From Tetrahymena thermophila SB210 (Eukaryota; Ciliophora; Oligohymenophorea; Hymenostomatida; Tetrahymenidae), in assembly GCF_000189635.1 (NCBI RefSeq), contig NW_002476012.1, positions 20,069 to 84,068 on the forward strand: 64,000 nt of DNA, in the 5' to 3' direction. A program made the position numbers and the translations under genes. A model generated the notes under the pieces. That model worked only from the letters and a program-made list of their open reading frames with translations, searched no databases and was not told the DNA's origin. Shown one piece after another: positions 1 through 64,000 of this stretch. Position 1 is the first letter of the stretch; each line of letters starts with the position of its first letter.

Positions 1-95
1 TAATTTACTTGTTTTTGAGTATTATTATTATTTATTATTAGATTTTTAATTAAAAAAATAAATAAGATAAAAATAAGTAGAAGTAATTATAAAAT

Positions 96-3000
96 ATGGA
101 TAGGCGATTATACATAAAAGTTAAAACAAATTTTGTTATAATTGTATTATTTTACTAAATTTGTATTACAGCAAGCTAACAATAACTGAATAGTTGTGGC
201 ATAGGATGCTAAGATTGTAATTAGAGCCTCCAGTGCATTTAATGTCTTGCAGATTTTTAACTGAGTGAGAATAGTTGTGTGTATAAAAACTGCTTGGAAG
301 GATTATTCTTTTATAATAATAGCAAGAATGTGAGCTAAAATTAAGAAAATTGTGTGGCTGTTTGCCCCTTATAGTATAGTCAAAGCCTTAGTTAAAATAC
401 CTGCAATAGAGTTGAGAGTTGCTCATAAAGCTATTTTTCAGAGATAATTTTTGATAGCAGTGCTTCCAATCTTAAAAATTTGTTAGCATATGAAAATGAG
501 ACTATACTGATTGAATTAAGTAATAAGATTATCTTAGTTGATAGGTTAAATGGCTAAATTTAATTTCAAATACCTGTTTCAGAGAAATATATGGCAATTT
601 ATTACATTTAAAATTACATTATTGTGCTATAGTATGATTTATCTATTTTTAGATGGGATTTAATATCAAATAATTTAGCATATATTAATTAAATACAAAC
701 AAGTTCTTTTAATTATCAATTTTCTATCTATTTGAATTAAATTAAAAATTATGTCTTAGCATACATTGTTCAAAAAAATAATAATTTAATAGAGTTTTAA
801 TTAATTTTTACTCTACCAGATTTTACATCCTTGAATGCTAATTCCCACTCATATTCTTTCTCTAGTAATGTTTCTGTATAGATATTTAATAGCGCTATTA
901 TTTTAACTAACGAGAATGGGATCTTAATAGAAGAAGTTTCAGTTGGAGATAAAAATCAGATATTAATTTTGCCTTTTACATTTAAATAATTTAAATGCTC
1001 TTATAGAATTTAAACAGACTTATAAGATATCACAAAAAGCGCTTCTTCTTAAATTTATTACTTAATTTTTAAAAATAATTTTAATTTGTTTTAGATTGGC
1101 TAAAAAGATTGTGTTACTGTTTCTTTGCAGTCAAATCCACTGAAATTGCAAATTTTCCAGCTAAACAGCGAAGAATTTTTAATCATCTAATTTTAAAGCA
1201 GCGTAATCATAATGGACGAAAAAATGGTTTAATTGTAAAGTTTTAGCTTTATTTCTTAAAGCATTCTGCAATTAATTGTTATTGAATTTTAAGAAAAAAC
1301 ATAAGCCATTATCTTATTAGATAATTAAATTGTTTAGCAATTAGAGATATATTTAGAAAATTAAGTTATCCAGATTAAATTGCTAAATTAGATTGCAGTG
1401 ATTATCGATAGTCCTAAGCAGTTAAAATATTTACCTGCTGTAACTCAATAAAATATTTAAGATAGACTATTAATAGTCGGAAATCAAATATAATCATTCA
1501 TTTTAAATAAGAATATCTCCATTCAGAATAATTTGAGTGAAGAGAGACAATAGTATGTAATCTAGAATTATTATTTCAATTACCAAACAATTTAAAGTTA
1601 AATAAAACATACCCTTATTATGGATAATATTAATTTAATGGCTAACTGCGCAAATGAAGGAATATTTATTTGGGACATTTCTCATATTTATGATCCTCTT
1701 TTTATACATTCAATACTAGACTCAAATTAATCATGTCAAAAAATTTACTATTTAGCTAATTACGATATCTTAATTATTTATAATAATTCGATAACGGTCT
1801 TTTAAATTGACTCGTTTGCTTTCAAATAAATTTGGAAAATAAATGATGATTCTCAAGGTTTTATTCCTTAAATTTCAGTTTATTAATCTTATTGCGCAAT
1901 TATATTTAACCAGAATTTATTTATATATAAAATAGACTAAGAGTAGTTAAGTTCTTTTTAATTTTCTAATTATACTGATTAAATATAATTCATTTCACTA
2001 CAATCAAATAATCAAATAATTATATAATATTAGTAGTACTGTGCGTTATATTAATTAGATTACTAATAAAATTAAGTGAATTTCGTTTCAAGATATCAGG
2101 CATCTGATTAAATCGTTAAAACTAAAGTTAGAACATACCCTAACAATATCTTTGAGATTAATATGTATCTTTAGAATTAAATTTTTATAATTCTCAATTC
2201 AAATTTGCAATTAGTTTTGTAAATAAAAAACATCCCTCTAGCATAGTTATATGACTTCTCTTTTATATAATCTGATTCAACAGACGATTCTTATTTCTTA
2301 TTAGGCAAAACTACACAAGCAAGTGCTTCTAACTAATTTGTAGGATACTGCTTTTTTAAGTCAAATCGATAAATTTCGCAAGCATGGGCAGCAATAGATG
2401 GGATTAAAATACTTAATATATAAAAATTGTAAAACAATATACTTCAAACATTTTACATAGTAACAATTTTATACAATTAATCAGCTTACTCTGCCATAAT
2501 TNNNNNNNNNNNNNNNNNNNNNNNNNNNNNNNNNNNNNNNNNNNNNNNNNNNNNNNNNNNNNNNNNNNNNNNNNNNNNNNNNNNNNNNNNNNNNNNNNNN
2601 NAAACTAATTTTTATTTAAAATTTATGCAGTATAAATATTTGCAAGAAAAAACTTATTTTGCAAATTAAAAATAAAATTTGATATCTACTGATGTTAATG
2701 GGTTCATAGGAGTAAACCAAAATGTTTAAGATATTTATAGAATTTTTTATAGCATTAGCTCTTCTGAGCTATAAATAGAGAATAATCCTATTATTGATGT
2801 GGTTTAAAATCAAAACCTAGGTATTATTCTTGTAATTAAAAATTTAAATATTTTAGTTTTCGATATTAACACTAATTAGCTAATTGATAACCTTTAGTTT
2901 GGAGACCCTAAATCTTCTATAATATAATATTTATTTGATATAAGAGCATAATATTCTATGATAGCATGTAAAGCAAATACTTTATTTATAAAATCACTAG

Positions 3001-6000
3001 ATTCATAATAATCGTACTCGTTTCATAGTGAGCAATTAAATGGATTTTTAGTGTGGTAATAAGATAATTAAGATTTTATAATTTCATATGGCTAAAGTAT
3101 TACAATACATTCATTTAAACTTGATATAATATAAATTATTTCAGGTCTCTAAGCAAATCAAATTATTTAAAGTTGTAAATCATCAAAAAATTAGCTTTTC
3201 TGTTCTTTATTTGGTAATTAAATGCTGATTCTTATAATAGATTTGATGGAATACAAAATTTCTCAATTTGTTAAAACTTAAATTATAGTAAATAAGAATT
3301 TCAAATTAGATTATCTATATTCTAACCTGTTTGTCTATGGGTAATTTATTGAATAATACTAATTTGATGGTTCTTTCATAACTAGTATTTAAAATATGTA
3401 TTAACCTGTTACAGATTTCCTGTTTTACCAGCAGTACATAATAGCACTATAATCTTCCTTATAATCATGTAAGCTATTTTTAGATTACCCTATTTTCTCA
3501 TTTTTTTAACTTCTACCTTTTAACTTGATTAAAAAAATTTTCACAAAAATTTTTTCAAAACCTTCAAAATCTCTGAAGTGGCATAATTAATCCCTCCATC
3601 ATATTTGAGCTATTTATAAAATTTTTTATTAAAATTAATTAATAAAAAAAAACATAAAATGTAACTGAAACATGCTTATTCTTAACTCAAACATCTTTAA
3701 AATTTTTAAAATAATTTATTTTGAATAAACTAACTAATCATTTAATTTTGTAAAAATTAATTTGAAACAGCATATTTTAAAAGAGAATTTAATTAAAGTA
3801 TTTAATAAATAAAGATTTTAAAAATTAATTGAATTTTTAATTAAAATAGATATATCAATATATGACAGACAAAGTTTAAATTTTTTGAAGGGTTTTGCAT
3901 TCTAAAAATAAGGAAATATTTTAAGTTATTTAGTTGTTAAGTAATTTAATCATATATTAGTACATATATCAAGTACTTAAATATATGTATACGATATTGT
4001 AGAATAGACTCAAATAACAATAATTTAAAGTCAATCTAATTTTAGCCAAGGTAACTTATTTGTTGGTATGATATATGATAACGAATTCTACCAACTCACT
4101 ACAATAACTTAATCAGGTATTTTCTACTCAATATCTTATTAAAACTTTTAATCCCCTTAATAGCTTACTGAATTTACTGAATTTTCTCCTCCTTCACCTT
4201 ATGCAAAAGGATTAAATCTTGATATGACTACAAACAACTGCCTGATATTTAGCGACTAATACATTGTTTAAGTTGATTATTCTAGACTTACTAATTTCTT
4301 TAAGTAGCTATAATTAAATAAAAATACCTTCTATTCTAAAATAATTCCTAAAAAGCAAAATAGCTTGTCATATTATATTTTGGCTGGATAAAATAATATC
4401 TTATACTCCTATAACAATTTCACTGTTTAATATTTTGGGTTCCTACAAAATTAAAATCAGATAATTGATATAAAATTCTTAGATCAAGACTCTTTATTAA
4501 TAATTGTTTTTAAGTAAGAATTGAGAGTTTACAATTTTACAGAAATTAAAGCTGAAATGAATACTCAAATCGATGATTTACCATATTTATAAGAACTAAA
4601 TTATTAAATCAATAAGTTTTTAGCTCCTTGTATTTTCCTGACTGTTGACAATCAAATTGTTCACTATAACTTTACAGCAATGAATTTTATTTAAATAATA
4701 CATTTATAATCAATATTGTCATAATTTTATATAAACAACTCTCAAACTCTACTAATTTTAGGTCTATCTAATGGAGATATTATTTTCTACTTCTTGTTGA
4801 CTACAAAGTAACTAAGATACACATTAAATCTTACATAAAATAAAAATAACATAAAATTTATCTAAGAAACAAACACTTTTATTTGGATAGGATCATTAAA
4901 TAGTTATGTTATTGGTTTTAATAAAACAAACAATATTTAATAATTATAAATTTATCTCAATGATTATTCTAAAAATAACTCTGAAGATCTAACTGTCCTT
5001 GCTATAGATGAAGATAACAATAGGTTATTTTTTAATTATTTACATCAAAAAGTAGTTTATATCTTAGACTACTCATCAACTAACTCAAAAAATATAAAAT
5101 ATATTTAATTTCCAGGATCTCAGTTTAACAGGATACAAATAACTGAAAATAAAATTATCCTTTATTCGACATTTCAGTTTAACTTTCATGATAGAAAAAG
5201 TCTTTAGTTTCTTTTATCTATCAGAAGATAAAACTTGGTTGATGCAGTCAATCAAATTTATATAGCATAAGAATAATTTTACTTATTTTTCTCAGCTTAT
5301 AAATATGAGTTATTCTATGTCGATTTTAAACAATAAAAATATTATTTATTAGACCAAGTTTAAATTTAAAATTATTAAATAGTTGATATAATTTATGATG
5401 AAAGCGAAAATTAGCTTAATTTAATCACGACAATAAAAGACTAAATATTTGAAAAAAAATATCAATTTTCATACTTGTTATAATAGATATTCTCTTAATA
5501 ATATGATTGTACATTGATTTTTTAAGGAGCACCTCATTTTTAAATGAAGAAGTCAATAAATAGCATTTCTCCTATTGTTTAATAACAACCTAATATGTTA
5601 GGAGTTAATAATTTACAAAACATTAATCAGACAAGCTTAATTTATGCTTAAATTACTAAATAAGACTTTTCTGAAATTAGTTTTGAAGTAATGTAAAATT
5701 CATAGTTAGTAATTTCTCCTAATGATAATAATAATAATCAATTGCTAATAACAAAGAATTTGTTTTAAAATTATTTGCTAAATAAAATTTAACTAACTAA
5801 TTTTAGTTTTGTAATTTAGGATGATATTATTGAATTTAATTAAAAAATAAATGAAATTTATTTACAAAATATTGAAATCTCTAATTAAAGTATGAACGAT
5901 ACGCAAATCATCTTTTAAAATTCTGATAGAGTTGTAATTTAGAATATGATAATAAAAAACTTGACCCTATATTAAAACTAGTTAGGAATATCCTTTTTAC

Positions 6001-9000
6001 ATTTTAAAAACTGCAAAATAGTAACAATCTAAAATATGACAATATTGGATACTACTTTTTATAGTTAAAAATATTCATATTTTCTATCTATGACCAACAT
6101 TAGTGTTGTGAATATTTAAAGCTCAAATGTTACTGATAGTCAATTTAACAATTTAATATTCTTTCAATAATTACAATAAGCAAATTTAGATTAAATTACT
6201 GTTAAAAATTGTAAGAGTGATTCAAATTTATAAACAGATGAAGTTAATTATTTCATAGATTCCAAAGCAATTTAGAATTTTTTAATAAATCAGTCATAAT
6301 TTATTGGAAATAGAAACATTTTATTCCTTAAATACTCAAATCTATTTTATTAAATTGATCAAAATTCTTAAATATAAGATGATTAAATAACAATGCTGGA
6401 TTCAATTATCTAAGAAAACTCTTTTACTGATAATAAATAATATCTGATATATTTACAAACTACTAAGGTAATAATAAACTCTTTGCAATATGTTAAGAAT
6501 ATTAATAATATTGGTTGTTATAATACTTAAAATATACAAATTACAAACAGCTACTTTTTGCTCAATTAGGGAATCAATGGAGGAGCAATCTATTTATCGA
6601 ATAATATGAACTATTTCAAATTATAAAACTCAACTTTTAAATAAAATGTTGCCTTAGCTAGCGGCGGAGCTTTATTCTTTACAGAATAGCATGGTTAAAT
6701 ATATATTGATAATTCTACAATTTTTGAAAAAAACTCAGCTGAAATCGGAGGGGGATTAAGACTACTAAATTCTTTTGTGAACTTGAACCCAAAGGAACTC
6801 ATATAATTAATGAAAAAAATTAACTTTTTAAATAATTTTGCTTTTTTATTTGGATAAAACTTTTAGCTAGGATTCCAAACACTCTAAGTAGAGGAAATTT
6901 ATATGTAAAAATAAGGAAATCAAGAGAAAATTGAATTTGTATATAACGATTTCAGATAAGCTTAGTCATCTGAATATTTAGGAAAACTTTACATCAAAAA
7001 CTTTAAAAGCGGAGATATTATCAACATGGAAGTCTCGATAATAGATGAGGAGGGAAATAAATTTAAAATAGATCAGTAGTAATTTTAAAATAAAATAATA
7101 CATCCAAGTATACTAAATGAACTAAATTTGTACACATTTTAGCTTGAAAGTATGAATTAGGAGAGTTTGTAATTGAATGGCTAAATAGTTATTAAACTTG
7201 ATTCTTTCGATTTTAACACTAATTCTTTTGTATTTAATAAAGTTTCAATATTAAGTCAGCCCTACTCATCAAATTAATTAAAAATAACATACAAAATTAA
7301 CTCTTTTTTATAGCTGCCTATACTAATTGAGATTGAATTTAGAAATTGCTTGTAAGGAGAAGTATTAAAACACTATATTTAATAAATTTATAGCTGTGAA
7401 ACATGTTAATATGGGACATATTTTCTTTAAAAGTATGACAATTTTAACTATACTACTTATATGAATGAAAATTAATTGCCGTAATTATGCAAAAAATGTC
7501 CAAAATAAGCTAATTTTTGTTAAGGAAATATGATTTAACTTGAAGAAGGTTATTGGAGAGAAAGTATTTAAGAAGATAATCCTGATTTAATTTAATACTG
7601 TAAAAACAGCCCATAAAACTGTAGAGAGTAATATCCAAACTAAATCAAAGGATGTGTAGATGGTTATATAGGACCACTTTGCGAAACTTGCGATTCTCTA
7701 GGGGAAGTTTGGTAATAAAAATACACAAAATAATTAACATCGAGATTCTAATGCCAATTGTGTAATAAGCTGGTCTTCTAGATTTTAATTACTATTTTAA
7801 TATCATTTTTAATTATAATTTATGGTTTGAGTAGCACATTCATGTTTATGAATAACTTTTTATTCATTTAGAAATGCTTTTACTTGAGAAAAATGTCAAT
7901 TTTACCTATCTATAAGAGCTGCTAGAGGGATTATTCTAGCTTTTATTTGAAAGTCTTAATAAACTACATTTAAATCATTCAATATATACTAAAACTGGAA
8001 CTCAGTAGCTTTTAAGTAAAAGTTTCAAATAGCATAGATATTTTTTAGAGCCCATAACACTAGCTCCTAAGCTCACTAGATTGTCTAATAAACTCTTTTG
8101 TTGACAATAGAATAAAAAGAATAATGCTAAATCTTATATTAGAAGTATTAAATCCTATATTACTGCTGCTATTAGCATGTCTTATATTTTTAATTTTAAT
8201 GAGATTAAATCTTTTCTAAATTAGCAAATATCATTTTTATACATTGACGAATGTCATGTTTATATTTTTTCAACCAGCATCTCTCGTTTATTTTATTAAA
8301 TCACTGAGTTGTAGATAAATAGCAAACAAAAAATATACTGAAATAGACCTTACAATAGATTGCTATGATGACCAATATAAAAGATTTGTGTATCCGTTTT
8401 CTTCTTGCATATTTTTTGTCTACGTCCTGATACCGTTTTACATATTTTATTAAATTAGATAATCTAAGTAAAAATTAAATGACTGCTAAGTGAGATTTAA
8501 GTATGGGTATTATTACACTGAATACAAGCCTGAATATTATTATTGGGATTTAGTAAGAATCAATGTTAGACTTCTAATATTCATAATTTATACAGTATTT
8601 GAATAAAATAGTTATTTCTCATTTCTAATAATAGTATTTTTAATAAGCATCTATATAAAATTGATAATCATTCTTAGACCTATTCAGAATTTAGACATGC
8701 TATGGAATGAAATATATACAAATATTATTATCATGGTTTTAATAATACTTTACAATGTTAGCTTATAGTTTTAGTTTTTAGTTCTTTAAATTGTTGTTTT
8801 TATTTTACACTTGATATATTTATTCTATTTGATTTTGTCCATTTTCAACTAGAAAATAAAATCAAGTGTCACCATTTTTGGTAAAATATTTAGATTCTTT
8901 TATAAGCTCATCCAATCTAAAGAACGTTTTGATAATTTTATCAAAAAAAATCAAACTAGTTTTGAAGTTTATAAGAGATGGCGATTTTTAAGAAATAATA

Positions 9001-9509
9001 GAAAATCTGCATTATTTCAAAAAAATGTCACCACTATACTTTCAGTTTAGAATTCAAAAGTTAGCCAACAAAGTAAATTTTTTAATAATTTTTAAGCTAC
9101 AATTTAAATTTTATAAATAGATTTAAAAAGGAGAATTTCTTAGTTTATAAGTTAAAATTAAGTTTTAATTTAATCTTCTTTTTCTAACTCTTTAAATAAA
9201 ATGAATTCTTCTTTTCTTGAAACAAATTCTATCTAGACTCCAAATAAAAGGCTGGTAACAAAATCTAATTTTGGAGGTGAAAAAAAGTAGTTATCATTTC
9301 AAACAGATGTTAATGAAAAATCTAACTTTAGAGGATAAAATACAATTTTATCCTAATTGAATTAATTAGATATAAAAAAAAATAAAAGCATTATTACTAT
9401 ACCAAATGATACTAGTCCTATGTAAAATAAGAAAATTGAATAAAATGATTAATATGAGCTTTCTTTTTGTGGCTAAGTTAAATTTGTTTAAATTAAGACT
9501 TTATATTGA
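96..9509 (+). CDS. Giant secreted/multipass membrane protein (beta-propeller, beta-helix, GPLCE Cys module)
   Basis: Read with TAA/TAG as Gln, one frame runs from ATG 96 to TGA 9507-9509, interrupted by the gap at 2502-2601 and one intron (about 3469-3849, GTAAGC...AATAG). The intron is inferred because the frame has TGA at 3606 and 3666, and the join gives a smooth beta-propeller-like sequence (SYISIYDRQSLNF). The product is about 3,010 residues if the gap is truly 100 bases. Residues 1-26 are a signal peptide (MDRRLYIKVKTNFVIIVLFY start). Residues 27-115 are Cys-rich (CGIGCQDCNQSLQCIQC). Then follow beta-propeller-like repeats to about residue 1700, a beta-helix-like zone with GGAIYLSN and SGGALFF near 2035-2065, a Cys-rich module with GYIGPLCETCD near 2395, and a multipass membrane region from about 2430. 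The tail is Ser/Gln/Asn-rich and probably cytoplasmic. The role is unknown; the architecture suggests a cell-surface protein. It shares its C-terminal layout with the genes at 19965 and 25999. Confidence 0.88.
2502..2601. other. Assembly gap (100 N) inside the giant gene
   Basis: Exactly 100 N, the usual placeholder for a gap of unknown size. The flanking frames agree if the true length is 100 or any value of 3n+1, so the gene probably continues through it. Confidence 0.99.
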
Positions 9510-9865
9510 CCAGTTTCAAATACTTTTATTTATGTTTTTATGTTTTTTTCAGCTAAATGAGTAAATTTTTATTTTTTTCATAATTAATCAAACCATCTTT
9601 AAAACTAAATAAACTTGAATAAATTTTTAAATTTAACAAAGTATGAAATACTTACTCTCTCTAATTTCTCATTAATTAAAATACCTTTTAAAAATTAAAT
9701 ATAATTTTGGCATTTAATCAAAAAAGTTTTTTAAATATGTTTTCATAAAATAGATAGATATATATATAGATATACATATAAATTTTTTTATGAACAAAGA
9801 AAATAAAAAAGATAATTTGCAAAATATTTTAGAATCTATTGCATGCTCTAAATTTAACTAAATCA
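9510..9865. other. Convergent intergenic spacer
   Basis: About 356 bp between the stop of the giant gene (+) and the stop of the first LRR gene (-). It is AT-rich and contains a short TA/GATA run near 9755-9780. I see no gene; it should hold both 3' UTRs and polyadenylation signals. Confidence 0.7.
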
Positions 9866-11936
9866 TCAAGTCTTAATATTCTAAATAACTAATCTTTTCA
9901 TTTTCATAATATGCTCTGATATGGTTTTTTTTTCAAATATTTCATAATATTGAATCGTACTTTGACTACTGTATTTATTTGTGTAAAATAAATTTAATAA
10001 TAAAAATGTTTTAAAATTTGCAATTTTACTATAGAATCAATGATAAAACATTTATGTTTTTACAATTTATCAATTCCAATCCTAAGTAATGAATAGCTGT
10101 CACATCTATTTGATTATGTCTAGTTTAGAAAATTATATTTTAAAAAACATGTATTTTAAAATCTATAAAACTAATTTGAGTGTTAATATTTTTCATTAAG
10201 TAAATTAAGAATCACCAAATATACTTCAGAAAAAACTATTAAAATAACTCTAATATAAATCAAATTAACTATAAAGGAATAAAATTATTAATTAATTTAT
10301 TATTTTTACTGTAATTCTAACATCAAATGACTTAATTTTGAACACTTTGCTAACCCTTTAGATAATTTTATAATCGCTTCTTTTCTGATACAATTATTCC
10401 TATTCAAATCATATTTATTGGAATTTTTTAAAATTATTTTATAATTTCAAATATAAAAAGTAAATAAATAAAATAAGCAAAGTATTTCGATTTATAATTT
10501 AAAACCATTTTTAAATAAATATTTTACTATAAGCCTAGGTAAAGATAGACTATATTTTAACATTTTTCTAATCCTTCACCTAAGAAAGATGCAGCTTCAC
10601 TACTAATCTTACATCCACTAAAAACATTTATTTTATATGAATTTAAAAATTTTAATATTTTACCCTAAGTCCATTGTAACTTTTTTCAGTTAATTAGAGT
10701 TTTTTAGTATATAACCCAAATTTTAAACTATTTAGTGAGAAATTTAGCATAAGCTTTATTTTTTAAATAAATTAATTAATTTATTTTTGGAAATCATCAT
10801 AATTTATTAAAGTATTTTTTGATAGAAGTAAACAAATTCTTGTTAAGTTATTTTGACTATTTATATATACCACGCTCTCATAGAATTCATTTAAAACATT
10901 TTATAATTCATTTACTAAAATTTATTTTAATATATATCTATCAGTAAATTTATTTTTAATAAGTGTTAATCTTCATCAAAAATAAAAAATATATTAAATA
11001 TTAATACTTTAAATCTATATCAAATTCTTTTAGATTTCTAAATTCTGTAAGGCTTAAGCCAAATCCTTCTATTTATTCATTCACATCACCAAATTTATTT
11101 TCTCTATTTTTAAAATAAAAAGAAACATCTAATTAGAAAAAATATTTTATTTAATAATATTCTCTTTAAATATCAATAACAATGAAATATTTAAGTAGAT
11201 AAAGTTTATTTCCATAAATTATATTTTAATATTGTTTCAAAATACTATTTTTATTTATTTATTTACCTTAAATTGAGCTTCAATATTTCAAGACTCAAGG
11301 AACTTCCTAGCCCTGCTAATAATTAAATGAACATTTTACTTTCTATATTATTTTTTCTTTAAATAGAAATTAATATTTTGATAATGATAGATAAATTATT
11401 AAAGATACCTTAAATCAAAATCAACTATTTTTAGATTTTAACAATTCTTTAAACCGCCACAAAAGTCATTTATCTCTTCATAAAATTTAAAAGCGTTATT
11501 TCTAAAATTTTTAAATTAAAATTTTACTATTAACTCGATAATATGAATTTTTTTTACCTTAAATCTAATTTTAGAGTTGAAATAGTTTAACTTTTGCCTA
11601 GTCCATTGCAGAAACCAGAAATCCATTACTGATTAACTTTATTATTTCTAATAGAAAAATTTCAATTAATAAAAAAGCTATTATTAGTAAATGAAACTAT
11701 TATTACTGTAAAGAAACCTGCAAAGTATTGAGATTAGAGCTCATTCCTAATCCTGTTCCTAAGCTTTTGGCTCCATTATCACCGATATAGTTACAACTTT
11801 AGATATTTTTAATACTTAATCATAGTTATATTAATTATCTTCTTACATCAAATCTAGATTTAAATTTTTGAGATTTGGGCATTTTGATAATCCAGATCCT
11901 AATCCAAATAATCCAATATCGCTAATACTGTTTCCA
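9866..11936 (-). CDS. LRR protein, first exon damaged or unidentified (copy 1, gene a)
   Basis: Nine LRR exons read cleanly: 10030-10119, 10310-10399, 10528-10617, 11008-11103, 11267-11356, 11409-11501, 11558-11647, 11707-11796 and 11847-11936. Most are 90 bp; two are 93 and 96. Each encodes one ribonuclease-inhibitor-type repeat, for example IGLFGLGSGLSKCPNLKNL. The last exon (9866-9959) ends in KMKRLVIQNIKT and TGA, the family's C-terminal signature. The neighbouring copy (14638-16911) has a start exon; here the matching stretch at about 11982-12080 has lost that ATG, carries about 8 extra bases and has an in-frame TGA. The gene either uses another start or is decaying. LRRs of this kind are protein-binding scaffolds; the partner is unknown. 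Confidence 0.65.
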
Positions 11937-12321
11937 CTTTTAATTAAAAATATATAGGTAATAAAATAATAATTAATTTACAGCCTTAAAAAAATTATTA
12001 ACTAAACTCTAAAATTAATTTTAAAATGAATACTGACTGTAATTCATTCTACTTAAATTAGAATTATTTATTATCAACCAAAACCACTCAAAAATAAAAA
12101 AGGAATTTAAATAACAATAAAATTGAATTTATTTTTAAAAATCTATTTATGAAGCTCAAAGGTATGTTTGTTATAGTGGATGAATTTTATTTAGTTAATA
12201 CTTATAGTAAATTTGTATTATTAAATATTTATGCATCAGAAAATTTTGATAAAGTAGAATTTTTGTTAACTCCTATAGTTATTTTATGAGTCTTGAGTAT
12301 CAGCTTTTACTGCTAATAGTT

Positions 12322-14026
12322 TCAGCTTCCGAAAATATATTTATCATAAATTTTTAATATCTGAACTCTGTATATGTTTTTTGTTTTAATTTGATATATT
12401 TTATCTTTACATAAGTATTTATTTAGTTTTAAAATTTTTGGCTTGCTTGTAAATTAAAATAAAAACCTTAAGTTGATATTTATGTATTATAGACATCTAT
12501 TATTTCCTAGCTTGTTTCCTATTTCACTCGCACCTTTAATGCTAATGTGATTTAAACTTTTAATTCAATAAAAAGAACTGTTGAGAATCATATTAAAATG
12601 AGCATTTGTTACAATAGATTAAGGTATAGATTTTCTAAATTTTAGAAATTGCCAATTGCTTAACTCAAAGTAGATATTCCTTAATCACAAATATTGTTTT
12701 AACTATTTATAAAATACAATTTATTTATTTTTTTAAGAAAGGCAAAAAATATATTTTCTATCCAAATTTACTAATAAATAAATTAGTAAATCTGACCATT
12801 TTTTATTGATTTCTATCAAAAATGTATTAATTTAATGAAAAAATGATTCAACCTGAAATCAAGGGTAAGATTTTATATATTGCTCAGATTTTTTATCCCT
12901 GAGCTGAAATTTGCCAATCCTAGATCCTAAATATTATTCTAACTTTTATTAATAATTAAAAAATAAGTTTACTGTTCAATAATTCAATTTTATATAAATT
13001 TTAAGCAAATTTAAGAATGCTAAAAGATTTTTGCAAAAAATGAAAATTTGATTTTTCAAGATGAAATGATTTTGATTTCTAAAACAAGCAAAAAAGTTTT
13101 TAAAACAGCTAGCTATCTTACCTTAAAGATATCATTAAATTTTTTAAATTTTAACAATTTCCTAAAGATTTGCCTAAATAAGAAGCTCCATTATCACAAA
13201 TTTAGTTTTACCTTTTATTTATTTTGAAAAAGATGTTTGTTTAAAAATATTGATAACAATTATTTTGTTTTTTTCAAGTTGTAAATTAAGAAATGTTTAT
13301 TTGCAGATAACTTAAAAAAGTTAAACTTGTGATTAATTTAAAAAGAGAGTAGAATTTGCAAGATTTAAACAGTCTTCTAACCATAATAAAATCCAAAAAC
13401 TCCTTTATCACTCAGTAAATTTTAACTTTAAAATAAGGAATTTAAATTTTGATTGGTAAAGATTTATCTAATTGATTATAATTTAAGCAGTTCTCAATTA
13501 AAGCAGCTAATAAAATTTGAATAAAGATATAAATAAAACTCTATAAGATTGAAGCATATTTCAGGTTTATTTTAATTAAATAACTTTTAAAGTAAATAAA
13601 TACTCTAAGTTAAGTGTCAAATTTTTTAAATTAGAACAGTTTGTTAAGCCTTTTCCTAAATCCTCTGTTTGTTTGGTCCCAAATAGATTAGATCTTTTTT
13701 TTAAATAATTATTTTAATAATCTTAATATTAATTGAATATTTTATTTATAAGAATAAAGAAAAATAAATTATTCCATCTGCATGTTAATTTTAATACTTC
13801 TTTAATTCAGAAATTATTTTATGCTTTATTATCAAATTTTTTCAACAATAACACCTAAGTTAGTTTTCTTTAAAAAAATTTACCTCAGCTGTAGCTCAAG
13901 GCTATAAATGTTGGTTTATTTTGATTATAAAAACTATTAATTAAAAATATTAATATTTCGACTGCTAAAATCTTTATTGATTACATTTTTTAAAATAAAG
14001 TATTATTAATTATGTTCTTCTAGCAT
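12322..14026 (-). CDS. LRR protein with one dead exon (copy 1, gene b)
   Basis: The start exon 13884-14026 begins MLEEHNQQYF and ends in LELQLR before GTAAAT. LRR exons follow at 13604-13693, 13122-13211, 12853-12942, 12613-12702 and 12467-12556 (90 bp each), then a last exon 12322-12367 ending YDKYIFGS and TGA. Another LRR exon at about 13332-13421 appears dead: compared with its twin at 18124-18213 it has a one-base deletion, and its donor GT has become TT. Because each cassette is 90 bp in the same phase, skipping that exon keeps the frame and gives a protein of about 212 residues. Whether it is skipped or the gene is a pseudogene cannot be told from DNA. No signal peptide or membrane segment is evident. 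Confidence 0.65.
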
Positions 14027-14637
14027 TTTCTTTTTCTCAACCTTTTTTTTTTAATTTATTATTATTATTAATTATTATTTGATTTTTTCCTTATTCAATA
14101 TAAATTACAATCAAAAACAATAAAAAATTAATTTCTTATGAATACTGTAAAACTAATTTTCTGACGCCAAATTAAAAAAATTAAATTTTGGCATTCTTTT
14201 GATTAACCAAAATTTTGATTAATTTAAATCAAAAAATAGAAAAAAATTCAAAGTAAGAAATTGTGTTATTTGAAAAATTATATTGTTTTTTCAATTTATG
14301 TATCTTTATGATGCAATTAAAAACAAAATAACAAATATGTCAAAGATCAAACAAATATAACATTCATTCGCTTTTTTATCAAAAATAAATATAAATTGAA
14401 TTATATATTTACATGAATGCTTTTATTATATTTTCAAAAAGTATCATTTAAAAAATATAAAGTGTTTTTTTAATTAAAAAAATAATATAAGTATTTTATC
14501 AACAAAAAATTTATATAAAATATATCAATCAATCAATCAATACTATACTTTAATTAATTATTTTATTGATGAATAAAATGCGAAATATAATTTGGAAAAT
14601 ATTATCAAATCTTTTCGATTAAATTTCACTAAAAGCA
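14027..14637. other. Intergenic spacer between the two LRR block copies
   Basis: About 610 bp, very AT-rich, with runs of T, TTA repeats (14053-14082) and an ATCA repeat (14521-14540). It is 5' flank of the gene starting at 14026 and 3' flank of the gene ending at 14638. No coding sequence is supported. Confidence 0.7.
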
Positions 14638-16911
14638 TCAAATATGAATATCCTTAATAACTAATTTTCTCATTTTATGTATGTGCTCAAACATTATGAA
14701 TTTTTCAACTCTCTTTGGCCATACACTTTGATAACTATAATTATTTATATAATATAATTTTAATAATAAATAAAAACACTTTTTAATTTGATATTTTACT
14801 TTAAATCCAACTATAAAATAGTTAAGTTTTTGCAATTTATTAATTCTGATCCTAAGAAATTAAACACTGCCATGTCAATCTGATTTTAGCTTTTTTAGAA
14901 AATTTTACTATTAAAAACTATGAATTACTTAGCTAAGCTTTATAATATATAAAACTAATTTTAATGTTATTATTTTTTGCATTAAGCAAATCATCAACAA
15001 ATACTCCATCTGAAAAATTTTTTTTAAATTAAAGCTAACTCTAAAATTAATCAAACTAAATTTTTCTTAAAATAATAAAATTATAAATGTTCTAATTTTA
15101 CAAAAAGCTTATAATCAGATGATTTAATTTTGCACACTTAGCTAATCCTTCTGATAGTGTAAAAATTCCTTCTTCTCTGATAAAATTTTTCCTATTAAAA
15201 TCATATTTACTTATTTGTTCGTATTCGTTTGTTTATTTTAATAAAATTTTTTATTTCTAAAATAAAAAATAAATAAAATAATGAAAGTATTTTAATTTAT
15301 AATTTGAAACAATTATTAAATGTTCTACTATAAATTGAGGTTTAAATAGACTAAATTTTAAGATTTTTTTAATCCTTCACCTAAGGCAGATACCGCTGTA
15401 CTATCAATCTTGCATTCACTAAAAACATTTATTTTAGATGAGTTTTAGAAATGTTAGTATTTTACCTTAAATCTATTGATACTTTTTCAAGTTAATTAGA
15501 GTTTTATAGTATGTAACCCAAACTTTAAACTGTATCGAGTGAAAATTAGCATTAACTTTATTTTTTAAATAAATAAATTAATTTTAAAAAATCATCTTAA
15601 TTTAAAGTATTTTTTTATATTAAATAAACTTGTATTAACCAAGTTTGATTATTAATAGATACCATATTCTTATAGAATCCATTTACAAAATTTTGTAATT
15701 TATTTACTCAAATTAATTTTAGTGTATCTATCAATAAATTTATTTTTAATAAGTGTTAATCTTCCTCAAAAATAAAAAATATATTAAATATTAATACTTT
15801 AAATCTATATCAAATTCTTTTAGATTTCTAAATTCTGTAAGGTTTAAGCCAAATCCTTCTGTTTATTCATTCACATCACCAAACTTATTTTCTCTATTTA
15901 TAAAATAAAAAGAAATATCTAATAAGAAAATAAACATTTTTTTAATGAATAATGTTCTCTTTAAGTATTTATTTATTTAAATTAAAATTTTAAGTAGATT
16001 TAGTTTATTTCCATAAATCATATTTGAATATTGCTTCAAAATGTTATTTAATTTATTAAAGAAAATAATTTATTTGTTTACCTAAAATTAAGTTTCAACT
16101 TTTCAAGACTCATTGAACTTCCTAGTCCTTTGAATAATTAATTGGCTGTTATACTATCTATATTATTTTTTCTTTTAATAGAAATTAATATTTAGATAAT
16201 GATAGATAAATTATAAAAGATACCTTAAATCAAAATCAACTATTTTTAGATTTTAACTATTTTTTAAGCCACTACAAAAGTCAGATACCTCTTCTTAAAA
16301 TTTAAAAGCGTTATATCTAAAATTTTTAAATTAAAATATTACTTTTAACTGTATAATATCAAATTTTTTACCTTAAATCTAATTTTAGAGTTGAAATAGT
16401 TTAACTTTTGCCTAATCCATGGCAGAAACTAGAAATCCATTACTAATTAACTTTATTATTTCTAATAGAAAAATTTTATATTAATCATTTAAATTTATTA
16501 ACAAACTTCAATTAATAATGATTTGAAAATAAAACTGTTATTACTGTAAAGAAATCTGTAAAATATTGAGACTAGAGCTCATTCCTAATCCTGTGCCTAA
16601 GCTTTTGTCTCCATTACCACCGATATAGTTGCAACTTTAGATATTTTTAATACTTAATCATAGTTATATTAATTATCTTCTTACTCCAAATTTAGATTTA
16701 AATTTTTGAGATTAGGGCATTTTGCTAATCCAGATCCTAATCCAAATAATCCAATGTCGTTAATGCTGTTTCCACTTTTAATTAAAAATATTTAAGTAAT
16801 AAAATTAATAATTTACAGCCTTAAAAAAATTATTAACTAAACTCTAAAATTAATATTAAAATGAATACCGTAATCCTACTTAAATTAGAATTATTTATGA
16901 TCAACCAACAT
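14638..16911 (-). CDS. LRR protein, complete (copy 2, gene a)
   Basis: Eleven exons: start exon 16817-16911 (ATG at 16911, MLVDHKQFQFKQDYG), nine LRR exons (16685-16774, 16545-16634, 16372-16461, 16224-16316, 16082-16171, 15798-15893, 15329-15418, 15102-15191, 14800-14889) and last exon 14638-14710 ending KMRKLVIKDIHI and TGA. Total 987 bp, about 328 residues. All junctions are GT-AG and all fall after the second base of a codon. The repeats follow the pattern GLGxGLxKCxNLxxLxL. It starts only about 50 bp beyond the stop of the next gene on the same strand, so it lies head-to-tail with it. It is the tandem duplicate of 9866-11936. A cytoplasmic protein-binding scaffold is likely; the partner is unknown. 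Confidence 0.82.
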
Positions 16912-16959
16912 CACTCAAAAATAAAAAATTAAGGAATTTAAATAGCAAAAAAGCCGAAT

Positions 16960-18727
16960 TCATTATTAAAAATCTATTATTAAAGTTTAAGGTATGCTGG
17001 ATGATGGATTTTATTTAGCTAAAAATTTAAATAAATTTGTATTATTAAATATTTATGCATCAGAAAAATAATGATAAAGTAGAACTTTTGTTAATTCCAG
17101 TAAATAATATAGTGAAACTTGAGTAACAACTTTTACTTGCAAATAATCTTCGCTTCCGAAAATAAATTTATCATAAATTATTAATCTCTGAACTCTGCTT
17201 ATATTTTTCAGTTTTAATTTGATGTTTTTTATATTTGCATATTTAGTTTTATAAATTTTTTGGCCTGATTGAAAATTAAAATAAAATAAAAAACCTTAAG
17301 TTGATATTTATGTATTATAAACATCTATTGTTTCCTAACTTGTTCCCTATTTCACTCACACCTTTATTGCTTATGTGATTCAAGCTTTTAATTCAATAAA
17401 AAGAACAATTGCGAAACATATTAAAATGAGCATTTGTTACAATAGATTAAGGTATAGATTTTCTAGCTTTTAGAAATTGCCAATTGCTGAACTCAAAGCA
17501 GATATTCCTTAATCACAAATATTGTTTTAACTATTTATAAAATATAATTTATTTATTTATTTATTATTATTAAGAAAGTCAAATATATTTTCTCTTCTAA
17601 AAAACTAATAAACTAATTAGTAAGTTAGACCATTTTTTTTTAGTTAATGAAAAAATAATTAAACCTTAAATCAAGAGTAAGATTTTAAATATTATTCAGA
17701 TTTTTAAATCCTGAGCTGAAATTTGCCAATCCTAGATCCTAAATATTATTCTAGCTTTTATTAATAATTTAAAATAAGTTTACTTTTCAATAATAAATTT
17801 TATTCTAAAAAATAAATGGAAAAACATGGGTTTAGTTTTTAAGATGAAATTCATTTAAAAAACAAGTAAAAATGTTAAAAAGAGCTTTAGTACCTTAATG
17901 ATATCTTTAAATTGTTTAAATTTTAACAGTTTCCTAAAGATTTGCCCAAATAAGAAGCTCCATTATCGCAGATGTAGTTATACCTTTTATTTATTTTGAA
18001 AAAGATGTTTGTTTAAAAATATTGATAAAAATTATTTTGTTTTTTACTATTTTTGAAGTAAAATAAGTAAAATTTGTTTACATCTAACTCAAAAAAATTA
18101 AACTAATTTTGAAAAATGATTACTTTAAAAAGAGAGTCAAATCTGCAAGATTTAAACAGTTTTCTAATCCAGAACAAAATCCAAAAACTCCTTTATCACT
18201 CAGCTAATTCTCACTTTAAAATAAGGAATTTTAATTTTGATTAGTAAAGAAATATCTAATTGGTTTTAATTTAAGTGATTCTCAATTAAAATGGCTAATA
18301 TAATTTCAATAAAAAGATAAAACTCTTTAAGATTGAAGAATTTTTAGGCATTTTTTAATTAAATAAATTCTATGCAAAATAAATACTCTAAGTTAAGTAT
18401 CAATTGTTTTAAATTAGAACTGTTCCTTAATCCTCTCCCTAAATCCTCTGCTTGTTTGCTCTCAAATAAATTTGATCTTTTGTTATGAATAATTATTTTA
18501 ACAATCTTAATATTAATTAAAAATTATCAAACTTTTTCAATAATAAAGCAAATACAAGTGCGTATTTTCTTTAAAAAAATTTACCTTAGCTGTAGCTCAA
18601 GGTTATAAATGTTGGTTTATTTTGATTATAAAAACTATTAATTAAAAATATTAATATTTTGACTGCTAAATTCTTTATTGATTACATTTTGTAAAACAAA
18701 ATATTATTAATTATGTTCTTCAATCAT
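16960..18727 (-). CDS. LRR protein, complete, C-terminally extended (copy 2, gene b)
   Basis: Start exon 18585-18727 (MIEEHNQQYFVLQN, ending LELQLR), six 90-bp LRR exons (18387-18476, 18124-18213, 17894-17983, 17665-17754, 17441-17530, 17295-17384) and last exon 16960-17194. Total 918 bp, about 305 residues. The last exon carries the family tail VQRLIIYDKFIFGS, but where its twin at 12322 has TGA this copy lacks one base at the stop. The frame runs on for about 63 more codons to TGA at 16960-16962. The extension is rich in aromatic and aliphatic residues and may be non-functional. All junctions fit the family phase. The gene is divergent from the membrane-protein gene at 19965. Confidence 0.8.
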
Positions 18728-19964
18728 TTTCTTTTTCTCAATTTATTGAATTATTTTAATTTATTATTATTATTATGAATTATTATTTGATTGTTTTTTA
18801 TTCAATTTAAATGAAAATCAAGAAATCTAAAAGATCTTAATTTCTTATGAATACTGTAAAAACTAATTTTCTGCCGCCAAAAATTAAAAAAATTAAATTT
18901 TGGCATTCTTTTTAAATAAATCATTAATTTTTATCTCCTTCAAATTTTACTTTACTTTTATGAGGATTTGAGGTAAACTATTAAAATAATTATTTTAAAA
19001 AATATATTTTACCAAATTTAATTTACTCTTTAACTCAATTGATTTTGTTTGCAAGGTTCAATTAATTTGCTTAATTTAGTAAGCAGAAACTTTATCTATT
19101 TATTACGTAATTTATTGATTAGATATACTAAAAAAGATCATCATTACAAAAATTATTACTATCAATTTGTTTTGCAAGTTTTTTAACTAAATTAAAAAGT
19201 TAAGCTTTATTAAAGAAAATGATATAATTAATTACATTAATATTTATATTAAATGGCGAGTTTTCATTAGGTTACATAAAACCACAAAAATAAATGATAA
19301 AAAATCATTAAAATAGTATTTTATTTTGATTAAAAATTGAGGAAGATATCAATTATTAATATTATTTATTTATTAATAATTATGTCTGCTAATATCTAGG
19401 AAGACAAAAGAAAAGCTCTTTCTTTTTACAGCTAAACATTTTTATTAGTTTAAGAAACTATTGAGCTTTTAGTTAAATTCTGTTCATAGCGCAAAAGAAT
19501 AAATGATCAATTTAACTACATTTATTCAAGAAGCAATAGCCAAATTTAATTATTTAGCAACTAATTTATCCTATGTCAAAATAATGAGCAGTTTGATAAA
19601 ATTTTAATATTGTTTTTTATATAATATGCAAAAAATTTACTTTATAAGAGAAAATAAGAAAATGATAAAATTTTCAAATTTTTATTAGCCTTACAATTGA
19701 CACACAAATTCAATGTTTTATTTCTTTGTTATAATCATAAAAGATATCTAAATATAAAGAAAATAGTTGATTTAATAAAAATCAAACAAACATCACTTTT
19801 AATTAAATTCTAATTAAATTTTTATTAGTTCTTTGGAAAGAAAATATTTATCAAAAAAAGCAGTATCATTATTTTTTATTCAATTACTTGCTTTATAAAT
19901 TTGATTAACTAGTTTGTTTAAATAAATAATTAATTAAATAAATAAATAATAACAAAAAAAAACA
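18728..19964. other. Divergent intergenic region
   Basis: About 1.2 kb between the start of an LRR gene (-) and the start of the 1,131-residue membrane protein (+), so it must hold both promoters. A second copy lies at 25112-25998. The only coding candidate is the open frame starting at 19382, listed separately. The sequence just upstream of ATG 19965 is a run of A-rich tetranucleotides, typical of ciliate 5' leaders. Confidence 0.65.
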
Positions 19965-20083
19965 ATGATAAAAACATTCATTTTTACTTTATTAAGTTTA
20001 ATTAATATTTGTTTATGCTAAACGAATAGCACGCAGCTAATTTTCTAAATACTATAAGAATAAGGTGTAGAATTTGCTTATGA
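19382..20083 (+). CDS. Uncertain open frame upstream of and overlapping the membrane-protein gene
   Basis: With TGA as the only stop, ATG 19382 opens 233 codons to TGA 20081-20083, overlapping the next gene's start in another frame. The first 80 residues look protein-like (MSANIQEDKRKALSFYSQTF; LLVKFCSQRKRINDQFNYIY). The second copy of the region (from ATG 25432) matches from the LLVKF segment on at the amino-acid level but has a one-base deletion near its start. The rest is low-complexity and may be chance. A single-stop code makes long random frames common, so this could be an eroded gene, a spliced 5' exon or noise. I do not recognise a family. Confidence 0.25.
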
Positions 20084-23000
20084 GGGAAATAAATTCATAA
20101 TAAACGGAACTTAGCATTCAAATATTATATTTCATCTTGAAAATATTACTATTTATGATTATTTCATAATTGAAAATTAAGAGGAATTTAAGATAACTTT
20201 TCAACTGTTCTCCTTGAGAGATGTTATAATTGATATAAAGAACTAGAGTTTATTTTAATTAAAAAAAATAAATACTTTTTTAATAGCATAACTTTAATTT
20301 GATAATGTAACAATAGAATCTCCTTTTTTAACAGCTTAAAACTGTCATGTCATAGTATTTATAGGTGGATATATTATAAATAGTCATCTTTACTAAGGAT
20401 TTGCTCAATTATTAAATATTTACAATTTTTATATGGAAAGAAAGTTTGTAGATATAAATACCCTTCAAAGCTTAAATGAAAATTTTTTTAAATTTGACAA
20501 TATTGTGATTTTGGATATGAGAAACTGTACTTTTGGTGATTATTAGAATCCTTTTTATGAAAATATTAATTAGAATAGTTCTTAAGAGATTAATTAATAA
20601 GTTTCCAAACAAAAAATTAAAAATTAAGCTAGGAGCGAGAATAAAAATAATGAATATCTAAATTTTATTGAATTAAAAATGATAAAAGAAGAAAAAGAAG
20701 ATTGCAGTGTTATATATGAATTTGAAGATATAAATGCAAACTTTGAAGGCTTAAACTTAAGATTTATTATTATATTATAAGGTACTAATTATTGTAAAAT
20801 TAATATTATGGATTGTTAATTTAAGAATATGAAGAGTTTAGATTCAGGAGGCTGCTTTAGTAATTAAGCTTCTGCTGTGCTTATATTTACAAATACAGTT
20901 TTTGACTCTTGCTAAAGTGGTATGTTTGGTGGTGCTTTGTATAGTAGTAGCTTAAAAGTAACAGATCAGCTTATCATTAAAAATTCTAAAAGTAAAATAG
21001 GTGGAGGAGCATTTCTAGGCTCTCAATCTTGCGCCGGCAACGTAAATGATTTAGAAAAAATTAACTTTTTTAATGATAGCAATGCAGCTACTATTTCTTC
21101 TCAACAATATTTTAAATGCACTAATTAGCCTGATTATAATAAAATGCCTTCATGCAATCTATTTGAATTAGATTCTATATTTTAATTAAATACTGAATTA
21201 GTAAATACCTAATATTATTAAGTCTAGTCTGAAGTAAAAATAAAAGATATGGGATCATTTCCTATTATTTATTATAGTACATTATTTTAAAATATGATAT
21301 ATGTATTAAGATTAAGAGTAGAATATTAATGTCCAGAGAAATAACTTCCATAAATATGTAGTATTAGGGAATTTAATGAAGACCAATCAATAGGAAATCT
21401 CTATAATTTTATTGATGATAATGAAAAATAATATTTTTATAATTTCGAAATACCTAACGCAAATTATCCTTATCTTTTGACTAGCTATTCAGAATATTTT
21501 GATTGTAAACTAAAAGGTTATGCTTTTATTTTTAGATTACACCTTTTAATAAAGGATAGTTCTTTTTGTACACTTAATACAAGAAAGGGCTGTTATAATC
21601 CAACAAATTTGTGTATATAAGGAATGTAATAAATTTTTAATTTACAGCAATAGTAAATGTAATGCAAATACTGTGATATTGGAACTTTCAAAGACCAATC
21701 AACTGATCGATGTGAAGTATGTAGCACAGAAAAGTTTGATAAATGTTATGCAAATGATTCTTACTTAAAATAAAATTTTTGGAGACCTTATAATTCTAAT
21801 TATAATGATATTTATTTTTGTTAGTTAAATTAGAAAAGTTGTTAGGGTAGTAATAGGTCTGGATATGGAAACGATTTATGTTCTGAAGGTTATATTGGAG
21901 CTTAATGCTTAACGTGTGATATTAATGGCGAATTTTGGAATGGATAATATGGATAGTAAGGCTACTTTTAATGTGTTAAGTGCAGTTCTCTCAGCAATAA
22001 TGATACATTTGTTTACTTATCATTAGCTACAATTCTTTTCGTATTTTTCTTCACAATAATAAGTAGCTTTAGAAGGATGAGAAAGTAAGTCTACAGAAGA
22101 TACCTTTCTTTCTATATGAAAAAGATATACATAGGATCCAGTTTTATAAGATAGAGTTAGGCTTCTGTCTATACTAAAATTCTCATGTTTAATTTTTAGA
22201 TGTATCTCTTGACTTACTATTTTGTTGATTTCGAAAAATATGATTCTTCTATTCATAGTAATATTTACAACTTATTTAATCCGTTATAAAACTCAGGTGG
22301 AATTTCATAGGATTGTTTTCTCAAATAATACTTTCCAACTAGTGAAAATTTAGGATTTATCAAATTATTGATTTCAATAATTTCTCCTCTAATTTTAAAT
22401 ATTTTCTTTTGGTTGATACTATCACTTTATAGCCAAAAAAAAAAAAAATTTTACAATTTTTTAATGATAAACAGTTTTACTTACAGCATTATTTTTATCT
22501 TTTAATCACCAATAATTTAGTACTCTGTTGAATCCTTAACATGCATTAAGTTATCTTCAAATGAGGAATATTTAATGATCAACACAAGAATTAACTGTAA
22601 AGATAATTATTGGATAAGTAAAATGACGTATTTGAGTATTGGAGCTCTAATTTTTTACATTTTATTCATTCCAATTTACATTTTTAGATACATATTTGTT
22701 AATAGAAAAAAGCTTGAAAACAGTAAGATGCTGATTGCATTTGGTTTCATATACGATGAATATAAAAGACAATACTATTATTGGTAATTTATAAAATTGC
22801 TGCTCACAACATTATTATCTGTATTAGTTTCATTTGGTAAAACTCATATAATCTTATGTTGCTAAATATATTGCGCAATCCTGTGCATATACTCTGTTTT
22901 TTTAATATTCTGCAAGCCATTCTAATAAATTTCTATGAATAAAGTAGAATTAGTTTCTATCATTTTATCAGTATTATACTTTCTATCATCAATCAGCTTA

Positions 23001-23360
23001 TAGTTGGAATTTAGTTCAGAGAATTAGTACGATTAATATCAAGTTGGCAGAATAATGTCAGAAATATTTTACTATTTAGTCTTAATTTGCTAATTTATTT
23101 TCTACCTTTATATCATCTGCTTGATCATATTATCTGTATTTTATACTTCAGTTTAAAAATTGTAAAAATTTTAAATTTTCTAGAGGCTTTTAAGACTATT
23201 TCCAAGAGCTAAACTTAAAGTGTATACTAAAGACCTTGAAATTAATTTGTAGAGATTTAGATAATTAGTTAGAGGTATAATTATGGATTAAAGTACAAAT
23301 CTTATTGCTGACGAAATATAAACTTTTTTAGTTTAAGAATATGAAATAAACTTATAATGA
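19965..23360 (+). CDS. Secreted-head, multipass membrane protein with GxIGxxC module (copy 1)
   Basis: Single exon, 1,131 residues, ATG 19965 to TGA 23358-23360. Residues 1-19 are a signal peptide ending CLC|QTN. Residues about 280-355 are a beta-helix-like stretch with SGGCFS, MFGGALYSS and IGGGAFLGS, a repeat style typical of pectin-lyase-fold proteins. A Cys-rich block at about 540-680 includes CKYCDIGTFKDQSTDRCEVC and GYIGAQCLTCD (residue 645 on). From about 682 there are roughly eight hydrophobic segments (TFVYLSLATILFVFFF first), then a charged tail. It corresponds to the C-terminal third of the 96-9509 protein without the propeller. A cell-surface location is likely; the function is unknown. 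It has a tandem copy at 25999-29388. Confidence 0.93.
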
Positions 23361-24176
23361 ATAAGGTATTTATTATGTATGTGATTTATGAGTAAATTTA
23401 TAAAGTTTATATACAAGAAGAAAATTAATTTTTAATTTAACAATATATTTTTTAAGAGTGTTAAAAATAGTTTCATGTTTAGAATTCACCAATACCTAGT
23501 GTTTGTATAGATACTTATTTTTTATAGATAATAAAATAATTCATTCAATCAGAGCAATATAATATAAAGTATATTATATTTATTAGTAACAAATAACTGT
23601 AGGTTTATAAATATCATAATAATTACTCTTAATGTCTTTTTTCTTGTTCTTTTATAAATAATCATCTTTTTTTGAGATTTTAAAAACTTTTATTTAAACA
23701 TTTGTAATTAAATAATTGAATGCAATCTGTTATTCTTGTTCTTAGAACCTACAAATTTATAATTATTGGGTATAACTTAATTACTATGCTTAAGCTGTAA
23801 CATTTATAAATACAAAGCTAGATTAAAATTAGTTTTTTTTCTAAAAATACATCAAATGATTAATAAGATTTATTAAAGATAATATAACATAAGTCACATT
23901 TTGTCAACGGTACTAAATCAGCATATTTGACTCATTTTTATATTAATATTTTTTAAATTACTTTTTTTTATAATTTACTTTAATTATCCATATATGGTAT
24001 AGGTTCATATATTAAGGCCTGTTTTTAAAAAATTTTAATATGGTTGAATTAAAAATATGAATAATTTTTAAGGAATTTAAATAGCAAAAATAACTGAATT
24101 TATTTATAAAAATCAAAGGTATGATTGATGGATTTTATTTAGTTAAAAATTTAAATAAATTTGTATTATTAAATAT
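23361..24176. other. Intergenic spacer
   Basis: About 0.8 kb of AT-rich sequence between the stop of the membrane protein (+) and the 3' end of an LRR pseudogene (-). I see no gene. It includes the junction of the tandem duplication: sequence right of about 24060 matches the region around 16920-17040. Confidence 0.65.
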
Positions 24177-25111
24177 TTATACATCAGATAAAGATTGATA
24201 AAGTAGAACTTTTTTTAACTTCTGTAAATAATTTTGTGAAGCTTGAGTAACAACTTTTACTTGCGAATAGTCTTTGCTTCCGAAAATAAATTTATCATAA
24301 ATTGTTAATCTCTGAACTTTGATTATACTTTTCAGTTTTAATTTGATGTTTTTTATGTTTGAATATATATTTAGTTTTCTATATTTTTTGGCTTGATTGA
24401 AAATTAAAATAAAATAAAAAATTTTAAGTTGATATTTATAAATTATAGACATCTATTGCTTCGTAAATTTTCCCTATTTCACTTTCACCTTTATTGATAA
24501 TGTGATTCAAGCTTTTAATTCATAAAAACAAAAGTTATGAATCATATTAAAATTATCATTTTTACAATAGATTAATATATCACTCAGCTAATTTTCACTT
24601 TGAAATAAGCAATTTAAATTTTGATTAGTAAAAATTTATCTAATTTGTTTTAATTTAAGCTACTATCTATTAAAATGGCTGATAAAATATCAAAAAAAAG
24701 ATAAAACCCTTTAAGATTGAAGAATATTTTAGGCATTTTTTAATTCATAAATTTTATGTAAAAATATACTTTAAGTAAAGTATCAACTGTTTTAAATTAG
24801 AACTGTTTCTTAATCCTTTCCCTTAATCCTCTGCTTATCTGCTCACAAATAGAATATCTTTTGTTTTGAATAATTATTTTAAATAATCTTAATATAATTT
24901 AAAAATGATGAAATTTTTACAACAGTAATAACACAAAATGTTAATTTTGTTTAAAAAAATTTGCCTAAGCTGTAGCTCAAGGTTATAAGTGTTGGTTTAT
25001 TTTGATTATAAAAACTATTTATTAATTAAAAATATTAATATTTTGACTTCTAAATTCTTTATTGATTACATTTTGTAAAACAAAATATTATTAATTATGT
25101 TCTTCAATCAT
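24177..25111 (-). pseudogene. Deleted copy of LRR gene b
   Basis: This is a shortened third copy of the genes at 12322 and 16960. Recognisable pieces are the start exon (ATG at 25111, MIEEHNQQYFVLQN), the first LRR exon (about 24785-24860), a fragment of the second (about 24575), a fragment of the last LRR exon (about 24480-24510) and the last exon with KVQRLTIYDKFIFGS (about 24180-24330). The middle exons are deleted. The start exon carries four extra bases (a frameshift) and its donor is GC instead of GT. It lies between the two membrane-protein copies and was presumably duplicated with them, then decayed. Confidence 0.85.
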
Positions 25112-25998
25112 TTTCTTTTTCTAAATCTATTGAATTGTTTTAATTTATTATTATTTGATTGCTTCTTTATTGAATTTAAATGAAAATCAAGCAATCTAAA
25201 AAATTAATTCTTTATGAATATTGCAAATTTTTTAACTAAATCAAAAAGTTAAGCTTTGTTTAAGGAAATGGTATTATTATTAATTACATTAATATTTAAA
25301 TTAAATGGCGATTTTTCATCAGGTTGCATAAAACCACAAAAATAAAGATAAAAATCATTAAAATAGTATTTTAATCTAATGAAAAAGTGAGGAAGATATC
25401 AATTAAAACTATTATTTATTTATCAATAATTATGCCTTCTAATATTAGGAAGACATAAGAGAAGTTCTTTCTTTTTACAGCTTAACAATTTTATTTATTA
25501 AAGAAACATATTTAGCTTTTAGTTAAATTCTACTCATAGCGCAAAACAATAAAAGATAAATTTAATTACATTTATTATAACAGCATCAGCAAAATATAAT
25601 TATTTATCAATTAATTCATCATATATCAAAATAATGCGTAGTTTGATTAAATTTTAATATTATATAATATGCAAAAAATTTGCTTTATAGGAGAAAATAA
25701 GAAAATTATAAAATCTTCAAATTTGTATTAGCCTTGCAATTAACACACAAATTTAAAGGTTTATATTATAAAAGAAATCTAAAAAAAGAAAAATATTTGA
25801 TGTTAATAAAAATCACACATTCATCACTTTTAATTAAATTCTGATTAAATTCTTATTAGCTTTTTGGAAGAAAATTTTTATCAAAAAAAGTAGTACCAAT
25901 ACTTTTATTCAGTTGCTTGATATCTAAAAATTTGATTAACTTGTTTGTTTAAATAAGTAATTAATTAATTTAATAAATAATAATAATAATAAAAAACA
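25112..25998. other. Duplicate of the divergent intergenic region
   Basis: About 0.9 kb homologous to 18760-19964, with many small indels. It holds the putative promoter of the gene at 25999 and a degenerate copy of the 19382 open frame starting at ATG 25432, which has a frame difference within its first ten codons. Confidence 0.65.
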
Positions 25999-28900
25999 AT
26001 GAAAAAAACATTGATTTTTGCTTTATTAAGTTTAATTAATATTTGTTTATGCCAAACGAATAGCACGCAGCTAATTTTCTAAATACTATAAGAATAAGGT
26101 GTAGAATTTGCTTATGATAGAAATAAATTCACAATAAATGGACTTTTGAAATCAGATATTGTATTTCATCTTGAAAATATTACTATTTATGATTATTTCA
26201 AAATTGAAAATAGAGATAGATTTGATATAAATTTTTAATAATTATCCTTGAAAGATGTTAAAATTGATATAAAGAACTAGAGTTTATTTTAATTAAATAA
26301 CGTAACTACTTTTTCAATATAATAACTTTAATTTGATAATGTAACAATAGAATCTCCTTTACTTACAGCTTAAAACTGTAATAGCATTGTATTTCTAGGT
26401 GGATATATTATAAATAGTCATCTTTACTAAGGATTTGGTCAATTTTTTAATAATTTATACTTTCGTGTCGAAAAAATGTTTGTAGATATAAATACCCTTC
26501 AAAGCTTAAATGAAAATTTTTATTAACATACCAATACTGAGATCTCGGATATGATAAGCTGTACTTTTGGTGATTATTAGAATCCTTTTTATGAAAACGT
26601 TAATTAGAATAGTTCTTAAGTGACAAATTATGAAGATTCCAAACAAAATATTAAAATTTAAGTTAGGAGCGAGAATAAAAATAATAAATATCTAAATTTT
26701 ATTGAATTAAAATTTAATTTACCTTCAATGAACCTAAGATATTAATTTTAAGATATAAAAGCAAACTTTGAAAGCTTAAACTTAAGATTTATTCTTATAA
26801 TATGCCCTATATTATTTTAATTTAGAATTATAGATTGTTAATTTAAGAATATGAAGAGTTTAGATTCAGGAGGCTGCTTTAGTAATATAGGTTCTGCTTT
26901 TCTTATATTTACAAATACAGTTTTTGACTCTTGCTATAGTGGTATGTTTGGTGGTGCTTTATATAGTAGTACCTTAAAAGTAACAGATCAGCTTATCATT
27001 AAAAATTCTAAAAGTAAAATAGGTGGAGGAGCATTTCTAGGCTCTGAATCTTGCGGCGCCGCTATAAATAATTTAGAAAAAATTAACTTTTTTAATGATA
27101 GCAATACAGCTACTATTTCTTCTCAACAATATTATAAATGCACTAATTAGCCTGATTATAATAAAATCACTTAATGCAATCTATTTGAATTAGATTCTAT
27201 ATTTTAATTAAATACTGAATTAGTAAATACCTAATATTATTTAGTCTAGTCTGAAGTAAAAATAAAAGATATGGGATCAAATCCTCATATTGTTTATTAT
27301 AGTACATTATTTTAAAATATGATATATGTATTAAGATTAAGAGTAGAATATGAATGTCCAGAGAAATAACTTCCATAAATATGTAGTATTAGGGAATTTA
27401 ATGAAGACCAATCAATAGGAAATCTCTATAAATTTATTGATGATGATGAAAAATAATATTTTTATAATTTTGAAATACCTAACGCAAATTATCCTTATCT
27501 TTTGACTAGCTATTCTTAATATTTTGATTGTAAACTAAAAAGTTATGCTTTTATTTTTAAATTGCGTCCTTTAATGGAAATGGGTCGTTCTGTTTGTACA
27601 CTTAATACAAGATATGGCTGTTATAATCCAACAAATTTGTGTATATAAGGAATGTAATAAATTTTTAATTTACAGCAATAGTAAATGTAATGCAAATACT
27701 GTGATATTGGAACTTATAATGACGAATCAACAGATCGATGTGAAGTATGCAACACAGAAAAGTTTGATAAATGTTATGCAAATGATTCTTACTTAAAATA
27801 AAATTTTTGGAGACCTTATAATTCAAATTATAACGACATTTATTTTTGTTAGTTAAATTAGAAAAGTTGTTAGGGTAGTAATAGGTCTGGATATGGAAAC
27901 GATTTATGTTCTGAAGGTTATATTGGAGCTTAATGCTTAACGTGTGATATTAATAGCGAATTTTGGAATGGATAATATGGATAGTAAGGCTACTTTTAAT
28001 GTGTTAAGTGCAGTTCTCTCAACAATAATGATACATTTATTTACTTATCATTAGCAACAATTCTTTTCGTATTTTTCTTCACGATAATAAGTAGCTTTAG
28101 AAGGATGAGAAAGTAAGTCTACAGAAGATACCTTTCTTTCTATATGAAAAAGATATACATAGGATCCAGTTTTATTAGATAGAGTTAGGCTTCTGTCTAT
28201 ACTAAAATTCTCATGTTTAATTTTTAGATGTATCTCTTGACTTACTATTTTGTTGATTTCGAAAAATATGATTCTTCTATTCATAGTAATATTTACAACT
28301 TATTTAATCCGTTATAAAACTCAGGTGGAATTTCATAGGATTGTTTTCTCAAATAATACTTTCCAACTAGTGAAAATTTAGGATTTATCAAATTATTGAT
28401 TTCAATAATTTCTCCTCTAATTTTAAATATTTTCTTTTGGTTGATACTATCACTTTATAGCCAAAAAAAAAAAAAATTTTACAATTTTTTAATGATAAAC
28501 AGTTTTACTTACAGCATTATTTTTATCTTTTAATCACCAATAATTTAGTACTCTGTTGAATCCTTAACATGCATTAAGTTATCTTCAAATGAGGAATATT
28601 TAATGATCAACACAAGAATTAACTGTAAAGATAATTATTGGATAAGTAAAATGACGTATTTGAGTATTGGAGCTCTAATTTTTTACATTTTATTCATTCC
28701 AATTTACATTTTTAGATACATATTTGTTAATAGAAAAAAGCTTGAAAACAGTAAGATGCTGATTGCATTTGGTTTCATATACGATGAATATAAAAGACAA
28801 TACTATTATTGGTAATTTATAAAATTGCTGCTCACAACATTATTATCTGTATTAGTTTCATTTGGTAAAACTCATATAATCTTATGTTGCTAAATATATT

Positions 28901-29388
28901 GCGCAATCCTGTGCATATACTCTGTTTTTTTAATATTCTGCAAGCCATTCTAATAAATTTCTATGAATAAAGTAGAATTAATTTCTATCATTTTATCAGT
29001 ATTATACTTTCTATCATCAATCAGCTTATAGTTGGAATTTAGTTCAGATAATTAGTACGATTAATATCAAGTTGGCAGAATAATGTCAGAAATATTTTAC
29101 TATTTAGTCTTAATTTGCTAATTTATTTTCTACCTTTATATCATCTGCTTGATCATATTATCTGTATTTTATACTTCTGTTTAAAAATTGTAAAAATTTT
29201 AAATTTTCTAGAGGCTTTTAAGACTATTTCCAAGAGCTAAACTTAAAGTGTATTCTAAAGACCTTGAAATTAATTTATAGAGATTTAGATAAGTAGTTAG
29301 AGGTATAATTATGGATTAAAGTACAAATCTTATTGCTGACGAAATATAAACTTTTTTAGTTTAAGAAAATGAAATAAACTTATAATGA
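25999..29388 (+). CDS. Secreted-head, multipass membrane protein with GxIGxxC module (copy 2)
   Basis: Single exon, 1,129 residues, ATG 25999 to TGA 29386-29388, a tandem duplicate of 19965-23360. It has the same parts in the same order: signal peptide (MKKTLIFALLSLINICLCQT), beta-helix-like segment (MFGGALYSSTLKV, IGGGAFLGSESC), Cys-rich block with GYIGAQCLTCD, then about eight membrane segments. No in-frame TGA was found. The first 250 codons differ from copy 1 by many substitutions and small indels. The last 450 codons are almost identical at the DNA level, including an unbroken run of 14 A inside the coding frame (codons CAA AAA AAA AAA AAA). Expected role as for copy 1: an unknown surface protein. 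Confidence 0.93.
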
Positions 29389-30028
29389 ATGAATAAGGTA
29401 TTTATTGTGTATGTGATTTATGAGTAAATTTATAAAGTTTATATATAAGAAGAATATTAATTTTTAATTTAATACTCTATTTTTTAAGGATTTTAAAAAT
29501 AATTTTATATTCAGAAGTCATCAATACATAAGTATCAAAAGTAATTAAGTATTTTAATAATACATAACTATTTTTGGTAATATTATAAAAAGTGCAAAAT
29601 GCAAAACAAAAAAAAGTTCAAAAATTTATTTTATGATAAAAATACCATAAAACTTTAATTAAAAATCATAACTTGATAATTTAAATTTAAATTTAATTTT
29701 TGTTTTTTAATAAGACATGTTGAATAGGCTAGATAGAATAGACTTTGAATAAGAAAATGAAGAATGGCAATCAATATAATCAGATAATATTTTATTTTGA
29801 ATTTCATAATACCAGCAATTACTATATATTTGCATATATGTAAAATAAATAAATAATACATAATGAATGATATTTATAAATATAAAATCAATAAAAAAAT
29901 CTATCATCTATCAATTTATATTTTAGGTTAAAAAAACTTTTTCAAACTAATATAAATTAAAACACAAATAATATTCTATTATTCAATCATTTAATATTAT
30001 TCATCCTTTTTTCGCCACTCGTTTATCA
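29389..30028. other. Convergent intergenic spacer
   Basis: About 640 bp between the stop of membrane-protein copy 2 (+) and the stop of the LRR gene (-). It is AT-rich with no credible coding sequence. Part of it (about 29870-30030) resembles the 3' flanks of the LRR genes at 46.3 kb and 53.7 kb. Confidence 0.7.
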
Positions 30029-33000
30029 TCAGAATTATTATTTAAAGACAACTAATCTTTTTGATTTAAGACACTTGCTTATTATTTTGAATTTTTATGA
30101 TTCATTCAATGAGCTAAAGATTTTATAATAAATTTGTGTAAATTTTAAAATAGAATAAAATTTAAAATTAAAAATTATTTCTTAAAATTAATAAATAAGA
30201 TAGGATTAGCGGAATAAAAAATATAAAAAAATAAATCAAATAAATTCAAATAGCTTTTTAGTTTTATGTTCATTTTTATAATTCAAAATATCACAATCCA
30301 AAACAAATAAACTGATTTTACCTAAGTTATAGTGTCAAATTTGAGAGATTAATGCACTTTGCTAAACCAGAACCTAAGCCTGATGCACCTTCATCACCAA
30401 TTTTATTCAAACTTTAAATATTGAAGAAAAAATATATCATTAAATAGTTAATTAGAAGGAAAAAATGAAGAAAAAATATGAAATAACAATAAAAGCAAAA
30501 GTTGAAAATAAAATGATGAGACAAATTAACAAAGAAAGAAAGAACAAAAAAAAGCAAGCACAATAAAAAGAAAAAGAAAAAAGAGCTTTATTGTTTTTAA
30601 TTTGATTTTATTATTCAAAATATCACAATCCAAAACATATAAACTGTTTTTACCCAAGTTATAGTGTCAAATTTGAGAGATTAATGCACTTTGCTAAACC
30701 AGAACCTAAGCCTGATGCACCTTCATCACCAATTTAATTTTATCTTTTTAAATATTGAAGAAAAAATATATCATTAAATAGTTAATTAGAAGGAAAAAAT
30801 ATGAAATAATAAGATTAATTAACAATAAAAGCAAAAGTTGAAAATAAAATGATGAGATAAATTAACAAAGAAAGAAAGAACAAAAAAAAGCAAGAACAAT
30901 AAAAAGAAAAAGAAAATAGAGCTTTATTGTTTTTAATTTGTTTTTATTATTCAAAATATCACAATCCAAAACAAATAAACTGTTTTTACTCAAGATAAAG
31001 TCTCAAATTTGAGAGATTAATGCACTTTGTTAAACCTGAACCTAAGCCTGATGCACCTTCATCACCAATTTAATTTTATCTTTTTAAATATTGAAGAAAA
31101 AATATATCATTAAATAGTTAATTAGAAGGAAAAAATATGAAATAATAAGATTAATTAACAATAAAAGCAAAAGTTGAAAATAAAATGATGAGATAAATTA
31201 ATAAAGAAAGAAAGAACAAAAAAAAAGCAAGCACAATAAAAAGAAAAAAAAATAGAGCTTTATTGTTTTTAATTTATTTTTATTATTCAAAATATCACAA
31301 TCCAAAACAAATAAACTGTTATTACTAAATGTTAAGTGTCAAATTTGAGAGATTAATGCACTTTGCTAAACCAGAACCTAAGCCTGATGCACCTTCATCA
31401 CCAATTTAATTTTATCTTTTTAAATATTGAAGAAAAAATATATCATTAAATAGTTAATTAGAAGGAAAAAATGAAGAAAAAATATGAAATAATAAGATTA
31501 ATTAACAATAAAAGCAAAAGTTTATAATTCAAAATATCACAATCCAAAACAAATAAACTGTTTTTACTCAAGATCTAGTGTCAAATTTGAGAGATTAATG
31601 CACTTTGCTAAACCAGAACCTAAGCCTGATGCACCTTCATCACCAATTTTATTATAGCTATTTAAATATTGAAGAAAAAATATATCATTAAATAGTTAAT
31701 TAGAAGGAAAAAATGAAGAAAAAATATGAAATAATAAGATTAATTAACAATAAAAGCAAAAGTTGAAAATAAAATGATGAGATAAATTAACAAAGAAAGA
31801 AAGAACAAAAAAAAGCAAGCACAATAAAAAGAAAAAGAAATAGAGCTTTATTGTTTTTAATTTATTTTTATTATTCAAAATATCACAATCCAAAACAAAT
31901 AAACTGTTTTTACTAAATGTTAAGTATCAAATTTGAGAGATTAATGCACTTTGCTAAACCAGAACCTAGGCCTGATGCACCTTTAGCACCAATTTCATTA
32001 CCACTTTTTAAATATTGAAGAAAAAATATATCATTAAATAGTTAATTAGAAGGAAAAAATGAAGAAAAAATATGAAATAATAAGATTAATTAACAATAAA
32101 AGCAAAAGTTGAAAATAAAATGATGAGATAAATTAACAAAGAAAGAAAGAACAAAAAAAAGCAAGCACAATAAAAAGAAAAAGAAATAGAGCTTTATTGT
32201 TTTTAATTTATTTTTATTATTCAAAATATCACAATCCAAAACAAATAAACTGTTTTTACTAAGTGTTAAGTATCAAATTTGAGAGATTAATGCACTTTGC
32301 TAAACCAGAACCTAGGCCTGATGCACCTTTAGCACCAATTTCATTACCACTTTTTAAATATTGAAGAAAAAATATATCATTAAATAGTTAATTAGAAGGA
32401 AAAAATGAAGAAAAAATATGAAATAATAAGATTAATTAACAATAAAAGCAAAAGTTGAAAATAAAATGATGAGATAAATTAACAAAGAAAGAAAGAACAA
32501 AAAAAAGCAAGCACAATAAAAAGAAAAAGAAAAAAGAGCTTTATTGTTTTTAATTTGATTTTATAATTAAAAATATCACAATCAAAAACAAATAAACTGT
32601 TTTTACTCAAGATCTAGTGTCAAATTTGAGAGATTAATGCACTTTGCTAAACCAGAACCTAAGCCTGATGCACCTTCATCACCAATTTTATTATAGCTAT
32701 TTAAATATTGAAGAAAAAATATATCATTAAATAGTTAATTAGAAGGAAAAAATATGAAATAATAAGATTAATTAACAATAAAAGCAAAATTTGAAAATAA
32801 AATGATGAGATAAATTAACAAAGAAAGAAAGAACAAAAAAAAGCAAGCACAATAAAAAGAAAAAGAAAATAGAGCTTTATTGTTTTTAATTTGTTTTTAT
32901 AATTCAAAATATTACAATCCAAAACAAATAAACTGTTTTTACCAAATATTAAGTGTCAAATTTGAGAGATTAATGCACTTTGCTAAACCAGAACCTAAGC

Positions 33001-33725
33001 CTGATGCACCTTCATCACCAATTTAATTTTAACTTTTTAAATATTGAAGAAAAAATATATCATTAAATAGTTAATTAGAAGGAAAAAATGAAGAAAAAAT
33101 ATGAAATAATAAGATTAATTAACAATAAAAGCAAAAGTTGAAAATAAAATGATGAGATAAATTAACAAAGAAAGAAAGAACAAAAAAAAGCAAGCACAAT
33201 AAAAAGAAAAAGAAAAAAGAGCTTAATTGTTTTTAATTTGTTTTTATTATTCAAAATATCACAATTCAAAACAAATAAACTGTTTTTACTAAATGTTAAG
33301 TATCAAATTTGAGAGATTAATGCACTTTGCTAAACCAGAACCTAGGCCTGATGCACCTTTAGCACCAATTTCATTACCACTTTTTAAATATTGAAGAAAA
33401 AATATATCATTAAATAGTTAATTAGAAGGAAAAAATGAAGAAAAAATATGAAATAATAAGATTAATTAACAATAAAAGCAAAAGTTGAAAATAAAATGAT
33501 GAGATAAATTAACAAAGAAAGAAAGAACAAAAAAAGCAAGCACAATAAAAAGAAAAAGAAAAAAGAGCTTTATTGTTTTTAATTTGTTTTTATTATTCAA
33601 AATATCACAATCCAAAACAAATAAACTGTTTTTACTAAATGATAAGTGTCAAATTTGAGAGATTAATGCACTTTGCTAAACCAGAACCTAAGCCTGATGC
33701 ACCTTCATCACCAATTTTATTATAG
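30029..33725 (-). CDS. LRR protein built from 11 near-identical exon cassettes (5' exon not identified)
   Basis: Last exon 30029-30077 encodes KCLKSKRLVVFKQQF then TGA. Eleven LRR exons, each exactly 90 bp, lie at 30322, 30654, 30990, 31326, 31568, 31914, 32260, 32607, 32943, 33290 and 33636 (low coordinates). Each reads as one 30-residue LRR such as QIGDEGASGLGSGLAKCIN followed by a short variable strand. Junctions are GT-AG after the second codon base. The start exon was not found; it should lie beyond 33725, and the region upstream shares its first 80 bp with the gene ending at 58479. At least 345 residues, probably a horseshoe-shaped intracellular binding protein. Exons and introns are nearly identical between units, so the array expanded recently. 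Confidence 0.85.
30322..33725 (-). repeat. Tandem exon-intron repeat array, 11 units of about 340 bp
   Basis: Start-to-start spacings are 332, 336, 336, 242, 346, 346, 347, 336, 347 and 346 bp. Introns are about 242-257 bp except one of 152 bp (31416-31567) that has lost an internal block. Unit types recur out of order: the exons at 31914, 32260 and 33290 share a ...GAKGASGLG version, and those at 31568 and 32607 share another. This suggests duplication of pairs of units as well as single ones. Confidence 0.95.
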
Positions 33726-34714
33726 CTTTTTAAATATTGAAGAAAAAATAAATCATTAAATAGAGTAAGTTGCCATACAAATTTCCAAAATGTGAGTTTT
33801 ATATACCAGCTTTACATTTTATAAAATTAAAATTTTAAATATTTTTTCAGAATTTTATTTCATCAAAAAAAACACACTGCTAAAAAAATAAATATTGATA
33901 TACTTTTATATTTTTTCTGTATAAATACGGTATAAAAAAAAGAAATTTAGCATCTAAATAAGAAGAGTATTTATTCCTTGAGAATGTTAATGAATTTTTA
34001 GTCATAATTTATATCTCAATATTTACAATTTAAAAATCTTAAATTTTTCTAGTAAAATACAAAATTAAATTTTGACATCTTTTTCACATTATATTCAAAT
34101 TTGTAATCTTTTCATTTCTAACTTAATTAGTATGAATTACATAGAAAATTTTCTAAGCATCTAGTTGCTATTGTATTAAATAATTAAATATTTTGCTCTT
34201 TCATTCATTAATTTGTTTAATGATTTTTCCTACAAAAGGTTTTTATCTTGTTTAAATAAAAAAACAGTGGATTAAATGATGATATTTGTTTATTATATAC
34301 TTACAATAATGAATTTTTAGATATTCTAAATAATTTTAGATTTGATATTATTGACTGAATAAATTTTTGAATTCTAAATTTGTTTAATTTTTTGATCTAT
34401 TTTAGACTATTAAATCAGGAATATTATTTTTATTGAAACATTTACATCAAAGATATCAATATTTTAAAGTTATAACTTTGAATCCATATTAATATTTTTT
34501 TATTTGTTTATTTATGTGTTCTATATTATAAAAAATAACTAATTCCTCAATTATTAAATAAATAAAGGTTTGAAATAATTCAAAAGTCTAGTAAATTATT
34601 GTACTACTATATATAAAAATATGAATGAATTATTTCTAAAATGAAATTATTTATAACAAATTTTAATATAGTTATTCATTATTATTTTAAATGATTAAAT
34701 CTATTTTGTTAAAT
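33726..34714. other. Region 5' of the LRR array, no confirmed gene
   Basis: About 1 kb. Positions 33757-33840 match 57590-57675 upstream of another LRR gene, so the gene's first intron probably extends here. On the minus strand 34305-34487 is an open stretch (ATG at 34487, MDSKLQLQNIDIFDVNV) ending at a strong GTAAGTATA donor, but it ends in phase 0 whereas the family needs phase 2. It is only a weak candidate first exon. Confidence 0.45.
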
Positions 34715-35062
34715 TCAATTATTATCAATTTTCTTGAAAGAAACGACTTATAAGTTTTTTAACCAAGGTTAACTCAAAACTTCAACAATCCAGCCTTAGT
34801 CATCAAACATAATATAGAATTTGAACATAAAACCACTAACAACCTTTTGGTATACAGCAGCAATTTTAGGAGTGACGTCAGAAGTTACGATTTTCTTGGA
34901 AATCAAGTAATCTAAGGCAGCTTAGTAGGCTTCTCCATGCATCTCTTCATTGTAATCAACTAATTGATAACCACCATCTTTATCATCGTTATTACTTTAA
35001 GCATAAGCAATACTCAAACAAACAGCAATAACAGCCAAAAAAATTAATTTTCTCATTTTCAT
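34715..35062 (-). CDS. Secreted cystatin-family cysteine protease inhibitor
   Basis: Single exon, 115 residues, ATG 35062 (a second ATG two codons on) to TGA 34715-34717. Residues 1-22 are a signal peptide (MKMRKLIFLAVIAVCLSIAYA). The mature part shows the three cystatin contact elements: an N-terminal GG (DGGYQLVDYN), the first hairpin QKVVSGFMFKFYIMF (family form QxVxG; here Lys sits where Gln is usual, with a Gln just before) and a second hairpin QPW near the C terminus. Length fits a single stefin/cystatin domain. Cystatins block papain-like proteases by inserting these elements in the active site. It is likely secreted or sent to vacuoles, where ciliates keep many cathepsins. Codon choice (GCT, GTT, AAG) is less AT-biased than in its neighbours, suggesting good expression. 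Confidence 0.87.
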
Positions 35063-35371
35063 TTTAATTTTTTCTTAATTAGTTTTTTTTTTTGATTTAA
35101 TTATTATTAATTTCTAAATTGATTCCTAACTTTTTAATTCCTTTTTAGTTATTATAAATATTAAAATTTGAACTCGCTTATGCTTAAAATACAACAATCT
35201 ATTTTATTATATTGTTTTTAGTTAAAAATAGTATTGTACCTGATTAGATGATTATTTGTGAATAATATATGGCTCGCTTTTAATATAATAAATCAGTGTT
35301 TGGTTTATTTTAATCAAAATTGTATATAAAATTTTAAAATAGAATATTTTTATAATTTAAAGGAATTTTAA

Positions 35372-38300
35372 AATCGTATAAATTAATTGCTATTACATAT
35401 TACTCTAAAAAAGATTTTGGATATAAAATCTAGATTTATTTTGATAAAAAAGAAAAATATTTACTTAAGATGACAAACTGGCTATCGATTTATTCATTCA
35501 GAATATAAATAATAAAAGAATATCATAACTTCTATTATAGAGTTTTTAAATTCGGAATGATTACTTAACCTAGAAGGGAATATCTTTTAAACATAAATCA
35601 TAACTTTTTTAAAATACTAAAAATTTTTATTTTTGAGAAAATAAATTTATTTCTACATATCACAATTTAATTATTTTCCTTTTATTTTTTAAAATTGAAT
35701 AGGAATAATTTAAAAATTACAAAAATTTCATAAAAGACTATCAAAATACATTTTATTCTTTTCTTGTAGGCATTTTAAATTTTTTGATTTTTTGATTTGG
35801 TATTTTAATTTTAGTTTTCAGATTTCATCAAACATGTTAAAAAGATACAATTTATTTATCAAATAAATTAATTAAGTGAAATTAAAACAAATAAATTTCA
35901 TCGTTTACTTTTCAATCAAAGATTTTTGATGAAATACTAATTTTATTTAATTTAAGAAAAATTTGTTTTTAATTTTTAGTTATTATTGCAAAGAAATGTA
36001 AGATATGTTTGTAAGTACTTTAACTAAATATATGAATATAAAGATACAGATAATATCTTTAATTAATCTTTATAAAAATACAAAGTTTGATCATTTTGTT
36101 TTGCATACTTACAATTTATTTAAAAGGGAAACACCGTATTTGAGTATATGCAAATCAAAACCATCTCTATAAATTAATTGTTTTGATAATATATTCTAAA
36201 AAAAGATTTTGGATATTAAATATAAATTTATTTTGATAAAAAAGAAAAATATTTGCTTAAGATGACGAATTCACTATTGATTCATTCATTCAGAACATAA
36301 ATAATAAAAGAATATCATAACTTCTAAAAAAGAGTTTTTAAATTCGGAATGATTACTTAACCTAGAAGGAAATATCTTTTAAACATAAATCATAACTTTT
36401 TTATATTACTAAAAATTTTTATTTTGAAGAAAATAAATTTATTTCTACATATTTCAATTTAATTCTTTTGCTTTTATTTTTTAAATTGTAAAGAAATAAT
36501 TTAAAAATTACATAAAAGACTATCAAAATACATTTTATCCTTTTCTTGTAGGCATTTTAAATTGTTTGATTTTTTGATTTGGTATTTTAATTTTTGTTTT
36601 CAGATTTCATCAAAAATGTTAAAAAGATATAATTTATTTATCAAATAAATTAATTAAGTGAAATTAAAACAAATAAATTTCATCGTTTACCTTTCAATCA
36701 AAGATTTTTGATGAAATACTAATTTTATTTAATCTAAGAAAAATTAGTTTTTAATAAGATATGTTTGTAAGTACTTAAACTAAATATATGAATATAAAAA
36801 TACAGATAATATCTTTAATTAATCTTTATAAAAATACAAAGTTTGATCATTTTTTTTGCTAACTTACAATTGATTTAAAAGGGAAACACCAAATTTGAGT
36901 TTATGCAAATCAAAACCATCTCTTTTAATTAATTGCTTTTACAAAATACTCTAAAAAAAGATTTTGGATCTTAAATCTAGATTTATTTTGATAAAAAAGA
37001 AAAATATTTGCTTAAGATGACGAATTCACTATTGATTCATTCAGAACATAAATAATAAAGAATATCATAACTTCTATTAAATAGTTTTTAAATTCGGAAT
37101 GATTACTTAACCTAGAAGGGAATATCTTTTAAACATAAATCATAATTTTTTTAAAATACTAAAAATTTATATTTTGGAGAAAATAAATTTATTTTTACAT
37201 ATCTCAATTTAATTGTTTTACTTTTTTTTTAAAAAATTGAATAGGAATAATTTAAAAATTACAAAAATTTCATAAAAGACTATCAAAATACATTTTATTC
37301 TTTTCTTGCAGGCATTTTAAATTTTCTGATTTTTTGATTTGGTATTTTAATTTTAGTTTTCAGATTTCATCAAAAATGTTAAAAAGATACAATTTATTTA
37401 TCAAATAAATTAATTAAGTGAAATTAAAACAAATAAATTTCATCGTTTACTTTTCAATCAAAGATTTTTGATGAAATGCTAATTTTATTTAATTTAAGAA
37501 AAATTAGTTGCTAATTTTTAGTTATTATTGCAAAGAAATGTAAGATATGTTTGTAAGTACTTAAACTAAATATATGAATACAAATATAAATATAAAGATA
37601 ATATTTTTAATTAATAACTATAAAAATATATATTTTGATCATTTTCTTGCTGCATACTTATAATTAATTTAAAACACATATTTGAGTATATGCAAATCAA
37701 AACCATCTCTCTTAATTAATTGCTATTAAAATATACTCTAAAATAAGATTTTGGATATAAAATCTAGATTTATTTTGATAAAAAAGAAAAATTTTTGCTT
37801 AAGAAGATGAACTGATTATTTATTGATTCATTCATTCAGAACATAGATAATAAAGAATATCATAACTTATATTAAAGAGTTTTTAAATTCGGAATGATTA
37901 CTTAACCTAGAAGGGAATATCTTTTAAACATAAATCATAATTTTTTTAAAATACTAAAAATTTTTATTTTGGAGAAAATAAATTTATTTCTACATATCTC
38001 AATTTAATTATTTTCTTTTTATTATTAAAAATTGTTGAGGAATAATTTAAAAATTACAAAAATTTCATAAAAGACTGTCAAAATACACTTTATTCCTTTC
38101 ATGTAGGCATTTTAAATTTTCTGATTTTTTAATTTTAGTTTTCAGATTTCATCAAAAATGTTAAAAAGATACAATTTATTTATCAAATAAATTAAGTGAA
38201 ATTAAAACAAGTAAATTTCATCATTTACTTTTCAATCAAAGATTTTTGATGAAACTCTAATTTTATTTAATTTAAGAAAAATTAGTTATTAATTTTTAGT

Positions 38301-38460
38301 AATTATTGCAAAGAAATGCAAGATATGTTTGTAAGTACTTTAACTAAATATATAAATATAAAGATACAGATAATATTTTTAATTAATCTCTATAAAAATA
38401 CATATTTTGATCATTTTCTTGTTGAATACTTACAATTTATTTAAAAGGGAAACACCTTAT
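35372..38460. repeat. Four tandem copies of a ~770-bp non-coding repeat
   Basis: Units begin near 35372, 36165, 36925 and 37705 and share, in order, an ATTTTGGAT block, a stretch of about 30 bases ending in GAAAAAT, TTCGGAATGATTACTTAACC, and CATCGTTTACTTTTCAATC-like blocks. Copies are about 90% alike, with small indels and one missing block in copy 4. No frame is kept across copies, so it looks non-coding. It ends about 115 bp from an assembly gap, so the true copy number may be higher. Confidence 0.9.
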
Positions 38461-38575
38461 TTAAATATATAAGGCGGCAGGGCTATTCGTGTGCCACCTC
38501 TTTATTTTTATATGTATTAGTATTTTCTTAGGCACTTATTAAAAATTAATTTTTTTGAAAAGAAAAAAAGGGGAT
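38461..38575. other. Short GC-rich patch before the gap
   Basis: Positions about 38470-38500 (AGGCGGCAGGGCTATTC, then GTGTGCCACCTC) are strikingly GC-rich for this DNA. The ends can pair imperfectly (GG-GGCA with TGCC-CC). Function unknown; possibly a structured RNA or sequence brought in at the contig end. Confidence 0.4.
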
Positions 38576-38675
38576 NNNNNNNNNNNNNNNNNNNNNNNNN
38601 NNNNNNNNNNNNNNNNNNNNNNNNNNNNNNNNNNNNNNNNNNNNNNNNNNNNNNNNNNNNNNNNNNNNNNNNNNN
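38576..38675. other. Assembly gap (100 N)
   Basis: Exactly 100 N, a placeholder for unknown length, placed directly after the 770-bp tandem repeat that probably broke the assembly. Confidence 0.99.
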
Positions 38676-38800
38676 ATTACTCAAACATTAATTTTAAATC
38701 AATAACAAAAAAATAAATGACATATATTTTTATATATTTTAAAACACATTTAATATAAATTATATATAAATTAAGTATTTAATTTATTTAAAAGTTTCAT

Positions 38801-40664
38801 TCAAAAAAACATACGATTTTCTAAGAAATCAATTTGCTTCAAAACTAATTTTTTAGTTTTGAGCAATTTTATATTTAGTCTCCTACGAATCTTCACTGAG
38901 TCCACTCTCAACCTCATAAGTTATATTTATTATTTTTCAATCAATAAAAGAAAAAAAATCATAAAATAAAATAATAAATTTTAAATAAATTTGATGATAA
39001 TTTTTAGAAATTAAAAATTAATTTTAGCTGCATCATTTCTAAAATTTAAAAAAGTGTTTGAAAAAAAATTATTAATTTTATTAGAAAATTATTTTTACTG
39101 AATTCTAAGAGCTAAAATCTAGAGTTTAGGACATTTCGCTAAACAAAAACCCATTTTATCAGGACGTATAAAAGAACCTAATGAATTACTGTTTATAAGT
39201 AAAATTTTTATTGTTAAAAAATGAAGGAAATAATTAATATAATAATTTATAAAAAGAATATAAAATATAAATTATTCATTAAAATTAATAATCTAATATT
39301 TTTTTAATACTATTTGGAAGTTAGCATGGTGTTTGTTAGACTACCAAATTTTAACTTTAAAACTTTAAGATTAAATTGTGAAGTATAAAATTATAATGCA
39401 TTTAATAAGACATAAGATTCATTTCAGAAGTTAAATAAAATTAAAAAAATATTTACTCCATTTTGAGATTTAAGTTTTTGAGATTTTTGCAATTGGATAA
39501 GCATAGTGCTAATTCTTATATCCCTTTATCGTCAAAGAAATTATATCTTTATTATTTATTATAAACTATAAATAACAATTATTACATAAATCAAATATAG
39601 AAATTTTTAAATTAATAAACATAATAAAATCAAAATATTTTATCATAATTAATAAAACAAAAAATTTTTTTATTTATTCAATTTATAAAATAAAAAATAA
39701 ATAATTTAAGCTCTTACCCAATATTCAGATCTAAAATTGAAAGATTAGTAATATTTTCCAAGGCCAATCCCAGGTCTAATAAACCTTCTGACTCAAATCG
39801 ACTTCCACTTTTAAAATATTAGAATAATATTTTAAATAAATATTAAAAATATTTTTTACAAATAAAACCAAACAAGCTGATATTTATTTAATACCAATTA
39901 AAGGATCATTTACAAATAATAATAATAATCAAATAATATAAAATTATATTTTATTTAAAATAAATAAATATATGATCATACCTAAGGTTGAGATTTAAAT
40001 TCGAGAGATTAGTGCATTTAGACAAGTAACTAACTAAACCTGAAGCACCCTTACATCCAATATAACAGCAGCTTATTATTAAAATGTTAGATAGAAACAA
40101 TTTAAGAAATATCATAGTGAAAAAGTAAGCTATGGATGATGAATGCAAATCAATAAATAATAAACTGAATATTAATTTGATTTATTTTATTTTTTAAAAA
40201 TAAACAATTATTTATTGCATATACCATAGATTGAGTTTCAGAAATTAGAGATCAGTATACTTTTCTAAAGCTTAACCTAAAATTAATGCTCCTTCTTCGT
40301 AAATGTGTTGGCTCCTTTTAAGATATTTAAAATGAATTATTGATAAATCTTTGAAAATATTTTTAGAAATAGAAAATTAGGAGAAAGGTACTAATATAAT
40401 ATAAGAATGAAATAAAAAGCATTAATATTAACTTTGTTATTAATTTATTCATTTTAAAAATAAAAAATATTTTTATTATAATTAATTCACTTAAAAATAT
40501 TAAATGGTTAAAAATAATAAAATAATTCAATAAATATTTTAATTCTTTTACGTTATGTCAATATCTAGATTTGTATGTAAAAATTCTTCAGATTTAATAA
40601 ACTTTTTTTATTGTTGAAGTAAATATTTATCAAAAGATGCTTGATAAAATATTTACATCTTCAT
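38801..40664 (-). CDS. Compact complete LRR protein, five LRR exons
   Basis: Seven exons fit without strain: start exon 40552-40664 (MKMQIFYQASFDKYLLQQQ), LRR exons 40225-40314, 39982-40071, 39718-39807, 39457-39546 and 39099-39188 (all 90 bp), and last exon 38801-38882 (ends LLKTKKLVLKQIDF...MFF, TGA). The coding total of 645 bp gives 214 residues. All introns are GT-AG in the same phase. Repeats include GCKGASGLVSYLSKCTNL and SEGLLDLGLALENITNL, which are much more diverged from each other than those at 30-34 kb, so this is an old member. The gene starts without a signal peptide, so it is probably cytoplasmic. It is the clearest template for the family's gene structure in this window. Confidence 0.88.
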
Positions 40665-40697
40665 AACGACGAAATTATTTTATTTATTGTATCATTT

Positions 40698-41071
40698 GTT
40701 TTTTAATTAGATGATTTTATTACTAATTGATTAATAATTTTTTTAATTAAAATTTGTTTCTATATCAATTCAATACTTATTTTTATATTTTTTATCAATC
40801 GTTGATGTTTTTAACAATTTTATTGAATTAACAAAGATGTTTTTATTGTTGTGTAATTTTTTATTTTTAATAAATATAATTTATGTTTTTTAATTAGATG
40901 AATTTATTACTAATTGATTAATAATTTTTTTAATTAAAAATATGTTTCTATATAAATTCAATACTTATTTTTATATTTTTTATCAATCGTTGATGTTTTT
41001 AACAATTTTATTGAATTAACAAAGATGTTTTTATTGTTGTGTAATTTTTTATTTTTTATAAAATATAATTT
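40698..41071. repeat. 187-bp perfect-style tandem duplication
   Basis: Two adjacent copies (40698-40884 and 40885-41071) share blocks such as TTATCAATCGTTGATG and AACAAAGATGTTTTTATTG with only a few differences. AT-rich and non-coding, about 35 bp upstream of the LRR gene starting at 40664. Confidence 0.9.
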
Positions 41072-41534
41072 ATAATTGACTTTATAACAAAATCAAATGT
41101 ATCTCATATTCCTAAAGGTATCTATATTAATTAAAAAAATGTTAGTTTTAACAAAATAAAAATTTAGATTTATTTACTTTTTACTTATATAAGCAATAAA
41201 TTAATCCAAAAAATATTTTTTTGAGAACTGTTTTAATTAAATTAATTAAAAATAATGATGTATGTTTTAAATAAAAAATTTTATTGCCTTATTTTTTATT
41301 GCATACAATATGAATAACAGAGTGATATAAATAGATATTTATTTAATTTTTAAAAGTCAAAATTAATAAAATTAATTGTAATGCTTTGAAATTCTGAGTT
41401 AGTATAGAATTTATATTTTATAATAGTTTAATTTATTATATAACTATACAAAACAAACACAAATTAAAGGTGTTATTACACTATAAAATAAGTTAAAGCA
41501 ATTTTTAGATAAAATTAATGAGGTAGATTGAAAA
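41072..41534. other. Intergenic, no feature seen
   Basis: About 460 bp of AT-rich sequence with homopolymer and TAAA runs. No gene or structured element recognised. Confidence 0.6.
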
Positions 41535-41639
41535 ATGAAAGTGAGTTTATATAAAAGCTTCAAATTAGGTATGATTAGATCTGCTTTGTTATTTTTTTTG
41601 CTTGAATTTTCAGTATTCAGTCATTTATAAAATGAATGA
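41535..41639 (+). CDS. Tiny signal-peptide-like ORF
   Basis: ATG 41535 to TGA 41637-41639, 34 residues: a basic start (MKVSLYKSFKLGMIRS) followed by ALLFFLLEFSVF. It looks like a signal peptide or a single membrane segment with almost nothing after it. It may be a truncated 5' exon of a decayed secreted-protein gene, or chance. A run of 12 A follows the stop. Confidence 0.3.
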
Positions 41640-41988
41640 GTCTTTCAAAAAAAAAAAATTACTATCCAAAGAGAATGGGAAAAGTTATTGCAATAATTAA
41701 ATTTTTTTTTATATGATTATTTAGAGTTTTTAAATATAATAATAATAATAAATAAATAATATACTTTTTTGTTTTTAATGAACATATTATTAGAAAAATG
41801 TCTATTCTTATAATGTGTTGATATATTTTTTTATATAGAATATATATAATATTTAATATAGAGTAGAATTTGTAATATATAGTAAGTTTTATTTATTTAT
41901 TTATAATTATTTTATTTTTTTCATTCAAAGAGAGAATAAAATATTATATGTGGATTGGTTATTTAGAATTCTGCTATTAGGTTGTCAA

Positions 41989-42264
41989 ATGCAATATTCG
42001 TTAAAATCACTTAATTAATTTTAAGAATATAACTATTGTGGACATTCTGGATTTATTCAGGTAAGTTTAATAGCTGAATCTGGTTAGTAAATAACAAAAA
42101 GAACTTACAATGATCTATGTAGCTCTTAGTATCTGCCAAAGATGATACATAAATTGAATGGATTTAATGTGATAAGCTCAAATTCAATTAATTTATAAGC
42201 TTTTTCATTGTTTCCTACCAGTTTTAATAATTTCTCTCAATAAAAATTGACTGCATAGAAATGA
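41989..42264 (+). CDS. Unrecognised 91-residue ORF, possible exon or gene remnant
   Basis: ATG 41989 to TGA 42262-42264. The sequence (CGHSGFIQVSLIAESGQQI; NDLCSSQYLPKMIHKLNG) is compositionally unlike random AT-rich DNA, with Cys, Gly, His and Pro. The same frame is open upstream of the ATG for about 20 codons. An alternative frame ends at a GTAAGT donor at about 42061, so splicing could change the reading. No family recognised. It begins the higher-GC patch running to about 43.4 kb. Confidence 0.35.
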
Positions 42265-42593
42265 GCTTTTGGTAAAAGTACTTAATGAAATTTTTATTGC
42301 ATAAGCACTTAATAGTCACTGTTTAACCGCTATGAGAAATCAGAAAAGAACTTTGAGAGACTCTTGAGTTACCATAGTTGTCTCTTACTTCGCTTACACC
42401 AAAAGAAAATAGCAAAGAAATCACAGTTTCGTACTAGTTTTCTGTGGTGAATGGGATTTTTAAGTTCACTTTCGAGTATTTCTTTATTTGTATTTACTAA
42501 AAAATAACATCCTTATTAATTTTTTTTAGATTTTAGATATCTTTAACTTCTAATTTTCTAAATTTCAATAGCAATTGTTTAAATTTAATAAGC

Positions 42594-43100
42594 ATGGGCT
42601 CATTAAAAGCGAGTAGTAAAATACATAATCCAATTATTTGTTGCTAGCAACTAAAAAAGAAAATAGCCTTAAGAAAAGATTAGTACACTTTGAAGTAGTA
42701 TGTGATCTTATTGAACTACTTTTCTGATTGTTCTGATTCAGATTTTTTTTTCATCAAAATCTAAGTTGGATAAATAGAAAATAGACACTAAATTAGAACA
42801 AAGTTAGTCAGCCTGTCTTTCTAAAAAGCATATAATTTACTAAAAAAGCAGGGGATAAGTAAAGGAATAAAGTAAATGTAAATTCTTTAAATGTTTTAAC
42901 ATTAAACTATTCCATAAAGAAAAACACTCCATCCTAAAATATCGCTAATTAAAAGAATTAGAAAGTATACTTTTTTGATGTTGTGCTTCATATTTTCAAA
43001 AAAAAGCTGTTTTGTTAGGATTAAAAAGCAGACTATCTAAGGAATAAAGTAAAAAAAGTAGTTACATCTTTCTATATTTATTTGTACCCAAATTAATTGA
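42594..43100 (+). CDS. Unrecognised 168-residue basic ORF
   Basis: ATG 42594 to TGA 43098-43100, uninterrupted. The product is Lys/Gln/Ile-rich and basic (MGSLKASSKIHNPIICCQQL; SFQKAYNLLKKQGISKG), with one hydrophobic stretch (YTFLMLCFIF). No domain recognised. Its length and mixed composition make it better than chance, but it lies among fragments with stops and may be one exon of a broken gene. Confidence 0.35.
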
Positions 43101-43103
43101 ATT

Positions 43104-43435
43104 ATGAATTAAGATGATAAGCTTAAATAGTGAAAGACCTTTAAGAACTATAATAGCTACTCAAATAAGCCTGAAGAGTCAAGAATGTCATATTTATCTG
43201 ATTCCATGATAATTTCAGAATGATAGAAAAAAGCAAAAAGAAATCGTTTCAAAGTAAATTAAGATTTCAGGTAAAAAACGCAAATATAAGACTGTACTCT
43301 TATGCTGACGAGCATAGTTATCAAAAACAAAACTACTTAAGTAATTTGGAGAAATTTTTCAGTATTTTGATTCCGATCTAGCATAAAAGCCATAAGAACT
43401 GAGCCCTACAAGATGGATGCAGAACAAATCAGTTG
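43104..43435 (+). pseudogene. Gene remnant with in-frame TGA codons
   Basis: From ATG 43104 one frame reads protein-like sequence interrupted by TGA: MNQDDKLKQ, stop, KTFKNYNSYSNKPEESRMSY...IISE, stop, QKKAKRNRFKVNQDFR, then a possible GTAAAA donor. A second piece (YSYADEHSYQKQNYLSNLE) follows in another frame after an AG. The Ser/Tyr/Glu/Lys composition resembles the cytoplasmic tail of a real protein. Best read as a decayed gene; TGG-to-TGA changes would explain both stops. Confidence 0.45.
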
Positions 43436-46418
43436 AGTTTTTTTATTGAATTTCATTTCTAATTATTTGCTTTTATTTAAGCTTTATTCTTTATCATCCA
43501 AATAGATTACCAAGTTTTTAAATTTAAAAGTGTAATTTAATCAGAAAAAAATAGATTGAAGTGTAAAACTTTTTATGGTAGCACAAAGAAATTAATTAAT
43601 TAATTAATCTATGAATGATGAATGACTTTTTTATTAAAATTTGTTTTTGACTAATATAAAAGATTTTTATATTACTTGTAGCTGACAGTGATAGTTAAGA
43701 ATTTGATTAGTCTCCCCACCAAATACTATGAAAACATAGAATACTATAAAACTAATTTCATAGAGATTCAATTAAGACATTAAACAAAAAATTATTTGAT
43801 CTACGACCTTATAGATTATTCCTACCTAATATTGTATTAGCCAAAAAAAGCATTCATTTTTAAGCCATCTTAGATTGATTTATTTTTCAGTTTTAAAAAT
43901 AAGTAAATAACAACGGAACAATTTAAAAGTGTTAAAGTATTAGAATATTATAAGAAATAATAAAGAAAATATTTTAATTCATAAAAGTAAAATATATTAT
44001 TTATAAATAATAAATATTTCTTTTGCTCATATTTCCTTAATGTAAGCTTAATCATATTTATATCAAATTCTTTTATTAATCATGAAGAAGTTATTAAGGA
44101 CATCCAATTCATAATTTTTTGCAGAAAATAAGCTCAGTAAAACTAGAATTTTTTCTTTATAAAATAAAAGATCAGAACAGTTTTTTTTGATTAAGAAAGT
44201 ATTATAAAACGTTTATCAACTGTTTTATTGTTTTCTAATTTCTTAATAAATATTTATTTAAGTTTATTTTATATCTTTAAAAGCAAATAAACAATAAAAA
44301 TATGATTCTGAGAAGACATCTTTCAAACCAATCGCTGATAGCTTTATTTAAATGTTTTTGAAATTCAGTAATTTAGAATTATTTATTTTAAGCAGAAAGT
44401 AAATGTTTTTATACTTAAAAAAGGAAAAACCAAACACTTTGAGTTTGAATATGAGTGAAACCTTAAAAAGGAATACTTAAAATAGCCCATGATAATATAA
44501 ATAGTAAAAATTAATAAGATAAAGCAATTTGCTTTAAAAAGTAAATTTTTTGGTTTTGATAATATTTAGCTGCAATAGTTCTAGTTCTAAGTAATCTTTT
44601 CTTTCTAATTCCGATCAAAATATTTATAATCATTAGAAGGAAATATTTAATTTTTTTTATCAAAGTAAGTGAGGATTTTTAAAATAGAAGAATGAAAGGC
44701 TATAATTAAATTGAATTAAAAAGTCAAAAATAACAAACCAAAAATAAGTATGAATATAAAAAATTAGGTTAAATTAATCAAACAAATGTATTTATTGATG
44801 ATTTATGTCTATTTTAATTTAAATATACATTTTTATTAACCAATAAAATTATGTCTAATTCTTCATTGTTATTTTTATCAGATTGAATTTATTTATTTTT
44901 TATAAGCGAAACTTTCTTTAAAATCACTCAATTTGATGAGAGATTGATTTGAGGTAATTTAATTTATTGTTTTTCATAACATATTTTTATTAAAAATGTT
45001 TATTTGATTCCTCAAATTTTTATTTACAGTTTACAATATTCTTAATTTCTTTTATCTATCTTTCAATTACAAATCAAGAGTAGTGCAGGATAGTACTACT
45101 CTAATTCGAAAACAAATAGAATATTTTTATTAATCAAATACTAAATAATCATGCAAGTAATTTGAAATAATTAATCTATTTTTGAAATAATCTTCTACGT
45201 ATAAATTTTTCATAAACCATTCTTATTTTTCTATTTTACTGTTTAATAACTAAATACAGAGGATCTTAACCAATAAAATTTATATTCTTCTCAAAATTTT
45301 AGATTATTAATTTAATGAAATGAGATATAATTATCTAATCAAACAAAAAAATTGCCTAAGGAAATTTAGAATTAGAGTTTACAAAAATTGATTATTAATT
45401 TATTTAAAATTAACAAATGTTTTAAAAAATAAGTGATAAATGAAAAAAAAATGAAATAAATAAATAAGATTAATTTTTATTTTATAAATAAACAATCATA
45501 TTTATAAATATATTTTTTCGAAATTAGATGGTAATAGTATTTACGAATATATTGTCTAGTTATCCTAAAAATAAATATTAATCTTAAGTCATAAACCTAT
45601 CTAAAATAGAGCTGTTTTCTTATTAATCAGTAATTTTTTTATTAGATAAGTAATTATAAAAATAATAAGGAAATGAGCACTTTTTAATTTAGTAAAAGAA
45701 AATATTTTAAATTACTTTGTATTATTCTAAAATTTTTATATATTTTTAAATAATTTATCTTTAGCTTTTATAATTTAAATTAAGCTTCAAGAAATCAAAT
45801 AAAATTAATTTTACAATTACTGATCCATTTATTATTCTACTAAAAATCATATTTACTTAAATTTTTACATCTGTCTGTTTTAAATACAAATTCAAAAAAT
45901 TTTAACCATACTCAAGAATTTATTTGTATTGTTTCTTTTGCCAAATAAATTAAAAATACTTAAATATTAATTAGTCTATTAAATTAATAATTAATTTATT
46001 TTTAACTTTTTTATATGTACTATATATTAAATTATTTTTCCTACTAAACAATTTAATTTATATATATATATATTTTTATTTGAATCTAAAAAATAATTTT
46101 TTTTTTTTTTTTTCATAGTATTGTAATATAATTTCTACATCATATTTTTTCATTTATATAAACAATTATTCATAAATTTTTAATTTAAATAACATTTTTA
46201 TCATTATCTCTAATTAATAATTTATAACCTTTAATTAATATTACATTTTCTTTTATTTATTTTTAATTTTTAATATTCTATTTATATGTAGTCTTGAAAA
46301 AGGCAGTAAGTACCTCAGGTTACTATATATATAATTATATTATCACAAAATATTATATAATAAAACATATTATTTTATATTATTCAAATATTTAATATTT
46401 ATTCATCCTTTTTTCACC
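43436..46418. other. Long AT-rich intergenic region, no gene recognised
   Basis: About 3 kb without a frame I can support on either strand. It contains a hairpin at 45077-45102, TA repeats (46060-46075), T runs (46099-46114) and many homopolymers. The last few hundred bases are 3' flank of the LRR gene ending at 46419. Confidence 0.55.
45077..45102. other. Perfect 8-bp-stem hairpin
   Basis: AGAGTAGT at 45077-45084 pairs with ACTACTCT at 45095-45102 around a 10-base loop. It stands alone in AT-rich spacer and is unusually GC-containing for the area. It could be a structured RNA element or chance. Confidence 0.5.
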
Positions 46419-49119
46419 TCACCAAAAGAATTCTATTTTAAAAACAACTAATCTTTTTGATTTAAGACACTTGCTTTCTACTTTTAAGTATTATGATTCT
46501 TCGATTGAATTTCCACTTTTATTATAAATTAGTGCAAATTACAAAAAAATAAAATAGAATAAAAATTTCAAATAATATTTAATATTAATAAATAAAAAAA
46601 TATTAGCAGAATAAACATGAAAAATAAAAAATAGGCCAAATAAAAAGTTTTAAATAAATTAAAACAGTTAAATTGATTTATATTCATTTTTATAAATAAA
46701 AATATTGCAATTCAAAACAAATAAACTGTTTTTACCAAAGATTAAGTGTCAAATTTTAGAGATTAGTGCACTTTCCTAAACCAGTACCTAAACTTGATGC
46801 CCCAATTGCACCAATTTAATTTCCTCTTTTTGGATATTGAAGAAAAAATATTTAATTAATTAATTAGTCACTTAGAAGGAAAAAGTATGAGTTATCTTTT
46901 ATCAATAATAAAAGCAAAAGTTGAGAATAAAAAAATGAGTTAATTTAAGAAATATAGAAAAAGAAGAAAAATTAGTACAATAAAAAAGAAAATGAAAAAT
47001 AAATCAAATAAAAACTAATAAGCAAATTAAAAGAATTAATTATATTGTTTTAAATTTGATTTTATAGATAAAAATATCAAAATCCAAAACAAATAAACTA
47101 TTTTTTACTCAAGATTAAGTGTCAAATTTGAGAGTTAAGAGCAATTAGCTAAAGCAGAACCTAAGTCTGATACTCCATCTGCACCAATTTAATTTCCCCT
47201 TTTTATAATTGATGAAAAAATATATTATTAATTAGTTACTTAAAAGGAAAAAATTAAGAAAAATATAAAGTAATAAGAAATAAATTAATTAATAATAAAA
47301 GTAAAAGTTGAAATTAAAAAAACGAGTTAAATAAATTAAGGAAGATACAAGAAGAAAAAATCACAAGTACAAAAAAATTGAAAAAGAAAAATCAATCAAC
47401 TAAAAAGCTAATAAACAAATTAATAGAATAATATAATTTAAAATTCATTTTTATAACTAAAAATATCACATTTAAAAACAAATAATTGTTGTTACTGAAG
47501 ATCAAGTGTCAAATATGAGAGTTAAGCGCAATTTACTATAGCAGAACTTAAGTATGATACCCCAATTGCACCAACTTAATTGTAACTTTTTAAATATTGA
47601 AAAAAATATATAAAATTAATTAGTTTCTTAAAAGGAAAAAATGAAGAAAAAATATAAAATGAAAAGAAATAAATGAACTAATAATAAAAGTAAAAATTGA
47701 AAATAAAATAAATTATTGAAGATAGAAGAAGAAAAAAATACAAGTACAAAAAAATTGAAAAAGAAAAATAAATCAAATAAAAACCAAAAATGTTTTAAAA
47801 TCATTTGTATAACTAAAAATATCACAATTCAAAAAAAAATAAATTGTTTTTACTCAAGACTAAGTGTCAAATTTTAGAGATTAGCACAATTTGCTATAGC
47901 AGAACCTAAGTTGGATGCACCAATTTAACCAATTTAATTCATACTTTTTAAATATTGAAGAAAAAATATTTAGTTTATTAGTTATTTAGAAACAAAAAAT
48001 GTAGAAAAAAATATGAAATAATAATTAATGAATTAATTAATTAAAAATAAAAGCAAAAATTAAAAGTAAAAAAATGAGTTAAATTAACAAAGATAGAAGA
48101 AGAAAAAAACAAAGTAAAATAAAAAAGAAAAATAAATCGGATAAAAAGCTTATTAAAAAATGAAAAGAGTTTAAATATTTTGTTTTAAATTCATTTTTAT
48201 ATCTAAAAATATCACAATACCTAACAAATAAATTGCTTTTACCTAAGATTAAGTGTTAAATTTAAGAGGTTAGTGCAATTTGCTAAAGCAGAACCTAAAT
48301 CTTATGCACCAATTACACCAATTTAATTTCCCCTTTTTAAAAATTAAGAAAAAATATTAATTAATTAGTTATTTAGAGAAAAATAAAGAAAAAAATATAA
48401 AAAATTATAAGAAAAGAATTAATTAATAATAAAAATTAAAGTAAAAAATAAAAAAATAAGTTAAATTAAGAAAGATAGAAGAAGAAAAAAACACAACTGC
48501 TATAAAAAAGTAAAAGTTAAATAAATCAAGCAAAAAGCTAATAAACAAATTTAAAGAATTATTCATTTTTATAAATAAAATTATCACAATTAAAAATAAA
48601 TAAATTGTTTTTACCTAAGATTAAGTGTCAAATTTGAGAGATTAGTGCACTTTCTTAAACCAGAACCTAAGACTGATAAACTTTTATCACCAATTTAATT
48701 TCCCCTTTTTAATTATTGAATAAAAAATATGAATTAATTAATTTAATTAGTTAATAATAAGGAAAAAATAAATGAAGAAAAAATATGAAAAAGAAATGAA
48801 TTAATGAAAAAGTTAAAAATAAAATAATGAGTTAAGAAAGATGAAAAAAACAAAACACAAATACAATAAAAAAGAAATACAAAAATAAATCAAACAAAAA
48901 GCTTATAAATAAATTAAAAGAGTTAGATTTTTTGTTTTAAATTCATTTTTATAAATAAAAATATCACAACTAAAGACAAATAAACTATTTTACCTAAGAT
49001 TAAGTGTCAAATTTGAGAGATTAACGCACTTTCCTAAATCAGAACCTAAGGCTTGTAAACCTTTATCACCAATTTAATTTCCCCTTTTTAAATGTTGAAG
49101 AAAAAATATGAAATAATAA

Positions 49120-49158
<39 letters not shown>

Positions 49159-50310
49159 ATGAATTGATAATAAAAACAAAAGTTCAAAATAAAATAATCA
49201 GGTAAATTAAGAATTATATAAGAAAAAAATACGAGCAGAATAAAAATAAATCAAATAAAAAAATATTAAAAAAAGTTATATTATTTTAAATTATTTTTTA
49301 TAACTAAAAATATCTCAATTCAAAACAAATAAATAGTTTTTACCAAAGATCAAGTGTCAAATTTGAGAGATTAGTACACTTTGCTAAACCAGAACCTAAG
49401 CCAGATGCACCAATTACACCAATTTTATTCATCCTTTTAAATAGAAATAAATGAATTAATTTGTAATAAAAGTAAAGCTGATAATAAATAAAATAGTTAA
49501 ATTAAGAAAGATAGAAGAGTAAAAAAACACAAACAAATAAAAATAATAAAGAAAAATAAATAAACCAAATAAAAAGCTACTAAACATATTAAAAGAGTTA
49601 AATTAATTATTTAAAAAAATTTTTATAAGTAAAAATATCACAATTCAAAACAAACAAACTATTTTTACTCAAGATTAAGAGTCAAATTTGAGAGATTAGT
49701 GCAGTTTGCTAAAGCAGAATCTAAGTCTAATGCGCCCTCATCTCCAATTTAATTGCTACTTTTTAAATATTTAAGAAAAAATAAATAAATTAAAAATTAA
49801 TTAATTAGTTAGTTACTTAGAAGGAAAAAATTAAGAAAAAATATGAATAATAAGAAATTAATTAAATAATCATAAAAGAAAAAGAAAAAAAATGAGTTAA
49901 ATTAAGAAATTTTGAAAAATAAAAAGCTAATAAACGAATTAAAAGAGTTACATTGTTTTAAATACATTTTTATAAATATCACAATCCAAAACAACAATTT
50001 ATTTTTCAAATAAAAAATGAATAAAAAATATCAAATAATAAAAAATGGGTAATAAATTTTAAAAATTGAAAGTAAAAATTAAGTTTAAATAACTAAAAAA
50101 TATTTTTATTAACAAAATCAATGAAAATAGGTGAGAATTTCTATGAAAAATATGATATGTAAATTGAAAGTTAATTAAAGAAAAAGTATTAATAATAATA
50201 ACATTTATAAATTAAAAATACCTCAGATTAATATGGACAACCTAATGAGATTATAGTGAAGAGTTTAAAAACTTTTTATATTAATTTAAATAAATTTAAA
50301 GTATATTCAT
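46419..50310 (-). CDS. LRR protein, nine LRR exons
   Basis: Eleven exons: start exon 50222-50310 (MNILQIYLNQYKKFLNSS, ending VVHINLR), nine 90-bp LRR exons with low coordinates 49669, 49344, 48994, 48615, 48243, 47854, 47496, 47109 and 46736, and last exon 46419-46473 encoding KCLKSKRLVVFKIEFFW then TGA. Coding total 954 bp, 317 residues. All splice sites are GT-AG in the family phase, and five repeats checked codon by codon have no TGA (for example SNQIGDEGALDLDSALANC). Units are about 325-390 bp and clearly diverged, unlike the array at 30-34 kb. Compared with the gene at 53820, the sequence just before this ATG has lost one T from a T-run, so the longer start used there is out of frame here. 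Confidence 0.88.
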
Positions 50311-51120
50311 AAAAAATAAATATTTACTTCTTCTAATTTATTGTATTATTTAATTTGTTATATCATTTATTTTTTTTTTTAAATATTGAATAGCAATTAA
50401 TGGAAATTTAATTAATAAAAAGTGGATAAAAAGAATAAATAAATTATATGAATTTATAAATTTATTTTTAGTCATATATATCACAAAAAAGTTAGTGTAA
50501 CTTTAATAATTTAATTGTAATATTTTTATTTAAAATGTACACTTAAAAATATAGTAGGAACTAGAGATGGGTAGTCAGTCAGTCATTCTATATATAATAA
50601 TTATTGTTTTTAAGAAAAATAAAATGTTTGTACATACATGATTTGAAAATAAAGGCAGGTTATTTGATAAATTATGATTTAAAAATAAAAAAAAGTATGT
50701 AGACTATCATAAAACCAATTTTTATATAAGTATAATTTAAAATACCAATATCATCTATAATAATGAAATTGTATTACAAAAATTTTTATAAAAAATAAAA
50801 TATGATTTTAATAATATTATTTTAGTTAATATCATTCAAAATCTATTTTACAAAAATATAATTAATAATTTTCTAAAAGTAATAATTCTACATCACCAAA
50901 TTTTTGAAAACCATTTTGCTTTTATATGCAATTTATCCTTTAAATCATTTGATGCATTTAAAGTTTTTAAATTATAAAAACTTAATTTTGAATGATATCT
51001 TTAAAATTAATTAATTATTCATGAAATATAAGAATTATTATAAAAATAGAAATTATTATTTAAAGTTTATATAAAATATAGAGATATTTAAATATTTTTG
51101 GCTTAATATTTATAATTAAT
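50311..51120. other. Intergenic, LRR 5' flank
   Basis: About 0.8 kb. The first 300 bp are homologous to 58480-58730 upstream of the LRR gene at 53820 (shared TAGAGATGG block near 50564 and 58696), so the two genes were duplicated with their promoters. No further gene seen. Confidence 0.65.
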
Positions 51121-52485
51121 TCAAACGCTTCTGAGATAGTTAACCTTGATATTTTTTCCGAATTTATTTGATTAAGGGCCTTGATAATATTAACTTAAAT
51201 GATTTCCAGATGCTTCATTCATATTTAAATATGAAGTAGACCCAGTTACAATAAGTCTGTATGTTTTTGAAAAAATTTAGGCACTTGAGGAGAGCTTAAT
51301 AGAGGCTGTTAGCTTTTATCCCTTCTTTGCTTTTAAAGTGATGGTTTCAACTAAGTCAGAATTATCAGAAGTAGCAATTAATTTTCCATTTTAATCATAA
51401 ACTCCAAGAGAAAAATCATCAAGAGATTTTTCAGGAACTACAACAATTGTAACTATTTGATCATCATTAGAAATAAAAGTGTATTTCTCCAACTTGCTAG
51501 AATCAAAATCATTAACAGTACCTAGAATCATAAAACTAGTGTCAAGAACTTAAGGGTTCTTTTTAGCGAATTATGAGGTATAAGCTTCAAAAAGACTATA
51601 AGTTCTTTTGGTTTTACCATCATAATCTACAGTAACAGTTCTTTAGACTTATCCTTGGCTATTAACAAATTATCCATCGTTAGTAGCTTTGAAACCGTGA
51701 CCACCTATAGGACCTAGAGGACCTAAGGGACCAAGAGCACCAAGAGGTCCAATAGGACCAAGAGTAGAGAAAATACCAAGTCCTCTCAAATGTTAGGCAA
51801 AGCTACTTTTAGCAAAAAGACTTTTTCCAGGTTCAATTTTTCCAGTGTAAATATCAGGATTTAAAGGACCTTTGTATCCAAGAGGACCATCTTTCGAAAG
51901 AGGACCACCTTTTAATGTAATGAATTATGAGTATGAGCTCCAGTCAATACCACTGATCATTCTAGATACATTCCAACTATTATCACCGATAGGACCAAGT
52001 AACCCAAGAGGACCTTTACAGTTTAAAATAAGATTATTAATATTTGATTAATTTTATGACTTTTTGAAAGAGATGATAAATAAGTGAAGAATTAAAATTT
52101 ATAAGTTTTGATTAAAATTTATGAATTAAAATATATTAATTATAATACTCTTAGAATATTATATAAAATTTAAAGTTAATTTTTATGTTATATTTTATTT
52201 ATTTTATAAGATTTTTAAATGTTTTATTTGAGCTTAATATCAAAAAAAGGTAGAAACATTACCAAAAGCTCCAAGTGGTCCCATTGAACCAAGAGGTCCA
52301 CTTTGATGGGTGTAAGCTTAGTAAGATGAGTCAATAGATGGAAGTAAAGTTGAGAAATTCACAGAACTTATAGTGTTTGTAGATGAATATACAAAGTCGG
52401 AAGTGCTTGAATAACTAGATTTCCAAGATTCAGAATAGACTATACCAACAAGACAAGCCAAAAGAATAATAGTAAATTTATGCAT
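51121..52485 (-). CDS. Secreted protein with collagen-like GPL repeats and PPC-like domain
   Basis: Two exons: 52263-52485 (ATG at 52485) and 51121-52013, intron 52014-52262 (GTAATG...AAAG), total 1,116 bp, 371 residues, TGA at 51121-51123. Residues 1-18 are a signal peptide (MHKFTIILLACLVGIVYS). Three patches of Gly-Pro-Leu-like triplets follow, one across the splice junction (GPLGAFGPLGLLGPIG) and the longest GPIGPLGALGPLGPLGPIGG near residues 190-210. The C-terminal half (YTFISNDDQIVTIVVV; FSLGVYDQNGKLIATSDNS) resembles a pre-peptidase C-terminal (PPC) beta-sandwich. Secreted matrix, cyst-wall or granule content are possible roles, none proven. Codon use is less AT-extreme than in the LRR genes. 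The flanking genes are LRRs on the same strand. Confidence 0.85.
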
Positions 52486-53819
52486 TCTAAACTAGATTTA
52501 TCTTAATACTAATATTTAGAAAAATTTGTTTTAATTTAATCATTTATAAAATATGGGTTTTGATGATGCCTTTTCAATATATGTTTGTATGAACATATAG
52601 AAAACAGATTTATATTATGAAAAAAAGGACTTTATATAAGTAAATGCTAATTCGATTAGAAAATTGACACATTTAGTAATTCATCAGAAAATTCAATAAC
52701 CTTTTGTTTTAATTAAATTTTTAGCGATAATACTTCTTAATATTATTAATTATCAAAAATAGCTAAAATTAAAAATCAAATGATTCGTAACAAGAAAATA
52801 ATCTAAAATTATTACTGCGAAATATTATAAAAATTGCTTGCTTTTAAATTAAATAATATTGTCACTTGTTTAGGATGGCAATTTAATTTTTTTAGCTTTT
52901 TAGATGAAAATAATAGTAAGAAGTTTGCGGCTTATAAATTACTAATAATTAAAATACAACATTTTTTATTTTAGCTTTGGTTATAGAAAAGAAAATTTAT
53001 CTATTATCTTTCTTGTTTTATGAGAAAGTTATTCAATTTATTTTATTAACCAAATATCTTTTAGTAATTCCTCCATTTATTTTATTAATTGCTTGATTTT
53101 GATGAATATTACAAATTAATAGTGGTCAACTCATTCATCTTAATAGTTATGGTTTCTTTACTTATGCAATTTACAATAAACTATCATAGAGGGATAAGAT
53201 TAATTTGCTTTGTTTAACCTTAAAAAAAACGATATACATAAATTTACTTTCATTAATTACCTCAATATATATTAACACCCAAAATTAATTTAAAGAATTA
53301 ATTGTGTTTTTTATTTTAGCTTTGATTATATAAAATAAAATTTATATATTATCTTGTTTTATGAGAAAGTTATTCAATTTATATTATTAACCAAATATCT
53401 TTTAGTTATTCCTCTATTCATTTTATTCATTGTTTGATTTTGATGAATATTATAAATTAAAAGTGGTCAACTCATTCGTTTTAACAATTATAGTGGGATT
53501 AAATATATGTGCTTTTTTTTAAACCTTAAAAAAACGAAACACATAAATTTAATTTCATAAACTACTCGAATATATTGGGTGCTTAAGTAAATTTAATTTT
53601 AAATTTTCTTATTTTTTATTTTTTATTTTTTATAAATAATTAATATACTTACAAAAATAAATATGAATGATATTTATAAATATAAAATCAATAATAAAAT
53701 CTATTTATCTATTTTTATTTTTGGTTAAAAAAACTTTTTCAAAATGTTATAAATAATATATATAATGTTATTCAAATATTTAATATTATTTTATTCATCC
53801 TTTTTTGGCCACTTGTTTA
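52486..53819. other. Intergenic region with an internal direct repeat
   Basis: About 1.3 kb upstream of the collagen-like gene and downstream of the LRR gene at 53820. It contains the direct repeat listed separately. No gene seen. Confidence 0.65.
52961..53575. repeat. Direct repeat, two copies of about 300 bp
   Basis: Copy 1 is about 52961-53277 and copy 2 about 53307-53575. Both share TTTTATGAGAAAGTTATTCA, AACCAAATATCTTTTAGT and TGGTCAACTCATTC blocks with scattered changes. Non-coding, possibly a decayed duplication. Confidence 0.85.
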
Positions 53820-56800
53820 TCACCAAAATAATTTTTAAAAGACAACTAATCTTTTTGATTTAAGACACTTGCTTATTACTTTGAATCTTTGTTATTCATT
53901 CATTGGGCTAAAAATATTATAATAAATTTGTGTAAATTTTAAATAAATATCAAAATAGAATAAACTTTTAAATTAAAAATTATTTCTTTAATTAATAAAT
54001 ATAATAGCATTAGTGGAATAAAAAAGATAAAAAATAAATCAAATAAAAGCTATCAAATAAATTCAAAGAGCTTTTTTGTTTTATATTCATTTTTATAGTT
54101 TAAAATATCTAAATCCAAAAATTATAAACTGATGCACCTATTGCACAAATTTAATTAATAATTTTTAAATATTGAAGAAAAAATATATCATTAAATATTT
54201 AATTAGAAAGAAAAAATGTTTAAAAAATATGAAATAATAAATAAGATTAATTAATAAATAAAACAAAAGTTGAAATTTAAATGATGAGTTAAATTAACTA
54301 AGAAAGAACAAAAAAAAGCAAGCATAATAAATAGAAAAAGAAAAAAAAATTTTATTGTTTTTAATTAGTTTTTATAATAAAAAATATCACAATCCAAAAC
54401 AAATAAACTGTTTTTACCCAAGATAAAGAGTCAAATTTGAGAGATTAATGCAATTTGCTAAAGTAGAACCTAAGCCTGATACGCCGATTGCACCAATTTA
54501 ATTTTCACTTTTTAAATATTGAAGAAAAAATATTTCATTTAATAGTTAATTAGAAGGAAAAAATGAAGAAAAAATATGAAATAATAAGATTAATTAATAA
54601 TAAAAGCAAAAGTTGAAAATAAAATGATGAGCTAAATTAACAATGAAAGAACGAAAAAAGGCAACACAATAAAAATAAAAAGAAAAAAGAGCTTTATTGT
54701 TTTTAATTAGTTTTTATAATAAAAAATATCACAATACAAAACAAATAAACTGTTTTTACCCAAGATCAAGTATCAAATTTGATAGATTAATGCAATTTGC
54801 TAAAGCAGAACCTAAGCTTTATGCACCTTCATCGCCAATTTAATTTTCACTTTTTAAATATTGAAGAAAAAATATATCATTAAATAGTTATTAGAAGTAA
54901 AAAATGAAGAAATAATATGAAATATTAAGATTAATTATTAATAAAAACAAAAGTTGAAAATAAAATAATGAGTTAAATTAACAAAGAAAGAACATAAAAA
55001 AGCAAGCACAATAAAAAGAAGAAAAAAAGAGAGCTTTATCAGTTTTTAATTAGTTTTTATAATTAAAAATATCACAATCCAAAACAAATAAACTGTTTTT
55101 ACTTTAGCCAAAGTTTCAAATTTGAGATATTAATACAATTTGCTAAAGCAGAACCTAAGCTTGATGCACCTTCATAACCAATAAAATTTTTACTTTTTAA
55201 ATATTTAAAAATTAATTAGAAGGAAAAAATGAAGAAAAAATATGAAATAATAAGATTAATTAATAAACCAAAATTTGAAAATAAAATGATGAGCTAAATT
55301 AGCAAAGAACGAACAAAATAAAGCAAGCACAATAAAATGAAAAAGCAAAAAGAACTTTATTGTTTTTAATTAGTTTTAATCATTAAAAATATCACAATCC
55401 AAAACAAATAAACTGTTTTTTACCCAAGATCAAGTGCAAAATTTGAGAGATTTATGCAATTTGCTAAAGCAAAACCTAATCCTTATACACCGATTGCACC
55501 AATTTAATTTTCACTTTTTAAATATTAAAGAAAAAATATTTCATTTAATATTTAATTAGAAGGAAAAAATGAAGAAAAAATATGAAATAATAAGATAGAT
55601 TAGTTAATAATAAAAACAAAAGTTGAAAATAAAAAGATGAGTTAAATAAACAAAGAAAGAACAAAAAAAAAGCAAGCACAATAAAAAGAAAAATTAAAAA
55701 GAGCTTTATTATTTTTAATTAGTTTTTATAATTCAAAATATCACAATCCAAAACAAATAAACTGTTTTTACTTAAGATTAAGTGCCAAATTTTAGAGATT
55801 ACTGCAATTTGCTAAACCAGAACCTAAGCCTGATGCACCCATTGCACAAATTTAATTTTTACTTTTTAAATATTGAAGAAAAAATATATCATTAAATAGT
55901 TAATTAGAAGGAAAAAATGAAGAAAAAATATGAAATAATAAGATTAATTAATTTATAATAAAAGCAAAAGTTGAAATTAAAATGATGAGCTAAATTAACA
56001 AAGAAAGAACAAAAAAAAGCAATCACAATAAAAATAAAAAGAAAAAAGAGCTTTATTGTTTTTAATTAGTTTTATAATTAAAAATATCACAATCCAAAAC
56101 AAATAAACTGTTTGTACGCAAGAACAAGTGTCAAATTTGAAAGATTAATGCAATTTGCTAAAGCAGAACTTAAGCCTGATGCACCTTCATCACCAATTTA
56201 ATTTTCACTTTGTTAAATATTGAAAAAAAAAATTATCATTAAATAGTTAATTAGAAGGAAAAAATGAAGAAAAAATAATAAGATTAATAAATAATAAAAG
56301 CAAAAGTTGAAAATAAAATAATGAGTTAAATTAACAAAGAAAGAACAAAAAAAGCAAGCACAATAAAATGAAAAAGTAAAAAGAGCTTTCATTTTTAATT
56401 ATTTTTTATAATTAAAAATATCACAATCAAAAACAAATAAACTGTTTTTACAGAAGCCAAAGTCTCAAATTTGAAAGATTAATGCAATTTGCTAAAGCAG
56501 AACTTAAGCCTGACGCACCCATTGCACCAATTTTATTGTAACTTTTTAAATATTGAAGAAAAAATATAACATTAAATAGTTAATTAGAAGGAAAAAATGA
56601 AGAAATAATATGAAATAATAAGATTAATTAATAATAAAAACAAAAGTTGAAAATAAAATGATGAGTTAAATTAACAAAGAAAGAACAAAAAAAAGCAAGC
56701 ACAATAAAAAAAATAGAAAAAAGAGCTTTATTTTTTTTAATTAGCTTTTATAATTAAAAATATCACAATCCAAAACAAATAAACTGTTTTTACCGAAGAT

Positions 56801-58479
56801 CAAGTGTCAAATTTGAGAGATTAATGCAATTTGCTAAAGCAGAACCTAAGCCTGATGCACCTTCATCACCAATTTAATTTTCACTTTGTTAAATATTGAA
56901 AAAAAATTTATCATTAAATATTTATTAGAAAGAAAAAATGAAGAAAAAATAATAAGATTAATAAATAATAAAAGCAAAAGTTGAAAACAAAATAATGAGT
57001 TAAATTAACAAAGAAAGAACAAAAAAAGCAAGCACAATAAAAAGAAAAAGAAAAAAGAGCTTTATTATTTTTAATTAGTTTTTATAATTAAAAATATCAC
57101 ATTCCAAAACAAATAAACTGTTTTTACCTAAGGTAAAGTTCCAAATTTGAGAGATTAATGCAATTTGCTAAAGCAGAACCTAAGCCTAATGCACCCATTG
57201 CACCAATTTTATTGTAACTTTTTAAATATTGAAAGAAAAATATATTAATAAATAGTTAATTAGAAGTAAAAAATGAAGAAATAATAAGAAATAATAAGAT
57301 TAATTAATAATAAAAACAAAAGTTGAAAATAAAATGATGAGTTAAATTAACAAAGAAAGAACAAAAAAAAGCAAGCACAATAAAAAAAATAGAAAAAAGA
57401 ACTTTATTTTTTTTAATTAGCTTTTATAATTAAAAATATCTTAATCCAAAACAAATAAACTGTTTTTACCGAAGATCAAGTGTCAAATTTGAGAGATTAA
57501 TGCAATTTGCTAAAGCTGAACTTAAGCCTGATGCATCTTCATCACCAATTAAATACCTAATTTTTAAATATTAAAGAAAAAATATATCATTAAATAGAGT
57601 AAGTTGCCATACAAATTAGTAAAAAGCGAGTTTTATTTACTGTGTTTTTACATTTTATAAAATTAAAATTTTTAATTTTTTTTCAAAATTTTTTTTTATC
57701 CTATGTAGAATTTTTCAAAATTTATTTTTTCAAAAAAGTGATATATTATAAGAATATATGGGGTTTAGAAAATATTTGAAATTGTACATTTTGTGAATTT
57801 AAAGCTTTCTAAAAACTCAAATATAAAGCTGATTTAAGCTAATTTAGCTTATTTATTATGTTATTAATATATATTAGATTTCACTTTTTATAAATTAAAT
57901 AGACATTTCACTCTAGTTAATTGGAAGGAAAAAATGAAAGAGAAAATAAGAAATAATAAGATTATGAAAAAAAAAGAAATCATAATAAAAAGAAAAAGGA
58001 AAATAAATAAACTAAATTAAATTAAAAGAGCTTTAATCTTTTAAATTTTTATTAAAAATATTACAATCAAAAAGTAATAAAATGCTTTTATTAAGTGTAA
58101 GTTTTAATAGCAAAAAATGAAGAAAATATATCAAATTATAAAAAATGAATAATAAGTAATTTAAAATTGAAATAAAAATTAAGTTCTTATGCTTGAAAAT
58201 TTTTATTTTTATAAAAATCAATGAATAATTATGATAATATCTATAACAAAAATTATTTATTTAAATAAATTGAAAGTTAAATATATAAAAAATATTAATA
58301 ATAATAAAAATAATAATTATAAATAAAATATACTGGAGATCAATATAGAGAACCTAATGAGATAAAAGAGAAGAGCTTAAAAACTTTTTTTATTCATTTA
58401 TATAAATTTAAAGGATATTAATAAAAAAATTAATAATTACTTCTTCTAAATAATAATATTCTTTAATCTATTATATCAT
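53820..58479 (-). CDS. LRR protein, ten LRR exons plus a fossil exon
   Basis: Start exon 58334-58479 (ATG at 58479, MIQQIKEYYYLEEV, ending VLYIDLQ). LRR exons have low coordinates 57470 (87 bp), 57128, 56794, 56452, 56118, 55772, 55424, 55103, 54760 and 54418 (90 bp each). Last exon 53820-53871 encodes KCLKSKRLVVFQKLFW then TGA. Coding total 1,095 bp, 364 residues. Junctions are GT-AG in the family phase. Units are 336-354 bp and fairly similar to each other, intermediate in age between the 30-kb and 46-kb genes. A remnant of an eleventh LRR exon lies at about 54128-54165. The first intron shares an 80-bp stretch with the region 5' of the array at 30-34 kb. A cytoplasmic binding scaffold is likely. 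Confidence 0.88.
54128..54165 (-). pseudogene. Fossil LRR exon
   Basis: Only the 5' part of a cassette remains (plus strand GATGCACCTATTGCAC). The donor half is deleted and the acceptor AG is gone, while the usual intron blocks persist on both sides at the expected spacing. The cassette is 90 bp in phase, so losing it leaves the gene's frame intact. Confidence 0.8.
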
Positions 58480-59699
58480 TTATTATTTTTTTCAAAAATA
58501 TTGAAAAGCAGTTTATGAAATTTAATTAATTAATTAATTAATTATAAATGGATAAAAAGAACAAATAAAAATTATTAAATATTAAATTATTAATTTGGTT
58601 TTATGAAGAGATATAGCAGAAAAATTAATTTAAAATTCATTATTTAATCTTAATATTTATATTTAAAACATATAATAAAAAAATATAATAGGAATTAGAG
58701 ATGGCCGTTAGTTAATAATATTTGAAAAAATTCTAGTATTTAATTAATGTTCTTAAATTTTATAAAAATAAGGTTTATAAGTAGATTTTTCTGTTTTAGA
58801 TCTGTAATTAATTATAGAAATATTTATAATATCTCTAATTATTCTCTAATCACATTAGTTTTTTTTTTTTGCAACACATGTTATATAGGTATATATATAT
58901 ATTGTATCTACCAAATAAGTGCGTTTAATACCTACTTAAATAACTTTTTAATGTATAAAGTACAGTATCTGAATATTTAAAATAAAAACGGGTTTTTTGT
59001 TATTAAAAATTAAATTCAGCGTCTATGTATTTAAAATAAAAACTAGCTTTCATTTATTACAAAATATCCAAATTTATTTAAAAATGTATAAAATTTATAA
59101 ACATTTATTTATTTATATGTATATATTTTTGCTAAATAATTTCTATGTGATTTTATAAAGAACTATCCATTTTATTTATTGTATTCATTATTTATAATGT
59201 TTTTCACTAAGTTAGATTATGTTATTTAATCACATTCAATTAAATTTACTAAAAATATACATTTTATTTTTTAGTCATAAAAAAAATGTTATTTTAATTT
59301 TAATTAATTAGTGTATTTAAGTCCTTCAAAAATATATCGATATCTTAATTATATAAATAAATATATTAATTTTATTTTATAATCTTATTAATTTTACTTT
59401 TATTTCTTATTTTTTTAATTGATCTCTTAATATTTTTTCGAATTATTCTTTTGATTGAGAAATCTGATTATTCCTATTAGTTTTTATATATTAAATGTAT
59501 CTTTATCAAACAATTTGTTTTAAATATATTTAATAAAATCATTTTTTTCTTTATTAAAATTACTATTTTAAATTTATTTATAAATAAAAAAATTTATTTT
59601 GAATAAAATAGCTAATCACTAAGTGAAAAGTGTAAATCAACAAAATAATCAATTTTTTCAAAATTTCTTGCTTTATCAATCGATAAATTAAGTTTTTAC
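58480..59699. other. Intergenic, AT-rich
   Basis: About 1.2 kb. The first 250 bp are homologous to 50311-50600. The rest may hold the last exon of the LRR array at 59700, which should end in a Lys-rich tail and TGA. I see a possible IKRIIRKN stretch near 59420-59460 on the minus strand but cannot confirm its splice site. Confidence 0.5.
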
Positions 59700-60004
59700 A
59701 ATAAATAAAGTGTCAAACTTGTGATATTCTTGCACTACGCTATTCCTGTGCCTAAATCTTTTGCACCCTCATCACCAATACTATTTGACCTTTAAATATA
59801 AGAATAAATAATGAATTAAGAAAATAAATTTGGAGGAGAAAGGATTGTAAAAAAAGATTGTTGCTTTTGTTAGTATGTTCGTTTGTTTTTGAAGGAGGGA
59901 GTAAGTAACTCAGTATGTAAGTAAGTAAGTAATTAAGTAATTAAGTTAACAAATTGATTATTTTTTAGTTGAGGAGTAAGTAAGTTATTAAAAAAGCAAT
60001 CTAA

Positions 60005-60039
<35 letters not shown>

Positions 60040-60390
60040 CTAACTAACTAACTCTAACTTGCTTACTAACGAAGTGACTTAATTAGCTAATCACTAAGTG
60101 AAAAGCGTAAATCAACAAAATAATCAATTTTTTCAAAATTTCTTGCTTTATCAATCGATAAATTAAGTTTTTACTATAAATCAATTGTCAAACTTGTGAT
60201 ATTCTTGCACTACGCTATTCCTGTACCTAAATCTTTTGCACCCTATGCAAAAAGTCTATTATTGCTTTAAATATAAGAATAAATAATGAATTAAGAAAAT
60301 AAATTTGGAGGAGAAAGGATTGTAAAAAAAGATTGTTGCTTTTGTTAGTATGTTCGTTTGTTTTTGAAGGAGGGAGTAAGTAACTCAGTA

Positions 60391-60423
<33 letters not shown>

Positions 60424-61345
60424 TTAAGTAATTAAGTTAACAAATTGATTATTTTTTAGTTGAGGAGTAAGTAAGTTATTAAAAAAGCAATCTAATAAAT
60501 AAATAAATGACTAACTAACTCTAACTTGCTTACTAACGAAGTGACTTAATTAGCTAATCACTAAGTGAAAAGCGTAAATCAACAAAATAATCAATTTTTT
60601 CAAAATTTCTTGCTTTATCAATCGATAAATTAAGTTTTTACAATAAAGAAAGTGTCAAACTTGTGATATTCTTGCACTACGCTATTCCTGTGCCTAAATC
60701 TTTTGCACCCTATGCACCAATACTATTATTGCTTTAAATATAAGAATAAATAATGAATTAAGAAAATAAATTTGGAGGAGAAAGGATTGTAAAAAAAGAT
60801 TGTTGCTTTTGTTAGTATGTTCGTTTGTTTTTGAAGGAGGGAGTAAGTAACTCAGTATGTAAGTAAGTAAGTAATTAAGTAATTAAGTTAACAAATTGAT
60901 TATTTTTTAGTTGAGGAGTAAGTAAGTTATTAAAAAAGCAATCTAATAAATAAATAAATAACTAACTAACTCTAACTTGCTTACTAACGAAGTGACTTAA
61001 TTAGCTAATCACTAAGTGAAAAGCGTAAATCAACAAAATAATCAATTTTTTCAAAATTTCTTGCTTTATCAATCGATAAATTAAGTTTTTACTATAAATC
61101 AATTGTCAAACTTGTGATATTCTTGCACTACGCTATTCCTGTGCCTAAATCTTTTGCACCCTCATCACCAATACTATTTGACCTTTAAATATATGAATAA
61201 ATAATGAATTAAGAAAATAAATTTGGAGGAGAAAGGATTGTAAAAAAATATTGTTGCTTTTGTTAGTATGTTCGTTTGTTTTTGAAGGAGGGAGTAAGTA
61301 ACTCAGTATGTAAGTAAGTAAATAAGTTAACAAATTGATTATTTT
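59585..61345. repeat. Four ~465-bp tandem units carrying GTAA and AAAT microsatellites
   Basis: Each unit contains AATAAATTTGGAGGAGAAAG, a TGTTCGTTTGTTTTTGAAGG block, a (GTAA)n run (longest in unit 2, near 60391-60424) and an (AAAT)n run (longest near 60003-60040) in what would be introns. Microsatellite lengths differ between otherwise almost identical units, showing very recent slippage. The last unit is truncated after about 61345. Confidence 0.93.
59700..61182 (-). CDS. LRR gene fragment, four LRR exons (ends not identified)
   Basis: Four exons of exactly 90 bp at 59700-59789, 60175-60264, 60642-60731 and 61093-61182, each in the family phase with GTAAAAAC donors, encode repeats such as SIGDEGAKDLGTGIAQC followed by KNITSLTLYL. 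Two strand types alternate (exons 1 and 3 against 2 and 4), so the array probably grew by doubling a two-unit block. Units are 451-475 bp. The second exon has IGDEG changed to LFAQG. Neither the start exon nor the Lys-rich last exon could be placed, so this may be partial or broken. It sits head-to-tail with the kinase gene at 61593. Confidence 0.7.
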
Positions 61346-61592
61346 CTTTTGAGGAGTATATAAAAAAAATATTGTTGCTTTTGTTAGTTTTTAATATGTT
61401 TTTGAAGGATTAAAAATAATTAAAACCATTAAATTAATAATTCTTAATTCATTTGCTATATAAGTAGCATTAATGTAAAAATTAAAAAATACTTAATTCT
61501 ATTAAATAAATATAAATAATTTATAATGAATTTATAAATAAATCTTAATAGAAAATAAGTAATTTTATAGATATTTAATTTTCATGAACAAT

Positions 61593-63726
61593 TCACTAGT
61601 TAACAAAAAAAATGAAACTTAAATATTATGAATTATACTCAATTATCAGAATGAATTATACTTTTAAATTCATTTAGTCTTTAATTTTTATTTTAAACTT
61701 TAATTTTTTATTAATTTAAAAAAAAATAATCATTTTTTATATATTGCTAATCCAGGTATTTAAATTTGAAGAATATGTAGCCTTATTACTTTTTTTATTA
61801 AAAAAAAAAAGAGCTAAAAAATTTTCAAAAATACATTTTTTCTCTTTTGATAATAGAATTTTACCATTATTTAAAAAATTAAGTTAGTAAATATAAATAT
61901 AATTTACTTACTTTAATAAACTAATTTTTAAGGAGAAAAGATTATCAATAAAATAGTTTTAAAAAGTGTTAAATTGATCATTAATAAAATATTAAAAACC
62001 TAAATTAAAATGAAAATATTACTCTAAATATATTTCGACAATATTGTAATTTTAAGCTTTGCTCAAATCCTTTATAGATCTAATTTTTATAGTCGTATTT
62101 TGCTCTATTTTTTTATCATTTTGCACCAAAAGAGTTTTTTGCACGATTTATTTCATTTCTTTTGAATTAGTTAAGAATTTTGTATCGCTTTATTCAACAA
62201 TATCATACAGAGATGCTCTTTAACCACTATCAGAAACAACAAGAAGGTTAATAAATTTATAAATTTCTGAATTTTTGTTAATTTTAATCTTAGATTTTTC
62301 GAAAGGCTTATCTAACTGCTTTTTTGTCATTAATAAGAAAGTAAAAGGTGCATTTTTCTTCAGATCTTAATAATTATCTAAGAAAGCTAGTAATAATCCT
62401 ACTGAATACGAATCCGACTAAAATAAAAAAATTTATTTAAAATTAACATTTTAATAAAAAAAGTACTTTCTTTGAATAAATCTTAAGTTCATTATCCTAT
62501 TTATTTAGTATTTCAGGTGCTGAATATCCTAAATTACCTATGCTCTATATATAAAGTTATTTTTAATATTTAATATATATAAAATTAAAAATCTACTTCT
62601 ATAGCTTGAATTGAATCTTTATTATCTGGAATCTAAGCAGATAAGCCGAAATCACCTTAAAATTAAAAGATAATGAAAAATAATTTATGCATAAAAATAG
62701 TTTACATAATTTTATTTCTGGTTATTTTCCATCTAAATAAACCAAAAAATTTTCTGGTTTAATATCTCTATGAATGATATTAAATGAGTGAATATAATTA
62801 ACAGAATCTATAATTTAGATCGCTATTTAATATTTATCATCGTCGTTAAATTATCCATCTTTGTTTTATCTATCAAGATATTCATCTAACGAACCTTTTA
62901 CAAAATAAAAAGTAAAATGTAATCAAATATATTTTTTAAATATCATTTTTATATTAAAAATCTTTCAAAATAATGAAAGTATAATAATTATTTTCGTTAA
63001 AAATAATTCTTTTTACAATTTATAAATTAAATTTTTATTTTTTTTAAATTTAAAAAACAAATTAAATTCTTTTTTATAAAAAAATATATTTATTCATTTG
63101 TTTATTTATTAAAAATTGGGTTTTATATGATAAAAATATCTTCATAAGTAGTTAATTGAAACCTAAATTAAAATAAATATTAAGAATTTAATAAATTACA
63201 TGAGCATTTTTCTAATTCAAAGACTGAGTATCTATCAGGTCCTATTTTATTCTCTATTATATAGCTATCATAAAGCTATACCACTAGTGGCTCTTTTAAT
63301 TTCTACATAATACTAATTTCATTTTAGATATGTTATTCATCTTCTATTTTTTGTATTTTTAACACTATTTCTTTTTTATCAAGTTTAGCTTTTTTAGTAG
63401 CTAATACCATTCCAAAGCTTCCAAAGCTTAGAATTTGAAAATTATTCGTATATTTTTTATTTTCATAGAGACTTTTCAGCAGATTAGATAATACTTCCAC
63501 TTTTGTAAATTGTGCTTGAAAATCTTTTTGTATAATTTTTTCATTGGTGTTCTCTAGAATAAACTTAGCATACTCGTCGAATTAAATTTGCTTTAAATTA
63601 ATTATTTTTTAATTTACATTTAATTTATAACTTTTTATAATAATTTAAGCTAAAAACAATTACCGTTTGTTTTTGCAGTTGATTAATTTTTTCAAATATT
63701 TACTGTGCCTATCTAGGTATTTATTC
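61593..63726 (-). CDS. Protein kinase, 5' end incomplete
   Basis: Spliced in six exons: 63664-63726, 63200-63590, 62706-62894, 62597-62655, 62467-62544 and from 62417 down. Kinase motifs appear in order: Gly loop SFGSFGMVLATK, catalytic Lys in EIVLKIQK, alpha-C Glu in NEISIMQKL, catalytic loop HRDIKPEN, metal-binding CDFGLSAQ, and GYSAPEI with SDSYSVGLLL. All essential residues are present, so it should be an active Ser/Thr-type kinase. A coiled-coil-like segment (QQIFEKINQLQKQT) precedes the domain. The first exon opens at an AG without ATG, so the start lies farther right, near or past the window edge. After the last exon the frame stays open to TGA 61593-61595; its low-complexity end is uncertain and a final intron is possible. 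Substrate unknown. Confidence 0.85.
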
Positions 63727-64000
63727 CTTTTATTATATTACAAATAAAATTATTTTTTGAATTCAAATATTCAAAAAATAAAATCAATTTTTTTTATTTT
63801 GAGAGATTAATGTAATAAAAAATTTATTATGAAATAAAACTTCTTTTTTTATTAGCTATTGAGGAAAATAACAATTTATTTACATCAATAATAAAAGAAA
63901 TAATAAGTTTATTTTTTCATTTTTATAAATTTTATTTTATAGTTTAAAAATGATGTGTTTTTTATTTAAAAATAAAAAATTTTGTTGCAGATAAGCTATT

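Follow-up and report, generated by a model that had tools for sequence, protein, structure and literature searches.

Differences among 90-bp LRR exon cassettes of Tetrahymena thermophila are concentrated on predicted contact codons

We analysed a stretch of 64,000 nucleotides from Tetrahymena thermophila SB210 (contig NW_002476012.1), hereafter the window. Its minus strand carries, at 30322-33725, an array of 11 leucine-rich repeat (LRR) exons, each exactly 90 bp long. From 5' to 3' these are exon 1 (YNKIGDEG...LTLII; 33636..33725), exon 2 (GNEIGAKG...LILNI; 33290..33379), exon 3 (QNQIGDEG...LTLNI; 32943..33032), exon 4 (YNKIGDEG...LTLDL; 32607..32696), exon 5 (GNEIGAKG...LILNT; 32260..32349), exon 6 (GNEIGAKG...LILNI; 31914..32003), exon 7 (YNKIGDEG...LTLDL, the coding type of exon 4; 31568..31657), exon 8 (QNQIGDEG...LTLNI; 31326..31415), exon 9 (QNQIGDEG...LRLYL; 30990..31079), exon 10 (QNQIGDEG...LTLQL; 30654..30743), and exon 11 (LNKIGDEG...LTLQL; 30322..30411). 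All 11 are flanked by AG and GT, are open in the ciliate code (table 6), and are in phase 2, i.e., a codon is completed by the first exon base. When spliced, they encode 11 LRRs in a continuous frame without TGA, and Pfam assigns the joined stretch to PF13516 (LRR_6; E 2e-28). A sequence-only reading of this DNA had described eleven equal one-repeat exons sharing a phase, which is confirmed. The LRR_6 profile run against the whole genome gave 2 matches among the 150 of 280 candidates scored; few were to be expected, since single exons were scored alone.

Downstream of the array we propose a terminal exon (30029..30113, minus strand) with a phase-2 acceptor, which reads SLNESQKFKIISKCLKSKRLVVFKQQF and ends at a TGA (30029-30031), the left coordinate of the sequence-only reading. 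Five other acceptors nearby are also open, for 23-48 residues, and the region 29900-30230 has at least 39 other matches in the genome. Upstream of the first LRR exon, a conserved stretch (33726..33868, minus strand) ends in an intron acceptor and is common to many family members (86-96%). No ATG exon in the right phase was found upstream of the array in a 6-copy alignment judged by eye only. No NBS (NB-ARC or NACHT) domain was found in the 11-exon stretch, which stops short of the 5' coding end.

The ten introns of the array measure 256, 257, 246, 257, 256, 256, 152, 246, 246, and 242 bp. Intron 7 (31416..31567, minus strand) is thus about 100 bp shorter than the other nine (242-257 bp). Tandem Repeats Finder reports periods of 336 and 346, i.e., a unit of ~336-346 bp in nearly identical copies, and because the exons stem from tandem duplication of one such unit, their equal length does not amount to 11 independent facts. 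Exon types recur in altered order along the array (first residues Y-G-Q-Y-G-G-Y-Q-Q-Q-L), and one unit has at least 311 matches genome-wide, the window's own units among them. The recurring types, the shortened intron, and the many matches bear out the earlier idea of shuffled, frame-neutral cassettes. Recombination, which had been named as a source of variety, is supported by the shuffled types and by unit numbers reported to differ between paralogs of 90-bp-exon LRR genes (PMC6564038). Besides number and order, variety among units also sits in particular codons, which the sequence-only reading missed.

Outside the main array, the window holds ten more clusters of 2-10 such exons each. Divided among genes, these clusters make the earlier count of five other LRR genes plausible. 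All lie on the minus strand. Six of them (17.4-18.5, 16.5-16.8, 14.8-15.4, 12.6-13.7, 11.6-11.9, and 10.0-10.6 kb) make up a region of 20 phase-2 90-bp LRR exons with three introns of 50-59 bp (10030..18476). Four exons with introns of 153-174 bp lie at 39457..40314, and four with introns of 361-385 bp lie at 59700..61182, inside a period-451 tandem repeat (59609-61327). An older array of 9 exons has introns of 235-299 bp (46736..49758), and a second young array of 10 units, 9 with perfect AG-90-GT, has introns of 231-258 bp (54418..57559).

Tens of thousands of 90-bp LRR exons have been reported in Tetrahymena (Xiong et al. 2019, PMC6564038), an architecture that answers to the rapidly evolving, tandem-duplicated LRR families mentioned in the sequence-only reading. 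The group III genes of that study and the window array share exons of exactly 90 bp, at least three in a row (here 11), phase-2 introns (here at all 11 exons), introns of ~257 bp, and DNA-level intragenic repeats (here the 336 and 346 periods, with long introns) with unequal exchange. Published intron lengths peak at ~257 bp in T. thermophila and ~232 bp in T. malaccensis (PMC6564038); among introns below 450 bp in the 29 young arrays described below (n = 189), mode and median are both 257. We found no architectural difference from group III as described there, a group to which the window array seems to belong. The published picture of group III further includes masking by a consensus repeat, species specificity, and a pericentromeric or subtelomeric location in the micronucleus. 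Unequal crossing over and an immunity-like role, with response to bacteria as one guess at purpose, had already been proposed for these genes (PMC6564038). The main text of that paper makes no mention of contact-codon hypervariability. Hence, the cassette architecture is known, and what looks new is a roughly tenfold concentration of cassette differences on predicted contact codons.

To compare units, we scored 314 of them from the window and 28 retrieved loci, with 19 that lacked AG or GT removed. An array was retained if it had three or more good exons and two or more introns of 220-300 bp, which left 35 arrays: 29 young (mean intron difference <0.15; 209 exons) and 6 older. Short-intron arrays were excluded and only introns of 220-300 bp were counted, which leaves intron 7 of the window array out of the array statistics and in the length list above. 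Arrays hold 3 to 16 good exons, and some are clipped by the ends of contigs or retrieved segments. All of them were selected for good DNA similarity to the unit of the window array, and with their recent common ancestry they cannot count as independent.

In the 29 young arrays, mean difference between units was 0.034 in introns, 0.037 at other exon bases, and 0.343 at a hypervariable set comprising codons 1, 3, 6, 7, 26, and 28 and the intron-split codon (J). The excess of hypervariable sites over introns was seen in 29 of 29 arrays (median ratio 9.2, minimum 4.6), and the same pattern held where the nearest contig end was more than 1 kb away (13/13 young arrays, 136 exons; 0.047, 0.053, and 0.378). 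As the hypervariable sites were defined on these very arrays, a split-half check was made: 16 sites picked in one half of the arrays, when scored in the other half, gave 0.435 versus 0.055. The arrays being related, this check is a partial answer. Four-fold sites at conserved codons differed by 0.051. The second young array of the window follows suit (intron 0.074, conserved exon 0.080, hypervariable 0.483). In the 6 older arrays, introns (0.228) and conserved exon sites (0.162) had drawn much nearer to the hypervariable sites (0.458).

In alignments with solved LRRs, codons 26, 28, J, and 1 correspond to exposed x residues in the xxLxLxx beta-strand motif, and the positions between them vary little. 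These four codons differed by 0.427 versus 0.081 for the rest of the exon; the set comes from LRR structure, although it was fixed after the profile was known. Matches in the PDB include RanGAP (1yrg), DRC5, and 5irm, listed as uncharacterized, which we take to be NOD2. A solved LRR chain in 9y6s carries LDLQYNSLG, with which LDLxxNxIG can be aligned. A contact role of the hypervariable residues is therefore a prediction from LRR structure. A hypermutable exon edge was considered and rejected: codons 2, 4, 5, 27, and 29 differ by only 0.00-0.19 per base, and the ten intron bases flanking the exon on either side by 0.00-0.20 in an ungapped count. The intron-flank counts, like the codon linkage, edge-sequence, and identical-intron counts below, cover the first 23 young arrays (170 exons).

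We consider it probable, from the pattern of differences, that the locus is a young group III-type gene shaped by two forces: unequal exchange, which homogenises the cassettes, and strong diversifying selection, which rewrites the contact residues. Continued unequal crossing over and gene conversion would copy and homogenise units, an exchange that 90-bp phase-2 exons would make harmless, and strong selection on the binding face would fix amino-acid changes at contact codons. Unit exchange and contact-codon selection together would give each array a long binding surface with its own contact set. More tentatively, the proteins may serve to recognise a range of external partners, for example prey, pathogens, or products of either. 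The earlier suggestion that the design suits recognition of partners that vary is strengthened by the hypervariability of the predicted contact codons.

Several other explanations were weighed against this one. The frame-neutral design could instead serve splicing, with many isoforms made from one gene by skipping LRR exons. As all array exons are multiples of three and share a phase, skipping preserves the frame, and T. thermophila is reported to be alone among non-animals in showing, for skipped exons, a 3n bias like that of animals (PMC6142364), in a main text from which the word "leucine" is absent. The main text of PMC6564038 mentions neither alternative splicing nor exon skipping, and mis-mapping among near-identical repeats could mimic skipping. 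Splicing could alter repeat number; new orders would need trans- or back-splicing. Splicing also leaves the codon pattern unexplained. We regard this account as rather unlikely.

Alternatively, there may be nothing beyond the published architecture, i.e., neutral turnover of duplicated exon/intron units whose differences are unremarkable. Exon length, phase, intron length, and array size all fit the published description (PMC6564038), and recent duplication accounts for the uniformity of the units. However, under neutral turnover, introns, synonymous sites, and contact codons should all differ to the same extent, and the contact excess is present in every young array, at 4.6-fold or more and ~9 at the median. 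It is far greater still in pairs with identical introns. Among 138 units from 23 arrays, with indels ignored, pairs with zero intron substitutions differed at the 18 hypervariable bases by 0.41 when both units came from one array (5 pairs) and by 0.37 otherwise (7 pairs), versus 0.008 and 0.012, respectively, at conserved exon bases. In one group, 7 units whose introns segregate at only one column carry TTT, AGC, and AAC at codon 1. Neutral turnover is thus improbable.

The contact codons might also be ancient variants held in balance by selection, set among introns and exon centres that short conversion tracts homogenise. Short edge sequences do reappear in different combinations, and codons 6-7 (z 18.4) and codons 1-3 (z 6.8) are linked. 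Between codon 28 and J, at a distance of three bases, linkage is only weak (z 2.9), and synonymous sites interleaved with the variable ones are frozen: 203 of 209 exons have AAT at codon 2 and none has AAC, and codon 3 never ends in G (0/209). Conversion would need tracts of a few bases to reach such sites, and we judged old balanced alleles unlikely, to about the same degree as neutral turnover.

A further candidate is a dedicated mutagenesis, acting in the germline or as the macronucleus develops, that rewrites the contact codons of an otherwise fixed cassette. It would suit the near-saturation seen at zero intron distance, the number of distinct codons among the 209 exons (32 at codon 1 and 26 at codon 28), and the reported physical linkage of 90-bp LRR units to the REP retrotransposon (PMC6564038). 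Odd third bases fit as well: Asn, Asp, and Tyr codons end in C in 131 of 192 cases at codons 1 and 28 versus 282 of 1159 cases across six ORFs of the window (p 2e-31, a value that overstates independence, two of the ORFs being near-identical paralogs). Against it, the variable sites track the predicted protein surface rather than a base or motif. At codon 3, most of the variation is in the first base (T 134, A 48, G 26, and C 1), and Gln is encoded by TAA 122 times and by CAA once. The adenines of codon 2 are untouched, and TGA occurred in none of the 314 units scored, stops being permitted in the scoring. The frozen synonymous sites of codons 2 and 3 and the near-absence of TAA-CAA exchange point to selection on the amino acid, not to a mutable base. 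Targeted mutagenesis is accordingly very improbable, and its programmed form, a germline or developmental receptor diversification that would rewrite LRR contact codons, perhaps via the REP reverse transcriptase, is the least probable account of all.

The preferred combination of unit exchange and diversifying selection has points against it too. Near-saturation of the hypervariable sites at zero intron distance implies an acceleration that is very large for selection alone, and the C-ending third bases are not predicted by selection by itself. Single-step descent of the codon variants is weakly supported: random draws from the pool were as close as the variants within an array in 11 of 300 trials at codon 1 and 43 of 300 at codon 28. 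Published Ka/Ks values of 90-bp-exon LRR genes were read as mostly purifying (PMC6564038); they were computed on whole genes, so that a few contact codons would be diluted. The older array at 46736..49758 shows no edge excess (intron 0.226, exon edges 0.212, and centre 0.222) and, by site class, little contact-codon excess (intron 0.226, conserved exon 0.177, and hypervariable 0.361).

The proposed mode of evolution is that of the PRDM9 zinc-finger array. In this coding minisatellite, unit turnover is reported to keep the tandem units similar, and non-synonymous changes at contact codons -1, 3, and 6 to escape homogenisation (PMC3890296). The Tetrahymena arrays likewise have tandem units kept alike, with uniform synonymous and spacer sites, and non-synonymous variety at contact residues, here predicted from LRR structure; they differ in being LRRs with introns, in hundreds of copies and many arrays, and a DNA-binding role is not implied. 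In plants, the exposed x residues of xxLxLxx are described as targets of diversifying selection in the coffee SH3-CNL family, whose paralogs also exchange sequence by gene conversion (PMC3113787), and highly variable residues of hvNLRs lie on the LRR surface (PMC8226289). Variety falls at similar xxLxLxx positions in the Tetrahymena arrays; in contrast to plant NLRs, the exons are uniform and hold one repeat each, and an NBS part was not found in the 11-exon stretch.

The variety of lamprey VLRs lies on the beta-strand (concave) face. These receptors share recognition by LRR modules with the predicted Tetrahymena proteins. VLRs are assembled somatically from cassettes. Their variety is described as arising by a gene conversion-like process with cytosine deaminases (PMC3900441). 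A diversity-generating retroelement, with its adenine-specific change between a template and a variable repeat, was rejected, given the constant AAT of codon 2 beside the variable codon 1.

Should other strains show the same contact-codon pattern, the largest class of species-specific genes in Tetrahymena would be a recognition repertoire, its binding face diversified with unusual codon precision and its frame-neutral 90-bp phase-2 cassette a device for safe turnover. The family would provide hundreds of natural variants of one binding surface, and the question of why there are almost 2,000 LRR genes would become directly testable in a tractable laboratory cell.

The eleven LRR exons of the minus-strand gene at 30029-33725, from 33636-33725 down to 30322-30411, are each exactly 90 bp and in phase 2, which confirms the equal-length, same-phase exons described in the sequence-only reading. 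All are bounded by AG/GT and open under the ciliate code, and when joined they encode eleven leucine-rich repeats (LRR_6, E 2e-28). A proposed, phase-compatible last exon with an open frame starts at 30113 and ends with a TGA at 30029-30031 (minus strand), which explains the left boundary given to the gene in that reading. The units (one exon plus intron) repeat with a period of ~336-346 bp, and the exons are equal in length because one unit was duplicated in tandem. Nine of the ten introns carry an in-frame TGA, so intron retention would usually terminate translation. Ten further clusters of 90-bp LRR exons lie elsewhere in the window.

Adjoining the array is a 112-aa frame inside a longer ORF (34718-35053, minus strand) that starts MRKLIFLAVIAVCLSIAYA, looks secreted from its sequence, and has no Pfam match. 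Two highly alike tandem ORFs of 1131 and 1129 aa (19965-23357 and 25999-29385, plus strand) match TRP-channel PF06011 (E 7e-11 and 4.6e-11), and the second ends ~0.6 kb from the LRR gene. A 1945-aa ORF under the ciliate code (3672-9509, plus strand) has no Pfam match at E 0.001, and a 188-bp tandem repeat (two copies, 96% matches) occupies 40697-41073.

Units of this array differ on average by 10.1% in exons versus 2.1% in introns. Sixteen of 19 variable exon positions fall at nucleotides 1-20 or 78-90, and the edges differ by 24% versus 1.4% for the centre. Together with 28 fetched regions containing similar units, the window yielded 29 young arrays (mean intron difference <0.15) with 209 good exons (AG/GT-bounded, three or more per array). 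In 29/29, codons 1, 3, 6, 7, 26, 28, and J (the codon split by the intron), hereafter hypervariable, differed more than introns; means were 0.343 for hypervariable bases, 0.037 for other exon bases, and 0.034 for introns, a per-base excess, since introns are longer and many of the total differences by number are still intronic. The same contrast was seen in the 13 young arrays >1 kb away from a contig end, and sites picked on one half of the arrays gave 0.435 versus 0.055 in the other half. For codons of the beta-strand motif xxLxLxx, the difference in young arrays was 0.427 versus 0.081 for the remaining exon bases. The contrast was weaker in six older arrays (hypervariable, 0.458; conserved exon, 0.162; introns, 0.228), and exon edges showed no excess in one older window array when differences were scored by exon region.

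The contrast is sharp even between near-identical units. In 12 pairs with zero intron substitutions, ~0.4 of the 18 hypervariable bases differ, as do ~0.01 of other exon bases. Seven units with a single segregating intron column carry TTT, AGC, or AAC at codon 1 and GCA-ATG or GAT-GAA at codons 6-7, with codon 28 and J also variable. Across the 209 exons, codon 1 takes 32 codons (15 residues) and codon 28 takes 26 (15 residues), and J takes 33 (17 residues) over 176 junctions. Codons 2 and 4 are nearly fixed, as AAT in 203 exons and as ATT in 204, respectively. Sixteen of the 29 young arrays (L033 (49), L034-L036, L038, L040, L041, L044, L047-L050, L054-L056, and L060) are no more than 1 kb away from the end of a contig, so unit pairs from different contigs may be parts of one array. 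The examined loci have no CCCCAA runs of 3 or more; hence, the assembly probably breaks within arrays, which makes the numbers of units minimum values.

We take the leucines and asparagine of L27-x28-L29-J-x1-N2-x3-I4-G5 to point inward, as in known LRR structures, and residues 26, 28, J, and 1 to point outward on the concave sheet. With these four outward, the intron splits the predicted binding strand midway through its variable stretch, and exchange inside introns would thus recombine half-surfaces. Solved LRR chains match the array protein; LDLQYNSLG of a chain in 9y6s aligns with the same segment.

Counting against selection, codons 1 and 28 are unusually rich in C at the third base (C-ending Asn/Asp/Tyr in 131/192 in young exons versus 282/1159 in other window ORFs), and a test for stepwise descent of codon variants gave a weak outcome; a targeted process that rewrites the contact codons is thus a possible, though unlikely, alternative. 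Glu at codon 1 of young exons is GAG in 15 and GAA in 13. Mutation or old alleles are less favored than selection because synonymous sites between the hypervariable ones are frozen. Codon 2 is AAC in 0/209 young-array exons and codon 3 never ends in G; the codon 3 base that swaps freely is T in 134, A in 48, and G in 26, and the Gln-to-Gln change from TAA to CAA is nearly absent there (122 to 1). Gln is T-first in 164/168 over codons 1, 3, 7, 26, and 28 versus 449/589 in six window ORFs, and none of 314 units scored has a TGA.

The text of Xiong et al. 2019 (PMC6564038) describes Tetrahymena exons of exactly 90 bp by the tens of thousands, >96% flanked by phase-2 introns, most genes carrying between 1 and about 50 of them. 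It also reports three age groups, unequal crossing over, and physical linkage to the REP retrotransposon. The modular-cassette idea is therefore already published, and novelty is confined to the contact-codon pattern, which looks new: it was not found among the open-access papers listed in literature searches or by keywords in PMC6564038, whose figures and supplements, sequence logos included, may show variable positions. Young-array introns have a mode and median of 257 bp (n=189), close to the ~257-bp peak reported there for T. thermophila group III, so the window array is probably group III-like. The terms "alternative splic" and "exon skipping" are absent from that paper's main text. The splicing diversity also proposed in the sequence-only reading has a lead in PMC6142364, whose text reports that T. 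thermophila, alone among non-animals, resembles animals in the 3n bias of its skipped exons; the cause could be the 90-bp LRR exons or mis-mapping between such exons.

The cassettes are uniform, their predicted contact codons are hypervariable, and exon types recur in new orders. We suggest that concerted evolution and diversifying selection shape them, a mode described for PRDM9 (PMC3890296), with a likeness to plant resistance genes (PMC3113787) in the residues under diversifying selection. Recognition of bacteria is a guess in the text of PMC6564038; the LRR arrays would function as a recognition repertoire.
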